From IMG/VR virus record IMGVR_UViG_3300048011_000746, positions 1 through 54,090 of that record: DNA of 54,090 nt. One strand, written 5' to 3'. Below are positions 1 through 54,090 of the stretch, piece after piece. Position 1 is the first letter of the stretch; the number at the start of each line of letters is the position of its first letter. The notes below the pieces were generated by a model that worked only from the letters and a program-made list of their open reading frames with translations, ran no database searches and was not told the DNA's origin. The position numbers and the translations under genes are program-made. The stretch comes from a virus.

Positions 1-181
1 ACACTTCCACATACAGATAGTAATCTGCTTCGCTATTCACGTATGTTTTCCATGCACGGTTGCTGTATTTCAGCATGTCACCGATCAGTGACTCCCCCAA
101 TTGGTCTCGCATGAATTGATCTTCGTAGGCATCGTAATCAGCAGTGTCTGATCGTACAAATTTGCCTATGTAGAATCTCAT
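1..181 (-). CDS. Unknown protein, N-terminal part (cut by window edge)
   Basis: The reading frame starts at an ATG whose last base lies inside the helicase stop region (ATGA overlap, 178-181) and stays open for 60 codons to the window edge. The visible N terminus begins MRFYIGKFVRS and is rich in Asp, Tyr and Glu. I do not recognise it. The four-base overlap with the gp41 gene suggests translational coupling and membership in the replication operon. The rest of the protein lies outside the window. Confidence 0.6.
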   Translation of the reverse strand, partial: MRFYIGKFVRSDTADYDAYEDQFMRDQLGESLIGDMLKYSNRAWKTYVNSEADYYLYVEV

Positions 182-1605
182 TCGCCGCCAAGGTTGTTGA
201 TAAAGTTTCTCAATTGACTTGTACCAACTTCTGCTTTTACTTTTCCTACTGTGGAACCACTGCTCGGATCTGCATTTGCATCTGGAGTTGTATTGTTGCG
301 TTTCAACGAGTTCAACACACTGCTGCCTGCACTGGATACACTGCTGCCGGAATTGTCATCTTCGTCTTCGCCCAAGTCTGTGATACGCAGCGTGTCTACA
401 TCAAACTCTAGATCTACTTTTGCTCCAACGCCACTACTACTACGTGTTTTCATCAACTGAATCTGATAGCGTCCACGTTCGCGCATTGCTCTACTAGTAA
501 AGATACCAATCAAGTTATCTGCTGTGTTGATCTTTGAAATACCGCCCGAAATCATACTGTGATCAAATTCAATTTCTTCAACTGCTGCTCGGTTCAACTG
601 TGATGCTGTAACAAAGATAGTATTAAGTTCCATTGCCAAGTTGCGCAGTTCTTCTGATACATACTTGTCCTTAACAAACAAGTTCTCTGCACTAATCTTT
701 TGTCCGATTGGATGCATCAAGTCCAAGTAGTCAATCAGCAGTACGTCTACTTTGCGTCCTGTTTTGATCTCATACTCTTTCAAATATGCACGTACATCGT
801 TTGCGTTCTTGCCTGTGGGCATGTACTTGACTTGAAACGCCCCTGACTTCTTGCCAATCATCTTGACTTTCATTTCAACATCATCCATGCTCTTGAACAC
901 ATCGCGACTTGGAATGCCGCTTGTCATACTATCCAATCGCATACTAACCAAGTTCTCACTAAGCTCAAATGTTAGATACATTACGTTGAGTCCTTGCAAA
1001 CACCAGTTCACACCCAAGTTAGCCATAAACAAACTCTTGCCCGAACCCGAACCGCCTGCAAAAATATTCAGCTCGCCTCTGTTGAATCCGCCAAACAGTT
1101 TTTTGTCCAGTGCAGGCCAGCCTGTGCTGATCTGTCCGTTCTTGTCTTTGATAGCTTCCAGTCTTGCTCTCGGATCTTTAAAGTAGTCTGTGCCTAGGTC
1201 TTTTTGTAGTCCAATTTGCACAGCCTGCTTGACCAAGTCCTCACATGCACCATACTCGCCACTCTCCAGCAAGTCTGCACTTTTAAGAATAGCCGCCTCT
1301 AGTGCTTTGTGTTTAGAGAACGTTTCAAAGTCCTGCAACAACCAATCATAGTGATTCTCTGCAAGTTGTCCCGGATCTTTTAAATCACTTTGCGTAGCAG
1401 CGTTCACCATATCAAATGTAGGCAATGCGTTGTGCTCTTCCACATAGCTTTTAATAAACTTAGCCGGCTCTACCAAGCGTCTATCAAATGTCTGCGGATC
1501 AAACACGCCCTGACAGCGTACAAAGCTCTCAGCGTCTGTCATAAACATCTCTAGATATACTCGTTGTATATCATACCCATAGTCTGTGTTTTGTCTAGTT
1601 GTCAT
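178..1605 (-). CDS. 41: Replicative DNA helicase, T4 gp41 / DnaB type
   Basis: Hexameric 5'-3' helicase that unwinds DNA at the phage fork and works with the gp61 primase encoded at the start of the same operon. The Walker A motif GGSGSGKS lies near residue 184 and a Walker B-like segment (VDVLLIDYLDL) about 100 residues later, followed by the QLNR-type motif of RecA-fold helicases (TASQLNRAA). The 475-residue length matches T4 gp41. The C-terminal 60 residues are Ser/Gly/Asn-rich and probably flexible. The ATG start overlaps the end of the upstream 50-residue gene by 11 bases. No promoter is visible at this start, so it is likely co-transcribed from the primase promoter. Confidence 0.93.
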   Translation of the reverse strand: MTTRQNTDYGYDIQRVYLEMFMTDAESFVRCQGVFDPQTFDRRLVEPAKFIKSYVEEHNALPTFDMVNAATQSDLKDPGQLAENHYDWLLQDFETFSKHKALEAAILKSADLLESGEYGACEDLVKQAVQIGLQKDLGTDYFKDPRARLEAIKDKNGQISTGWPALDKKLFGGFNRGELNIFAGGSGSGKSLFMANLGVNWCLQGLNVMYLTFELSENLVSMRLDSMTSGIPSRDVFKSMDDVEMKVKMIGKKSGAFQVKYMPTGKNANDVRAYLKEYEIKTGRKVDVLLIDYLDLMHPIGQKISAENLFVKDKYVSEELRNLAMELNTIFVTASQLNRAAVEEIEFDHSMISGGISKINTADNLIGIFTSRAMRERGRYQIQLMKTRSSSGVGAKVDLEFDVDTLRITDLGEDEDDNSGSSVSSAGSSVLNSLKRNNTTPDANADPSSGSTVGKVKAEVGTSQLRNFINNLGGE

Positions 1606-1747
1606 TCTTTGCTTCCGTAATATTAGAGTTTGCTTTTACTTGTCCGCAAGTACTACAGTAACTAATTTTAACATCAAATTTGTGATTGTCAACTGTAATA
1701 GTTTCTGCATGACGCACTACTGTTACGTTGTTGCAGCATCCGTGCAT
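1595..1747 (-). CDS. 50-residue putative zinc-ribbon protein
   Basis: A short gene of 50 codons lies exactly between the MIP18 gene and the helicase gene. Its ATG overlaps the upstream TGA (TGATG at 1745-1749) and its TAG lies 11 bases inside the helicase gene, so the tight packing argues that it is real. It has a Cys-Cys pair near the N terminus (MHGCC) and a CSTCG knuckle at residues 31-35, four cysteines that could bind zinc or an iron-sulfur cluster. I do not recognise the family. Its position next to a MIP18 protein makes a metal-linked role conceivable, but that is inference. Confidence 0.65.
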   Translation of the reverse strand: MHGCCNNVTVVRHAETITVDNHKFDVKISYCSTCGQVKANSNITEAKNDN

Positions 1748-2046
1748 CAATACCAGCCCATCAACATTCTAGTTTCTTCGGGCACCATCTCAACACCAAA
1801 CGGTGGATCAAATACCAATTCTCTTTTTACTGTTTCGACTCCATCTAGTGCCAGTGTTGTTTCATATATACCTTCGCATATCTCGTCAGCAAACGGACAC
1901 ATCATACTGGTAAGTGTGTGCTTGATATGAACATGTGTACCTTCGCAATGCACTTCATATATTAGCCCAAGATCCTGTACACTTAGGCTTACTTCTGGAT
2001 CGTATACTTCTCGTAGTGCTTCTCTTACTGCTTCTTCTGTGATCAT
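1747..2046 (-). CDS. MIP18/DUF59 family protein (Fe-S assembly-like)
   Basis: Small single-domain protein of the MIP18 (PaaD/SufT-like) family, whose members help mature iron-sulfur proteins. The family signatures are visible: YDPEV near residue 15, the DLGLIYEV strand near residue 26, and MMCPFADEI with the conserved Cys-Pro near residue 48. The 99-residue length is normal for the domain. It starts by ATGA overlap with the carbamoyltransferase stop (2043-2046) and its own stop overlaps the next ATG. It may support a host or phage Fe-S enzyme during infection; no partner is identifiable here beyond the adjacent four-cysteine mini-protein. Confidence 0.82.
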   Translation of the reverse strand: MITEEAVREALREVYDPEVSLSVQDLGLIYEVHCEGTHVHIKHTLTSMMCPFADEICEGIYETTLALDGVETVKRELVFDPPFGVEMVPEETRMLMGWY

Positions 2047-3533
2047 GTGAATACCTTTACTCCATAGTGGTTTTCAAATTCTTTTGCGTCTTCTACTGTG
2101 TTGACAATAGGCTTGCCTTTGATGTTGAGGCTGGTGTTCAGTAGTATAGGACACCCTGTCTCTTCATACCAACGTTCTAACAGTTTTCTAAAGCCCATGC
2201 CTTCTTTTGCAGAAACTGTCTGTACCCGAGAGGTGCCGTCCCCGTGCGTGATTGCAGGTAGTCCAGTATCCGTGCAAGTTGCAGTGTATTGCATGAAGGG
2301 ACCGACATATCCGTCGAAATAGGTAGACGCATGCTCCTCCAGTACTGCTGGCGCAAAAGGTCTAAACTTCTGTCTTCGCTTAATGGTGTTGACTCTATCT
2401 TTAATGTTGGCACCTCGGGGGTCTGCAAGTAAGGAGCGATTACCAAAGGCTCTGGGTCCAAACTCAGCACGACCGTTGGCAACACCAACAATGCCAGTAG
2501 TAAGTAGTTCTTGTAATGCTTGTTCAACTGGATACTCTCCTTCTATGTTGTACCCTGTGTACATATGCGGCATGGGCAAGTACTGTTTTTTGTGTGCTAG
2601 TACAGCGCCTATAGCCGACCCTGCGTCACCCGGATTAGCCATAACATGCATGTTGTTCCAATCGCTGCGGATGCTGCCGTTGGCACTACAGTTTAGAGCA
2701 CACCCTCCCATGAGCACAAGATTACCCGAAGGCGATTTCCACCTAGCCCAGTTGCTGATTATCTTGAGTATGTACTTGTAAACTGCTTGGGTACCAGCTG
2801 CTATGTCAAACATGTCCTGTTCTGTGGTGAGGTCAGGACGCCACCATGTACACCCTCGGTGTAGGTTGTGCTTTAACTTGATACGTGGCTTGTCATTGAA
2901 TATATGCCACAGAGAATCTTCGTTGGGCAATACAAAAAAATCATGCAGTATGTCATTGAACAATCTCAGGGGGTCGCCGTATGCTGCCATGCCCATAAGG
3001 ATATATTCGTCCTCTTGTGGTTTTAATCCCACTCTCTGTGTGAGGGCCGAGTACCATAACCCAATGGAATGTGGGTACCCTTGAGAATAGATTTTCCTGA
3101 GTCCTTTTTTTCTGTCTGCGTTCCAGATAGTGAGTGTATCGAATTCCCCAATGCTGTCGAGAACCACACAAGTGGCGGCGTCAAAATCGCTAGTATAAAA
3201 ACCGGCAGCAGCATGGGCAAGATGATGATCAGTATACCTAATAGGAGCATGTATCCCATAAGATCCAAGGTAACGACCGATATTGTTTTCAGCCAACCGA
3301 AGTCCTTGGCCTGCTCTAAACTGTCTAAGAGTTTTGATACCGGGTCTTTCATACCATACAACTTCATCTGGTTCTCCCCATTGTCGTGCGTACTCTATTA
3401 ATTTATCATTTAAATGTGCATCATTTTTTACACCACTGAAGCGTTCGCTGTGACTGGCAAACTCTAGCCCGTCATCTGCAAACACTGCTAGAGCAGCATC
3501 ATGACTGTTAGCACTTATACCCCAAGTAATCAT
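2043..3533 (-). CDS. Carbamoyltransferase, NodU/CmcH/TobZ family
   Basis: Predicted to use carbamoyl phosphate and ATP to O-carbamoylate a sugar or other hydroxyl acceptor. The N-terminal Kae1-like domain has the metal-binding HHLAH motif (in TDHHLAHAA, near residue 104). The C-terminal YrdC-like half carries GRAEFGPRAFGNRS, the hallmark of this family. The 496-residue length is close to shorter family members. It sits in the replication operon, overlapping the upstream small membrane gene by ATGA (3530-3533) and the MIP18 gene downstream. NodU-type enzymes are common in marine T4-like phages; the acceptor is unknown, but the window encodes many glycan enzymes that could provide one. Confidence 0.88.
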   Translation of the reverse strand: MITWGISANSHDAALAVFADDGLEFASHSERFSGVKNDAHLNDKLIEYARQWGEPDEVVWYERPGIKTLRQFRAGQGLRLAENNIGRYLGSYGIHAPIRYTDHHLAHAAAGFYTSDFDAATCVVLDSIGEFDTLTIWNADRKKGLRKIYSQGYPHSIGLWYSALTQRVGLKPQEDEYILMGMAAYGDPLRLFNDILHDFFVLPNEDSLWHIFNDKPRIKLKHNLHRGCTWWRPDLTTEQDMFDIAAGTQAVYKYILKIISNWARWKSPSGNLVLMGGCALNCSANGSIRSDWNNMHVMANPGDAGSAIGAVLAHKKQYLPMPHMYTGYNIEGEYPVEQALQELLTTGIVGVANGRAEFGPRAFGNRSLLADPRGANIKDRVNTIKRRQKFRPFAPAVLEEHASTYFDGYVGPFMQYTATCTDTGLPAITHGDGTSRVQTVSAKEGMGFRKLLERWYEETGCPILLNTSLNIKGKPIVNTVEDAKEFENHYGVKVFT

Positions 3534-3691
3534 TTGTAGATAAACGGGTCCTTTTTGCGCAGCTCTTTGAGACGCTTTCTAAAACGTACTTCTTCAGCAA
3601 TGCGAGTGTATGGCCAGATAATAATTCTCCACACAGTCATAACTGCAAATACTATTCCTAGCCAAATTTTATTTAATATATTCAAAACCAT
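3530..3691 (-). CDS. 53-residue single-span membrane protein
   Basis: A compact frame between primase and carbamoyltransferase. The ATG lies inside the primase 3' end (10-base overlap) and the TGA forms an ATGA overlap with the carbamoyltransferase start. Residues 9-27 are strongly hydrophobic with two tryptophans (IWLGIVFAVMTVWRIIIW), giving one membrane helix. The C-terminal half is highly basic (RFRKRLKELRKK) and probably cytoplasmic by the positive-inside rule. I recall similar short WP-R-EE-RF-KRLKEL proteins in marine T4-like phages but know no function. Overlaps on both sides support it as a true gene. Confidence 0.7.
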   Translation of the reverse strand: MVLNILNKIWLGIVFAVMTVWRIIIWPYTRIAEEVRFRKRLKELRKKDPFIYK

Positions 3692-4674
3692 TTTTTTGCT
3701 CTCAGTCTAATTTTAAGTGGGCTGCTCTCAGCAGCACTTGCAATGCTGTACAACGTATACAGTCTACCGTACTTAGCCACTGCATCACCAACATCGTTGA
3801 TGTCCGGATCCCAGTTGGGCATGCTTACATGCCAGCCTCTGTCAATGGCTTGTTCAACAAGTTTGCTGCCTGCTTTATCTCTATCAGGAACAACATATAT
3901 ATCTTTGTTTAGTCTGTTGAGCAGCAGTGCTTGAGCATCGCCAATGTCACTGCCGCTGATAGCACACCCGTCTACATGCAGTGCATCAATCTGTCCTTCG
4001 CATAATATGCAGAATATCTTGTTGGGGCTCTGTTCGTCTAAGTTAAACACATAGCCCGGCTGCATGGTAGTAAGATACTTGCTTTTGCTTTCCCCTACTG
4101 CACGAGCTGTATATCCAACGATACGGCCCTCGTAGTAGAAGGGAATAATAAGTCTATCACGATAAGCAAGTGTTGGCGACCAGTAGTAATCAGTGTCGTC
4201 CAAGTTTAAATTTCTTTGTGACATATAAGTTATCACATCTAAAAAATACTTGAAATATTTGTTGTTTTCATTATAGTCTGGAATATCTGCTATGCGCACT
4301 GCTTCGTCTGGTAACTGCACAGTGCTAAACTCAGGCAGCTCAACTTTGTGTTGCTGAACTTCTACACCTTCGTTTGAACGCATAACATCCAGTGCCAGTT
4401 TTGTTATTTCATTGTCGGGCGTGTTCAGCCACTCTAATAACTTTTTAAACTTGTAACTGAGGTTACGTCCTGGTTGCCAACTTGCTTTGAAGCCACAGTT
4501 AAAACAATGATATGAAATAACCTCGCCTTCGGTTATGAGTCCGCCTCTGCCTCGTGTATCTGCATTTTCATTATTGTGAACACAACAAGGCGCATTGAAA
4601 CTTGTCCACCCACTAGGAGTAGTCTTGCGCTTTGCAGGCAGATAGATATTCAAAAGATCAGATACGATGCTCAT
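3682..4674 (-). CDS. 61: DNA primase, T4 gp61 type
   Basis: Synthesises RNA primers on the lagging strand in complex with the gp41 helicase. An N-terminal zinc-binding domain is visible (CCVH near residue 30 and CFNCG near residue 57). A Toprim catalytic core lies in the second half: LCEGQIDALH with the conserved Glu, AISGSD, and VVPDRDKAG with the DxD metal ligands. At 330 residues it is close to T4 gp61 (342). The ATG sits exactly 6 bases after an early -10 hexamer, so the mRNA is predicted to be leaderless. It is the first gene of the primase-to-helicase operon. Confidence 0.92.
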   Translation of the reverse strand: MSIVSDLLNIYLPAKRKTTPSGWTSFNAPCCVHNNENADTRGRGGLITEGEVISYHCFNCGFKASWQPGRNLSYKFKKLLEWLNTPDNEITKLALDVMRSNEGVEVQQHKVELPEFSTVQLPDEAVRIADIPDYNENNKYFKYFLDVITYMSQRNLNLDDTDYYWSPTLAYRDRLIIPFYYEGRIVGYTARAVGESKSKYLTTMQPGYVFNLDEQSPNKIFCILCEGQIDALHVDGCAISGSDIGDAQALLLNRLNKDIYVVPDRDKAGSKLVEQAIDRGWHVSMPNWDPDINDVGDAVAKYGRLYTLYSIASAAESSPLKIRLRAKKWF

Positions 4675-4680
4675 ATTCTT

Positions 4681-4709
4681 ATAATAGCATCGTTTGTTTA
4701 AATTGTCAA
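4681..4709 (-). promoter_or_regulatory. Early sigma70-type promoter, primase operon
   Basis: On the minus strand a perfect -35 TTGACA (4704-4709), a 17-base spacer and a -10 TATTAT (4681-4686) stand 6 bases before the primase ATG. The first 13 bases, TTGACAATTTAAA, are identical to the promoter of the kinase gene at 38302. Expected initiation is at or within a base or two of the ATG. The -35 overlaps the end of the preceding gene's transcription unit. Confidence 0.8.
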
Positions 4710-5068
4710 TGGTTTAATTTTATGTCTTCAATGCTACCATCTGTCCAGTTGTCGACATGCGCTCTTACCCAAACATAGTTGCCTGTAAAGTTGTATATAA
4801 ATGACCCAGTACTTCCTGTAAATGTGTTTGCAGTTTCGCTTATTTCAAACCAATCGTTGCTAGTCGGATCAGTTGCTAAGGTAGCTTGTATAACAATTCT
4901 ACCAGAAAATGTATTGTTTTCATTGCCTGATAAATTGTATTGCACTGTGTGAAATCCATCAGCTCGGCTATAGAACCCGTCGCCTTTGAACTTTTCTCCA
5001 GTTACAGTTATTGCAGTGCTGTCAGTTGGTCCTGAGGTTGCTGATAGTATTACTTCGCTGTTTGCCAT
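4706..5068 (-). CDS. Unknown protein, probable virion-associated
   Basis: 120 residues beginning MANSEVILSATS, rich in Thr, Ser, Asn and aromatic residues, with predicted alternating beta strands and no catalytic motif. The style (YVWVRAHVDNWTDGSIEDIKLNH at the C terminus, read as several short strands) resembles small beta-sandwich decorations on marine phage virions. It follows the 262-residue protein by one base and ends just before the primase promoter. A closely similar strand ending occurs at the C terminus of its upstream neighbour (FLRFKLSADPTNKVTKILV), so the two may be related domains. Function not recognised. Confidence 0.6.
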   Translation of the reverse strand: MANSEVILSATSGPTDSTAITVTGEKFKGDGFYSRADGFHTVQYNLSGNENNTFSGRIVIQATLATDPTSNDWFEISETANTFTGSTGSFIYNFTGNYVWVRAHVDNWTDGSIEDIKLNH

Positions 5069-5069
5069 T

Positions 5070-5858
5070 TTAATTTCTCACTAATATCTTTGTTACTTTG
5101 TTTGTAGGATCTGCACTCAGTTTAAATCTTAAAAATGTAAACACTCCATTGAAATTTGCAGGTGTTGGTGTAGTTTCAGTTCCGTCAAATGTTAATGTAC
5201 TGACAGTTGTCCAGTTGTTTACACCTGTAATCTGATTGTCAAGAGTGCCTTGGACTTCTATGGTTCCTACATACGAATCAGTATACACTGCAACTGTGTG
5301 CAATGCTGTGTTTCCGTTGATTTCAGGATGAGCTGTTATCTGATCTGCACTGTCGCTGCCTGCAACCCAATAGTCTTGTTCTTGATAAAAATTTTCTACG
5401 TTTACGCTGGCCTTTGGTCCCGGAAACGCCATACCGTCAACATACATAATTCCTGCGCTTCCAAATTGCCTATCTGCATATGTTAGCGTATTTGAAGTTT
5501 CGCCATTTAAATAAACGTTGTAGTGCAAGTATTGTTGTTTAATGTTTAACAAATCATTTTCAGTAACGGTTGCTGTAAACATACCTTTTAATGAAACACT
5601 CGATCCATCATCTTGTACAGTGCAATTACGTTCAATAATCTTATTGTTGTTTTCATCAAAAACTACAATCACAGGTGTATCTGCAATTCTAATAGGTTTC
5701 TGATCTGCATTCAATAAACGAAATTGAAAGTCGTTGTCTATGCCTCTATATACTTTTAGTTGTCTACTATACACTGGTCTATACTCCACACTGTATCCAG
5801 TATCGTTTGAGATAATGTCAACTTTATTTTTGACTAAATATCTAGGTATTAACTGCAT
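5070..5858 (-). CDS. Probable virion structural protein
   Basis: 262 residues from the ATG at 5858. An in-frame TTG 21 bases upstream is possible, but AAAGGA at 5865-5870 sits at ribosome-binding distance from the ATG and decides the start. The N-terminal part has QLKVYRGIDNDFQFRLL followed by polymer-like beta segments, reminiscent of the N-terminal domain of baseplate or tail-fibre attachment proteins. The C-terminal part repeats the small beta-domain style of the next gene. No enzyme motif is visible. A late-promoter-like octamer lies 25 bases upstream, consistent with a structural role. Confidence 0.55.
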   Translation of the reverse strand: MQLIPRYLVKNKVDIISNDTGYSVEYRPVYSRQLKVYRGIDNDFQFRLLNADQKPIRIADTPVIVVFDENNNKIIERNCTVQDDGSSVSLKGMFTATVTENDLLNIKQQYLHYNVYLNGETSNTLTYADRQFGSAGIMYVDGMAFPGPKASVNVENFYQEQDYWVAGSDSADQITAHPEINGNTALHTVAVYTDSYVGTIEVQGTLDNQITGVNNWTTVSTLTFDGTETTPTPANFNGVFTFLRFKLSADPTNKVTKILVRN

Positions 5859-5882
5859 ACGGGATCCTTTACTATACAAGTG

Positions 5883-5890
5883 TATTTATT
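5883..5890 (-). promoter_or_regulatory. Late promoter-like octamer AATAAATA
   Basis: The minus strand reads AATAAATA, a one-base variant of the T4-type TATAAATA, 24 bases upstream of the ATG at 5858 and ahead of an AAAGGA ribosome-binding site. It occupies the short space between two divergent genes (5858 minus and 5897 plus). Confidence 0.5.
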
Positions 5891-5896
5891 TAAAAC

Positions 5897-6268
5897 ATGT
5901 TATTAAAAGAAATAGAACAAGACTTTCCATATATTAGCGTAGTTGCTTACGGCGGCCAAGAATATGTGGGTATCATTATTAACCAAGACCAGTACATTAC
6001 AACCATGTATGTGTACACTGACCTTCGCACAGACGAGGACAAACAGTTGCTGGTAGACCTGGGAGAAATATGGTGGTGGGAATCAAATAGAATGATTCCA
6101 ATTAATATTTTTTTGCGTGGGGAAATAGAATCTTTAAACTATTGTAAGATGAGCATGAATAGTAAAAATACCAAAGTAGTAATCGGACCTTGTGTGAACA
6201 TCAACAACTTATCTGTTAAGAGAGTTAAAAGAAAAAGTGTGCAGGTGATTAAAAAACCTAAGGATTAA
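5897..6268 (+). CDS. Unknown 123-residue protein
   Basis: One of the few plus-strand genes. It starts at ATG 5897, begins MLLKEIEQDFPYIS and has a central WWWESNRMIPINIF segment and a basic C terminus (VKRVKRKSVQVIKKPK). No domain is recognised. The upstream space is only 38 bases and shared with the divergent gene at 5858; I see no clear Shine-Dalgarno sequence for this start. Its 3' end overlaps the convergent DnaE-like gene by 11 bases. The mix of acidic N terminus and basic tail could suit a nucleic-acid or protein-binding role, but this is a guess. Confidence 0.6.
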   Translation: MLLKEIEQDFPYISVVAYGGQEYVGIIINQDQYITTMYVYTDLRTDEDKQLLVDLGEIWWWESNRMIPINIFLRGEIESLNYCKMSMNSKNTKVVIGPCVNINNLSVKRVKRKSVQVIKKPKD

Positions 6269-6818
6269 GTTGTTCGCACAACAAATTCATATGCACTACA
6301 CACGCCATAGCATATGAAATAGCATGTGCCTTCTTAAAATAGTACTCGCCGCTGCTAGGCTTCTTCCATACTTCTTCGTTTATCGTTTGCCAAGTTTCGT
6401 TGACAAGATGGCGTTTCGCAGGCCGTATCATCGCTAACACTGCTGCTAACTGTTCCACCGACTGCGGCTTTAATTGTTTTAATAACTCGCTGTGCCCGTT
6501 TAGATGAAATACCTGATTTGAAAATTCTTTGTGTTCCAGTAGTTGCCATAGTGGTTGTGTGTCCATTAGTTGCGTTAAATGTGCTTCGTCTCGAACATCC
6601 TTGTAAATGCTTACATTAAGAAAGTCCAATTTAAAGTAGCCACGAGCGTCTGCTTCTTTGTGATCAATTGTAGCGATTTCGTTAAAAGGATTGTGCGGTA
6701 TCTCAGTAACATAAACACCAGTGTTGTGCTTTTTACCTGTATCTAATTTTGCCACACGGTGTTGTATCTTGTTTAAGATAATATTTCTGTCAGCAAAGTC
6801 AATATCAATATCAGGCAT
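6258..6818 (-). CDS. Miniature DnaE/PolC-like protein with catalytic aspartates
   Basis: 186 residues that line up with widely separated motifs of bacterial C-family DNA polymerases (DnaE). PDIDIDF at residues 2-8 matches the PDxDxDF catalytic motif. HNTGVYV at 31-37 matches HAGGVVI. KLDFLN at 63-68 matches KFDFLG, which holds the third catalytic Asp. FHLNGHSELLKQLKP (104-118) with IRPAKR (131-136) matches FQLES...LIKRLQP...RPGPL, and FKKAHAISYA (161-170) matches FNKSHSAAYA. The long finger, PHP and tau-binding regions of DnaE are absent. It starts by TAATG overlap with the nucleotidyltransferase gene. Whether it polymerises DNA or only retains the fold is unknown. Confidence 0.7.
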   Translation of the reverse strand: MPDIDIDFADRNIILNKIQHRVAKLDTGKKHNTGVYVTEIPHNPFNEIATIDHKEADARGYFKLDFLNVSIYKDVRDEAHLTQLMDTQPLWQLLEHKEFSNQVFHLNGHSELLKQLKPQSVEQLAAVLAMIRPAKRHLVNETWQTINEEVWKKPSSGEYYFKKAHAISYAMACVVHMNLLCEQLNP

Positions 6819-7228
6819 TAAAGTTTTCCTTCTTCTCTCATTTTAGCTCTTATTTTAGTTGCACTAATATCATGTATTTCTTCACCTAAGTCGTGTTCAG
6901 TAAATGTGTAACCTACACCGCGGCCATAACTAATATCCACAATGTTAGGTACAAACATTATAACATATTCTTCACCGTATGTAAAGCCTGCACTTGCCAA
7001 TCCCTGTTCAATATTCATAGATACAGTTTCACAATCAAATGGATTGTCGTCTTGTGATGCTGTGCGACCGGCGCCTGCGTCTTCCCCAACAATGCCGCCA
7101 ACATCTCGAATCATAATACATACTTGGCCAGTTTCTGCTAATGCACGTTTAAACAGTTCGGTATGACCATCATGCCATGGCTGCCACCGTCCTAGCATTT
7201 GTGTTGTAGGTTTTTGATAATCAAACAT
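6818..7228 (-). CDS. Nucleotidyltransferase, HxGH cytidylyl/adenylyl-transferase family
   Basis: 136 residues from the ATG at 7228, which overlaps the stop of the kinase gene by 8 bases; a longer in-frame reading upstream would run back into that gene. HDGH at residues 19-22 within a GRWQPWHDGH segment is the nucleotide-binding HxGH motif, and ISATKIR near the C terminus is the matching ISxTxxR motif. These define the superfamily that joins a nucleotide to a small phosphate substrate, for example NMN, glycerol-phosphate or sugar-phosphate. The substrate cannot be read from sequence. Its coupling to an APS-kinase-like gene suggests a shared pathway. Confidence 0.8.
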   Translation of the reverse strand: MFDYQKPTTQMLGRWQPWHDGHTELFKRALAETGQVCIMIRDVGGIVGEDAGAGRTASQDDNPFDCETVSMNIEQGLASAGFTYGEEYVIMFVPNIVDISYGRGVGYTFTEHDLGEEIHDISATKIRAKMREEGKL

Positions 7229-7652
7229 TTTTATTTTTCCAGTTTTGATAACGTTCAACAGCAAGCATCAGTGTTTCGTGTGTGTTGTCGAACCAATCTG
7301 CTACATGGTAATCGCATTGCAAAGGTTTTTCAAATACTGCATTTGTATCTTCGTACCTGCCCGCTTTGATAGTATCCATCCACACAGTAAAGTCTGCGGC
7401 AAACTTTTTGCGTGTTTCCTCAGTAGGGCACACAAAGTCACACACTGCAATTCTTCCGGCGGCAACAACACCGTCGGCAATCATACTCATACGAAATGCT
7501 TGACGCTCTCTGCCTTCGGTACTAAAGTCCCAGTCGTTGTACTTTTCTCTAATAGCATCTGCATTTATCCACACACCGCCAATTAATTCTGCAAACGGTT
7601 TTGCTAGTGTGCTTTTGCCGCTGCCTGGCAATCCACATATTAATATTTTCAT
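7221..7652 (-). CDS. Adenylylsulfate kinase-like P-loop kinase
   Basis: 143 residues. GLPGSGKST at residues 7-15 is a Walker A motif. NADAIREKYNDWDFS followed by GRERQAFRM resembles the DNVR...LGFS...R...R substrate region of APS kinases (CysC), and CDFVCPTEETR matches the ISP...R strand after it. CysC phosphorylates adenosine 5'-phosphosulfate to PAPS, the sulfate donor of sulfotransferases, and a sulfotransferase is encoded at 23263. The ends overlap the neighbouring genes by 4 and 8 bases. A more general small-molecule kinase of the zeta-toxin/AAA_33 kind is the main alternative. Confidence 0.68.
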   Translation of the reverse strand: MKILICGLPGSGKSTLAKPFAELIGGVWINADAIREKYNDWDFSTEGRERQAFRMSMIADGVVAAGRIAVCDFVCPTEETRKKFAADFTVWMDTIKAGRYEDTNAVFEKPLQCDYHVADWFDNTHETLMLAVERYQNWKNKNV

Positions 7653-8266
7653 TTATATACAATCTTCCATTTGTCGTTTGTTGATTCACGTTCAAAAAAA
7701 GTTATGTCATTCATAACACATATGCGGCTATCTATATATACCTCTATTAACTCTTTGCTTAGTTTATCTTTGAGTATGTTATCCCAATTGGAATTTCTTA
7801 ATTCAGGACCTAGTTCTCTGTCTAACAATTCATATCCTGTAATCTGTGTTTGCGGTTTAAGATGTTTAAGTTTTCCGTTGAAGACAACTACCGGAACATC
7901 GTGAAATGGCAAATGTTCTAACAACAAAGACCGTTTTACTCCTGGCTCAATTTTATATGATTTTTTGTTATACCTAACGTTTATAAAACTGTTGATACGT
8001 TTGTCAACATGTAAAATATGATATATTTCTGCTAAGGAAGTGTAATGTTCATAACGGTTCAAGTACACACTTTCTGCGTCGATTATAAATTTGTTACCGT
8101 ATCTTTGCAAACAAGGATCGAGATTGTCGCTCCATCTGTCTCTGCCATATGGATAGCGTTTGAGTGCAGGAACATAATCATGAAATTTACTTGACGGAAC
8201 TTTGTACAAGTTAAATGGTACTTTACAATGTGTAAGCATGTCGTTGTAGCAGTTAATTTCGACCAT
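7649..8266 (-). CDS. Unknown 205-residue protein
   Basis: I do not recognise a family. The protein begins MVEINCYNDMLTHCKVP and has a central basic stretch (NVRYNKKSYKIEPGVKR) and several His-rich turns (LLEHLPFHDVPVVVFNGKL). No membrane segment or signal peptide is evident. It is coupled to the APS-kinase-like gene by ATGA overlap (7649-7652) and to the zinc-finger gene upstream by TAATG, so it belongs to the same transcription unit. Codon use and composition look like its neighbours. Confidence 0.55.
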   Translation of the reverse strand: MVEINCYNDMLTHCKVPFNLYKVPSSKFHDYVPALKRYPYGRDRWSDNLDPCLQRYGNKFIIDAESVYLNRYEHYTSLAEIYHILHVDKRINSFINVRYNKKSYKIEPGVKRSLLLEHLPFHDVPVVVFNGKLKHLKPQTQITGYELLDRELGPELRNSNWDNILKDKLSKELIEVYIDSRICVMNDITFFERESTNDKWKIVYK

Positions 8267-8946
8267 TACAGTTTTGCTTCCTGTGCAACTTGTTTTACTA
8301 GCTCTACATCTTTAGGAGTTCGTTTGAATCTCATAGCCCAGTGACTGGGATCCAACACGTTTCCTAACATGCCTAGTTGTTCTTCTGTGAGATTGCCCAA
8401 GCACTCTCTTCCACTCTTACAATTTAGTACCAGCCACGGCGATACTTTTCCGTCTTTTATATCCCATGTAATTCTATTTGCACTTGCATAAAAAAAGTAG
8501 TGATTCCACACGCTGTTCTTTTCTTCTGCCCAGTCTACCATTGTTTTAATACTGCGCTCTAATGCTGTTTCAACTCCTTCTTTGCGAATAAGTTCAACTG
8601 CATATTTTTCATACATTTCTTCTCTACACCAGTGATCAAGTTTTACATTGCTAGTAACAACATAATCAATATACTTGTCTGGATACAGTGGCTTTGCATT
8701 ATTTATAAAACTGCCAAACTTGACAAACGCATTGTAGAAACTGCTCTTTGCAAATTCTTCATAGGTTTTATCTTTTTTATGTCCTGCGCTGAGTTTGTAA
8801 AATCTTTGAAAAGCATAAAAGCCAATAGTAACACGTTTTTCATCTTTTTGCAACCATCGACGTTTTGGCTCACACACATGTGCCAACAGTGTGCTTTCTT
8901 TAACATAACTTTTGTTGCAATATTCACATGTGTGTTTAGATGTCAA
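8266..8946 (-). CDS. C2H2-type zinc-finger conserved phage protein
   Basis: The first residues hold a C2H2-like finger (CEYCNKSYVKESTLLAHVC; the last ligand is Cys or the preceding His). The rest is a helical domain of about 190 residues with FYAFQRFYKL, a KFGSFINNAKPLYPDKYIDYV segment, and a Trp-rich middle. I recall this combination in other marine T4-like phages without an assigned role. Start choice is uncertain: an in-frame ATG at 9024 would overlap the upstream gene by 89 bases, far more than elsewhere here, whereas TTG at 8946 gives an 11-base overlap and places the finger at the N terminus. A DNA or RNA-binding replication or transcription factor is plausible. Confidence 0.6.
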   Translation of the reverse strand: MTSKHTCEYCNKSYVKESTLLAHVCEPKRRWLQKDEKRVTIGFYAFQRFYKLSAGHKKDKTYEEFAKSSFYNAFVKFGSFINNAKPLYPDKYIDYVVTSNVKLDHWCREEMYEKYAVELIRKEGVETALERSIKTMVDWAEEKNSVWNHYFFYASANRITWDIKDGKVSPWLVLNCKSGRECLGNLTEEQLGMLGNVLDPSHWAMRFKRTPKDVELVKQVAQEAKL

Positions 8947-9427
8947 TTTTTTCGTAACCGTGTTCTTTGGCGAGCTCGCGGATTTCTTTTTTTGTAGATA
9001 TTCTAGCAAGTAAATCGACCTCATCTTGTTTCATGTTTGGATATATTTGTGACAATAGTTTTGCTGCTTTGCTGCTATCGTCTTTTTTCTTTTTAAGACC
9101 AATCCACGGATGGAATTGACTTTTGCGCTTGTCGCCTTCTTTCATACGTAAATCCGCAGCAACACACAGCAGCTGGTATTGTAGCTTGTTGTGATTGGTG
9201 CCGCCCAACACATTCCAGTTTTTGTTGTAGTATTCATTTACTTTAAAAATTGCAAGAGCCTGCTGATCGGTGCTGCCTTTTACACTGCTTATGTACCGAT
9301 TCAAGTTCCACAAGTCGCCCTTAATATCTTTCTTACCGACATCCGTGGCAGCATCATATAGATCTTTGTACCCCATATCAATGCTGGGTATTAACACTTT
9401 AAATAAGTCTAATTCTTTGTTTGCCAC
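8936..9427 (-). CDS. Possible clamp-loader small subunit (gp62-like)
   Basis: 163 residues, helical, with NRYISSVKGS, a conserved-looking NEYYNKNWNVL segment, a central LQYQLLCVAADLR helix and a C-terminal small domain (DEVDLLARISTKKEIRELA). The order of a helical NR-S motif, a Lys-rich linker and a C-terminal helical hairpin is loosely like T4 gp62 and other phage clamp-loader A subunits, but identity is too weak to be sure. gp44 is not in this window. It overlaps the KdsB gene by 19 bases. Confidence 0.4.
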   Translation of the reverse strand: MANKELDLFKVLIPSIDMGYKDLYDAATDVGKKDIKGDLWNLNRYISSVKGSTDQQALAIFKVNEYYNKNWNVLGGTNHNKLQYQLLCVAADLRMKEGDKRKSQFHPWIGLKKKKDDSSKAAKLLSQIYPNMKQDEVDLLARISTKKEIRELAKEHGYEKIDI

Positions 9428-10092
9428 GTGATAACATCCTCTGGTGTATTAATCTCTACTCCATTAAAGTATACACTCTGTGCGCCAATTTGCCAACCGC
9501 TTTTTAGCCAGCGCAACTGTTCAAGTGATTCAACAGTTTCTTCTTGTGTAACTTTTAAACTAGGGTAAGCTATTAGTGCATGACGCTTGTATCCGTACAC
9601 TCCTAGATGCCATTCGCCGTATCCTGTTATACCTCTACCAAACCATAGTGCTTGATTAGGATAGGCATGTATCATCTTAACCGAGTTCGGATCGGCTTGC
9701 ATCTCTTTGGGCATGTCAGTGTACACTGTGCTTACAGAATAGTTATAGGATAGGCTTTCGGCACACTTTTCAATCATCTCAACTGTTACATCGGGCATGT
9801 CGCCTTGCACATTAATAAACGTGTCGTACTGTGCAAAGAAGTTGTTCTTGATAGCACCTGCACATCTTTCTGTACCGTTTGCATAATCTGTTGGATCAAT
9901 CCAACACTTGTTAGGACCAAACAGTTCGTATATGCGCATGTCGTCTGTAAGCACGTATGTTGGTATCTTAGACGCTGTACAAGCGTCATACACACGCCTA
10001 ATCATAGGAACACCATCTAACAGTGCCAACGGCTTTCCAGGGTAGCGTGTGCTACCGTATCTAGCCGGTATAAGAATAGCGGTGGATGTCAT
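9409..10092 (-). CDS. kdsB: 3-deoxy-manno-octulosonate cytidylyltransferase (CMP-Kdo synthetase)
   Basis: Activates Kdo with CTP to CMP-Kdo, the donor used by Kdo transferases. The N-terminal IPARYGSTRYPGKPL is the signature of the family, followed by VLTDD and the NVQGDMPDV metal/nucleotide motif near residue 95. The 227-residue length is slightly below bacterial KdsB (about 248). The ATG at 10092 is preferred over the TTG codon just before it. It overlaps the KdsA gene by 32 bases, so both are translated from one message. It may boost or replace host CMP-Kdo supply, or activate a related eight- or nine-carbon sugar. Confidence 0.88.
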   Translation of the reverse strand: MTSTAILIPARYGSTRYPGKPLALLDGVPMIRRVYDACTASKIPTYVLTDDMRIYELFGPNKCWIDPTDYANGTERCAGAIKNNFFAQYDTFINVQGDMPDVTVEMIEKCAESLSYNYSVSTVYTDMPKEMQADPNSVKMIHAYPNQALWFGRGITGYGEWHLGVYGYKRHALIAYPSLKVTQEETVESLEQLRWLKSGWQIGAQSVYFNGVEINTPEDVITWQTKN

Positions 10093-10834
10093 CAACTACC
10101 TCCTCAAAGTCTTCTAGTCTCACCATATTAGGACCGTCACTGGGTGCGTTGTCTGGATCAGGATGTACTTCTAAAAAGAAACTTGATACACCCATAGCAC
10201 TAGCGGCACGACAAAGGGGCTGAACATGATCCCTGTTACCGCCACTGCTACCGCCCAGTCCTCCAGGTTTTTGTACCGAGTGCGTAACATCGTATACAAA
10301 TCCGCTACCAAGAAGGTTAAGCAAAATGTGCATACCAGTGAAATCGTTAACCAAGGTGTTATATCCAAAACTTGTACCTCTTTCTGTAATCCATACTTCC
10401 TTTGCACCTTCAGTTTTGCTTAAGATACCTTCAACGTCCCACGGTGCTAAGAACTGTCCTTTTTTAATATTTACAATCATATCTGTGTTAACTGCGGCAG
10501 TGATTAAATCTGTTTGTCTACAAAGGAATGCTGGAATTTGTAATACATCAACTGCATCTTCAAACTCGTCTCTAATAGTATACACTTGCCGCTCGTCATG
10601 TACATCTGTAAGTGTGTTTACGCCTAATGTATTTTTAAGTTCTCTAAAATCAAATAGTGTAGAATAAAGTCCTTGTCCACGTTCGCCACTGACACTTGTG
10701 CGATTTGCTTTGTCGTAACTGGCTTTAAAGTAATATTCGATGCCATACTTGTCACACACACGTTTACACTCACGTGCAATCTCTGCACTCTGTCCTAGTG
10801 ACTCGTGTTGACACGGTCCTGCAATAATTCTCAT
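10061..10834 (-). CDS. kdsA: 3-deoxy-8-phosphooctulonate synthase
   Basis: Condenses arabinose 5-phosphate with phosphoenolpyruvate to Kdo 8-phosphate. Family motifs run the length of the protein: AGPCQHES near residue 6, FKASYDKANRTS near 37, LTDVHDE, IPAFLCRQTDL, ERGTSFGYN, YDVTHSVQKPGG, FLEVHPDPD and SDGPN. The Cys in AGPC, His in DVTH, Glu in FLEVH and Asp in SDGPN correspond to the metal ligands of metal-dependent KdsA enzymes. At 257 residues it lacks part of the N-terminal extension of E. coli KdsA. KdsC phosphatase and KdsD isomerase are not in the window and would have to come from the host. Confidence 0.9.
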   Translation of the reverse strand: MRIIAGPCQHESLGQSAEIARECKRVCDKYGIEYYFKASYDKANRTSVSGERGQGLYSTLFDFRELKNTLGVNTLTDVHDERQVYTIRDEFEDAVDVLQIPAFLCRQTDLITAAVNTDMIVNIKKGQFLAPWDVEGILSKTEGAKEVWITERGTSFGYNTLVNDFTGMHILLNLLGSGFVYDVTHSVQKPGGLGGSSGGNRDHVQPLCRAASAMGVSSFFLEVHPDPDNAPSDGPNMVRLEDFEEVVDDIHRYSYTG

Positions 10835-11097
10835 TCGCTGTCCTTTAATATGTAATATGTTGTAACTAGTTGCTCAAGTTGTTTTTTTAATGTTGGATGA
10901 ATGTTTGCTAAATCACTAAGGTGTCTCCATTGCGCATAATCCAATAATGGTTCTTTGCCTACATCTCTTCCTATTTCCCAACGTCCAGGATACAAAGATT
11001 TTTTAGGATCGTCTCGAAATTTTGCATACGTTACTCCGTTTGCTTTTTCGTATATAAGAGCTTCTCCGGCTAAGTCTTCGTTTTTAGGACGTAACAT
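10831..11097 (-). CDS. Unknown 88-residue protein
   Basis: Short protein starting MLRPKNEDLAGEALIYEKANGVTYAKFR, with a mid-segment YPGRWEIGRD and a helical C terminus. No family recognised. It lies between the sugar dehydrogenase and KdsA, overlapping KdsA by ATGA (10831-10834) and the dehydrogenase by TAATG. GAGGAAAT just upstream of the ATG is a good ribosome-binding site. Its conserved position in a sugar operon does not by itself imply a sugar role. Confidence 0.6.
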   Translation of the reverse strand: MLRPKNEDLAGEALIYEKANGVTYAKFRDDPKKSLYPGRWEIGRDVGKEPLLDYAQWRHLSDLANIHPTLKKQLEQLVTTYYILKDSE

Positions 11098-11888
11098 TAT
11101 TTCCTCATTCCACTAAACGTTGTCTTTTTAAATTTCTCGTTGTCATTTTTAAGGCTAGAAATTAGATCAAAGTTTAAGTTATTTTTTTCTAATGTATGAG
11201 CTAATGCTGCAACATCTTTGGGCAAACACATTCCACCGTATCCTCGTAATCTTTTGTTTACATCAAGGTACATGTTTTTGGTTTTGCCTGTGTGTACATA
11301 TGCGTCTTTTACTTGCGAGTAATCACAATCAAACTTTTCACACAATTCATAAAATACATTAGCAAACACAATACGTAATGCTGCATAGCTGTTGTTGAAG
11401 TACTTGAGTATTTCTGCTTCTGTAGGCGCTAGTTGTTTTACTGCTTTGGGCAAATGGCCGTGTGCTTCGACAATCTTTTTGTACACGTACGGGTCGTCTG
11501 TGCCAATTGCCAGCAGTTCGTGATTGTTGATAAAGTCGTCTGCCGCAGCACGTTCACGTAAAAATTCTGGAGCACAGCATATTGTGAGAGATGAATAATT
11601 ATCAATCATTCTTTCAGTAAACCCTGGTTCAACTGTACTTCTTATACAAACTACACCTTGATAGTTTATTTCTTTTAGTTCTACAAGAACACTTTCAATA
11701 ACACTAGTATCACACGCACCATCTACTTCCGGAGTAGGCAAACACAAGAATACAACCTCAGTGTCTACTACATCATCTATTGTGGTATCAAACTTTACAT
11801 CGTGTTCTACCACTTCGTGATTTAGCAATCTAAATCCTGTTGCGTTTGCATTGCCTACAACGCCCATTCCGATAATACCTAATTTCAT
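11097..11888 (-). CDS. UDP-sugar 6-dehydrogenase-like protein, short form
   Basis: 263 residues of the UDP-glucose/GDP-mannose dehydrogenase family. The N-terminal Rossmann motif is GMGVVGNA, followed by FLCLPTP, STVEPG, and CAPEFLRERAA in the central domain. The catalytic Cys motif is GYGGMCLPKD near residue 222. Normal members have about 400 residues; here the protein stops soon after the catalytic Cys and lacks most of the C-terminal UDP-binding domain. It may use another sugar donor, act with a partner, or be a shortened phage version. It overlaps the epimerase gene by ATGA (11885-11888). Confidence 0.8.
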   Translation of the reverse strand: MKLGIIGMGVVGNANATGFRLLNHEVVEHDVKFDTTIDDVVDTEVVFLCLPTPEVDGACDTSVIESVLVELKEINYQGVVCIRSTVEPGFTERMIDNYSSLTICCAPEFLRERAAADDFINNHELLAIGTDDPYVYKKIVEAHGHLPKAVKQLAPTEAEILKYFNNSYAALRIVFANVFYELCEKFDCDYSQVKDAYVHTGKTKNMYLDVNKRLRGYGGMCLPKDVAALAHTLEKNNLNFDLISSLKNDNEKFKKTTFSGMRK

Positions 11889-12748
11889 AATAAACTTTCC
11901 ACTGTTTTTCTCAACCCTGTTTGCAAAGGTGTATAATCTTCAAACCCTGTTAGCTGTCTAACAAGTGTTGTATCCGGACATCTGCGAGTTGCACTGCCCT
12001 TTGGTGAGCCAAACACTTGTAGTTTGTCCGGATCGATTCCCATGATGCCCATGATCATTTTTGCCACCGTTGCAATTTTAACTTCGTCGCAGTTGCCTAC
12101 GTTTACAGTTGCATTGCTGTGATTGCGCACCAGCATATCGGTCATACGTACAGCATCGTCTACATAGCAAAAACTTCTTGTGTCGTTGCCGTTGATATAG
12201 TATTCACCTGCCTTGCAACGTTCGACAAACTCATTAACAAAGTGGTCTACTTGACCAGGTCCGTATACATTGAAGTAGCGTATGATGAGATATTCTAACC
12301 CACTGTTGGCAACTAGGTTTTCGCCGAGAGCTTTTGGAATACTATAACTCCATCTTGGATTTTGTATGTCTTTAAACATAATCGGTACTTGCTCATCAGT
12401 TGGAATAGGGTAATAACCTTCATCGATTGCTCCGTTGAATATTTCGCATGTGCTTGCAAACACAAACTTTGTATCAGTATCTTTGTATCGCTGTATGAGA
12501 TTAACAGTTGGAAGTGTGTTGTTGATTAGTACATCAGTGGGTTTTTGATAAAACAATCGTGTGCCATTGGTTGCAGCAAGGTGCACAACAACGTCAAAGT
12601 CCGGCATGTGTTTTGTAACATCCGGATTTGCTAAATCTTCGCCTCTAATTTTTATATCACACGGAACAACATCTGCGTTGTTTTGTTTTAGGTAGTTGTA
12701 GTAATGACTACCTATAAACCCATGTGAACCAGTTACTAATGTTTTCAT
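11885..12748 (-). CDS. NAD-dependent sugar epimerase/dehydratase (extended SDR)
   Basis: 287 residues of the GalE/WbpP-like SDR superfamily acting on nucleotide sugars. GSHGFIGSH at the N terminus binds NAD(P); VVHLAATNG, FASTCEIF and the YSIPK catalytic Tyr-Lys pair follow. RYFNVYGPGQ near residue 170 is typical of the family. The ATG at 12748 overlaps the SGNH gene stop as ATGA; an in-frame TTG two codons upstream is less likely. Together with the dehydrogenase it could make a uronic acid or altered hexose for the glycosyltransferases. Exact substrate unknown. Confidence 0.85.
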   Translation of the reverse strand: MKTLVTGSHGFIGSHYYNYLKQNNADVVPCDIKIRGEDLANPDVTKHMPDFDVVVHLAATNGTRLFYQKPTDVLINNTLPTVNLIQRYKDTDTKFVFASTCEIFNGAIDEGYYPIPTDEQVPIMFKDIQNPRWSYSIPKALGENLVANSGLEYLIIRYFNVYGPGQVDHFVNEFVERCKAGEYYINGNDTRSFCYVDDAVRMTDMLVRNHSNATVNVGNCDEVKIATVAKMIMGIMGIDPDKLQVFGSPKGSATRRCPDTTLVRQLTGFEDYTPLQTGLRKTVESLL

Positions 12749-13452
12749 ATCCAATTTGCGTCTTCTTTGTTTTTTGATGCTGTATAAAACCTTTCAGGTT
12801 TAATCATAGTGCTGTGAATATCAAAATCAGTTTCAATATGCTGTTGCATGTAATTAGCAAATTCAATGTTTTGCTGGTAGCTCATATGACAAGGCCTAAA
12901 GTCCTCGTCCTCAGGAAGGTTTAAATTATTATAATCTATTTTACTTATATTAAACATTGAGCCGTAATGTAGTGTAGGAAAATCAAACGCAAAAATAATA
13001 TGAGCATCTGGACGCAAATATTTAATACTATCTAAATATGCTGTATGGTACATGATGTTACTATCGTAATATACACTTTTGTTAATTTCGCCTTTGATAG
13101 TGTTTATCAAACGCTTGTTCCAAGTTTCAGCAGGTTTTGAAAATGTGTTCGGCACATCCTCGTCATTGTTCATTGATTTTAAATCTGCAATACTAGAATT
13201 TTGATAGAATGCCAAATGTAAAATTCTATTGTTTTTTGTTGTAAAAATGCTGCCACGACTGGTGCTAGTTACAACAAAAATAATCATATTGTGTAAATGG
13301 TTGTATTTTCTAAATTGATGATACGAATAATCAAAACTACTGCCGCCTACACTGTAATTTGTAAATTCTTTGTTTATATTTGTAGACAGACAAGAAATCC
13401 ACGAGTTTGGATAATCTAGTGCATAACTGTCACCAAAAATACCAATAGTCAT
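12745..13452 (-). CDS. SGNH/GDSL-like hydrolase, possible carbohydrate esterase
   Basis: 235 residues starting MTIGIFGDSYALD. GDSY near residue 7 matches block I of SGNH hydrolases with the nucleophilic Ser; SVGGSSFDY gives a block II Gly; HMSYQQN near residue 190 provides a candidate catalytic His (the Asp-x-x-His block is imperfect, with CHMS preceded by FRPC). Similar proteins remove or add acyl groups on polysaccharides. It is embedded in the sugar operon with four-base overlaps on both sides. Activity is inferred, and a non-catalytic relative is possible. Confidence 0.6.
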   Translation of the reverse strand: MTIGIFGDSYALDYPNSWISCLSTNINKEFTNYSVGGSSFDYSYHQFRKYNHLHNMIIFVVTSTSRGSIFTTKNNRILHLAFYQNSSIADLKSMNNDEDVPNTFSKPAETWNKRLINTIKGEINKSVYYDSNIMYHTAYLDSIKYLRPDAHIIFAFDFPTLHYGSMFNISKIDYNNLNLPEDEDFRPCHMSYQQNIEFANYMQQHIETDFDIHSTMIKPERFYTASKNKEDANWI

Positions 13453-14171
13453 TTAGAGTTCCTTATATATCTTTTTGCAGGCTTGCCCTTGTGATGAATC
13501 ATAAAATTGTTCATCAACGATTCGTTCATCGGCGTGTGCGTAGTTTTATTATACGCTATGTTTGAAAGATTGTAAACCTTTTTAAAATGACTTGCTGCTA
13601 ACATGCAAACTTGTCCGTCATACCATAATTCAATCTCTTTGGGTTTTGTATCTACAGTATAATAATGTTCATACAACTCCACGAACTTTGTATAATCTTT
13701 GTGAGCAGTATCTAAAATTACATAGCCGCTTTCTGCACTATATCCAGGCTTGTTTAAATAACTGTGATCAAACAATCCAATTAAATTTTTGTTGATAGTT
13801 TTAAGAAAAAAATCAACACTTGTGTGTTTTAAAAATTGTATGTCTGCATCGATCCACACTAGATATCTAGTGTCAACTGTTTTCATTGCATGCAAAAACG
13901 CAAAACCTTTTTTTGCAAACTTGATATTTTTTGCATCATCGGTTTTGCGTTTGTATGCTTGCCATGCAGACTTACAACTGACATTCCAATCGTAGTATGT
14001 TATTCTGTTGTCCAAAGGCAAAGAACATATTATGTTTTCTGCATATATTCTAAGTTCAAAATCTTTTGGTGTATACTGTAGAAAACTGTCAATCATAGTT
14101 GCTCCTACTACATCAAAATATTCTTGATTCATAGTAGAAGCAAAGGTAAAATTAGTTGACTTCTGTACCAC
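13449..14171 (-). CDS. GT-A fold glycosyltransferase, paralogue 1
   Basis: 240 residues. FASTMNQEYF at the N terminus, IDSFLQYTP, then a WIDADI segment near residue 110 whose DAD is a DxD-type metal/nucleotide-sugar motif, and a C-terminal HHKG. The same layout occurs in the proteins at 18545 and 21058, so the three are paralogues. The start is GTG at 14171 with a 20-base overlap into the cupin gene; an internal ATG at residue 14 is possible but would cut the first strand. Donor and acceptor are unknown. Confidence 0.75.
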   Translation of the reverse strand: MVQKSTNFTFASTMNQEYFDVVGATMIDSFLQYTPKDFELRIYAENIICSLPLDNRITYYDWNVSCKSAWQAYKRKTDDAKNIKFAKKGFAFLHAMKTVDTRYLVWIDADIQFLKHTSVDFFLKTINKNLIGLFDHSYLNKPGYSAESGYVILDTAHKDYTKFVELYEHYYTVDTKPKEIELWYDGQVCMLAASHFKKVYNLSNIAYNKTTHTPMNESLMNNFMIHHKGKPAKRYIRNSK

Positions 14172-14499
14172 TTGTGCGTCTTACAATATCATCGTGATTG
14201 AATTCAGCCCAGTACAGTTCAAATGCTACACCGTCTTCGACGCCTTCAAACTGATGAATCTTACCTGGCTTGACTTGTGTAAAGTCGCCTGGGCCTAAAA
14301 TAGTTTCATCTACTAGTCCTTGATCATCTTGCCATACACGAACAATCATCTTGCCCGACTCTACAAAGAACCCATTCCATTTAAACTGGTGTTCGTGTTC
14401 ACTGCACTTGTATCCTGCTTTGTATTCAATACGGTGAAACTCTAGTACACCGTTTGCGTGGATCAGTTCTGTCTGACCCCAAATCTTTCCTGCCTTCAT
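14152..14499 (-). CDS. Small cupin protein
   Basis: 115-residue single cupin. The two cupin motifs are visible: HEHQFKWNGFFVESGKM near residue 36 with two His and a Glu ligand, and PGKIHQFEG near residue 79 with the fourth His. Such small cupins are often sugar isomerases or binding proteins; this one resembles the mannose-6-phosphate isomerase-type cupin, as does the C-terminal half of the fusion at 22460. AGGAGACAAC precedes the ATG as a good ribosome-binding site. Exact reaction not known. Confidence 0.75.
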   Translation of the reverse strand: MKAGKIWGQTELIHANGVLEFHRIEYKAGYKCSEHEHQFKWNGFFVESGKMIVRVWQDDQGLVDETILGPGDFTQVKPGKIHQFEGVEDGVAFELYWAEFNHDDIVRRTSGTEVN

Positions 14500-14507
14500 G
14501 TTGTCTC

Positions 14508-15014
14508 CTATAATAGTTTACCAAAGTCAATAACTTCACTTTGTCTGTTTATATCTTTTACAAAAAATGCACATTCAGGCTTGTGTCCTTGTGTAATAGG
14601 AACACTCAACAAGTGTCCGTTGCGCATCTTAGGAAAGAACCATTTTACATCATTGTAAAAATTAACAGTTTCAATTTTTCCAAATTTAGGATGTGTACCT
14701 GTTAACGGATTGAATAAAAATGCTTCAAAGCCTCTATCATTTAAACTAGTCAAAGGCAATACTTCTAAATCGCTGCCTGCTTGACTACATCCTACTGCTA
14801 GGCACCAATCCAGTGGCATTGTAAGCTCGTGTCCGTTGATCTCTAATACAATTGCCGGCGAATTAAAACTTTCTAAAAAAATCAACGGATTAAAGAAGAA
14901 ATCTGGATCGTCGGCGTTGCTGTTGTCTAGTACTGCAAATCGTATATCGTCTTCGATATTGTCAGGCAATTTGTTTAATTCAAATGATGTGTTTTCTAGT
15001 GTGAGTATTCTCAT
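14508..15014 (-). CDS. Unknown protein next to uvsW
   Basis: 168 residues starting MRILTLENTSFELNKLPDNI, with FFFNPLIFLESF, a GHELTMPLDWCLAVG segment and GIETVNFYND-like strands. It reads like a mixed alpha/beta phage protein without catalytic signatures. It lies directly downstream of uvsW, so it may be co-expressed with it. I recall similar proteins near uvsW in marine T4-like phages but with no function. Confidence 0.55.
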   Translation of the reverse strand: MRILTLENTSFELNKLPDNIEDDIRFAVLDNSNADDPDFFFNPLIFLESFNSPAIVLEINGHELTMPLDWCLAVGCSQAGSDLEVLPLTSLNDRGFEAFLFNPLTGTHPKFGKIETVNFYNDVKWFFPKMRNGHLLSVPITQGHKPECAFFVKDINRQSEVIDFGKLL

Positions 15015-16478
15015 TTATTTCCATTCCACTTTTTCGATTGTGAATGGGTACTGCGCCTCTTTGTAAAACTTTTTACGGTGAGTAAGGTGCCGCTTCGCAT
15101 ACTTACAAGTACTTGTAAGATCCCATATTTGTACGAAGTCTTTGTCCTTTGCCTTTCTTACGCCTCTACCAATTGATTGAATAACTCTTACAAAACTTTT
15201 TCCTGGCTCAATGAGAACAAGATTAAAAATACGAGGAATGTTAAGTCCAACTGCTGCAACTCCATATGTAGCAATAATTACTTCATTGGTTCCTTCGCGG
15301 ATTGTATCGTATGTTTCTTTCCTGTCTTTGTTCTTAACAGCACCGCTTACAAACGTGCTGCCTGGAATAAGTTCTGCAAGCATTTCGCCTGCGCTAATTC
15401 TATCTACTAGTATAAGTGTGTTGCCTGATTCCTTAACTGTGTTAAGTAGTTTGCCTATATATTCTATTCTTGCCTGATTGGTAACAAGATATTTTAATTC
15501 CTCTTGATATCCGCTGTGTGCTACAGTATCAATTAGCTGCACAACATTGACATGACATTCTGACAGTACGCCTTTGTCTTGTAATTCTTTTGCTGTAATC
15601 TGTCCAATTACAGGACCTAAGCTAGCATGAATACTTTCAAACTCAAACTTCTCTTTAGGCACTGTGCCAGTTAGTCCCCAGCGGATTGGAGCGTTACGTA
15701 GGTTGCGAGTGAGCAGGTTCTTAAGCACCTCTGCTTTGGCTTGGTGTACTTCGTCAACAATAACAGTGCTTACACCTTCCAAGAACTCAGCCAATGATAA
15801 CACTGCTGATCCGTCCTTGTGCTTCTTGTCGAGAATATTCAAACTCTGCCAAGTGCAAATAGTGTGAGTCTTACCTAGTTGCTTTCTGTCTCCGAAGTAC
15901 ACTCCTACGTCCAACCCACAGTTAATATAGTCTTCTTCAGTTTGCTCAACAAGGCTTTTGTTGGGTACAATAACCAAACTACGTCCATACTTTTCACTCA
16001 TGTGTGATAGCGTTGCTGTAGTAATAGTCTTACCTGCGCCTGTTGCAATCTGCTGTAGACTCTGTGGATTGTTTGCAAAGTTGTTGATTGCTTCTACTTG
16101 ATAGTCGCGTAAAATAATTTCTTCGCCGGCTACTGGATGACCTTCTGGCCAGCATACTCCTTGGTCTGCCCAATAGCGTTCTGTAACTTGTGGAAAGTTT
16201 AAGTCAATAGGATGTCTACGGTCATCAATGTCGACTATCTGTACATTGTTTTTTGCCAGCACTTCACTAACAACATCAAGGTGGTTGACATACCCTGTGC
16301 CGCCAATACCAAAGAAAGCAACCTTGCCATCCCAGCGTCCTAGTTTGTACTGGGGCATATATTTTGCATACGGCACTTCAAACTTGAGAGCATTTGCCAG
16401 CTTACGACGAACATCTACATCAAGGCCTTCGATCTTGATGTTTACCTCGTCTTCGATAATCAGTTTACAAGTAGGCAC
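15015..16478 (-). CDS. uvsW: UvsW-type DNA/RNA helicase
   Basis: Superfamily 2 helicase that, in T4, branch-migrates recombination intermediates and unwinds R-loops, moving the phage from origin- to recombination-dependent replication. Walker A ATGAGKT, DEVH box, GLTGT motif III and QSIGRGVRK motif VI are all present. The N-terminal substrate domain KFEVPYAKYMPQYKLGRWDGK is typical. The GTG at 16478 is chosen because GGAGAG stands about 8 bases upstream; an ATG at 16520 would give 14 more residues with no clear ribosome-binding site. About 487 residues, close to T4 UvsW. Confidence 0.92.
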   Translation of the reverse strand: MPTCKLIIEDEVNIKIEGLDVDVRRKLANALKFEVPYAKYMPQYKLGRWDGKVAFFGIGGTGYVNHLDVVSEVLAKNNVQIVDIDDRRHPIDLNFPQVTERYWADQGVCWPEGHPVAGEEIILRDYQVEAINNFANNPQSLQQIATGAGKTITTATLSHMSEKYGRSLVIVPNKSLVEQTEEDYINCGLDVGVYFGDRKQLGKTHTICTWQSLNILDKKHKDGSAVLSLAEFLEGVSTVIVDEVHQAKAEVLKNLLTRNLRNAPIRWGLTGTVPKEKFEFESIHASLGPVIGQITAKELQDKGVLSECHVNVVQLIDTVAHSGYQEELKYLVTNQARIEYIGKLLNTVKESGNTLILVDRISAGEMLAELIPGSTFVSGAVKNKDRKETYDTIREGTNEVIIATYGVAAVGLNIPRIFNLVLIEPGKSFVRVIQSIGRGVRKAKDKDFVQIWDLTSTCKYAKRHLTHRKKFYKEAQYPFTIEKVEWK

Positions 16479-17637
16479 TATTAGCTCTCCAAAAATAACT
16501 TTTTTCTGTATCGTGTGCAATTGTTAAATCGCACTTGTCGTTAACATATATAGCAACAAGTGTAGTTGCTCTAGTACTTGTTAACATTAGTGTGCATTGT
16601 GGTACCCAATCTTCTTTAACTAAAAGTTTAGGTAGTTTATTCTTACTAATATACACTACTTTTGTAGTGTTGTCAAGCCAATTGTTCAATTGCTTGTCTT
16701 TAACAAAATCGTTGAAGTTATAATCGTCGGAGCCATCAACTCTTGTTAGTGCACAATGCTGATTACTAGGTATTAGATATTTTAACGAGTTATAAACTCT
16801 AGTTATTTGATCTAACTCAAGTCCTTGATCTAATGTCACTAGCAAAGGAAATCTATCTAGTTCATGTATACTTGAGATGACTTTATCCAAGGAATATTGT
16901 TGTGAATTTGCAACAATAGTATTTTCAGTTCTATTGCATATTTCACCGACAAGGCCGCTAGGTGTCTCGCCTGTAATATATTCGATACCCAGTTGCTTTT
17001 TTCTGTCAATAAGTTGAACTAGAGATAAATCATCAGTTAGGTACGATATATCATTTTTAAAATTTTGAAGTTCGCCATTCCACAATCCAGGAATATGATT
17101 TTTTGGATTGTTCTTTATATCAGCTACTTCACGATAAACAGTCAACAACTCGTTGTCAATATCAAAATCTTTTTTTGAAAATTCATCCAGCAAGTCTAAT
17201 ATTACATTAGGTGTAAATTTAAAATAATGTTCATGCGAACCTTTGGCATGATAATATATATTTCTGTATTTGTTTGCAATTGTTTCTAAACTTATAATTG
17301 TCTTTTTAGAAAAAGGAAATCTCACTTTGATCCATTGCCAATTACTTTTATAAGATTCATATACTTGTTTAGATTCATAGACTTCGACATTGTCTACAAT
17401 TTTAATGTACTTGCTGCGATCTATTTCTCGCAAAGGCATTCTAGTAGGTTCGTTGCCGGTGAACAACTCTAGTTCTGCAACTTCGAGCAACTTGGATTTT
17501 ACCAACTCATATTGGCGATCAGTGAGTGCTGTTCCTTTGTTGCACTGCCTATTGATGCTTTCGAGTATTTGCTTGTTGTTGTCAGAAACGCCGATTGTTT
17601 CCACGTAGTGCTGTAAGTAATCTTCAATGTAAATCAT
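16465..17637 (-). CDS. Unknown 390-residue protein upstream of uvsW
   Basis: Largely helical N-terminal half with LTDRQYELVKSKLLE and EPTRMPLREIDRSKYIKIV segments, then VRFPFSKKTIISLE, and a C-terminal part with beta strands (CTLMLTSTRATTLVAIYVND). No enzyme motif is clear. It starts at ATG 17637, exactly 6 bases after an early -10, so the mRNA should be leaderless. It overlaps uvsW by 14 bases and is probably co-expressed with it, suggesting a recombination or replication role. I recall homologues beside uvsW in marine T4-like phages. Confidence 0.6.
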   Translation of the reverse strand: MIYIEDYLQHYVETIGVSDNNKQILESINRQCNKGTALTDRQYELVKSKLLEVAELELFTGNEPTRMPLREIDRSKYIKIVDNVEVYESKQVYESYKSNWQWIKVRFPFSKKTIISLETIANKYRNIYYHAKGSHEHYFKFTPNVILDLLDEFSKKDFDIDNELLTVYREVADIKNNPKNHIPGLWNGELQNFKNDISYLTDDLSLVQLIDRKKQLGIEYITGETPSGLVGEICNRTENTIVANSQQYSLDKVISSIHELDRFPLLVTLDQGLELDQITRVYNSLKYLIPSNQHCALTRVDGSDDYNFNDFVKDKQLNNWLDNTTKVVYISKNKLPKLLVKEDWVPQCTLMLTSTRATTLVAIYVNDKCDLTIAHDTEKSYFWRANSAYL

Positions 17638-17643
17638 ACTGTT

Positions 17644-17672
17644 AATATAACAGATTATAGGTTAGGTGTCAA
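17644..17672 (-). promoter_or_regulatory. Early sigma70-type promoter, 390-residue gene and uvsW
   Basis: Minus strand TTGACA (17667-17672), 17-base spacer, TATATT (17644-17649), then six bases and ATG. The promoter lies inside the 3' end of the preceding gene at 17655. It has the same geometry as the primase promoter and no room for a Shine-Dalgarno leader. Confidence 0.78.
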
Positions 17673-18506
17673 TCTATTCAGTGGAATACCTTGTGCAATT
17701 TCTTCAACTGTCCATTCAGTGTATGCGTAATCATTGAGCCATTGTGTTCTATCTGGTGTTAGAGGATTTTCGATGTTGTGCAAGAAGTCTATGTCGTTGC
17801 CTACATCATAAGCAAGACTATGGTTGCTAACAAAAGCAGGAACACCATTGAGTACACTATGTATCCCAGGATTGCTACTGTGGCTAATAGTGCAATGTAC
17901 GTTATCAAAGCCCATATCAAAATCATCATATGTACCGCCTATCTTTACTGGATCTTGTCTATATACGTGTTTGAGTCCACGCTCTATGTGTTCTAGTCTA
18001 CAGCGTGGATGTGGACGGAATATAATAGGACGATCTGTGTGCTTGCGTATCTCGTCGTATGTGTTTAAGAACCAGTTGCTCATGCTTGGCATATTGCGCC
18101 ATTGTAAACTTTTATCATGCTGCCCGCATATTAGTATATATTCGCCGTCTGTGCGCCAAGGTTTTAGTTCCAGTGAATGTAAGCAAGCCCGATCACTGCT
18201 ATTACCCATATCCCCAAAATAAGCATCCCTGTTAATTCCATTCAATCCTACCTTCCATGTTGTTCCTCTTTTGATTCCGCCAACTTCTAACACAATAACA
18301 TTTCTACCAGTCCTAGTGTAGTATTCGTATATGGGCCTATTGCCTGTCATTCTTCCGTTAAACAACACACTCCAAATAACTGCAACATCACTGTGCATAT
18401 CATCTTCGCAAATAATGTGCCCGGCTTTTTGCAAACTGTGTTCAAATGCTTCAAAAACAGGCTTGCTGTTTAGTGCACCATATTGCTTGAATAAACTAAA
18501 TCTCAT
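17655..18506 (-). CDS. GT-B glycosyltransferase-like protein A (KpsC/KpsS-like)
   Basis: 283 residues in a family represented three times in this window. The C-terminal half carries DRPIIFRPHPR near residue 160, a polar RPHP motif, then HSSNPGIHSVLNGVPAFV and the tail block DRTQWL...AYTEWT. RPHP followed by a Ser/Asn-Gly block is typical of GT-B capsule-type sugar transferases, including the beta-Kdo transferases KpsC and KpsS. With KdsA and KdsB in the same phage, transfer of Kdo is an attractive reading, but the sugar is not proven. It is expressed from one side of the divergent promoter at 18507. Confidence 0.6.
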   Translation of the reverse strand: MRFSLFKQYGALNSKPVFEAFEHSLQKAGHIICEDDMHSDVAVIWSVLFNGRMTGNRPIYEYYTRTGRNVIVLEVGGIKRGTTWKVGLNGINRDAYFGDMGNSSDRACLHSLELKPWRTDGEYILICGQHDKSLQWRNMPSMSNWFLNTYDEIRKHTDRPIIFRPHPRCRLEHIERGLKHVYRQDPVKIGGTYDDFDMGFDNVHCTISHSSNPGIHSVLNGVPAFVSNHSLAYDVGNDIDFLHNIENPLTPDRTQWLNDYAYTEWTVEEIAQGIPLNRLTPNL

Positions 18507-18533
18507 TGTTAAATACCATACATATATTTAACA
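18507..18533. promoter_or_regulatory. Palindromic divergent late promoter
   Basis: A perfect inverted repeat: TGTTAAATA (18507-18515), nine bases, TATTTAACA (18525-18533). Each arm presents GTTAAATA, a variant of the late octamer, to the adjacent gene, so one palindrome could drive the minus gene ending at 18506 and the plus gene starting at GTG 18545. The plus leader has AAGGA at ribosome-binding distance; the minus leader has none. Confidence 0.55.
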
Positions 18534-18544
18534 AGGACAAGCAA

Positions 18545-19366
18545 GTGACAAAAATTTCTGTAGTATCAACATTCCATAAACCCGTATTAGATGTTTACGG
18601 ACAGAGATTTGTCGACAGTTTTAGTAAAAACATTTCACCAGAGATTGATTTGTATTTGTATGCCGAAGATTGCATACCAAAAACAAGCGACACAAGAATA
18701 CATGTATTTGATCATCACAAAGAATTGCCGCAGTTGGTTGCATTTAAAGAAAAATGGAAAAATGTTCCAAAAGCCAATGGTAAATGTCCTCCTGAAATAA
18801 AAGCAAAACGTCCAAGGGATTGGCACAAAGAATTCAAATGGGATGCGGTGAGATTTTCCAACAAAGTGTATGCGGTGTTTGACGCTGCAAAAAAATGCAA
18901 CAGTGACTGGATAGTTTGGATGGATGCAGACACTTATGTACATTCACCGTTTGACTATAAAGCATTTAAAAGTTTTTTGCCAGACAGAGCATTTTTAAGT
19001 TATCTCGGTAGAGGACGTAAATGGCCAGAGTGCGGATTTTACGGAATCAATTTAAAGCATCCTACAGGTCAAAAATTCTTAAAGGATTTTGAACATGCTT
19101 ACGAGCATGCAGAGTACGGCATTTTTCAAATGGAAGAATGGCATGATAGTTATGTGTTTGACGAAGTACTAAAGAAAATTAAAAATAAACATCCTAATGA
19201 TGCTGTACACAATATCAGCGGAGATATTATCAACGGAGAAGGGCATCCATTGATCAACAGCGGTCTTGGTGCGTACTTGGATCATATGAAGGGTGGAAGA
19301 AAGTTTGAAGGCCGCAGCAAACAAACTGACTTAGTTATAAACCGTACAGAGGCTTACTGGCAATAA
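18545..19366 (+). CDS. GT-A fold glycosyltransferase, paralogue 2
   Basis: 273 residues from a GTG at 18545 with AAGGA 10 bases upstream; an ATG 39 bases earlier lies in the promoter palindrome and is rejected. VVSTFHKPVLDVYGQRF at the N terminus, LYAEDC, and WMDADTYVHSP near residue 133 with a DxD motif define the same family as the proteins at 13449 and 21058. A basic insert (KAKRPRDWHKEFKWD) is specific to this copy. It is the only plus-strand gene in the surrounding 17 kb of minus genes and its stop overlaps the convergent gene at 19354 by 13 bases. Confidence 0.75.
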   Translation: MTKISVVSTFHKPVLDVYGQRFVDSFSKNISPEIDLYLYAEDCIPKTSDTRIHVFDHHKELPQLVAFKEKWKNVPKANGKCPPEIKAKRPRDWHKEFKWDAVRFSNKVYAVFDAAKKCNSDWIVWMDADTYVHSPFDYKAFKSFLPDRAFLSYLGRGRKWPECGFYGINLKHPTGQKFLKDFEHAYEHAEYGIFQMEEWHDSYVFDEVLKKIKNKHPNDAVHNISGDIINGEGHPLINSGLGAYLDHMKGGRKFEGRSKQTDLVINRTEAYWQ

Positions 19367-20286
19367 TTTCGCATGTGGCGCCAGCATGATCCGTCTTTTA
19401 ATTCATCAAATTTCCAATGAAACATACTGATTCTTTCTAGCCATTGTTGCCTATCAAATTCCTTTGGAGTTTCGATGTTGCTAAAATCAGTATCTGCAAT
19501 TTCTTTGCATTGCGAATCTTCTGGATCTGTAATAAACGCATGATAACCTTGTATTACTGGTCCAACAATGCTACTGCTGTTGTGATTAACCACTGCCCAT
19601 GCTTTCTGTAAATCGTTCTCTAGTGGGGTGCCTTGTGCTGATATGTACACACCTTTGTTTGCAAGTCTTGAAAACCTGTTGCCCAAATAAGACATTGCTT
19701 TGCTATCGCCAGGATGTGGTCTAAGCACAATAGGCCTATCAGTATGCAAGCGTATTTTTCCAATTGTTTTAATAGCCCAAGATTGCACATCCTCGCCCTT
19801 CATGCTCCAGCCTCCATTGCGTTGCAAACACAATACAATGTTTTTGCCTTTGCGTTTATACTTTTCTAATCCTATGTTGCAATCTTTGCTGATCTGCTGC
19901 CACCTTTTTGGATCAATTACATCGTCACAATATATTCCAGTTGTTGGAAATATTCCATTAAAACTATATCTAAGATAATGGTGAGGTTGGTTGCTTTTGT
20001 TTGCATACAAGAACAAATTACTATCACCTGTAATAGTATACTTTTGATGTCTAACTTGTGTGTCAATGATTTTTTGACGCAGTGCTAAATGTGGAGCAGT
20101 TTTGCCCTTGTCGTGTTGCCAGCCTTGTATAACTGCAACATCACAATTTTCATAATCAAACGTTTTGTTTACACTTCCGTTATCGCCAGCTGCTTGTACA
20201 CCCTGTATAAAATTATAAATGATGTTGATTTTTTCTTGGCTGGTATTTTTTTGAGGTATAACTTTTTCGAAACTAACTACTTTCAT
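19354..20286 (-). CDS. GT-B glycosyltransferase-like protein B (KpsC/KpsS-like)
   Basis: 310 residues. DRPIVLRPHPGD near residue 180, VVNHNSSSIVGPVIQGYHAF near 235 and the tail FDRQQWL...FHWKFDELKDG align with the proteins at 17655 and 20273. Before the motif there is the same RRGK-type short strand (KGKNIVLCLQ). Predicted to transfer a sugar from a nucleotide donor. It overlaps the upstream paralogue by 14 bases, so the two are probably translated together. See the entry at 17655 for the link to Kdo, which is inferential. Confidence 0.6.
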   Translation of the reverse strand: MKVVSFEKVIPQKNTSQEKINIIYNFIQGVQAAGDNGSVNKTFDYENCDVAVIQGWQHDKGKTAPHLALRQKIIDTQVRHQKYTITGDSNLFLYANKSNQPHHYLRYSFNGIFPTTGIYCDDVIDPKRWQQISKDCNIGLEKYKRKGKNIVLCLQRNGGWSMKGEDVQSWAIKTIGKIRLHTDRPIVLRPHPGDSKAMSYLGNRFSRLANKGVYISAQGTPLENDLQKAWAVVNHNSSSIVGPVIQGYHAFITDPEDSQCKEIADTDFSNIETPKEFDRQQWLERISMFHWKFDELKDGSCWRHMRNYCQ

Positions 20287-21061
20287 AATTTTCCAACATC
20301 CTTAATGCCGCGCCGCTTTTTAGTTCACTTATGTGAAACTGTCCGTGTGCCAAATGATATGCCCATGCACGTAGTTGATCTTTGTGATACAAAGTCGGAT
20401 CTTCTAAATTGGACAAATCCTTGTCGCATACTGGGTCTGCTGCTGTGGGCGCTAGTGTAAAAGCCGGTACTCCGCTCATAACACTTTCAACTGCTGCTAT
20501 GCTGTTGTATGTTACCATAGCCCAGCAATTATCCAAATCATCAAAAATAGTATTTTGTAATCTAGCAGCTCTTGTATCAGGCTTTGCTCTAATTTTTATA
20601 GGCCTGTTTGTGTGCTTTTTAATTTCAGCAATAGTTTGCTCAGTCCAGTCTTTTAAATCAACGTCATAAAATTTACAAGGCTTTTCACTAGGCAATACCA
20701 AGAGAATATGCTTGCCTCTGCGTGTTTGTTGTTGTATTGGATAGTTGAAATTTTCATACCAGCGAGTTGACGAAACTTGTTTAACTTCGTTGTGTTGTAA
20801 TCCATTTTTAACAATGCGCATCCACTGCTTTGTGCCGCTGGGATTTTTTGGGCTTTTGTAGTTTCCAAAGTATCCGCTGTCCATATAATAAAACGGCAAG
20901 TTGTGCTCGAGTCTATATTTTATTAAATCTTTTTTTACAATGCTTCGGAAGATAATCGGCTCGGGCGTATCTTTATCTACATCTTCTACAACAGGAGAAT
21001 TACACCCTTTTGCAAAAGCATTGATAAAAGCATCCTTGCCGTTTTTACTCCAAAAAATCAT
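20273..21061 (-). CDS. GT-B glycosyltransferase-like protein C, altered RPHP motif
   Basis: 262 residues, third member of the family. The motif block reads NRPIKIRAKPD instead of RPHP, so the His is missing, while the following VTYNSIAAVESVMSGVPAF and tail blocks are kept. Change of this residue could mean a different donor or lost activity. It overlaps the downstream paralogue and is linked by ATGA (21058-21061) to the GT-A gene upstream. Its N terminus (MIFWSKNGKDAFINAFAKG) is unlike the other two. Confidence 0.58.
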   Translation of the reverse strand: MIFWSKNGKDAFINAFAKGCNSPVVEDVDKDTPEPIIFRSIVKKDLIKYRLEHNLPFYYMDSGYFGNYKSPKNPSGTKQWMRIVKNGLQHNEVKQVSSTRWYENFNYPIQQQTRRGKHILLVLPSEKPCKFYDVDLKDWTEQTIAEIKKHTNRPIKIRAKPDTRAARLQNTIFDDLDNCWAMVTYNSIAAVESVMSGVPAFTLAPTAADPVCDKDLSNLEDPTLYHKDQLRAWAYHLAHGQFHISELKSGAALRMLENYESS

Positions 21062-21780
21062 CGTTGTGTTGCTTCTTTGATCTTCTCTTCAAAGTCAACT
21101 TCGTCTTTCAATCCTGCTTTGTAATGACTGATATAAGGGCCTATAACACTACGCGGAATTGGTGTTTTATGAACATGCCCTTTGTTTAAGTCTAACATTT
21201 TTGCGCCCTTTGCCTGCATACGCAACACAGTTTCTCCGTATACTTCTCCGTCGTAATATCTACGAAGATTTTCGTTGTCGTCGTTTGCATATATCGATTC
21301 ATAAGTTTCACAAAATTCTTTGTAAAGAGGGTGGTGTGTGTTCAGCATAAAGAACCCAGTTTCGCAACTAAAGTATGTTTTATCATCTACAGTATGCTTA
21401 ACTCCAAAGTGTACACTTAGATATTGTGGATCTGCCATTAGCTCGAGCAACTGTTTGTTTATATCTCTTGTTGCTTCGCTGTCTGCGTCTGCCCAAATAA
21501 GCCAGTCACAAGGAATATTTTTCATAGCATGTATAATACTAAATGCTTTCTTGCCAAAGTTTGTAATTTTGCGATTTTTAGATGTCCAGCGACGATAAAA
21601 ACTATTATAAGTTTCTCCTAGTTCCCATCCCATTAGTGCCCAACGTTTGCTCTTGAACTTAAACCCTTCATTGTAACAATAAAGATCGATGTCTCGCCAA
21701 TGCTTTTCAAAACTTTCAATCATCAATTTGCCACAATGATTATAATACGGTTTATTCATACTTGTTACTAGTGCAAACAT
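21058..21780 (-). CDS. GT-A fold glycosyltransferase, paralogue 3
   Basis: 240 residues from the ATG at 21780, which places MFALVTSMNKPYY at the N terminus, matching the first strand of the two paralogues. A reading from 21822 would overlap the preceding gene by 37 bases and add residues out of family. WADADSE near residue 105 is the DxD motif. The same layout (CGKLMIESF, YCYNEG) is shared with the proteins at 13449 and 18545. It follows a GT8-like gene and leads into the GT-B pair, forming a glycosyltransferase run. Confidence 0.75.
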   Translation of the reverse strand: MFALVTSMNKPYYNHCGKLMIESFEKHWRDIDLYCYNEGFKFKSKRWALMGWELGETYNSFYRRWTSKNRKITNFGKKAFSIIHAMKNIPCDWLIWADADSEATRDINKQLLELMADPQYLSVHFGVKHTVDDKTYFSCETGFFMLNTHHPLYKEFCETYESIYANDDNENLRRYYDGEVYGETVLRMQAKGAKMLDLNKGHVHKTPIPRSVIGPYISHYKAGLKDEVDFEEKIKEATQR

Positions 21781-21785
21781 TTTGT

Positions 21786-22460
21786 CTACTGTTCCATCAT
21801 GTGCCATAATTCTTTTTTCCATAAGTTGTGTTTTTCGCAGTTTCTGTAGTTTTCAAACCAAGGGCCGCCTTCTGTATAGTGTATTAGTTTTGGGGTTTCA
21901 ATGTCGTCATACACACCCACTAAGTAGTTCCATGTATGATTTAACTCGCCAATTTCTTCATCTTTAAGCCAACTAAATCTATGCAAGTATGCTCCGGTAA
22001 TTTCTGGATCATTCACCAATTCTTTTGTAACTGCTTGATTGCTAGGATGACCGCAGTTAATCAGCATAACACTGCTCCAGTTCTTGCGCGGATACACAGT
22101 CTGTTGTTGGCCGTCCATCTTTACACCTTCTCTTGGAGTGTAATCATGTTGCACACACATAACAGCATACTTGTCATCGGCTTGATCAAATAGCTCTTTA
22201 ATGTCAGTAGTAAGGATCATATCACAATCCATAAACACTGCCCATCCTTTGTATTCTGTTAATTCGGGAATAAGAAAACGTGTAAATGTAAACTCTGTGC
22301 TTGCTAGCTTATCAACGTCTCTCCAATACAACTCTTGTTCACGCAATTCATTTTGTTTAAGAGGAATAACAGTAGCATGTGGCTGTTTACTTACAATACT
22401 ATGCTTGCACACTTGATATGCAATATCTTCTCTGCTGTCCCAGCCTACAAATACTTTCAT
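21786..22460 (-). CDS. GT8-like glycosyltransferase (glycogenin/LPS type)
   Basis: 224 residues starting MKVFVGWDSREDIAY. MDCDMILTTD near residue 96 contains the DxD motif, and HYTEGGPWF near the C terminus resembles the H-G-K/W block of GT8 enzymes. Members transfer glucose or galactose to lipopolysaccharide or to a protein. It differs from the three GT-A paralogues around it. Its ATG directly follows the stop of the fusion gene (22460 shared). Confidence 0.78.
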   Translation of the reverse strand: MKVFVGWDSREDIAYQVCKHSIVSKQPHATVIPLKQNELREQELYWRDVDKLASTEFTFTRFLIPELTEYKGWAVFMDCDMILTTDIKELFDQADDKYAVMCVQHDYTPREGVKMDGQQQTVYPRKNWSSVMLINCGHPSNQAVTKELVNDPEITGAYLHRFSWLKDEEIGELNHTWNYLVGVYDDIETPKLIHYTEGGPWFENYRNCEKHNLWKKELWHMMEQ

Positions 22461-23224
22461 TAATCTCTTCTTTCAATATCTTCTTCGGATAGTTCATTTC
22501 CCATCCACACTTCAATGACTTTAGCAGTAATTGGTCCTGTATTAACTGCTTTGTGCCAAGTTAGCACAGGTATGTCTATGCTAGTGCCTGCTTCGTATAA
22601 TTTAGTTTCTGTGTCGCCATTTGGATATTCTAGTGTCATCTGCACATCGCCTTCTACGACATGCCAGTGTTCGCTGCGTTTAAAATGTCGCTGATCACTC
22701 AATGCCTTGCCGCTGTCAAATGCCAATTGTTTGACTTGCCAGCCGGTACCTTTGTCTAACACAGTGTATCTACCCCATGCACGTTCTGTAGTTGGCTGAC
22801 TCCATTCTTTGAGTATCCAGCTGCTGGAATTCTTTTTATCTTCGCCGCCAACACCAAACACAAACTCTACATCTTTGCAATCGCTGTATAAATCCTGCTC
22901 TGGAATATTGCCGTCGACTCTGTCGCCGCCGTTGGCAACAATTATTTTTCCAGTTGTAGTTTGCAACAAATACCCGATGGCTTTTGTGGTGCCGCCGTTG
23001 TCGTCGTCTTCCACTAATACAACTTCGTTGACACATGACAGCTCTTTTACAATTGCTGCTCGTTCTTCAAAAGGCATAAAAGGCTTGCCTTTTTTGTTTA
23101 CAAGCCATTGGTCACTATTCAGTCCAACTACCAGCTTGTCACCTAGTTTTTTAGCTTCTTTGAAATATTCAATATGTCCGCTATGTAGTGGATCAAATCC
23201 ACCTGATACAAATACAGTTTTCAT
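22460..23224 (-). CDS. Nucleotidyltransferase-cupin fusion protein
   Basis: 254 residues with two domains. Residues 1-135 are a cytidylyltransferase-like domain: GGFDPLHSGHIEYF at 8-21 with the HxGH motif, as in RfaE/HldE-type or TagD-type enzymes. Residues 150-245 are a cupin with HFKRSEHWHVVEGD near 180 and a later HKAVNTG block, like the cupin of mannose-1-phosphate guanylyltransferase/isomerase proteins. The fusion probably activates and isomerises, or binds, one sugar phosphate. The minus-strand TATAAATA stands 4 bases before the ATG. Confidence 0.8.
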   Translation of the reverse strand: MKTVFVSGGFDPLHSGHIEYFKEAKKLGDKLVVGLNSDQWLVNKKGKPFMPFEERAAIVKELSCVNEVVLVEDDDNGGTTKAIGYLLQTTTGKIIVANGGDRVDGNIPEQDLYSDCKDVEFVFGVGGEDKKNSSSWILKEWSQPTTERAWGRYTVLDKGTGWQVKQLAFDSGKALSDQRHFKRSEHWHVVEGDVQMTLEYPNGDTETKLYEAGTSIDIPVLTWHKAVNTGPITAKVIEVWMGNELSEEDIERRD

Positions 23225-23228
23225 GCTG

Positions 23229-23236
23229 TATTTATA
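23229..23236 (-). promoter_or_regulatory. Late promoter TATAAATA, leaderless geometry
   Basis: Exact T4-type octamer on the minus strand, followed by CAGC and the ATG of the fusion gene. With T4 late spacing, transcription would begin at or within a base of the start codon. It is back to back with the plus-strand octamer at 23250. Confidence 0.7.
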
Positions 23237-23249
23237 TGCGTAGTTTACT

Positions 23250-23257
23250 GATAAATA
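23250..23257 (+). promoter_or_regulatory. Late promoter GATAAATA, leaderless geometry
   Basis: GATAAATA followed by TTTTT and the ATG of the sulfotransferase gene at 23263, so the start codon lies where T4 late transcription would begin. No Shine-Dalgarno site exists between them. Confidence 0.68.
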
Positions 23258-23262
23258 TTTTT

Positions 23263-23862
23263 ATGGCAATATTTGTAAATTCTCACAATATATGTTTTAT
23301 ACACAATCCAAAAACCGGCGGCAGTAGTATACAAAAATGGTTGTTAGAAAATACCGACTGCACTCACTGGAAATTGCATTGCACATTAGATCAAGCTAAA
23401 GAAAAATTTCCTAATATAAAATATAGTTTTGCAGTAGTACGCAATCCATGGGACTGGGCAGTAAGTTCGTATTTTTACGAATATAAAAAAATAGAACACA
23501 ATCTGGCCTTAATAAAAGACAAGCCGTATCTTATTAATACTTGCAAAGACAAATATAATGCCAAATTACAATATCAAAAGAAAAATTTTTTAGACAACGG
23601 ATTTGAGTATTGGTTAAAAAACGGACATATAACTCCACAAAATAAATTTTTAAATGTTGACTATGTGATTAAATTTGAAAATTTAATTAACGATTTTAAA
23701 AAAATACAGGATTTATTGCATACCGATACTCCATTACCTCACATAAACAAAACCAAAAGAAGTAATTACAAAAATTATTACACAACTGACACAATTAACT
23801 ATGTATATAATAAATACAATGAAGAAATAAAAATGTTTGGATATCAATATGAAACACCCTAG
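23263..23862 (+). CDS. Sulfotransferase (PAPS-dependent family)
   Basis: 199 residues. HNPKTGGSSIQ at residues 14-24 is the 5'-phosphosulfate loop, and VVRNPWDWAVSSYF near residue 63 is the 3'-phosphate-binding motif of sulfotransferases. A C-terminal helical lid has KTKRSNYKNYY. The enzyme would move sulfate from PAPS to a hydroxyl or amine, most likely on a sugar given the neighbours. The ATG at 23263 follows a late octamer by 5 bases; the longer open frame upstream passes through the promoter and is not used. PAPS might be topped up by the CysC-like enzyme at 7221. Confidence 0.82.
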   Translation: MAIFVNSHNICFIHNPKTGGSSIQKWLLENTDCTHWKLHCTLDQAKEKFPNIKYSFAVVRNPWDWAVSSYFYEYKKIEHNLALIKDKPYLINTCKDKYNAKLQYQKKNFLDNGFEYWLKNGHITPQNKFLNVDYVIKFENLINDFKKIQDLLHTDTPLPHINKTKRSNYKNYYTTDTINYVYNKYNEEIKMFGYQYETP

Positions 23863-24433
23863 AATGACTGCAATATTCAAAGATGCAGTATGGAAAAACA
23901 ACAAGCCCGGATACTATGCAGAAATTGGTGCATTTGACGGTAGAAAAAAGAACAGCACTATAATACTTGAACAAGCAGGCTGGGAAGGCATTTGTGTTGA
24001 ACCTACTCCTGCTAGTTATGCACAGCTTGTAAAAAATAGAAAGTGCCGTTGCGAAAATGTTGCAATTTGGAAGGAAGAAACAACTATTGAATTTGCAACA
24101 TACAATAATGATCCTGCATGGAATGGTATCAAAGAAACACTTGATCAATACCACTTGGATAGATTAAATCTAGCAGAAACTATTACTGTTCCTACAAAGA
24201 CATGGAATGGATTGAATTTGCCTAAAAAAATTGACTATTTACAGATTGATGTTGAAGGTGCAGAACTTACTATTATGGACTGTATTGACTGGAACACACA
24301 AAAAATTCATTATATTTGTATGGAAGATAACGGTAGTAAGTCAGGCGATATGACTTACTACAATTATATGATAGGATTAGGATATCAACTTATTGTACAA
24401 CAACATGTTGATTACTTGTGGTTTAAAGCGTAG
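23849..24433 (+). CDS. FkbM-family methyltransferase
   Basis: 194 residues of a SAM-dependent methyltransferase. Motif I-like YYAEIGAFDGRKNS-type sequence lies near residue 22 (YAEIGAFDG), GICVEPTP near 52 marks the nucleotide-binding acid, and YLQIDVEGAELTIM near 135 is the hallmark FkbM segment. FkbM enzymes often O-methylate sugars. The ATG at 23849 overlaps the sulfotransferase end by 14 bases, so both form one plus-strand unit. The 3' end overlaps the convergent uvsY gene by 11 bases. Confidence 0.85.
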   Translation: MKHPRMTAIFKDAVWKNNKPGYYAEIGAFDGRKKNSTIILEQAGWEGICVEPTPASYAQLVKNRKCRCENVAIWKEETTIEFATYNNDPAWNGIKETLDQYHLDRLNLAETITVPTKTWNGLNLPKKIDYLQIDVEGAELTIMDCIDWNTQKIHYICMEDNGSKSGDMTYYNYMIGLGYQLIVQQHVDYLWFKA

Positions 24434-24881
24434 CGTCTTCCATTCCTGCTACACGTAGTTTAACTACATTTGTAATTTGCCATTGCTTTTGATCAAGTGC
24501 TTTTAATACACCCAACCACTTGTTGCGCATTAGAGCAAACTCGTTGATGATTTTTTCGTAGTCGCAAACATCTTGTTCACCGTCGACATACTTTTCTACA
24601 TCGCGACTGCTTAATGCACGTTGATAATTTTCTAAATATTTCTTAAAAAACGAGCTGCGCAATTTGCGCAACTCGATGTTCATGAATTCAAGAATTGCTT
24701 CAATTTCCTGAAGTTGATTAAAACGGTATTCTACAATACCTGGCATTGCTGCTGCGGCCTTTTCAACGTTGCCTGTAAGTTTACACTCAATACGTGCGTG
24801 TTGCAGTTCAGTTTCAAAGTATTGTATTGCAGCAGGGATTTCACCTATGTTGCGACTAACACGGCTATACCATCCGGCCAT
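24423..24881 (-). CDS. uvsY: UvsY-type recombination mediator
   Basis: Helps load UvsX recombinase on gp32-covered single-stranded DNA. The 152-residue protein is helical with the segment EFMNIELRKLRSSFFKKYLE, the conserved core of UvsY, followed by ALSSRDVEKYVDGEQDV. T4 UvsY is 137 residues. It sits downstream of UvsX and a small gene in the same direction, the expected context. The stop lies 11 bases inside the opposite-strand methyltransferase gene. Confidence 0.82.
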   Translation of the reverse strand: MAGWYSRVSRNIGEIPAAIQYFETELQHARIECKLTGNVEKAAAAMPGIVEYRFNQLQEIEAILEFMNIELRKLRSSFFKKYLENYQRALSSRDVEKYVDGEQDVCDYEKIINEFALMRNKWLGVLKALDQKQWQITNVVKLRVAGMEDATL

Positions 24882-25111
24882 TACTCATCCCAATCTTCGT
24901 CGTCGTTGTCAATATCAGCGTCAAGGTCTAGATAATACTGTATTGCATTATCTAGATACTTGTCGTTGCCCAAACACTCTTTTAAAACAATGTCGTCTAC
25001 TCCATAATCAGCAAGTAGATCTACATACTTTTCAGCAGTAAGTTCTATTTGCTTTTTATCTAAGTTGGGTTTAAACATTGTCCAAATATCAGCAATTTGT
25101 TCTTCATTCAT
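24881..25111 (-). CDS. Small acidic protein between uvsX and uvsY
   Basis: 76 residues, MNEEQIADIWTMFKPNL at the start, highly acidic at the C terminus (DADIDNDDEDWDE). The acid tail recalls the C terminus of single-strand binding proteins and could contact UvsX, gp32 or a helicase. It overlaps uvsX by 8 bases and uvsY by TAATG, so it is co-translated with both. Not recognised as a named family. Confidence 0.65.
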   Translation of the reverse strand: MNEEQIADIWTMFKPNLDKKQIELTAEKYVDLLADYGVDDIVLKECLGNDKYLDNAIQYYLDLDADIDNDDEDWDE

Positions 25112-26243
25112 TTTCCGCAGTTTCCTCGATTAGGTTATCATCGGTATTTACCAATTCTGCTTCTAACTCAGCTAATTCTGCTTCTCTTGCAAGGCGATCA
25201 GCTTCTGCTGCGTCTGCTGCAACTTGTGCTTCTTTAGCTGGTAGATCTGCCATAACTTTGTCGAGTAGATCGCCTGTCCAACGCTTGCGGAACTCAAGGA
25301 TCTCTTCGCCGTCACTCATAATATACTTGTAACGATTGCCTTGCTTCTCTAGCAAGCCTTTTGCATCCAACAAATCAAACATACCCGAATATGGGTCCAT
25401 GCCTGTTTCATATGGAATCTCAACTTGTACACTTTCAAACGGTTTGTTGTAACGTGTTTTCATTACCTTACACGCTGCACGAATACCATGTACTTGAGAT
25501 GTTTTGTTGCCGTCTGCGTCTACTTTTAGTTTGAGTTTCTTCATAGCAACAACCATTGAACTTGCATACACAAAGCCCGAACCACCTGAGATCTTGTCAT
25601 CTGGATCAAACATGTCTTGTGATGCATATGTGTGGTTGGTTACACACATACCTACGTTGTAACTACCAAACATGTTAACACAGTTTGTTACTAGTGCTTT
25701 GAGTGCTTTTGCCTTACGACCAAAGTCACCTTTCATATCACCTTTTTGGAACTGGTCCATTTCAGTTGGGCTCATAAGCATACCAAGTGAGTCAACTACA
25801 AACAATACTTTTGGGCGTTCTTCTTCGGCCATAGCTTTGTAGTCTTCCATAAACGTACTAACAGTTTTAGCAACGTCATCGATCATTGCCATGTTTAGTT
25901 TAAGAAGTTTGCTTTCGTCTGTGTCTACTTGTAGTGCTTGTAGCCATGTTTCGTCAAGTGCGTTTTCACTGTCAATAAGAACAACAAAAATACCTTGCTC
26001 TTGTGCATAACGTACAATGTTACCACTTACAATATATGATTTGCCTGCGCCAGATTCGCCTGCAAACACTGACACTTTGCCTAGCGGAATACCTTTTTGA
26101 AAGTCACCACTTAACAAATAATTAAGTGCAAAGTTGCCTGTACTAATCCAATCAGTTGGATCGTTAAAACCTGCACTCATACCCGTAATAGATTTTGTCA
26201 ACGAATTACGGAACTTCGTTGGATCGAATGTTTTACTAGCCAT
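25104..26243 (-). CDS. uvsX: UvsX recombinase (RecA family)
   Basis: Forms filaments on single-stranded DNA and drives strand exchange. Walker A GESGAGKS lies near residue 67, and VLFVVDSLGML (near 160) is the Walker B strand. Conserved segments include TNHTYASQDMFDP and the GGSGFVYASS loop. The 379-residue length is close to T4 UvsX (391). The C terminus is Ala/Glu-rich and probably disordered. AGGAGAATTTA before the ATG is a good ribosome-binding site. It lies just past the hairpin that follows gp32. Confidence 0.95.
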   Translation of the reverse strand: MASKTFDPTKFRNSLTKSITGMSAGFNDPTDWISTGNFALNYLLSGDFQKGIPLGKVSVFAGESGAGKSYIVSGNIVRYAQEQGIFVVLIDSENALDETWLQALQVDTDESKLLKLNMAMIDDVAKTVSTFMEDYKAMAEEERPKVLFVVDSLGMLMSPTEMDQFQKGDMKGDFGRKAKALKALVTNCVNMFGSYNVGMCVTNHTYASQDMFDPDDKISGGSGFVYASSMVVAMKKLKLKVDADGNKTSQVHGIRAACKVMKTRYNKPFESVQVEIPYETGMDPYSGMFDLLDAKGLLEKQGNRYKYIMSDGEEILEFRKRWTGDLLDKVMADLPAKEAQVAADAAEADRLAREAELAELEAELVNTDDNLIEETAENE

Positions 26244-26271
26244 TAAATTCTCCTAAAAAGCCAAATACAAT

Positions 26272-26300
26272 ATGGGTTGCAATCATTAACTGCAACCCAT
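26272..26300 (-). terminator. Hairpin between gp32 and uvsX
   Basis: A perfect 10-bp stem (ATGGGTTGCA and TGCAACCCAT) with a 9-base loop lies 13 bases after the gp32 stop, in the space before uvsX. It could end or attenuate gp32 transcription; no long U run follows on the minus strand, so the efficiency is uncertain. Confidence 0.55.
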
Positions 26301-26312
26301 TTTAGTTTGCTA

Positions 26313-27326
26313 TCAACCTTGACGTGAACGAATCATTGCAAGAATGTCCTGAGCACCGCCACCTTCTGCAGGTGCTGCTGCTGGTGCTGGAGTTGGCTCA
26401 GGTGTTGCTGGCGCAGCAGGTTCTTGCCAGCCTGTATCGTTTGTAGTTTCTGCCACAGGTGCTGCTGGCGCAGGTGCTGCCTCAGGTGCTGCTGCTGGTG
26501 TAGGTGCAGGACGATTGTTTGGATCACCTGTACGTGCAGCCATACCTGCTGGACGGAAGTATTGACTCCAACGATCTGGATCATATGCTTCGCCGTCTAC
26601 AGAAGCTTCAAACATTTCTGTAAGAACTTTTACTGCTGTTTCGTCTGGCTTTTTAGGAAGGAAGTCTGACATATTAAACAAGCCGTGTGTGTTAACTGCT
26701 GCCATTTCATTGTCGCTTAAAGGACGTTCACGGCGTGCCCAGTTGCTTGCACCGTAGTCTGCGTATCCACCTTTGGAACCTTTTGAAAGACGGAAGTCAA
26801 CACCAGCAGTATAATCTGTTGGCAGTTCTTCCATGTCCGGATCCATAAGTGCTGCTTTGATAAGCTGGAAGATTTGTGGTCCAATAATAAAGCGACGAAT
26901 TGGATTTTCTGGAGTAGTATCTTCTTTCAAAGGATTGTCTGTTACAAAGCCTTGGAAAATGTATGAACGCTTTTTCCAGTATTTACGACCCATATCTTCA
27001 AGACTTGGATCTTTAAACCAACCACGTACTTCTTGTAGGATTGGGCAAGATTCTCCGTACATTTCCATACACGGTACTTGTACTTGTACTGGACGTGAAC
27101 TTGTGTCCCCTTTAACTCCTGAGAACGGAAGTTTGATCATCAAACGTTCTACCCAAAAGAATGTATTGTCAGGATTGCCATCTGGTAAGAAACGGAGCGT
27201 TGCTTGCTCGCCTTCGTTCATATTCCAAAATGGGTAAATTGCATTGTCACCGCCTGATGTGCGATTGCCGCCTGCGTTTGACTCTTGTGCTGCGAGCTTT
27301 GCTCGAATTTCTGCTAATGATGCCAT
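26313..27326 (-). CDS. 32: Single-stranded DNA-binding protein gp32
   Basis: Coats single-stranded DNA and organises the replisome. MASLAEIRAKLAAQE is the expected N-terminal cooperativity region, followed by the OB-fold core (YPFWNMNEGEQATLRFLPDG). Only two Cys (CMEMYGESC) and one distant His occur, so the zinc site of T4 gp32 looks incomplete. The C terminus differs too: instead of an acidic tail there is a 70-residue Ala/Pro-rich linker (PAPTPAAAPEAAPAPAAP) ending in AQDILAMIRSRQG. The gene has its own early promoter and an AGGAGG-type site before the ATG. Confidence 0.93.
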   Translation of the reverse strand: MASLAEIRAKLAAQESNAGGNRTSGGDNAIYPFWNMNEGEQATLRFLPDGNPDNTFFWVERLMIKLPFSGVKGDTSSRPVQVQVPCMEMYGESCPILQEVRGWFKDPSLEDMGRKYWKKRSYIFQGFVTDNPLKEDTTPENPIRRFIIGPQIFQLIKAALMDPDMEELPTDYTAGVDFRLSKGSKGGYADYGASNWARRERPLSDNEMAAVNTHGLFNMSDFLPKKPDETAVKVLTEMFEASVDGEAYDPDRWSQYFRPAGMAARTGDPNNRPAPTPAAAPEAAPAPAAPVAETTNDTGWQEPAAPATPEPTPAPAAAPAEGGGAQDILAMIRSRQG

Positions 27327-27404
27327 AGTTATGCCTCCTAAATGTTTTGCCTATGTGCTTGTGTGTATTTCTACACTGTGCCTGTTTTTGTGTAGCACTC
27401 TTAC

Positions 27405-27433
27405 ATACTACACACTTAGTTATGACTTGTCAA
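27405..27433 (-). promoter_or_regulatory. Early sigma70-type promoter of gp32
   Basis: Minus strand TTGACA (27428-27433), 17 bases, TAGTAT (27405-27410). The -10 matches the consensus at four of six positions. It gives an 80-base leader for gp32 with AGGAGG close to the ATG. Confidence 0.7.
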
Positions 27434-27448
27434 GTGTTTTATGACAAG
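27426..27448. repeat. Inverted repeat over the gp32 promoter -35
   Basis: CTTGTCA (27426-27432) and TGACAAG (27442-27448) form a 7-bp inverted repeat around a 9-base loop; one arm contains the -35 hexamer of gp32. It could be an operator or the terminator stem of the gene at 27469. Its role is unclear. Confidence 0.4.
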
Positions 27449-27468
27449 ATTTTTAAATTGTTAGCTGA

Positions 27469-28995
27469 TTACAACCCAGCTAACGATTTAATTCTGTCTG
27501 TCTCTGGATAGCGGCTCAACTCTACTTGTTCAGCATTGCGTTCTGCTACCATTGATTCTACTTTTTGGATAAATCTAGCAGCCGGTTCAACATATTGTTC
27601 TCCGTAGTCTTTTTCTACCATAGTAAGTACTGCTGTTTCGCCTTTTGGAAAAGTTCCGTTTTCTCTATCAAAGTACGATAGAATGAACTCACCGATTGGA
27701 GTTTTTTGTTCTTTTGGCTCTTCAATACTGTTGCCTGCTTCGTCAGTGTCGTCTTCATCTTCGTCATCGTCGTATGCAGGATCGTATTCATCGTCTGAAT
27801 GCCAATGCCTAGTGTCAATTCTGCCGTCTTTGTCTTCTGCAAACTGACCCATCATTGATTCTATTGCTGCTTCTAGCATGTCGTCAATTGATTCTGGAAC
27901 GCACTTGTTTACACGCTTGCCTTTGTTCTTGCCAGTGCCTGGTTGTGTGCCTGCTTTTTTATACCCATCCCAGCAATCTTTAGGACCTGCTACTTCTGCA
28001 ACAACATCGTCAAAATCCAGTTCTTGTGCCTTTGTTGCTTCGCCTACTAGTTTGTATACATACGGGAATACATCTTTTAGCTCTTCATTAAACTGTTTGA
28101 TAGTAAGTTGATCAATCCAGTTTTCTGCAATTTCATCAGGAACTTCCACTGCTTCTACTGCTACAAAGTTTTCTACTGCTTCTGCATAATATGCAGGTTT
28201 TTGCAAGTTTGAAATTTCTTTACGCACTTCGCTTACACGCTGTTTTAGCACATCGCTGTATTGATCTAGTGTTTCTGCCATCACACTGCTACGACCCATG
28301 TAAGTATTGAGTTTGCGAATTTTGTGCATTTCTTCACTTAGACTTGTAATGTATTTGCCAAAGTCGTCGTATGCATGGCCGCCTTCGCTGATGTGATGTG
28401 CTAGTGCTCTTGCACCTGCCAAATGCTTGTAAGGAAATTTAAACTTTTCACCTTCTGGTGATTCAATAAAAATCTTACTGATTTTGCTAGTACGGCTACT
28501 TGCATTTTCTAGGTTAATAGGCGCACTGTGTTTGATTGCCAGTTTTGCTTTGCCTATCTTTTGGAAACTTGTACGATCGTTTCCGTACATTTTTGACTCG
28601 GCCATTGTATTTTCTCCGTTGCGATTTTGTGCTAAGAATTCATAATCTCTTTTGTTTAAATTGCTTTTGTTAATATCTCTTACTTCAAATTTCATCATAC
28701 GTTTCTTGGCAAAAACACGCAACTCTTTTAAAAAGTTGTACCAGCCATCTTGTACGTCTTCCATTTGTCCTTGAACTAAATCTCTACCAACAATAACACT
28801 TAGTCCTTGATCAGGATCTAATGCTACACTTACTTTTCCCAAGTCAACTCCGTCAGCAAGATACGCAAAATCAAAGTAACGTGCATCTTCTGGCACATTG
28901 GTTACTTTTCCTTCTTGATCTCCGATTGTAACGTTTTCAAAACGTCCTCTAATCTTGTTAAACAAGTCTGCTGATATTTGTTCTAGTTTCTTCAT
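27469..28995 (-). CDS. Unknown large protein, probable virion component
   Basis: 508 residues starting MKKLEQISADLFNKIRGRF. A long N-terminal beta-rich part is followed by helices, then a Cys-containing block CWDGYKKAGTQPGTGK...VNKC typical of marine T4-like head and tail proteins as I recall, then a very acidic segment (DDEYDPAYDDDEDEDD). No enzyme motif seen. GATAAATA is 5 bases upstream of the ATG, so it appears to be a late gene, and it lies between gp17 and gp32. Probably a virion protein. Confidence 0.55.
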   Translation of the reverse strand: MKKLEQISADLFNKIRGRFENVTIGDQEGKVTNVPEDARYFDFAYLADGVDLGKVSVALDPDQGLSVIVGRDLVQGQMEDVQDGWYNFLKELRVFAKKRMMKFEVRDINKSNLNKRDYEFLAQNRNGENTMAESKMYGNDRTSFQKIGKAKLAIKHSAPINLENASSRTSKISKIFIESPEGEKFKFPYKHLAGARALAHHISEGGHAYDDFGKYITSLSEEMHKIRKLNTYMGRSSVMAETLDQYSDVLKQRVSEVRKEISNLQKPAYYAEAVENFVAVEAVEVPDEIAENWIDQLTIKQFNEELKDVFPYVYKLVGEATKAQELDFDDVVAEVAGPKDCWDGYKKAGTQPGTGKNKGKRVNKCVPESIDDMLEAAIESMMGQFAEDKDGRIDTRHWHSDDEYDPAYDDDEDEDDTDEAGNSIEEPKEQKTPIGEFILSYFDRENGTFPKGETAVLTMVEKDYGEQYVEPAARFIQKVESMVAERNAEQVELSRYPETDRIKSLAGL

Positions 28996-29000
28996 ATAGT

Positions 29001-29008
29001 TATTTATC
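29001..29008 (-). promoter_or_regulatory. Late promoter GATAAATA, leaderless geometry
   Basis: GATAAATA, then ACTAT, then the ATG of the 508-residue gene (28995). The octamer touches the gp17 stop codon. No Shine-Dalgarno site is present. Confidence 0.68.
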
Positions 29009-30591
29009 TAAAAGCTACTGCTTATAAAAATAGGCATAGGTGCTTCGTAGTCTTCCATTTCGTTGTCAATTTGCACAAATGAATTGTATATTGCAGGATC
29101 CCAGTCTTTCATAACAGTGATCATTCTCAGTGCCAGTATCAAGCTACTTACCAAGTCATCCGATGCTCCGGGTTTTGCTTGATAGCTACTGCCCGTGGCA
29201 ACATATGCTTTAAGTTCACTAATTAATGGTTTACTGTAAATTGTTAACTTGTCGTTTTCTACCATTGTTTTGAGTCTTGCACATGCACTTATTTTACTAC
29301 CGTGTGTGGTGTTGAATCCTTTGCGGAACTTTCTTACATGTCCTTTGCGCATAGGTTCACTGATAAACAAGCCTGGCATGTTTTCTTCGCCAAAGTCGTT
29401 GATTACAATTAGTGCTGCTTCGCCCAGTCCGTTGTTTTCCACACTCCAATATATACCGTTGTCTGATCCACGCTGTTCAGCAAGGTATTTTAGTATATCA
29501 TTTAATACACGAATTTGTCCTGGTATAGCAGTCTGATTGTGCATCCATTCGCCTACTTGTTCATATGTAGGCAGTTCAATAATTTGAATGGCAGCATTAT
29601 CGCCGCCGGTGCCCATACTAGGGTCTAATGCAATTGCATAGTTTTTCTTTGGATCAATTTTTTTGTACCAGCGAGTTTGCCCCATATTAAGCACAGGATT
29701 AGTGCCTTCCATTACAGCAAGTTTTAAACTGTTAATCAGCGTTTCCTCAAATACTAGGAATTCGCAACCGTATTCACGACGAAACTTTTCTTCACCGATA
29801 CGGCCAATTTCCTCAGCTTTCCATGCTTCATCTCTATCGGGATGTTCGTGCCATTCTGCAATAAAACTGTGGAAGCCATTTACACCTACATCACGTTCGT
29901 TTCCGTATTCGTCAAACTTATTTTCTGCTTGTTTCCAAATGGTTGCAAAAGTATCTTCATCCGAGTTAGGTGTGCTTGTAATAATAGCACGACCACCTGT
30001 TGCCAGTGTAGGTGAAATTGATGTCCAAAACTCTTCAGCAATGTTGGGTTGTACAAATGCAAACTCGTCACAGTATAATAGTGAGATTGACAAACCACGT
30101 CCTGTGTTGCCTGTTGTTGTTTGCGAAATAATGCGTGATCCATTTTCAAACTCGATACTGCCTTTGTTGTAACTTGTAACACCTGCACGTATGTGATTAG
30201 GACACGTTTCGTATACATAACGAATACGTTGCATGATTTCCTGTGCACCGGTGTATTTGTGTGCAGCAATAAGAATTGTTTGATCTGGATTAAACATAGC
30301 ATACCATGCTAGGTAGATACTAGCACATGTAGTTTTGCCTGTTTGTCTAGGCATCATGTTAATGTTAAATCTGTAGTTGTGATACGAAGACATTAGTCCT
30401 AATTGATAATCAAAAGGTTCAAACAATAGCTTGCCTTTTGTAGGATGCTGAATGTATGCAAACTTACGAGCAAAATACATGTAACCGTTTTCGGGATCCA
30501 TGCAAGCCATCAAGTCTTCAACTTGTGCGTTTGTAAATGTTTCTTGTTTGTTGGCTTTCTTAATTAAGACGCCATCTAATGACTTTGACAT
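29008..30591 (-). CDS. 17: Terminase large subunit gp17 (ATPase and nuclease)
   Basis: Drives genome packaging. MPRQTGKTT near residue 90 is the Walker A motif. A C-terminal RNase H-like nuclease begins with AIALDPSMGTGGDNA near residue 325. The frame fits the gp17 family with 527 residues from the ATG at 30591 (T4 610). Starting from ATG 30591 is supported by the upstream GATAAGTA and by a strong terminator before it; the longer reading upstream crosses the terminator. It sits downstream of gp16 by two genes and upstream of the 508-residue protein. Confidence 0.95.
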   Translation of the reverse strand: MSKSLDGVLIKKANKQETFTNAQVEDLMACMDPENGYMYFARKFAYIQHPTKGKLLFEPFDYQLGLMSSYHNYRFNINMMPRQTGKTTCASIYLAWYAMFNPDQTILIAAHKYTGAQEIMQRIRYVYETCPNHIRAGVTSYNKGSIEFENGSRIISQTTTGNTGRGLSISLLYCDEFAFVQPNIAEEFWTSISPTLATGGRAIITSTPNSDEDTFATIWKQAENKFDEYGNERDVGVNGFHSFIAEWHEHPDRDEAWKAEEIGRIGEEKFRREYGCEFLVFEETLINSLKLAVMEGTNPVLNMGQTRWYKKIDPKKNYAIALDPSMGTGGDNAAIQIIELPTYEQVGEWMHNQTAIPGQIRVLNDILKYLAEQRGSDNGIYWSVENNGLGEAALIVINDFGEENMPGLFISEPMRKGHVRKFRKGFNTTHGSKISACARLKTMVENDKLTIYSKPLISELKAYVATGSSYQAKPGASDDLVSSLILALRMITVMKDWDPAIYNSFVQIDNEMEDYEAPMPIFISSSF

Positions 30592-30596
30592 AATAT

Positions 30597-30604
30597 TACT
30601 TATC
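30597..30604 (-). promoter_or_regulatory. Late promoter-like GATAAGTA before gp17
   Basis: GATAAGTA, then ATATT, then ATG. It has one change from GATAAATA and the same five-base spacing as other leaderless cases. The terminator hairpin ends just upstream. Confidence 0.55.
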
Positions 30605-30632
30605 CAAAAAAATAGCACCCAGGGGTGCTATT
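30605..30632 (-). terminator. Rho-independent terminator upstream of gp17
   Basis: Minus strand AATAGCACCC, two bases, GGGTGCTATT followed by TTTTTT: a perfect 10-bp stem and a U-run. It follows the 161-residue gene (30658) and precedes the gp17 promoter, so upstream late transcripts end here. Confidence 0.85.
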
Positions 30633-30657
30633 TGGCCGTTCGTCCAATCGGTAGGAT

Positions 30658-31143
30658 TTACTTTGATTTCTTTTCGTTTAATGCTGCCCACAAACGATCT
30701 TTGATAGATTCTGTTGCTACTGCTGGATCTTTTACACGCATTGCTGCCATTGGTTTCTTACGGTGTAAGTCGTCGCCACTTGGAATTACATCATCTACAT
30801 CCATATATTCTTCTTCTGGCTCATTGTCGTAATCTTCAATAGCTGCATCTTCTGCATCCATATCCATATCCATGTCTTTTTCTGGTGCAACCATCGGTAA
30901 CTTCATTGGCATTGGTGCATCAGTTGGTTCATCCATGCCCATTGGAGGCATAGGAGGCATAGCCGGTTTGTCGCTGCTGCCGACACCTGCAAGTGCTCTA
31001 AGAATGTCTGCCATTTCTCCTGCACTACTTGTTTTAAGAGTTACGCCGCCTTGGTCCATATCTCCGCATTCTCTTACCGGCATTTTTGCTTCGCCAGCAC
31101 TTAAAAAGTTTTTTAGAATGTCTTGCATTGTTTTATCTTGCAT
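30658..31143 (-). CDS. Unknown Met/Pro- and Asp-rich protein
   Basis: 161 residues with a low-complexity middle (PAMPPMPPMGMDEP, then acidic EDAAIEDYDNEPEEEY) and a helical C terminus (SIKDRLWAALNEKKSK). It looks disordered except at the ends; C-terminal IKDRLWAALN-like helices recur in marine T4-like virion proteins as I recall. It sits 1 base from the next gene. No function is assigned. Confidence 0.55.
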   Translation of the reverse strand: MQDKTMQDILKNFLSAGEAKMPVRECGDMDQGGVTLKTSSAGEMADILRALAGVGSSDKPAMPPMPPMGMDEPTDAPMPMKLPMVAPEKDMDMDMDAEDAAIEDYDNEPEEEYMDVDDVIPSGDDLHRKKPMAAMRVKDPAVATESIKDRLWAALNEKKSK

Positions 31144-31144
31144 T

Positions 31145-31693
31145 TTAGTTCCCCACTACGCTTTCTTTGTTTTGTGGTTCTTCTTTTACTGCTTCGGCTT
31201 TATAACCACTATCACCGGTATCTCGTTCCTTACGTGCAGTTTCTAATTCTTTAAGTAGGCTCATGATGCGTGTTTCGCCAGCATCTTCTTGTGCACTTTC
31301 GCCGCCTAAGTCTTCTTTTGTAAGAAGTGTCTCGTACTCTTTATCTTCTTTTTCTTGTTGATATAATTCTTGAGGCTCTTCTGGATGTCTTACAATAACA
31401 TGACTTGCTGGTACATCGCAGCATTGTGCAATGTATTCTTGAATAGTATCACGTGTTGTTGGATAGCGTACTTCTGTATCCCAATACTGCACATGTGTAT
31501 TTTCCAGTTGCGGAAAGTCTAGTGGACGTTCTTGTATTGGAGTTTTCTTTCCTTTTGTCCAGCTTGCAACTGTCCATTTTTCCATGCAACTGCGAATTTG
31601 GTTTTCACAGCCTTCAGGTAAGTCGCCTGCAACACCAATTTTCCATGGATATGTTTTGTGCGATTCTGTTAAAATTTCTTTTATACTTGTCAT
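31145..31693 (-). CDS. Unknown 182-residue protein
   Basis: Starts MTSIKEILTESHKTYPWKIGVAGDLPEGCE. Contains a compact alpha/beta N-terminal domain (VQYWDTEVRYPTTRDTIQEYI, CCDVPASHVIVRHPEEP) and a charged, probably disordered tail. No motif is recognised. It lies between gp16 and the gp17 terminator under a late promoter, which suggests a head or packaging role, but this is inference. Confidence 0.55.
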   Translation of the reverse strand: MTSIKEILTESHKTYPWKIGVAGDLPEGCENQIRSCMEKWTVASWTKGKKTPIQERPLDFPQLENTHVQYWDTEVRYPTTRDTIQEYIAQCCDVPASHVIVRHPEEPQELYQQEKEDKEYETLLTKEDLGGESAQEDAGETRIMSLLKELETARKERDTGDSGYKAEAVKEEPQNKESVVGN

Positions 31694-31713
31694 TGTAAGG
31701 ATCCTATTATATA

Positions 31714-32205
31714 CTATTTATCTTTATCGATGCCTTTAAGCTTCTCTAACAAGCTGTTTCTATCGGTTACAACATATCCTTCGCCTTCTGTGAAGCCGTT
31801 GTCACTACCAAAGTTATCTTGGTCCATCTTTTGTTTTTTAAGTTGTAGCTCGACCATTTTGAGTTTTTTATCTAACTTGGCAACTTTAGCATCTAGATTG
31901 GTTTTAAGCATTGTTCCTGCAACTTCAAATACTCTACCACTGTAACGTGCTTCAACATTCATTCCCAAATCCATCAAGTCTTCGTATGCTGACATTGCTT
32001 TATCAGCTACTTCGTTAAGCTCTTTATCGGCTAGTTCTCCTAGCCCTTTAACTTGTGGCAATGCTGCTTCAATTTTATCAAGTTCTTCAATTTCGCGAAA
32101 TGTATTGTCTTGTGCAGTAATCGCTGGTTGTTGCTTTGATTGCTCTTCTTTGATCATTTCTTTTGAATCAGGCAGGTTTAATAAATCTTCTAGTTTTTTA
32201 GTCAT
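31714..32205 (-). CDS. 16: Terminase small subunit gp16
   Basis: 163 residues, matching T4 gp16 (164). Helical throughout: LDKIEAALPQVKGLGEL, then coiled-coil-like AMSAYEDLMDLGMNVEARY and NLDAKVAKLDKKLKMVELQ. gp16 recognises DNA and activates gp17. Gene order (gp4, gp16, two small genes, gp17) supports the call. A late promoter with GGAAAG leader precedes it. Confidence 0.82.
   Translation of the reverse strand: MTKKLEDLLNLPDSKEMIKEEQSKQQPAITAQDNTFREIEELDKIEAALPQVKGLGELADKELNEVADKAMSAYEDLMDLGMNVEARYSGRVFEVAGTMLKTNLDAKVAKLDKKLKMVELQLKKQKMDQDNFGSDNGFTEGEGYVVTDRNSLLEKLKGIDKDK
31715..31722 (-). promoter_or_regulatory. Late promoter GATAAATA
   Basis: GATAAATA overlaps the gp16 stop region (in GATAAATAG), 21 bases before the ATG of the 182-residue gene with AGGATCC between. 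This copy has a leader. Confidence 0.6.
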
Positions 32206-32231
32206 AGTAACTTTCCATTATATGCTACTAT

Positions 32232-32239
32232 TATTTATC
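32232..32239 (-). promoter_or_regulatory. Late promoter GATAAATA for gp16
   Basis: GATAAATA overlaps the gp4 stop codon. The leader to the gp16 ATG (32205) holds GGAAAG as ribosome-binding site. Confidence 0.6.
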
Positions 32240-32669
32240 GTTTTCCGTTGTGGAAAATATCATTTTCAGTGACTATTCTAAACTTAATATTATTTTGTTT
32301 ACAATATGCATTTGCTGCTGTCCACTTGGCTTGATTAAGAACCACATGTGCTTGATTACGTTTGTTGCGTCCAGCACCTTCCATGTTTGTTTGATTAACT
32401 GGCTTAACTTCAATTAATTCTGCATGTTGTTTGCCGTTTGCATCTACATAAGCAATAAAGAAATCAGGAACGTACACTGTGTATTTTCCTGTAAACGGAT
32501 TTCTATACGGTATTTTTACTGCTTCGCTTGCCCACTTGCTAACACTAGGATGCTCGTCGCAAAAACGCATAAATGCAAATTCCCAGCTGCTCCTAAAAGT
32601 AGGAGATCTTCCGCCTACATATTTTTCTGGGTTTTTAGGGGTGAATTTTCCCTGAGCATATTTTGCCAT
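32235..32669 (-). CDS. 4: Head completion protein gp4 (nuclease-like fold)
   Basis: 144 residues. YVPDFFIAYVDANGKQHAELIEVKP is the core of the T4 gp4/gp50 and TnsA-like nuclease-type fold (PDF, E-V-K). The N-terminal FTPKNPEKYVGGRSPTFRSSWE resembles T4 gp4. The protein joins the head after packaging. It is coupled to the 127-residue gene by TAATG. Confidence 0.85.
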   Translation of the reverse strand: MAKYAQGKFTPKNPEKYVGGRSPTFRSSWEFAFMRFCDEHPSVSKWASEAVKIPYRNPFTGKYTVYVPDFFIAYVDANGKQHAELIEVKPVNQTNMEGAGRNKRNQAHVVLNQAKWTAANAYCKQNNIKFRIVTENDIFHNGKR

Positions 32670-33052
32670 TAGTATATAATGTTTCTTCGATATACGTTCT
32701 TAGAAACATCTTCCCGATCCTTGAAGCCAATTACGCTATTTTTACTTCTATTGTTGTTTAAGATTGCACCAACTAATTCATTGAGTCTAGCAGCATCAAA
32801 CGTTTTGATTTTATCGATCAATTCCATGACGCTGATTTGATCAATCTTTGCTTGCTGTAGTAAAACACTTCCAACACTAATTGCAGCAGATTTCTCAAAT
32901 CCTTTGCTTTCAAAAAACCCTATTACTGCATCAACTTGATTGCTAGGATAACTGATTCTGTCTTTTTTATAATTGTCAAAATACTGTTTGGATTTAACAG
33001 TTGCATCATTGTTTTCTACAATTGTATCTATAACTGTTCCTGTACTTGTCAT
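32669..33052 (-). CDS. Unknown conserved phage protein between tail and head genes
   Basis: 127 residues, mostly helical (VDAVIGFFESKGFEKSAAISVGSVLLQQ, then MELIDKIKTFDAARL). Lacks known motifs. It is joined by TAATG to both flanking genes, so co-translated with the tube-like protein and gp4. The position among virion genes makes it a candidate structural or assembly protein. Confidence 0.6.
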   Translation of the reverse strand: MTSTGTVIDTIVENNDATVKSKQYFDNYKKDRISYPSNQVDAVIGFFESKGFEKSAAISVGSVLLQQAKIDQISVMELIDKIKTFDAARLNELVGAILNNNRSKNSVIGFKDREDVSKNVYRRNIIY

Positions 33053-34134
33053 TACAATAGCCTCTGTGTTGCAGTAGTTGTATTATCAGACGATCCTGAT
33101 GGAAAGTTTACATTGTTGATTTTGTTTACTACAATATCTTCACCTGTACTGACTAGTTCTCTAATTAGTCCGCCTGTTGATAGTCCTCTACTGTTGCGCA
33201 CTGTGTTTGCACCCGATATAATTGCACCTAATAAATTTCCGTCTTGTATATTTCCAAGTGTGGTTGCTGCGCCTGCTAATACGCCTCCTGTTCCAAAGAA
33301 GCTGCTACCGCCGCCTCCTTGTGCACTAATAGGACTCGGTGCAGTATCATATCTATAATCGCCAAAGCCTGCAGGTATGGTTCCTAGATCTGTATAATCT
33401 CTGTCTGTTATTACTGCTTCGTAACTAAAACGCATTCTGTTGATTGCAAATTCACTTGCTTCGCTATTGGCCTCATCGTGGTCCCATTGATCAATAAGAG
33501 GGTTAATATAAGTGAAGCTGGTATTTGTACTTTGTCCGTTTTGTGGATGCAATTGAAACACTTGTATGCTTGTAAAAAAGTTGTCTGTTTTTCCTGGACG
33601 ATCTAGTCCATATCTGTTTATGCTTGCTGCGCCTGAATCGTATCCACTGTTTAATCCACCTGATCTTAAATATGCAGGATCGGTAACAGCTGGAGCACCG
33701 GCATTTTGTTGTACATGATTAGCATCGCTGTAATAATAATTAAAATAGTTTTTCCAAAGAAAGTTGGTTAATCCAGCATTGTCGTCATGCCACACCATGT
33801 TAATTGGGTCGTATTGCACACCTGTTTGTATGACTTTTTTTCTGTTGTACTGATTGAGTGTTTCGGTTTGCATACTAAAACTCGGCAAATCAACACTTTT
33901 ACAAAGCAAATTTATTTCTCTCTTTGTAGTGTTATTCCAACCGCTGGTGTTGTTTAATGTAATATTTGGATTAATGTTCAACACCACATGATAGAGATAT
34001 TTCATCTTTGGTGCTAGTCGCATGTTTCCATCGACAAACACTTTGCTTGCATGTTGATAGTCGCCTAAGTTTCCTTTCGGACTTAGAGCGCCATTAATTA
34101 AGTTATCAAAAAAACCGTTAAAAGGATTAGCCAT
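33052..34134 (-). CDS. Baseplate tail-tube initiator-like protein (gp48/gp54 family)
   Basis: 360 residues from the ATG at 34134. A gp19-like tube domain is visible: YLYHVVLNINPN, LPSFSMQTETLNQYNRKK and GVQYDPINMVWHDDN, the pattern shared by phage tube and tube-initiator proteins. A Gly/Ala-rich C terminus follows. GATAAATA lies 5 bases upstream of the ATG. An upstream longer reading (MHFCVL...) crosses the promoter and is rejected. Assignment as gp48 or gp54 is not resolved. Confidence 0.65.
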   Translation of the reverse strand: MANPFNGFFDNLINGALSPKGNLGDYQHASKVFVDGNMRLAPKMKYLYHVVLNINPNITLNNTSGWNNTTKREINLLCKSVDLPSFSMQTETLNQYNRKKVIQTGVQYDPINMVWHDDNAGLTNFLWKNYFNYYYSDANHVQQNAGAPAVTDPAYLRSGGLNSGYDSGAASINRYGLDRPGKTDNFFTSIQVFQLHPQNGQSTNTSFTYINPLIDQWDHDEANSEASEFAINRMRFSYEAVITDRDYTDLGTIPAGFGDYRYDTAPSPISAQGGGGSSFFGTGGVLAGAATTLGNIQDGNLLGAIISGANTVRNSRGLSTGGLIRELVSTGEDIVVNKINNVNFPSGSSDNTTTATQRLL

Positions 34135-34139
34135 AATAA

Positions 34140-34147
34140 TATTTATC
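34140..34147 (-). promoter_or_regulatory. Late promoter GATAAATA, leaderless geometry
   Basis: GATAAATA, then TTATT, then the ATG at 34134. It lies just after the gp19 terminator hairpin, so termination and re-start are back to back. Confidence 0.68.
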
Positions 34148-34170
34148 TTTTCTATAAAATGCGCACATAA

Positions 34171-34201
34171 TAAAAAAAGGAGTACACAAAAGTGCACTCC
34201 T
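34171..34201 (-). terminator. Rho-independent terminator after gp19
   Basis: Minus strand AGGAGTGCAC, TTTT loop, GTGTACTCCT then six Ts: a 10-bp stem with one G-T pair and a U-tract. It ends gp19 transcription before the next promoter. Confidence 0.82.
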
Positions 34202-34227
34202 CATTTTGGCAACCATTTTAGATGTTA

Positions 34228-34851
34228 TCAGCCTGCGCCTGTTGCGGCTGTACCAAGTGTTCTTCCTACATCTGTACCAACGCCTGTGTCTTCTGGCGAT
34301 TGTACTGCATTATCATATGTGATACTTAATGTAATACTTACAGGTTCGTTTGTTGCATAGTTTAGAGTATTGTAGTTTGCTTCGTTTACGTAGCAACCGT
34401 AGCACTCCCAAGTTTCTAATACGTTTGGTGTTAGATCGCCGTTACCACCGTCTAAGATTTCAATACGTGTTAGGAACTTGTAATCTGTTCCTGATGCTGC
34501 ACTTGCTTGCTCCATAAAGTCGAACTGCTTCTGTAGCTGTTCGCCAACTAGTTTTTGTACGTTATTGTTAACGTCTTCACGCAAGTTAAGCGATAATGGG
34601 CTCCATGTGTGTTTGCCGGCAAGATTAATCTTACTGTTGTACACTGGAATTTCCATGTTTTCAAATGTAAGTGTTGGGCGAGTAATGTCCATTACTTGCT
34701 TTGTTAATTCTGTTGTTGGTGTCGATACACCAAAGTTTTCTAACGTAACACGAAAGCGGTATTGTAGTTTCGGCATTAGCAAGCCTTGAGCGCTTGCACT
34801 GTCGTTTGTTGCTAACGGTACTGTTAGTTTTGATAATGATGAGATTGCCAT
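34228..34851 (-). CDS. 19: Tail tube protein gp19
   Basis: 207 residues from ATG 34851. AAGGAGTT before this ATG decides the start; an upstream ATG at 34881 lies inside the late promoter (ATGATAAATAC) and is rejected. LQYRFRVTLENFGV and IPVYNSKINLAGKHTWSPLSL followed by ECYGCYVNEANYNTLNYA match the tube fold of T4 gp19 (163 residues). It lies directly behind the sheath gene, the classical T4 order 18-19. Confidence 0.88.
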   Translation of the reverse strand: MAISSLSKLTVPLATNDSASAQGLLMPKLQYRFRVTLENFGVSTPTTELTKQVMDITRPTLTFENMEIPVYNSKINLAGKHTWSPLSLNLREDVNNNVQKLVGEQLQKQFDFMEQASAASGTDYKFLTRIEILDGGNGDLTPNVLETWECYGCYVNEANYNTLNYATNEPVSITLSITYDNAVQSPEDTGVGTDVGRTLGTAATGAG

Positions 34852-34871
34852 GTATAACTCCTTGTTACAAG

Positions 34872-34879
34872 TATTTATC
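34872..34879 (-). promoter_or_regulatory. Late promoter GATAAATA for gp19
   Basis: GATAAATA ahead of gp19, with AAGGAGTT in the leader. It immediately follows the hairpin at 34882. Confidence 0.65.
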
Positions 34880-34881
34880 AT

Positions 34882-34911
34882 AGTAGGGTGCTAAATTAAT
34901 AACACCCTACT
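34882..34911 (-). terminator. Hairpin after the sheath gene
   Basis: AGTAGGGTG and CACCCTACT form a perfect 9-bp stem with a 12-base loop just after the gp18 stop. No U-tract follows, so it may be a weak terminator or mRNA stabiliser. Confidence 0.5.
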
Positions 34912-34918
34912 TAATGAT

Positions 34919-37900
34919 TTATAAACCTGCAATTTCTCCTGTGTTTTTAAGGCGTAGCGGAATGTAAATAAATTCAACTGCCTTAACTGGTTCGATTGCA
35001 ATATCAACGTAAAGTTCATTACGATCAATTCTATTTGGTGTGTTGTTTGTTTCATCACATACAACTAGATAATCGTAAATTGCTCTTAGTCCAATAAGTT
35101 CTACCATTAGACTTTCAACCTGCTGCTTGATTTCATCACGTGTGATTTTGTCATTTGGTTCAAAGATATATGGTTTTGCTAGTTTCTTAAGCTGACTACG
35201 TAGATACACTGTAAGTCTTGCAACGTTGATTCTATCCAATGCACTTGCATTTCTTGCACGAGTTTTCTGTCCAAATACAACAAGTCCTGCACCATTTAAG
35301 AATGTAATTGGGTTTACATTGTTTTGATATAGGGTGTCTCTTTGTCCTTCGTTGAGTGCAATTGAAACAAATTCGCCTTCACTGTTGATATAACCTGTTG
35401 CTGTAGCATTGGTTACACCACCACGTCTTGTACCTGCTGGTGCAAACCATGGGTAGCTAACTTGGTCACTTAGTGCAATTGTGCGTAGTGCCATGTGCGA
35501 AGCCGGAACAACAATGTTGTTGCCTGCGTTGTCGCTTGAGAAACCACCTGGGTAGTAAACGCCAAGATATTCATCTCTGCTTACCAGTCCTCTATCGTTG
35601 TCTTCAACTGCTTTGTTAACATTGGTTGCCCAATCACTAATTGCTGTTGTAGTAGGTGTTAGTCTCATTGGTGAATCGCCTACAACAAACGCTGTTAAGC
35701 CTCTGTCATAGTTTAGACTGATCATTTCGCCAATTAGCTCTGGATAGCCTGGTGTAGCAATCAAGTTAAAGAGACGTGTTTCATCGTCGCGGATGTCGTC
35801 ATTTGAATTAAGCATTGCTTGCAACGCTTGTACAACAACTTTACGCTGTGCATTACGTCCAAAAGATCCGCTTCCGTCAACGTTGTTAGCCGACTCAGTT
35901 ACCCAACGGTGTGGATAGTAGTTGGCCATCGAATCATCATTGTCACGTGGGTTTTCGCCATCAACATCAATGTAATCACGCTCAAAGCGTTTTACGTTGA
36001 ATCCGCTTCTGCGTAGGTTCCAAAGAATCATGCCTTTTGGATATAGTGCTGGATCTGGAGCATCTGGGTCCAAGTAGTTACTTGTTAGTAGGTCTACAAT
36101 TTCTCCTGCTTCGTCACTGTTTGCGCCTGCTGTGTTGTAACGTGCATCGTCAAATAGTACACCATTTTCAGTTGTTTGATCTGATTTATCCAACAATACC
36201 CATTTAGCATTTGTATAACGATAAATTTGTGGGAAGTTTTCTAAATCTGCTGTGCTAACCCATAAGTCGCCTTCAACAAGTGCACTTACACCGTTTGACT
36301 GTTTTGTTGGAGCAACCGCTGCTACAATTGGACCTGTTGCGTTGTTTGTGCTATTAGCGCCAACTAAGCTATTTCCAGTATGATCGTAGTTGTGATAACC
36401 GACCCAAGTTGTACCATTGTGAATCATAATGTCAACTTCGTCAATAACACTACTGTACCATAGCGCACCGTCTGCTGGTGTTGTTGTTGGCTCGGTGTCT
36501 TTTGCAGTGTATGACAATGTTGCCCAGTTGCTTGCTTGGTACTGTCTAGGAGAAGTATTACCATCTGTTCCAGGAACATAATACAAGTTTGCAGTAGTTG
36601 TATTATCGTCTGCATCAAACACTGTGAAAATAGCACCAATTGGATTGTTTGTGCTATCAGTGATTCTAATTTCACCGCCAAGTCTATGCTCAATAACAAC
36701 TTGCTTTTTACTGTTTACACTTGCTGTTACGTTGGTTGCGCCAGCACCGTTGATTGCACCTGCTAGTGCATCGGCATCTGTTTGTGCATCGTTGGTTGCT
36801 GCAAATGTTACGGTAACTGCATTACTATAAGTTGCATCACCTTTGAGTGTTTCCAGCATTGTAAATGTGTTTGTGCCAGCTGTGAAGCTAGTATTGGTAA
36901 CTGCTGCACTGGTAATTTTAGTACTACCTGCTGCATTTCTTCTTAGCAATTCAAATGTTGCAAGAGGCTCATCGTCTTCTGCAAGATTGTATCTTACATA
37001 AACACTACCGACTGTGATATTTGCACCGCCGCCGGATGCATCTAAACTGCTGATTGCTGCTGCACTACCACTGTAGATTGGAGCATCTAGCATTGTCCAA
37101 GAATCTGTGCTTTCTGAATATGTTTTAACATTCCATACTGCGCCAAGATTTGGTTCAGTTGTTTTGATCCATACAGAACCAGTTGGACGTGGATTAGCAT
37201 CACGTAGTTTGTACTCCGGTACACTTGTGTGTGGAGCAATCGACAATTCTGTGTTGTAATATGTTCCTGCTCCAATTCCTAGCTCGGTTAGCAAATCTGT
37301 TGTACCTGCAACTACAATTGAGTCTCCTGCAGAACCGTCATACATAATTGCCAATCTGCTGTTGCTTGCCATAGCAGTAATACCTGCACCTGCTAGTGTT
37401 ACGTCACCGTTGATGTCTGCAACAATAGTTGCCAAATCTAGCCCAGTTGTTGTTACTGATAGCGCACCAGCGCCTAGATCAAATGACAATGTGCCTGTAG
37501 CAGTTGCAGTTGGATTTGCATCACCTACAACAAACGGCCATGCTGCTTTCCAGTCAGCACTGCCAACTTCTACCCATTCTCCTGCCATTGTTTTGTACCA
37601 CAAGCGATTAACAGTTGATACTGCTACTAGTGCATAGTCGCCAATTGCACCTACACTGCCTTTTGGTGTAAACGGTGAACTGCCACTTGTTTGTGTTGAA
37701 TCTGTGATAACAATAGGAGTTTTATTGGCAAATGATTGGCCTGTAGCTGATGTTGCTGCTTCGCCATTCCATTCAAAAACACCATATGTGCTGTCGTTTG
37801 TGTCAAACCAATATGCACCATCTGTTGGCTTACCGGCTGTCGGAGTTGCACTACCTGTGACAGCTGCCAAGTCCATGTCTGCACGAACAACGTATGCTCT

Positions 37901-38215
37901 GTTAGCTACACCTAAAAAGCTGTATGCTGTTTGTAAGCCGTATTCGTTTTGCTCACCGCCGTGAATTGGATTGTTGTTTGAATCTGTATAAAATAGCGGA
38001 TCGCCAAATGTCTCTGCTAGCTCACGCTGTGAACTCATCAAATATACTTTGCCCGCATTTGCTTTTAGTGTACCAGGTGCAACTCCCGTGCCTCCCGGAT
38101 TAGTTTTGTTTTCTTGTGTTGCCACAAAAATTATCGGTGTTGTTCCAGGTTCTGCCGGAGTATAAAAACTCTCGTCAATTACATTTACCTGAACACCTGG
38201 TGATACTAGTGCCAT
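34919..38215 (-). CDS. 18: Tail sheath protein gp18, with large insertions
   Basis: 1098 residues, far longer than T4 gp18 (659). The N terminus MALVSPGVQVNVIDES and C-terminal blocks (GINRNELYVDIAIEPVKAVEF-like ending, GAGLVVFGQKTRAR) are typical sheath sequence. The extra length is a Gly/Ala/Thr-rich middle (residues about 115-700) with repeated segments of G-x-W-hydrophobic...NG-x-x-W type such as DGAYWFDTND, GALWYSSVID and GDLWVSTADLEN. These are predicted surface beta decorations. A perfect late promoter and GAGGAG site precede the ATG. Confidence 0.93.
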   Translation of the reverse strand: MALVSPGVQVNVIDESFYTPAEPGTTPIIFVATQENKTNPGGTGVAPGTLKANAGKVYLMSSQRELAETFGDPLFYTDSNNNPIHGGEQNEYGLQTAYSFLGVANRAYVVRADMDLAAVTGSATPTAGKPTDGAYWFDTNDSTYGVFEWNGEAATSATGQSFANKTPIVITDSTQTSGSSPFTPKGSVGAIGDYALVAVSTVNRLWYKTMAGEWVEVGSADWKAAWPFVVGDANPTATATGTLSFDLGAGALSVTTTGLDLATIVADINGDVTLAGAGITAMASNSRLAIMYDGSAGDSIVVAGTTDLLTELGIGAGTYYNTELSIAPHTSVPEYKLRDANPRPTGSVWIKTTEPNLGAVWNVKTYSESTDSWTMLDAPIYSGSAAAISSLDASGGGANITVGSVYVRYNLAEDDEPLATFELLRRNAAGSTKITSAAVTNTSFTAGTNTFTMLETLKGDATYSNAVTVTFAATNDAQTDADALAGAINGAGATNVTASVNSKKQVVIEHRLGGEIRITDSTNNPIGAIFTVFDADDNTTTANLYYVPGTDGNTSPRQYQASNWATLSYTAKDTEPTTTPADGALWYSSVIDEVDIMIHNGTTWVGYHNYDHTGNSLVGANSTNNATGPIVAAVAPTKQSNGVSALVEGDLWVSTADLENFPQIYRYTNAKWVLLDKSDQTTENGVLFDDARYNTAGANSDEAGEIVDLLTSNYLDPDAPDPALYPKGMILWNLRRSGFNVKRFERDYIDVDGENPRDNDDSMANYYPHRWVTESANNVDGSGSFGRNAQRKVVVQALQAMLNSNDDIRDDETRLFNLIATPGYPELIGEMISLNYDRGLTAFVVGDSPMRLTPTTTAISDWATNVNKAVEDNDRGLVSRDEYLGVYYPGGFSSDNAGNNIVVPASHMALRTIALSDQVSYPWFAPAGTRRGGVTNATATGYINSEGEFVSIALNEGQRDTLYQNNVNPITFLNGAGLVVFGQKTRARNASALDRINVARLTVYLRSQLKKLAKPYIFEPNDKITRDEIKQQVESLMVELIGLRAIYDYLVVCDETNNTPNRIDRNELYVDIAIEPVKAVEFIYIPLRLKNTGEIAGL

Positions 38216-38249
38216 GTTTTATTTCTCCTCGTGGATCTCAATATAATAT

Positions 38250-38257
38250 TATTTATA
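38250..38257 (-). promoter_or_regulatory. Late promoter TATAAATA for the sheath gene
   Basis: Exact T4 late octamer, 34 bases before the gp18 ATG. The leader contains GAGGAG, giving ordinary translation initiation. Confidence 0.8.
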
Positions 38258-38295
38258 CGATCCTGGGAGAAAACAGCGATTTTGGGGGGTTAAGT

Positions 38296-38319
38296 ACGCA
38301 CTTAACTATGCAAGTGCGT
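38296..38319 (-). repeat. Hairpin containing the kinase stop codon
   Basis: ACGCACTT and AAGTGCGT form an 8-bp stem. The TAA stop of the kinase gene (38302-38304) lies at the loop/stem edge. No U-run on the minus strand. Possible early-mRNA stabiliser. Confidence 0.45.
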
Positions 38320-38802
38320 TATTAATTGATCTACATTAAATTCTAGTTCTTGTAATGTGCCGTTGTTGTCAATGGTGTAATCTGCCATCCATTGTTCTAA
38401 GCTCATCGAATCTTTTGACTCGGGCATTAGATAGTTGCTTCTGTCTACCCAGATAGCATAATCAAATACGCCTGTGTTTTGCATTGCAAAAAATTCACGC
38501 TTGTTGCGTAGCCCACAATAGATATCATAGGCTGTAAACATTTCCCTGCCTAAACGTGCCGCATCAGGAACATTATAATCGCAGATAGCATCATACCATT
38601 CTGCTCGGTGATTATGCCTGTCAGCATAACATTGTTCTTCGCTAGTGTATCCATATTTGTCCTTTAACTGATCGTAAATAAACAACTTGGAGCAGAACTG
38701 ACTACTGCTCTCAAAACTATAATCGTACTTATCACGTAGTATTTCGCAGACAGTATCCTTGCCATGTCTGCCGTGTCCTATTACCAATAGTTTTGATTTC
38801 AT
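38302..38802 (-). CDS. Deoxynucleotide monophosphate kinase-like protein (gp1-like)
   Basis: 166 residues starting MKSKLLVIGHGRHGKDT; GHGRHGKDT is the P-loop of phage dNMP kinases. Downstream YGYTSEEQCYADRHNHR and ARLGREMFTAYD fit the substrate-binding part. T4 gp1 has 241 residues, so this is a short form. Its product would supply dNTPs. It has its own early promoter and AGGAGG site, unlike the late genes on both sides, so it is an early gene inserted among virion genes. Confidence 0.75.
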   Translation of the reverse strand: MKSKLLVIGHGRHGKDTVCEILRDKYDYSFESSSQFCSKLFIYDQLKDKYGYTSEEQCYADRHNHRAEWYDAICDYNVPDAARLGREMFTAYDIYCGLRNKREFFAMQNTGVFDYAIWVDRSNYLMPESKDSMSLEQWMADYTIDNNGTLQELEFNVDQLITHLHS

Positions 38803-38825
38803 AAAAGCCTCCTAGTTATTAAATT

Positions 38826-38854
38826 ATAATAACAGAAAACTTTTAAATTGTCAA
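38826..38854 (-). promoter_or_regulatory. Early sigma70-type promoter of the kinase
   Basis: TTGACA (38849-38854), 17 bases, TATTAT (38826-38831), then 23 bases with AGGAGG to the ATG. It overlaps the gp13 stop. Shares TTGACAATTTAAA with the primase promoter. Confidence 0.82.
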
Positions 38855-39618
38855 CCGATAGTAAATCCGTAGCCTGTGCCGCCTGGTACAGCTAAGGAAA
38901 CTTCTGCTATTAATTTTTCCATTTCGGTTTGAGCTTCAGCTTTCAAACTTGCGCCATTAAGTGAAGTGCCGCCTTGTGGTCCTGCAATAGTAGCAAACTT
39001 CTCTCTAGCTTCACCGAGCATATATTTACATGCTGCTAGAGTATAATCTTTGATCCACTGCTTTGCCATATAGTCGTTTAGAAGTTGACTATCGGGACGA
39101 TACATGTATACTTCAAGCAACACATCTTCGCCATCTTCGCCGCCGCGTGGGCGCTGTAATATAGTAAGTTTTTTAGTTGTATTGTTCCATGTAAATTCAA
39201 TAAAAGCACCAAACATACGTCCTATCAATTCTTGGCGTTGTGTAAACAATTCGTAAGTTGCCAAGCCGCCCATTCCGCTGCCTGCCAATAGGTATGCGTT
39301 TGTGTATGCCAAATTAAATGGATCGTGTGTCGACCCTTCGCCTGCGCTGCGAGATCCTACACTGCGTCTATAAACTTTGTTTACTTCCATTATTTCGTGA
39401 GGCAGAGTGTAATCGTTTTGGTCTTCGATTAGATTCAATGTTACATATGCTTCTTCTACACTGTGATCGCTTCTCATACGATACTGTGTGAGAGCTTTGG
39501 TTAATGCTGTTTCATAATGTATAGGGTCAAGTTCAACGTCTACCATCCCTCCGCCAAGAAAGGCGTGTACATAATCAAATATTTCTTGTTTTTGTGTTAC
39601 TAAATTGCTGTCTGCCAT
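38851..39618 (-). CDS. 13: Neck protein gp13-like
   Basis: 255 residues from ATG 39618. The fold is helical with LDPIHYETALTKALTQYR early on, ending with the helix AKQWIKDYTLAACKYMLGEAREKF, as in neck connector proteins. It sits back to back with gp14 and gp15, matching the T4 order 13-14-15 but with gp13 on the other strand. GGAGA precedes the ATG. T4 gp13 is 309 residues. Confidence 0.7.
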   Translation of the reverse strand: MADSNLVTQKQEIFDYVHAFLGGGMVDVELDPIHYETALTKALTQYRMRSDHSVEEAYVTLNLIEDQNDYTLPHEIMEVNKVYRRSVGSRSAGEGSTHDPFNLAYTNAYLLAGSGMGGLATYELFTQRQELIGRMFGAFIEFTWNNTTKKLTILQRPRGGEDGEDVLLEVYMYRPDSQLLNDYMAKQWIKDYTLAACKYMLGEAREKFATIAGPQGGTSLNGASLKAEAQTEMEKLIAEVSLAVPGGTGYGFTIG

Positions 39619-39634
39619 TTGTGTTCTCCACATG

Positions 39635-39649
39635 TATTTATGCTAAATA
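39635..39649. promoter_or_regulatory. Divergent late promoters between gp13 and gp14
   Basis: Minus CATAAATA (39635-39642) serves gp13. Plus GCTAAATA (39642-39649) is followed by TAAGT and the gp14 ATG at 39655. The octamers meet at one base; the plus copy has the five-base leaderless spacing. Confidence 0.6.
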
Positions 39650-39654
39650 TAAGT

Positions 39655-40806
39655 ATGCCAAGACTTAGTTTATACAGACCAAACAAAACACGAGACTACG
39701 AATTCCTAGACAAAGTTGTCTACGAACAATTTAGTATTGGAGGCACTGATATTAATGTGCACAAATATTTAGGTCCAAGCAATCCTACAGAAGAACAATC
39801 AACTGCGGCGACACCACGATACGATGCAGTCAAAGAAACCAACATACAGGATATGTTGTTTTTAGAAAATAGAGATCGCAAGTATGACCCCGATGTTTAT
39901 ACCATGCGAGCAATATATAATGTTAGTGATACAGATTTTAATCTAAGTCAATTTGGATTATTTTTACAAAATGACACATTGTTTATGACCATACATATCA
40001 ACAGCAGTGTTAAAACATTGGGCAGAAAAATACTTTCAGGAGATGTAATTGAATTTCCTCACCTAGAGGATGAATACGCATTAAACGATTACAGTGTGGC
40101 ACTAAAACGTTATTATGTGGTTGAAGATGTCAATCGTGCAGCAGAAGGCTTTAGCCAAACCTGGTATCCGCACTTGTATAGAGTAAAACTCAAACAAATT
40201 GTCGACAGTCAAGAATATTCAGAAATATTAGATTTACCTGCTGGGGACGAAGAAGGTAATACACTAAGAGATATATTGAGCACATACGAAACCGAAATGC
40301 AAATAAGCAATGCAGTGATTGCACAAGCAGAAGTTGATGCTCCGCTAAGTGGATATGATATAAGTCATTTTTATACATTGCAAGTAGATGAAAATGGCAA
40401 TCCAGAAATTATACAAGCCGACTCTGCAGATCTAGATGTTAGCAGCGGTATTACAGCTGACAGAATAAATCAAAAACCAGACAGATATGGATACAAAGGA
40501 TACTTGTTAGGCATTGACAGTATCAACGGAGAAGTGTTTGGTAGCGGCATAAGTTTTCCAATTGATAACGCTCCTGGCGATTATTTCTTAAGAACTGATT
40601 ACATGCCTAATCGACTGTTTAAATATGACGGTACCAAATGGGCAAAGGTGCATGACGGAGTAAGAACAGACATGTCAAACACTGATACAAAACGTACACA
40701 AGTTGCAACATTTATCAACAACACAAATACAAATACAATTGGCGGCGAAACAGTATCTGAAAGGCAAAGTCTTTCAAATGCACTTAGACCAAAGGCAGAT
40801 AATTAA
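39655..40806 (+). CDS. 14: Neck protein gp14
   Basis: 383 residues from ATG 39655, which starts MPRLSLYRPNKTRDYEFLDK. GGTDINVHKYLGP and the sequence ENRDRKYDPDVY match the marine gp14 family. The C-terminal region contains a small module (GDYFLRTDYMPNRLFKYDGTKW) like that in gp18 and gp15. T4 gp14 has 256 residues. gp15 follows by TAATG overlap at 40806. A longer frame from 39619 would pass through the promoter. Confidence 0.85.
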   Translation: MPRLSLYRPNKTRDYEFLDKVVYEQFSIGGTDINVHKYLGPSNPTEEQSTAATPRYDAVKETNIQDMLFLENRDRKYDPDVYTMRAIYNVSDTDFNLSQFGLFLQNDTLFMTIHINSSVKTLGRKILSGDVIEFPHLEDEYALNDYSVALKRYYVVEDVNRAAEGFSQTWYPHLYRVKLKQIVDSQEYSEILDLPAGDEEGNTLRDILSTYETEMQISNAVIAQAEVDAPLSGYDISHFYTLQVDENGNPEIIQADSADLDVSSGITADRINQKPDRYGYKGYLLGIDSINGEVFGSGISFPIDNAPGDYFLRTDYMPNRLFKYDGTKWAKVHDGVRTDMSNTDTKRTQVATFINNTNTNTIGGETVSERQSLSNALRPKADN

Positions 40807-42269
40807 TGCAGTTCTTTTATGATGGACAAATAAGAAAATACTTAACACAAATTATTCGTTTGATGGGCGGATTTAGTGTACAAGATGGCAACGGCAACTT
40901 AAAAAGTGTTCCTGTAACATACGGAGACTTAACAAGGCAGGTTGCTGGTATTATGCGTGAAAACAGCGAAAACAAATTGCCTACTGTGCCGCGTATGTCA
41001 GTGTATATTACAAACTTAGAAATAGACAGAAGTAGAACAAGCGATGCAAGTTTTGTTGACAAAGTTAACGTACGAGAACGTGCATATGATGATGAAGGCC
41101 AGGAATATTTAAACACCCAAGGCAAAAACTATACAATTGAACGTTTGTACCCAGCTCCATTTAATTTAAGTGTGAATGTTGATGTATGGGCAAGCAACAC
41201 TGAACAAAAACTACAAATACTAGAACAAATACTTGTGCTGTTTAGACCTAGTTTGGAATTGCAAACAACTGACAATTATGTTGATTGGACTAGCTTAACA
41301 GTGTTGCATTTAACAGATATTCGCTGGAGCAACAGGACAATTCCCGTAGGAGTTGACAGTGAAATAGATATTGGCACAATGAGTTTTGAAACTCCTATAT
41401 TTATTACACCTCCTGCTAAAGTTAAAAAACTAGGCGTTATCACTAGTGTTATTGCTAATATGTGGGACGAAGAAAAGGGCACTATTGACCTAGGATTAAG
41501 TATGCCAGAAATGACTGCTTATGAAGAAAACCTTCCACCAGTAGAAAATGTTGTAAAAGACGACAATGACCGTACAACTATAACACGCATTGATACTACA
41601 TTAGACGGAAGATCGACTGTGCCTAACACATATAGAGATTACGGAATTTATATACAAGGCACTGTAGGACAGCTAATCAACGGAACCAGTGTCGGATCTG
41701 TTAACTGGAGGCTTCCAATCGAATCTTATCCTGGAACATATGTTGCTGACGTTAGCGAAATACGTTTGAGAACTGACAGTGGATTTATTGTAGGAACTTT
41801 TACTATTAATCCGTTGGACGAATTTAAAATTAATATCAATTGGGATCAAGACACACTGCCCACTGGTGATGTAGTTGAAGGACCAGCAAGAGATTCTAAT
41901 AGCTGGACCAGTTTTGATAAAATCATTGATCCGGGTGTGTATAATCCAACAGCAGATAAAGTTGCAGGATTTAGAGTACTAACACTAGGCGATATAAACA
42001 ACAGTAGCAGTGTAGGTGATCCAGGGTACGACGGACCTGATGCTTGGAAGAACTCTGACAACAGTGACTTTGTAGCAGACGCAAATGATGTAATTGAGTG
42101 GGACGGCAACAATTGGCATATAGTGCTTGATAGTTCTGCAACCACCAATGATGTAAATCAAAAAAATCTCACAACAGATGTAATATACAAATGGACTGGC
42201 AGCGAATGGTTACAAGCATTTGAAGGCGAGTATCCAGTTGGTACTTGGGAAATCTATCTCGATCCATAA
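40806..42269 (+). CDS. 15: Tail sheath stabiliser gp15, extended
   Basis: 487 residues against 272 in T4. MQFFYDGQIRKYLTQIIRLM is the classic gp15 N terminus and RLYPAPFNLSVNVDVW is another conserved strand pair. The extra C-terminal part has two repeats of the small module (ANDVIEWDGNNWHIV and DVIYKWTGSEWLQAF), suggesting decoration. It follows gp14 by TAATG overlap, so the pair is co-translated. Confidence 0.86.
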   Translation: MQFFYDGQIRKYLTQIIRLMGGFSVQDGNGNLKSVPVTYGDLTRQVAGIMRENSENKLPTVPRMSVYITNLEIDRSRTSDASFVDKVNVRERAYDDEGQEYLNTQGKNYTIERLYPAPFNLSVNVDVWASNTEQKLQILEQILVLFRPSLELQTTDNYVDWTSLTVLHLTDIRWSNRTIPVGVDSEIDIGTMSFETPIFITPPAKVKKLGVITSVIANMWDEEKGTIDLGLSMPEMTAYEENLPPVENVVKDDNDRTTITRIDTTLDGRSTVPNTYRDYGIYIQGTVGQLINGTSVGSVNWRLPIESYPGTYVADVSEIRLRTDSGFIVGTFTINPLDEFKININWDQDTLPTGDVVEGPARDSNSWTSFDKIIDPGVYNPTADKVAGFRVLTLGDINNSSSVGDPGYDGPDAWKNSDNSDFVADANDVIEWDGNNWHIVLDSSATTNDVNQKNLTTDVIYKWTGSEWLQAFEGEYPVGTWEIYLDP

Positions 42270-42277
42270 CTATTTGT

Positions 42278-42712
42278 ATGAAGAAAATAGTATGTAGTGG
42301 TGCACTGTTTTATACATTAGACACCAATCGTTTTTTGTTATTACATAGAACAAAAAGTAAACAACACCATGTATGGGGTCTTGTTGGCGGAACCAATGAA
42401 GACAAAGAAACACCCTGGGAAGGTTTACAAAGAGAAATAGAAGAAGAAATTGGCAGCGTTCCTGACATCAAAAAAACTATTCCTCTTGAAAGTTTTATCA
42501 GCAACGACGAGCACTTCCAGTTTCATACATATTTGTGCGTTATTGAAAAAGAATTTATACCAGTGCTAAACAACGAACACAACGGGTATGCATGGGTAAG
42601 TTTTGACAACTGGCCAAAGCCGCTACACAAAGGATTGTTGAGTACGCTGCGCAGTAAAACCAATCAGCAAAAATTAGAAACTATCTTTGAGGTTGTTAAA
42701 TTCATTTCTTAA
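42278..42712 (+). CDS. NUDIX hydrolase
   Basis: 144 residues from ATG 42278. The NUDIX box runs from G38 to G59 with Glu44, Arg52, Glu53, Glu56 and Glu57 in the expected places. HRTKSKQHHVWGLVGG leads into it. It could hydrolyse oxidised nucleotides, nucleotide sugars or RNA caps; substrate not determinable. The stop overlaps the convergent repeat protein by 39 bases. It follows gp15 in the same unit. Confidence 0.82.
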   Translation: MKKIVCSGALFYTLDTNRFLLLHRTKSKQHHVWGLVGGTNEDKETPWEGLQREIEEEIGSVPDIKKTIPLESFISNDEHFQFHTYLCVIEKEFIPVLNNEHNGYAWVSFDNWPKPLHKGLLSTLRSKTNQQKLETIFEVVKFIS

Positions 42713-45700
42713 CCAATCAAAATCGTTGATTTTAGTTAATGCTTCTAAATTATTTCTATTTGTTTCGCCGTAGTTCTTACCGTGTTTTGCACCAGCAATT
42801 GCTGCAATTCCAAACGGCTTGTCTTTGCCTCTAGTACACCATGCATTTAATCTAAATTCAGTTTCTTCGTCCAACTGTCCTTTGATTGTTTTACTGCTTA
42901 GTTTTACACATTCTCTAAAAGCACTTCTCCATGCACTAAATTCGTCTGTATTGAACTTGGTAACATTTGATATTTTATTAACTGCTTTAAAATATTTGCT
43001 AATACTTGTGGTCATGTCTGCGGTAGTTGTATCCATATTCAACGTAAGCTCTCTTGGCAATAGTTTTACACCGCCGTATCCGTATATTAGTCCGTTGATT
43101 GGGTTTTGACTTTTCCACACATGCACACTTTGCTTTCCAGTAGGATCGTATGCAGGAACATAATAATCAAAATTAAAATTATCAATTATTTCTGCATCGC
43201 CGTCAACAACAAAAAATAGTTCTGTTGTTGCAAGTTTTGCTGCCGCAATGTGTGCTTGGTGAATGCCTTTAACACCGTGCACTCTCTTTGCATTAGGATA
43301 CCTTTTGCATAATGCACTGTAGTTTTCATCAGCAGTAGGTTCATTATAACTAATGAATACAATATCGTACAAAAGCGGAGTACTTGCTACAATATCATAC
43401 TGTTTTTTGTTTGTAAGAAACCTCATATTAATTTCTTTTTGTGTAATATGACTTTGTTTGCTTACCAGTGATATTCCGTCCCAGTATTCACCGTTTTTAA
43501 ATACATGATTGTTCTGTCTTTCAAATATTTGTGAATGATCAAAATACACATCAAAATTAAAATTCAAGTCCACTTGTATCTTATTAGGAATCATCCAAAA
43601 CATTTCTGTTTGAGAATTTTCAACTGCATACAAATAATCGTTATAACTATTGACTTTAAACTTGTCGTATTCAACTGGTCCACTTGCAACAGTATCCCAT
43701 TCTTTGCGCTCTGCCAAAAGTCTATATTCAATTTCTTTTTGAGTTAATGGTTTTGCAGTTGATAATAAAAACAATCCATTGTAATAACTTTTGTTGTCTA
43801 CTTTGTGCACAAATGCATGATTGATGTTTCTGTCATAACTGTTGTAGTGCGGAAAATATAAATTCAAATCAAAATCTTTGTCTAATTTGATATTTCGACT
43901 ACTTGCCCAAAACATCTGTGTTTTTGTATTTTCTAATGCATTTAAATAATCGTCATATGTTTCAACTATAAATTTATCGTATTGCATCGGTGTGCTTGCA
44001 ACAACATCAACATCTTTTTTGTTTATATAAAATCTATTTTCAATTTCTTTTTGTGTTACAGGCGTATGTTTACTAAACAGCACAATGCCGTCCTTGTGTT
44101 CTCCATTTAAAAACACATGATTGATTTTTCTATCGTACTCGTTGTCATGTGTGAAATAGTAGTCAAATTCAAAATCAATTGCAACATGCACGTCACTAGG
44201 AATGCCCCAGAACATTTCAGTGCTGGACAAATCTAATGCATTCAAATAATCATTGTAATCATCAATTACAAAACGCTGATATCTAATCGGAGTACTTGCA
44301 ACAATATCCCATTCTTTAGCATCAACTATATGTCTAAATTCAATTTCTCTTTGTGTTACAGGGTTGTGTTTGCTGAACAAAAATACCCCGTTGCGGTAAT
44401 CTTTTCCGTTTGCCCTATGTATAAAATTGTGATTTATTTTTCTATCATATTCGTTGTCATGTGTAAAATACAAATCAAAATTGAAATTTTGGGTATTGAT
44501 ATTGTCTGTATAGCCCCAAAACAATTCAGTTTCTGATTGTTCCAATGCGATTAAATAATCGTCATAACATTCTACAACAAATTTATCATATTCTTTACTG
44601 TAACTACCGACAATATCCCATTGCTTTGCATTAACAAGATGTCTATATTCAATTTCTTTTTGTGTCAAAGGTTTGTGTTTGCTGCACAAAAATAATCCAT
44701 TGTAAAAGCTGTCTCCGTCAACTTCGTGTACAAACGCATGATTTTCTTTTCTATCATATTTGTTTTCAAAATCAAATGTTAATTTAAAATCAAAAGTAGA
44801 TGCATCGATGTTCAGCGAGTCCATCCAAAATAATTCTGTTGCAGAATTTTCAAGTGCATTAAGATACTCGTCGTATGTCTCAATAAAGAAATGATCATAT
44901 TGCCTGTTTACACTTAGAACTTCAGTATGCTCTATACGATTTACTGGATGCCTATGGTCAACTTCATTTTTTGTTAATTTGCTGTGTTTGCTGCACAAAA
45001 TCAGTCCATTGTAGCTTACACTGTCATTGTTTTGATGCAAGAATACATGATTTTGTTTGCGTAAATTTCTATCATGATGACTGATATAAATGTTGTATAT
45101 TTCTCCAAGCAACGCTATATTAGCACTGCTCATCCAAAAAAGCTCACTAGGACTATCCTCTAGTGCATGTAGGTATTGGTCATATGAATCAATTTTATAT
45201 ACTGGAAATAATTTAGGATAACTGGCAACAATATCCCATTCTTTTTTATCAGCATAAAATCTATAGTTTACTTCGTTTTCAGTTACAGGAGCATTTTTAC
45301 TAAACAGTACTACGCCATCATATGATTTTCCATTAACAAAAACATGTGTGATATTTCTGTCATATGTGTTATGATGAGAAAAATATATATCAAAAGCAAA
45401 TTCGTCTGCAACTTCTACATCACCGGGAACGCCCCAAAACATTTGTGTTGTACTATGCTCTAGTGCGTGTTTGTAATCTGCATAGTTGTTTACTACAAAC
45501 TGATCAAACTTTTTTGGCCGGCTGTAAACCTCAGGATGTTCTTTTTTGTTTGCAATAAATCTATGATCAAATTCTTTTTCAGTAACAGGAGCATGTTTGC
45601 TAAACAAAATTACTCCGTCATAGGTTTCGTCATTTAAAAATACATGATTGGTTCTTCTATCATATTGATTGTGATGATCAAAGTATAATGATAATTCTGT

Positions 45701-46480
45701 TGTTAATTCTATATCATCAGGAACATACCAAAACAAATCATTGGTTTCATTTTCTAATGCATGTGTATATTCTTCAAAGTTTTTAAAATTGTAAATAGGA
45801 TACTGTTTAGGATCGCTTGCTCGTATACTAATTTCTTTTTTATTTACATAAAATCTATGTTGTAATTCTTTTTGCACAGGTTCATAATGTTTTGGAAACA
45901 ACGCAATGCCGTCAAATCTATCTGGGGCGCCGTTGCCAAACACATGTACATATTTAAAACTCCAGTCATCTGGCTTGTATGTAAATTTAAAAAATTCACT
46001 GACAGTAACATCGTCGGGCACTAACCAAAACATGTCTGTTGTCGACTGTTGCTGTGCTTGTTCAAATGACATATTGTAAAACACATCAAATTTTTCTTTG
46101 CCACAATAAACATCATAATATGCAGCAATATTTTTGTGTTGCACAGTTTCTGTTGGAGTTGTTTTAGTAGGTACTAGTTTGATTTTACTCCAACTTTTGA
46201 TACGCTTGCTGCCTTTGTATACATACGGAAACACATGGCGTTTGGGAGTTTCGTTTGCACTAGGACGAAAATGCCAAGGAAAACTATCTATTACATCAAG
46301 ACTGCTGTCGACGATCCACACGTAATCATCTTGATCTGCATAGCTAGCAGCAATACTTTCGTCAACTGTATTGTCGGTATAGTGAACAGGATAGATACTT
46401 AAAAAATGATTTTTTAAAATATCTTGAGCATTGTATGTCTTTTTACCAAATTTCTCAAATTTGTCAAATGCTGTACTCAT
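42674..46480 (-). CDS. Eleven-copy GT-A-like repeat protein
   Basis: 1268 residues made of tandem modules of about 100 residues. Each has Y-x-x-Y-x-x-ALE, a TE(M/L)FW core, NHVF or NHAF, and a KH-P-T-x-KE(I/V) helix. The last (residues 1038-1145) is complete and starts FISYNEP, with VVDGDAE (Asp1093, Asp1095) as DxD motif, then YGYGGVKLLPRE, a glycosyltransferase-like domain known in marine T4-like phages as I recall. The other copies replace DxD by sequences such as VPGDV or SSANI. A C-terminal helical domain follows. ATGA links it to the glycosyltransferase gene upstream. Confidence 0.75.
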   Translation of the reverse strand: MSTAFDKFEKFGKKTYNAQDILKNHFLSIYPVHYTDNTVDESIAASYADQDDYVWIVDSSLDVIDSFPWHFRPSANETPKRHVFPYVYKGSKRIKSWSKIKLVPTKTTPTETVQHKNIAAYYDVYCGKEKFDVFYNMSFEQAQQQSTTDMFWLVPDDVTVSEFFKFTYKPDDWSFKYVHVFGNGAPDRFDGIALFPKHYEPVQKELQHRFYVNKKEISIRASDPKQYPIYNFKNFEEYTHALENETNDLFWYVPDDIELTTELSLYFDHHNQYDRRTNHVFLNDETYDGVILFSKHAPVTEKEFDHRFIANKKEHPEVYSRPKKFDQFVVNNYADYKHALEHSTTQMFWGVPGDVEVADEFAFDIYFSHHNTYDRNITHVFVNGKSYDGVVLFSKNAPVTENEVNYRFYADKKEWDIVASYPKLFPVYKIDSYDQYLHALEDSPSELFWMSSANIALLGEIYNIYISHHDRNLRKQNHVFLHQNNDSVSYNGLILCSKHSKLTKNEVDHRHPVNRIEHTEVLSVNRQYDHFFIETYDEYLNALENSATELFWMDSLNIDASTFDFKLTFDFENKYDRKENHAFVHEVDGDSFYNGLFLCSKHKPLTQKEIEYRHLVNAKQWDIVGSYSKEYDKFVVECYDDYLIALEQSETELFWGYTDNINTQNFNFDLYFTHDNEYDRKINHNFIHRANGKDYRNGVFLFSKHNPVTQREIEFRHIVDAKEWDIVASTPIRYQRFVIDDYNDYLNALDLSSTEMFWGIPSDVHVAIDFEFDYYFTHDNEYDRKINHVFLNGEHKDGIVLFSKHTPVTQKEIENRFYINKKDVDVVASTPMQYDKFIVETYDDYLNALENTKTQMFWASSRNIKLDKDFDLNLYFPHYNSYDRNINHAFVHKVDNKSYYNGLFLLSTAKPLTQKEIEYRLLAERKEWDTVASGPVEYDKFKVNSYNDYLYAVENSQTEMFWMIPNKIQVDLNFNFDVYFDHSQIFERQNNHVFKNGEYWDGISLVSKQSHITQKEINMRFLTNKKQYDIVASTPLLYDIVFISYNEPTADENYSALCKRYPNAKRVHGVKGIHQAHIAAAKLATTELFFVVDGDAEIIDNFNFDYYVPAYDPTGKQSVHVWKSQNPINGLIYGYGGVKLLPRELTLNMDTTTADMTTSISKYFKAVNKISNVTKFNTDEFSAWRSAFRECVKLSSKTIKGQLDEETEFRLNAWCTRGKDKPFGIAAIAGAKHGKNYGETNRNNLEALTKINDFDWLRNEFNNLKDSF
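43370..46340 (-). repeat. Tandem coding repeat of degenerate GT-A modules
   Basis: Approximate limits of the ten degenerate modules within the repeat protein, about 300 bases each. Copies 3-10 are the most alike (TDEYLNALENSATELFW-type starts and WDIVAS-type ends). Bounds are estimated from motif spacing. Confidence 0.65.
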
Positions 46481-47082
46481 TGTGTATCTTCCAACTTAAA
46501 TGATCTTGTTCCATAGTGTGCAATCTGATGACTTAAATCTGCATCAATATATACCTCAAAGCCTGCGCTGTTTGCAGCATCGCAAAAGTATATATCTTCA
46601 CCTGATAAGTTATCAATGTCTTTGTTGTAGTAATGATAATGCCAGGGTTTTCCAATATAATCATAAACTATTGCATCAACTAGCATACAACCCATTCCAA
46701 CTGCATATACTTGGTGCAACCCAGTACTAGAAGTAAAACGTATAGAAAGATCGTTTTTATCAACAAAGCCAACAGATCTATAAGGCGGAACTCTAGTGCT
46801 GTATGCCGCAGCTACAATGTGTTTTTTATGGCCGAGCAATTTAGTTGCTGTCCCTGCAGGAACATGCATATCGCTATCTAGCCACAGAATATGTGTAGCA
46901 TTAGCATCAAGTGCTTCTTGTACAAGTGTGTTGCGTTGTTGTGCTATAACACTGCCAAGATTAAACAATACCACATGATCAATGTCAAGACTTGTTAAAT
47001 GACTTGTGAGATTGCTAAGACTTAATGCAAAGCCTGTGTGTACTGTATCTCTTGCAGGAATACAGATTGCAATTTTTGTCAT
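46477..47082 (-). CDS. Glycosyltransferase, GT-A fold
   Basis: 201 residues starting MTKIAICIPARDTVHTGFA, with WLDSDMHVP near residue 72 as DxD motif, YSTRVPPYR after it, and EDIYFCDAANSAGF in the acceptor part. Length and motifs fit a single-domain GT2-like enzyme. Four-base overlap with the repeat protein and direct contact with the 125-residue gene suggest one operon. May act on the same glycan as the repeat protein. Substrate unknown. Confidence 0.78.
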   Translation of the reverse strand: MTKIAICIPARDTVHTGFALSLSNLTSHLTSLDIDHVVLFNLGSVIAQQRNTLVQEALDANATHILWLDSDMHVPAGTATKLLGHKKHIVAAAYSTRVPPYRSVGFVDKNDLSIRFTSSTGLHQVYAVGMGCMLVDAIVYDYIGKPWHYHYYNKDIDNLSGEDIYFCDAANSAGFEVYIDADLSHQIAHYGTRSFKLEDTQ

Positions 47083-47456
47083 ACAATTTTGTCGGTAATA
47101 GTGTCTGCTTTGATTGCTTGTTCTGCTGCGATAGTAAATTGATTTAGATTGTTGGCACCTTTTACAGCAACTTTAACAGCTTGCTGGAAATCATCTTTTT
47201 TAAGTGCAGATGCTGCCAACATGTTTTCAGGTTGTACTTTGCCAATGGTCAACAAATCTGCTGCCATAATGTTGCCGAGTTTTTGCACCCAATGATGACG
47301 TTCGTCGTCCTCTGGGATGTCCATTGCATCAATAGCTTCTTTCACTTCTGCTTCTAGTTCACTATCCATTAAAATAGTATCTAGTGTAGAACGTTTACGT
47401 GCTTTTGTATAGTCTTGTGCTAAGTCAATGTTAATGACTTCAAAAAGTGTCTTCAT
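47079..47456 (-). CDS. Unknown helical protein
   Basis: 125 residues starting MKTLFEVINIDLAQDYTKARKR, predicted mostly helical with LQKLGNIMAADLLTIGKV-type and KKDDFQQAVKVAVKGANNL segments. No catalytic motif. It is preceded by AGGAGCATAATACT and overlaps the glycosyltransferase gene by 4 bases. Function not recognised. Confidence 0.55.
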   Translation of the reverse strand: MKTLFEVINIDLAQDYTKARKRSTLDTILMDSELEAEVKEAIDAMDIPEDDERHHWVQKLGNIMAADLLTIGKVQPENMLAASALKKDDFQQAVKVAVKGANNLNQFTIAAEQAIKADTITDKIV

Positions 47457-47471
47457 AGTATTATGCTCCTG

Positions 47472-47642
47472 TTATGTTCCTTGGCCGCCAAATGTAGAAC
47501 TCATATTAATTGTTGTTCCACTAGCAATGCCCAAATAAGTCCCAAGAGTTCCGAGAACAAACGTACTGGTTTGTCCTTCACCAACAAAATAATTGTTGAT
47601 TTGTGTCATTGTAACTGCTGCGCCTGTATCAGGTATTGCCAT
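47472..47642 (-). CDS. 56-residue probable virion-related protein
   Basis: A short frame starting MAIPDTGAAVTMTQINNY, with FGGQGT at the end, Gly/Thr-rich and uncharged. Preceded by AGGACCGAAG as ribosome-binding site and by an early promoter. Short Gly/Thr-rich proteins of this type accompany tail-fibre genes in marine phages as I recall, but the role is unknown. It lies between the tail fibre and the 125-residue gene. Confidence 0.6.
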   Translation of the reverse strand: MAIPDTGAAVTMTQINNYFVGEGQTSTFVLGTLGTYLGIASGTTINMSSTFGGQGT

Positions 47643-47661
47643 CTTCGGTCCTATTTTATTT

Positions 47662-47690
47662 AATATAGCATATTATTTACATACTGTCAA
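47662..47690 (-). promoter_or_regulatory. Early sigma70-type promoter after the tail fibre
   Basis: TTGACA (47685-47690), 17 bases, TATATT (47662-47667), then AGGA and the ATG at 47642. A hairpin and a late octamer lie immediately upstream. Confidence 0.8.
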
Positions 47691-47693
47691 CGA

Positions 47694-47717
47694 TAAGAGC
47701 CGCAATTGCGGCTCTTA
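47694..47717 (-). terminator. Palindromic terminator after the tail fibre
   Basis: A perfect 24-base palindrome (TAAGAGCCGC then AATT then GCGGCTCTTA). It follows the fibre stop by 8 bases. It lacks a U-run on the minus strand, so it might also be a bidirectional terminator or mRNA end. Confidence 0.65.
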
Positions 47718-47725
47718 CTCTAATA

Positions 47726-50700
47726 TTATTTATCTAGTAGTTTTTGTACCATTTCTTTGAGCTCTGCAATTTCTGCTGCTTGTGCTTCAATCTTTGCATC
47801 TTGCTCTTTGATAGCTTCGATAAACAGCGGTGCTAGTTTTTCGTACTTGACAGTCAAGTAGTTTTCACCACTTCTGCTACGCAATTCATGCGAGCCAGTA
47901 GCAACACCGTTTTCGTCTCTGTCCCAATCTGCATCAAACGGAGCAAGAGCAACCGCTTGTGGTAATACTTTTTCAACTTGTTGAGCAAGTACACCAGCTT
48001 CGTCTTTTCTACGTGTTGGGAAGAAGCCTACATCTTCTACCATGTCTTTCCAGTCGTAGAACACACCGTCTAGTGATTTGATTTTTTCTAGTGCGTTGTC
48101 GATTGTACGAACATTTTCTTTTAGACGTTCATCTGACCCATATGCAGTAATCTCTGTACGTGCATTAATACTACCGCCTGTGGTCATGTTGTTGTTGGTT
48201 ACGTTGATTTCTAGTGGCCAACGTCCGTCAACTTGTGCCCAACTTGTACTATCATTACTGCCACGAAGTATGTGGAAGATACCGCTATTTTGGTGTATCA
48301 TACTAACATTAGCATCAGTATCACGCAAGTAGATGGTTGGTGATGCATTTCTAATGTAATGGTTTTGATTTGCAGTAGTTGTACTACGCAAGAAGCCAGT
48401 ACTGTCAATGCCATCTAGTGTGTTTGCATCATCAGCACTAATACCTGTTAGTCCACTACCGTCACCAGTAAACAAGTTACCTGTAATATTACCCGTAATA
48501 TTAATACTACCTGCGCCACTTAGTGTACCGCTGAAGCTGTCGTTTGCGTCACTGCGCAACAAGCTAGCACCCTGAATACCATCAACTGTGTCAGCATTTA
48601 ATCCTGAACTTGGACCGTCATTGCCGGCATGCCAAATTGTATTGCTTTGCCACGTAAATGTAGTACGATTCATTTTTAGCCATTCAGTAAATGCTCCGCC
48701 ACGGTCAACCAAATCGTAATCGCCAAACACAATTGATTCAGTGCCGTTGTCATCCGAAGTTGAAATTCTCAACTCGCCTGCGTTGCTTGCGCCACGCCAT
48801 TCGATGTGTGCATCGTCGCTTGCTGCTTGACCTGGACCAAATTTAATAATATTAACACCCGATGTATTATTAAGTGTCAACTGACCTGTCATTGTACCAC
48901 CAGTTGTTTGGATAAATCCTGTACTATCAATGCCGTCTAGTGTTTCTGCATCAACGTTGGTTAGTCCGCTACCATTACCAGTAAATGTACTTGTGCCAAT
49001 ATTGATATTCCCAAATCCACTGGTAATTTGTCCTGCGTCAAGTGCACCTGTACCAGTGATTCCACTATAGGTTCCACTTAGTCTTGCAGCTGGCAATGTG
49101 CCGCTTCCAATGTTACTTGCATTAAGAGAAGTAAGTCCGCTACCGTTACCAGTAGCAGTGCCACCAAAGTTGATGTTTTTAGCAACACTTAGGCCGCCGC
49201 TTAGTCTTACAGCACCGTTGCTTGTAGTAGTTGCTTCAGTTGTATTACTAAATGTCTTGATGCCGCCCATTGTTTGGTTGCCACCTAGGCGTGCGCCTGC
49301 TACTGTACCAGTAGAAATATTGTTTGCGTTTATGCTAGTGATTCCACTGCCATTACCGGTAAATGTGCTTGTTCCGATATTGATATTGCCAAAGTTGCTT
49401 GTAATATTACCGGCATCCAGTGCACCTGTTCCTGTAATATCCAACTGGTGTTGTGTAATACTACTAGATGCTACCCTTGCATCAGGAACAATACCACTTG
49501 ATAAGTTGGTTGCATTTAGTGCTGTTAATGATGTACCTACACCTGCAAATCCATCTGCGCCACTAAATTGGAATGATGTAGTTGTTACTGCAACATTTAC
49601 ACCTGGAATATCCAGTGTACTGTTGCTTGCATTACCAATTTGTATTGCATTGCTGGTTGTGTTTGTGGCTAGTTCAATGTTGTAACCAATTATAATATTG
49701 TTAGCGCCAGTTGACAACACACTACCACTCTGCGAGCCAACAACAGTGTTGTTGCTTCCTGTAACAATTTCCAATGCCTGGAAGCCGACAGCAGTGTTGT
49801 TGTCGCCCGATGTACTATTAGACATTGTCTGTGCACCAACACTTGTGTTGTTGTCGCCGACACTGGTTCTTTGTTCTTGGCTATCTGCGCCGATCGCAGT
49901 GTTGTTGTTCACGCTGGTTGCAGCACTTAGTGTAGCAAATCCTAGTGCAGTGTTGTTGTCGCCTGATAGTGCACCAGACATCGATGTTCCACCAACACCG
50001 GTGTTGTGACCAGCTGTAGCAGTCAAGTTTTCACCGTGGCCGACCATTAGGTTTGTAGCGCCGCTTGCGCCGCCGCGTCCTACAGTAAAGCCGTGTACTG
50101 TGATATCACTTGTAAATGTTTTGCCTGCTTGACTGGTTGGCAGTCTTGCATCGTTGATTGTTCCGCTGGCCAAGTTAGTGGCATTAATATTGGTAATGCC
50201 GCTGCCGTCGCCTGTGATAACACCGCCAACACGCAAGTTTTTGGCAATGCCTACACCACCGTCAACAATTAATGCGCCACTAGTGGTTGAAGTACTTTGT
50301 GTTACATTGTCAATGTTAACAACTGTACTGCTTGCAAAGTTCATGCTAGAGCCGTTGTCACCGCTGATTGTATCCAATGCCAAACTTCCAACATTGGTAA
50401 TGTTGTTGTCATTAAACGATGTAGCACCTAGGCTTACACTACCTGTTGCTGTTAGGTTGCTTGCACCAATGTCAATGTTGCCAAATCCACTGGTAATGCT
50501 ACCACCGTCTAGTGCGCCGGTGTTTTGTAAACTACTGTTGATAACCGCTGAGCCTAGTGTTGTACTTGAAAGCACACTGAAGTTGTTGATTTTAAACTCT
50601 TTAGCACTTACAAGGTTAATATGCTCGCTACTTGTCCATGCATCAGTAGCATTGATCCAATTCCAAGTGTGATCAGTTGTGCCTTTTAGTGTAATACCGC

Positions 50701-53700
50701 CGCCATCTGCTGTTGTATCTGTAGGAGTATCAACGTTGCCTAGTTCGATGTTTTTGTCTTCAACAGCAAGTGTTGCTGTGTCAATTGTGGTAGTTGTACC
50801 ATTAACTGTCAAATCGCCTGTGATTACAACATCGCCTGCAACATTGGTGTTGCCTGTAGCAAATGCAACAGTAAACTTATTAAGTCCGTCACCGAAAGTT
50901 AAATCTCCAGTTGCGCCAATTTGCATACGCTGTGTTGCCGCAGTATAAAAATCCAGTTGATCGTTGTCAGCACCTGGTGAAGTTTCTGGAGTAATGTATG
51001 TGTCTTGGTCAACATCTTTAACTCCGCCCAGGCTTCCCCATGCTACACCATCGTATCCTTCAAAGGTACTATCGTCTGTGTTGTAACGAATTTGACCTTG
51101 TGCTTCAGTTGGACGCTGTGCAGTTGTACCTACTGGTAATTTAATTGCTGTATCATCAGTAAAGTCTGTGTATCCAGTAATAGTGGTTTTACCTCTAGTA
51201 TCGATACGCAAACGCTCTGTTTGTGTGTGTTGTATATCACTTGTGGTACTTACTTCGCCAGTTGTAATAACAACATCACCGCCTGTGGCATTACCTGTGC
51301 CAGTGCCGCCTTGAATTTTAATTTCACCGCCGCCGACATCAACTCCGATACCGCTTTCACCTCTTAGACGTACATCTTGAGGATCTGCACTTGTAACTGC
51401 ACTACCAAATACTACATCAGTGTTTCTTATCAACATTGAGTTTTCTTTTAGTACTGTGCCTTGCTGAGTTTCGTTTGCTGCTGTTACGTTGGCATCTGTT
51501 CTAATTGTAAAACTCGAAGCATTTTCAGTTGCGCCGCTGACAGGCCATGTACCATCTAAGTTTGTAATTGTACTTAGATTGATTGTGATTTCGTCGCCTG
51601 CTCTAATACCAAGTGTTAGAGGTGAGTATGTAAATGTAATAGCCGTTCCAGTTAATACGTTACCTGTTAAATCTTCACTTAGGAAAATTTCAGTACCAGT
51701 AACACCTGTAACAGTTGTATTAGCAGGAATTGCTCCGCTGCCTTGTACAGTCATACCAAACAAGATTCCTGGTGTGTCAATTTCACTAAACAGCAATACA
51801 TTTTCACCGTTTTGACTTGCTTCTGATGTTGAAATTTCAATTTGTACCAAATTCACTGCAACATCTTGAGATGCTGTGGCTTCAAAGTTATCAACAAATG
51901 CACTTATATCTCTTGCATCGCTATTCTTACCAATTTTAACATTGTCGGCATCGCTGCCGATTTCTAGTGTAGTAACAGCTGAATTGTATACTTGTCCTAA
52001 TGCTGTACTTGTAGATGTAAGTTTAGCACTACCAACATCAAGTCCTTCTGCAAGATCAAGTGCTGTACCCCATTCTGGTGTTTCGCCATTTGACTTTAGG
52101 AATGTGTTGCTTCTGCCAATATTAAGTGTGTTCAAACTACCTGTACTTTGTGCATACAGTGTATCACCTACTGCATATGTACCGATGTTTGTTCCGCCTC
52201 TACTAACAGGAACAAGACTTGTTAAGTTAGCAGGGTTTAGGAAGTATGCACTATCCAACGAGTCTAGTGTACCTGCGTCGACAATACCATCTTTGATAAA
52301 CACTTCGCCTGAGCCGTCATCGGCAACACTGAATTGTGTTTGTAGGAATCTACTTGTTCCTAGGTTTGAGAACGGATTGTTGATATCAGCAGTTGCATTT
52401 GATATACCAATACTAACTGGACTACCATAAAACTCTCCACTGATACTACTACCAGTTAGTGTAATAGGGTTGTCAATTGTTGTTGATTTTTTCAATCTTT
52501 GTACAACAACTTGATAACTACTGTCACCTCTTAGGAATGTGTCAGTGTTGGCTGTACCTGCTGCTGCAAGACGAGATGGCGAAATAGTACCTGAAATAAT
52601 ATTTTCAGCATCAATGTTTGTAACAGCTAGTGTGTTCCAGTTTACTTTAAGTCTACTTGATGTATTAACAACACTGTTAACTTGTACGTTGTTTTGAATA
52701 ATTCTAGCACTACCAACACCGGTACTGTCCAAATCTTTGGCATTTGTTACAAGTCCGTTGGCACTACTCAATGCATCACTGCGCAGTGCGTGTAATGTAA
52801 ATGAGTTTGTTGTTACACTGCCGATAAAGAATCTACTGCCTGGTGCAATCGGATCGTCATCGCCAACAATACTTGGCAACTCGTTTGAAGTTGATCCATC
52901 ACTCAGTGTTTCTATACGAATAGCATCAGCAGGAGCAAATCCATGATTTTCAACAATAATACTGTTGTCAACTAAGTTAACTGTAAATCTTGTAAAGTTA
53001 TGGTTTGTATTTGCCGGGGTACTTGTAAATGTAATTTTTGTTACCAAGGCATAATCAGCATATACTTCAATATCGTTGTCTGTAATGCGTCTAGCATGAT
53101 AAACATTTCCGTTTAACAATCCGCCGATTGCAACGCCACCTAGTGTATCATACAAAATTGGGTCGCCATCGCTTAATCCATGTGACGGAATGTTTATTCT
53201 AGAATTTGTATAATCGACAACACCCGAAGCTTGGTCAGAACCAGCTAAGAAGTTGTGACTTATTTGATCGTCTAGATTAATATCGATTGCGTTTAGTGTT
53301 GCTTGGTTATCTTCAACAAAGTCAACACTCGAAGTACTTGCAATAAACAGCTCTCCGCCGACAATATCAACATAAGCACGTTTTTCAACTGCTGTTACTT
53401 CAAACTCAAAACCGGAGCCTGTGCCGCCAAGGTCACTTGCATTAGCACTTAGTAAATCGCCGACATCGTATCCAATACCGCCAAATGTCATATCAACGTC
53501 AGTAACTTGTCCTGCTGTTATTGTAATGTTGGCTTTTGCTGTTGTGCCTACGCCGGTGTTTGAAATTAGAGAAACATCCGTGTATGTTAGACTTCCGCCA
53601 AGTGGCTGATATCCACTGCCGCCAACTAGGTTTGCACTGTCTACACCAGTTACAACACCGTATCTAGTTTCAGTGATTTTACCTTGAGCATTGCCGTCAG

Positions 53701-54090
53701 CACTGGTTACAATAGTTTCTGCTGTACCTGTTACAGCACTGCTTACAACGTCATCGCCTTCGTTTGCAATAGTAAATGTAGTAGAAGTTGGAGTACTTAG
53801 CACCAGTGCGTTTTCATCAAATGTTGTGTTGCCTGGCACTCGTACTGCAACGTTGTTGTCAACTTCTAAGTTGTGATCGCCTGCTGTGGTAATTGTTGCA
53901 ATATTACTTGTTCGTTCAACATTGGTTACTACTTCTGTTGTAAACACGTATGTGTCGTCATTATCTAGTACAAGGAACTGACTCGAGTTACTGCTGCGCA
54001 AGAAATAGTTGTCAACAATAGCACTGCTAACGCCTTTTGATGCAATGTTCTCGCCTGTGTCAACACCGTTAACAAAAATATTTCCTGCGG
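47726..54090 (-). CDS. Giant tail fibre/appendage protein with S74 chaperone domain (5' end off window)
   Basis: Open for over 2100 codons and still open at the window edge; the apparent first residue at 54001 is an ordinary TTG codon, not a start. The N-terminal part is beta-rich. The middle contains repeated ...GALDAGNITSNFGNI... and ...TFTGNGSG... units and a YadA-like section (DNNTALGF, NNNTAIGA, DNNTAVGF). The C-terminal SDERLKENVRTIDNALEKI...LDGVFYDWKD block is an intramolecular chaperone domain (S74) that helps trimerise and then is cleaved off, followed by a coiled-coil helix. It binds the host surface in related fibres. Confidence 0.92.
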   Translation of the reverse strand, partial: AGNIFVNGVDTGENIASKGVSSAIVDNYFLRSSNSSQFLVLDNDDTYVFTTEVVTNVERTSNIATITTAGDHNLEVDNNVAVRVPGNTTFDENALVLSTPTSTTFTIANEGDDVVSSAVTGTAETIVTSADGNAQGKITETRYGVVTGVDSANLVGGSGYQPLGGSLTYTDVSLISNTGVGTTAKANITITAGQVTDVDMTFGGIGYDVGDLLSANASDLGGTGSGFEFEVTAVEKRAYVDIVGGELFIASTSSVDFVEDNQATLNAIDINLDDQISHNFLAGSDQASGVVDYTNSRINIPSHGLSDGDPILYDTLGGVAIGGLLNGNVYHARRITDNDIEVYADYALVTKITFTSTPANTNHNFTRFTVNLVDNSIIVENHGFAPADAIRIETLSDGSTSNELPSIVGDDDPIAPGSRFFIGSVTTNSFTLHALRSDALSSANGLVTNAKDLDSTGVGSARIIQNNVQVNSVVNTSSRLKVNWNTLAVTNIDAENIISGTISPSRLAAAGTANTDTFLRGDSSYQVVVQRLKKSTTIDNPITLTGSSISGEFYGSPVSIGISNATADINNPFSNLGTSRFLQTQFSVADDGSGEVFIKDGIVDAGTLDSLDSAYFLNPANLTSLVPVSRGGTNIGTYAVGDTLYAQSTGSLNTLNIGRSNTFLKSNGETPEWGTALDLAEGLDVGSAKLTSTSTALGQVYNSAVTTLEIGSDADNVKIGKNSDARDISAFVDNFEATASQDVAVNLVQIEISTSEASQNGENVLLFSEIDTPGILFGMTVQGSGAIPANTTVTGVTGTEIFLSEDLTGNVLTGTAITFTYSPLTLGIRAGDEITINLSTITNLDGTWPVSGATENASSFTIRTDANVTAANETQQGTVLKENSMLIRNTDVVFGSAVTSADPQDVRLRGESGIGVDVGGGEIKIQGGTGTGNATGGDVVITTGEVSTTSDIQHTQTERLRIDTRGKTTITGYTDFTDDTAIKLPVGTTAQRPTEAQGQIRYNTDDSTFEGYDGVAWGSLGGVKDVDQDTYITPETSPGADNDQLDFYTAATQRMQIGATGDLTFGDGLNKFTVAFATGNTNVAGDVVITGDLTVNGTTTTIDTATLAVEDKNIELGNVDTPTDTTADGGGITLKGTTDHTWNWINATDAWTSSEHINLVSAKEFKINNFSVLSSTTLGSAVINSSLQNTGALDGGSITSGFGNIDIGASNLTATGSVSLGATSFNDNNITNVGSLALDTISGDNGSSMNFASSTVVNIDNVTQSTSTTSGALIVDGGVGIAKNLRVGGVITGDGSGITNINATNLASGTINDARLPTSQAGKTFTSDITVHGFTVGRGGASGATNLMVGHGENLTATAGHNTGVGGTSMSGALSGDNNTALGFATLSAATSVNNNTAIGADSQEQRTSVGDNNTSVGAQTMSNSTSGDNNTAVGFQALEIVTGSNNTVVGSQSGSVLSTGANNIIIGYNIELATNTTSNAIQIGNASNSTLDIPGVNVAVTTTSFQFSGADGFAGVGTSLTALNATNLSSGIVPDARVASSSITQHQLDITGTGALDAGNITSNFGNINIGTSTFTGNGSGITSINANNISTGTVAGARLGGNQTMGGIKTFSNTTEATTTSNGAVRLSGGLSVAKNINFGGTATGNGSGLTSLNASNIGSGTLPAARLSGTYSGITGTGALDAGQITSGFGNINIGTSTFTGNGSGLTNVDAETLDGIDSTGFIQTTGGTMTGQLTLNNTSGVNIIKFGPGQAASDDAHIEWRGASNAGELRISTSDDNGTESIVFGDYDLVDRGGAFTEWLKMNRTTFTWQSNTIWHAGNDGPSSGLNADTVDGIQGASLLRSDANDSFSGTLSGAGSINITGNITGNLFTGDGSGLTGISADDANTLDGIDSTGFLRSTTTANQNHYIRNASPTIYLRDTDANVSMIHQNSGIFHILRGSNDSTSWAQVDGRWPLEINVTNNNMTTGGSINARTEITAYGSDERLKENVRTIDNALEKIKSLDGVFYDWKDMVEDVGFFPTRRKDEAGVLAQQVEKVLPQAVALAPFDADWDRDENGVATGSHELRSRSGENYLTVKYEKLAPLFIEAIKEQDAKIEAQAAEIAELKEMVQKLLDK
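47727..47734 (-). promoter_or_regulatory. Late promoter-like GATAAATA at the tail-fibre stop
   Basis: GATAAATA overlaps the fibre stop codon, pointing to the 56-residue gene across the hairpin. Could give the downstream cassette a late promoter in addition to the early one, or be chance overlap (GAT AAA TAA coding). Confidence 0.4.
49690..50035 (-). repeat. YadA-head-like tandem repeats in the tail fibre
   Basis: Coding DNA for six to seven 14-16-residue units of the type NNT(A/S)(I/V)G with neighbouring Ala/Ser, for example DNNTALGF, NNNTAIGA and SNNTVVGS. This left-handed beta-roll pattern is found in trimeric adhesins and fibre shafts. Confidence 0.7.

Follow-up and report, generated by a model that had tools for sequence, protein, structure and literature searches.

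An open reading frame in an uncultivated virus record matches the C-terminal half of a split minimal DNA polymerase III alpha subunit

The window analyzed here, which is the whole 54,090-nucleotide stretch of IMG/VR virus record IMGVR_UViG_3300048011_000746, is probably a fragment of a phage genome. On its minus strand, an ORF of 186 amino acids was located at 6258–6818, with the ATG at 6818 and the stop codon at 6258. Five short motifs could be recognized in the same order as in bacterial DnaE, namely MPDIDIDF, KLDFLN, FHLNGHSELLKQLKP, LAMIRPAKRH, and YYFKKAHAISYA. The MPDIDIDF motif (codons 1–8; 6795–6818, minus strand) corresponds to M399–F406 of Escherichia coli Pol III alpha, which includes D401 and D403, and it marks the junction at which the polymerase is split. 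The KLDFLN motif (codons 63–68; 6615–6632, minus strand) aligned to E. coli K553–D555. Further along the chain, a retained finger segment with an invariant R132-P133 covers codons 103–136 (6411–6512, minus strand), and the YYFKKAH motif (codons 159–165; 6324–6344, minus strand) aligned to YGFNKSH at E. coli residues 754–760. The Gly-Ser triphosphate-binding motif (GRGS) was absent from the 186-residue chain. This protein is referred to as the C-half, and its separately encoded partner in related phages as the N-half.

The 3′ end of the C-half gene overlaps by 11 bases with a convergent, conserved gene on the plus strand (5897–6268), which codes for a 123-amino-acid protein of unknown function (phrog_11637). 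Beyond it, the minus strand carries genes for a virion structural protein of the conserved context (phrog_14467; 5070–5879), a T4 gp61-like DNA primase (phrog_47; 3682–4674), and a DnaB-like replicative helicase similar to T4 gp41 (phrog_19; 178–1605). In both RaK2 and PA5oct, the order was polymerase half, convergent gene of about 120 amino acids, virion protein, primase gp61, and helicase gp41. The window keeps this order, with an additional small gene ahead of the primase and more genes separating the latter from the helicase; Phosso has one extra gene between the virion protein and the primase, and the gene at the primase position of Atu_ph07 is annotated as hypothetical. A UvsW-like DNA helicase (phrog_16; 15,015–16,520, minus strand) is encoded in the window and is also found near the C-half in RaK2. 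A gene of like size and orientation was present at the phrog_11637 position in RaK2, PA5oct, Atu_ph07, and Phosso, and due to this recurrence it may be functionally linked to the polymerase half. Directly upstream of the C-half (6818–7652, minus strand), a nucleotidyltransferase-like ORF (148 amino acids) and a P-loop kinase ORF (143 amino acids) matched opposite parts of phrog_10255 (230 amino acids), which is a single chain elsewhere and two chains here. Among the replication genes (2043–3533 and 9409–24,433), inspection by eye revealed look-alikes of carbamoyltransferase, CMP-KDO synthetase, and KDO-8-phosphate synthase, as well as a sugar dehydrogenase/epimerase and several glycosyltransferases.

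Profile searches matched the C-half to PHROG family 11778 ('DNA polymerase') with an E value of 1.2e-60, in which residues 3–183 aligned to positions 8–194 of the 197-position profile, and to phrog_405, the full-length phage DnaE family, with an E value of 1.4e-9. The sole Pfam piece found was the Pol III finger domain, which matched residues 102–136 weakly and below the cut-off. A phmmer search with the single sequence against PDB chains produced only sub-significant matches (E 0.25), and therefore a profile of 81 homologues was needed for a PDB match; this profile matched solved Pol III alpha chains with E values down to 5.8e-5 and matched nothing else. The first-pass annotation, made from the sequence alone, had noted the catalytic aspartate motifs of DnaE in their proper order, and the profiles not only bore this out but also extended the homology beyond the short motifs. 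A chance match of motifs was ruled out by the family and structure statistics.

The AlphaFold2 model of the C-half, built on the 81-member alignment, had a pLDDT of 93.8 and a pTM of 0.84. Every Foldseek match to this model with E <0.001 was a bacterial Pol III alpha. Structural alignment using VIA-align placed residues 1–186 of the model on residues 400–781 of E. coli, 461–838 of Thermus aquaticus, and 419–808 of Mycobacterium tuberculosis Pol III alpha, with Z scores of 8.9–9.9 for the best Pol III alpha chains; the best unrelated fold reached only Z 3.4. Both the model fold and the residues thus place a Pol beta-like palm with three catalytic aspartates in the C-half; neither an unrelated fold nor a want of statistical similarity to DnaE, the two outcomes that the first-pass annotation had named as speaking against its reading, was encountered. 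The spacing between D5 and D65 was 60 residues compared to 152 in E. coli, and that between D65 and H165 was 100 residues compared to 205. Judged by the domain boundaries known for E. coli Pol III alpha, the C-half has lost the thumb and about half of the fingers, and the PHP, first palm half, HhH/beta-binding, and OB regions are missing as well. The absence of the PHP, beta-binding, and OB regions agrees with the first-pass annotation, whereas the finger, which it had also listed as gone, is only about half lost, with residues 103–136 retained. With the thumb missing, DNA binding may be weak.

The tblastn analysis revealed the C-half in 63 phage records, nearly all of them jumbo phages, including PA5oct, Atu_ph07, Phosso, RaK2, GAP32, 121Q, PBECO4, and XacN1; it also occurs at at least 554 loci of uncultivated viruses. 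Among the matches listed, the nearest uncultivated relative (L001) had 88% identity to the window C-half, and the best identity to members from cultured phages was about 50–53%. When 81 diverse members sharing 32–88% identity with the window protein were aligned, all of them (81/81) had D3, D5, and D65; one apparent gap in this count (L229) came from a trimmed match, and the DNA of that locus itself reads MPDIDIDF. These positions line up with the established catalytic residues of the E. coli Pol III alpha chain, D401, D403, and D555. K63, R132, and H165 were invariant too. Comparison of the C-half with close relatives gave a dN/dS of about 0.1 wherever this was computable; purifying selection acts on the C-half, and this value speaks against a decaying pseudogene. 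In Atu_ph07 (NC_042013; L102:5001-5073), the annotated C-half start is misplaced downstream, so that the DIDID motif is lost; an in-frame ATG upstream of this start would include it.

The N-half was first located by searching large relatives with the Pfam DnaE palm domain PF07733, which matched a separate ORF in three of these genomes. N-half proteins are about 150–190 amino acids long. One of them (P0002) was above the PF07733 cut-off and matched PHROG 11127 ('DNA polymerase') with an E value of 5.9e-39; the C-terminus of its chain reads GVGRGSSVASYVLYLIGVHRINSIQYGLDWREFLR and is followed by the stop codon. Among 57 diverse members, GRGS was invariant (57/57) and the chain ended 1–3 residues past a conserved EFL. 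The last residue of E. coli Pol III alpha reached by the N-half profile was 392. The predicted N-half model had an overall pLDDT of 78.6, which was higher in the C-terminal part and of low confidence in the N-terminal part, and its residues 74–185 aligned with E. coli 276–393, while the best unrelated fold gave only Z 2.2. The E. coli ranges covered by the N-half (276–393) and the C-half (400–781) are adjacent and do not overlap. On the other side of the junction, the C-half usually starts 1–2 codons ahead of DIDID, often with an in-frame stop codon close upstream. Taken together, the end of the N-half and the start of the C-half indicate that the break falls in a short linker between the two palm parts, and it was at the same place in all homologues examined (81 C-halves and 57 N-halves).

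With 60 phage records listed per half, 59 were common to both; the C-half exception was a 109 kb record, and three of the 63 C-half records were not among the 60 listed. A search of 18 large related records (14 from IMG/VR and four reference phages) revealed the C-half in 18/18, the N-half in 17/18, and a family B polymerase in 17/18, the single record lacking the N-half being the one that also lacked a PolB match. Within the 54 kb window, no PF07733 match and no family B polymerase could be found. Within a genome, the halves were as close as about 9 kb, in G016, and at the other extreme over 180 kb apart. In RaK2 and Atu_ph07, the clamp loader gp44 follows a few genes downstream of the N-half, and since the C-half adjoins gp61 and gp41, both halves reside in T4-like replication clusters. 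The full-length DnaE profile matched only the two halves in 12 large related records, and no PHP domain was detected above the cut-off in these 12. A DnaQ-type exonuclease was distributed patchily (6/13 records), and an obligate partnership with a DnaQ-like proofreading exonuclease was thereby ruled out. In Atu_ph07 (NC_042013) and PA5oct (NC_071039), the family B polymerase matches were spread over two open frames, indicating that PolB itself is interrupted in these two phages, and an intein has been reported to split the PolB of the related phage MIJ3 (PMC6892783).

The C-half and the N-half likely form a split minimal C-family polymerase that serves as an accessory heterodimer in a T4-like replisome; we infer that the two chains dimerize, that the dimer is catalytic, and that it works at the fork. 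The C-half would be the metal- and template-binding C-terminal half of a DnaE-type alpha subunit divided into two proteins of about 20 kDa, and the N-half (PHROG 11127) would bring the Gly-Arg-Gly-Ser triphosphate-binding element. Bound to each other non-covalently, the halves would restore a single Pol beta-like palm, in which D3, D5, and D65 make up the two-metal site, together with a shortened finger domain. On its own, the C-half is probably not a self-sufficient mini-enzyme, as its sequence starts exactly at PDIDIDF without the palm half that holds GRGS. The heterodimer would act as an accessory DNA polymerase next to a family B enzyme, the putative main polymerase of the replisome, and it may carry out short-tract synthesis, for instance in primer extension, gap filling, or repair, a role suggested by the loss of the thumb, PHP, and beta-binding parts. 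A bolder and less probable proposal is that the pair could form an active C-family polymerase smaller than any other known, an obligate heterodimer lacking a thumb and dedicated to extending primers for the primase-helicase before handing over to the family B enzyme, in a manner likened to that of DnaE or Pol alpha in two-polymerase replisomes.

It is unlikely that the split pair is instead catalytically dead or structural, serving as a scaffold or regulator of the replisome or binding Pol III subunits of the host as a decoy. Such a role would suit proteins that have lost the DNA- and clamp-gripping parts (thumb, HhH, beta-binding, and OB) in phages that already own a family B polymerase, yet the catalytic aspartates, K63, R132, H165, and the GRGS of the N-half are invariant, in members down to 32% identity. 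The decoy against host polymerase III, which the first-pass annotation had raised, is disfavored by this strict conservation and by the gene context; a decoy would have no need of an intact metal site, and the known parts for interaction with beta, tau, and epsilon are precisely those lost. Highly improbable is the stand-alone enzyme considered in the same annotation, by which the C-half would need no partner and act as a nucleotidyl transferase of a template-free or minimal kind; a confident single-chain fold with all three catalytic aspartates would fit this reading, but the chain lacks the GRGS element, and a partner supplying it is found alongside in nearly all records. It is hardly credible that a split intein or a recent gene break interrupts the polymerase, with protein splicing or decay as the outcome, for although the intein in the MIJ3 PolB and, from general knowledge, the split intein that joins cyanobacterial DnaE are precedents, an N-half ending 1–3 residues past EFL and a C-half starting near DIDID leave no room for intein halves, the junction is shared by every one of the 81 C-halves and 57 N-halves examined, and the dN/dS of about 0.1 argues against decay.

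An unsplit C-family polymerase of about 550 amino acids without a PHP domain (P0004) adjoins the gp41 helicase in some close relatives (L092:1474-3126, plus strand; L091; L090), in contigs that also carry the split C-half; further relatives are in L270-L349. Polymerases of this type occur at at least 308 viral loci, and as many as three DNA polymerases may be present in relatives with P0004. In the window, a different ORF was found right after the helicase. P0004 shares the C-family palm with the split pair and has the motifs PDVDIDF and LKVDIL; unlike the pair, it has both palm halves in one chain and its fingers are longer, and the similarity between them is only distant. Comparison of the halves with this unsplit mini-DnaE using hhalign yielded only moderate probabilities (58% and 90%), and thus there was no sign that the split pair arose by a recent break of the mini-DnaE gene.

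The split pair resembles a naturally occurring minimal core of the bacterial replicase. Should it prove active, it would reveal which parts of Pol III alpha are enough for catalysis, account for the second, bacterial-type polymerase in many large T4-like phages, and offer a very small, separable study system. Iyer et al. (2021) reported that 'group 2.2' jumbo phages have, besides a family B polymerase, a minimal Pol III alpha specific to phages; it is split into an N-terminal protein that binds NTP and a C-terminal one that binds Mg and template, the two genes lie far apart, and the authors suggested that the enzyme synthesizes one strand or acts in repair (PMC7824862). Our literature search found no other paper on the split enzyme and no experimental test of it. 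As the split minimal Pol III alpha was already reported in 2021, the window protein is a new member of that family, and the window gene mainly adds one member and precise boundaries to it. The window has the same C-terminal protein and the same split as the group 2.2 phages, and the family B companion is also present in relatives of the window phage; in contrast to the cultured group 2.2 phages, the window is an uncultivated fragment, with its N-half and PolB presumably lying outside it. Compared to the bacterial DnaE/PolC enzymes of E. coli, T. aquaticus, and M. tuberculosis, the palm fold, the three catalytic aspartates, and the finger motifs are shared, and the counterpart of the bacterial GS motif sits in the N-half partner. 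The bacterial enzyme, however, is one chain of more than 1000 residues, whereas the phage polymerase consists of two chains of about 20 kDa without the PHP, thumb, HhH, beta-binding, and OB parts.
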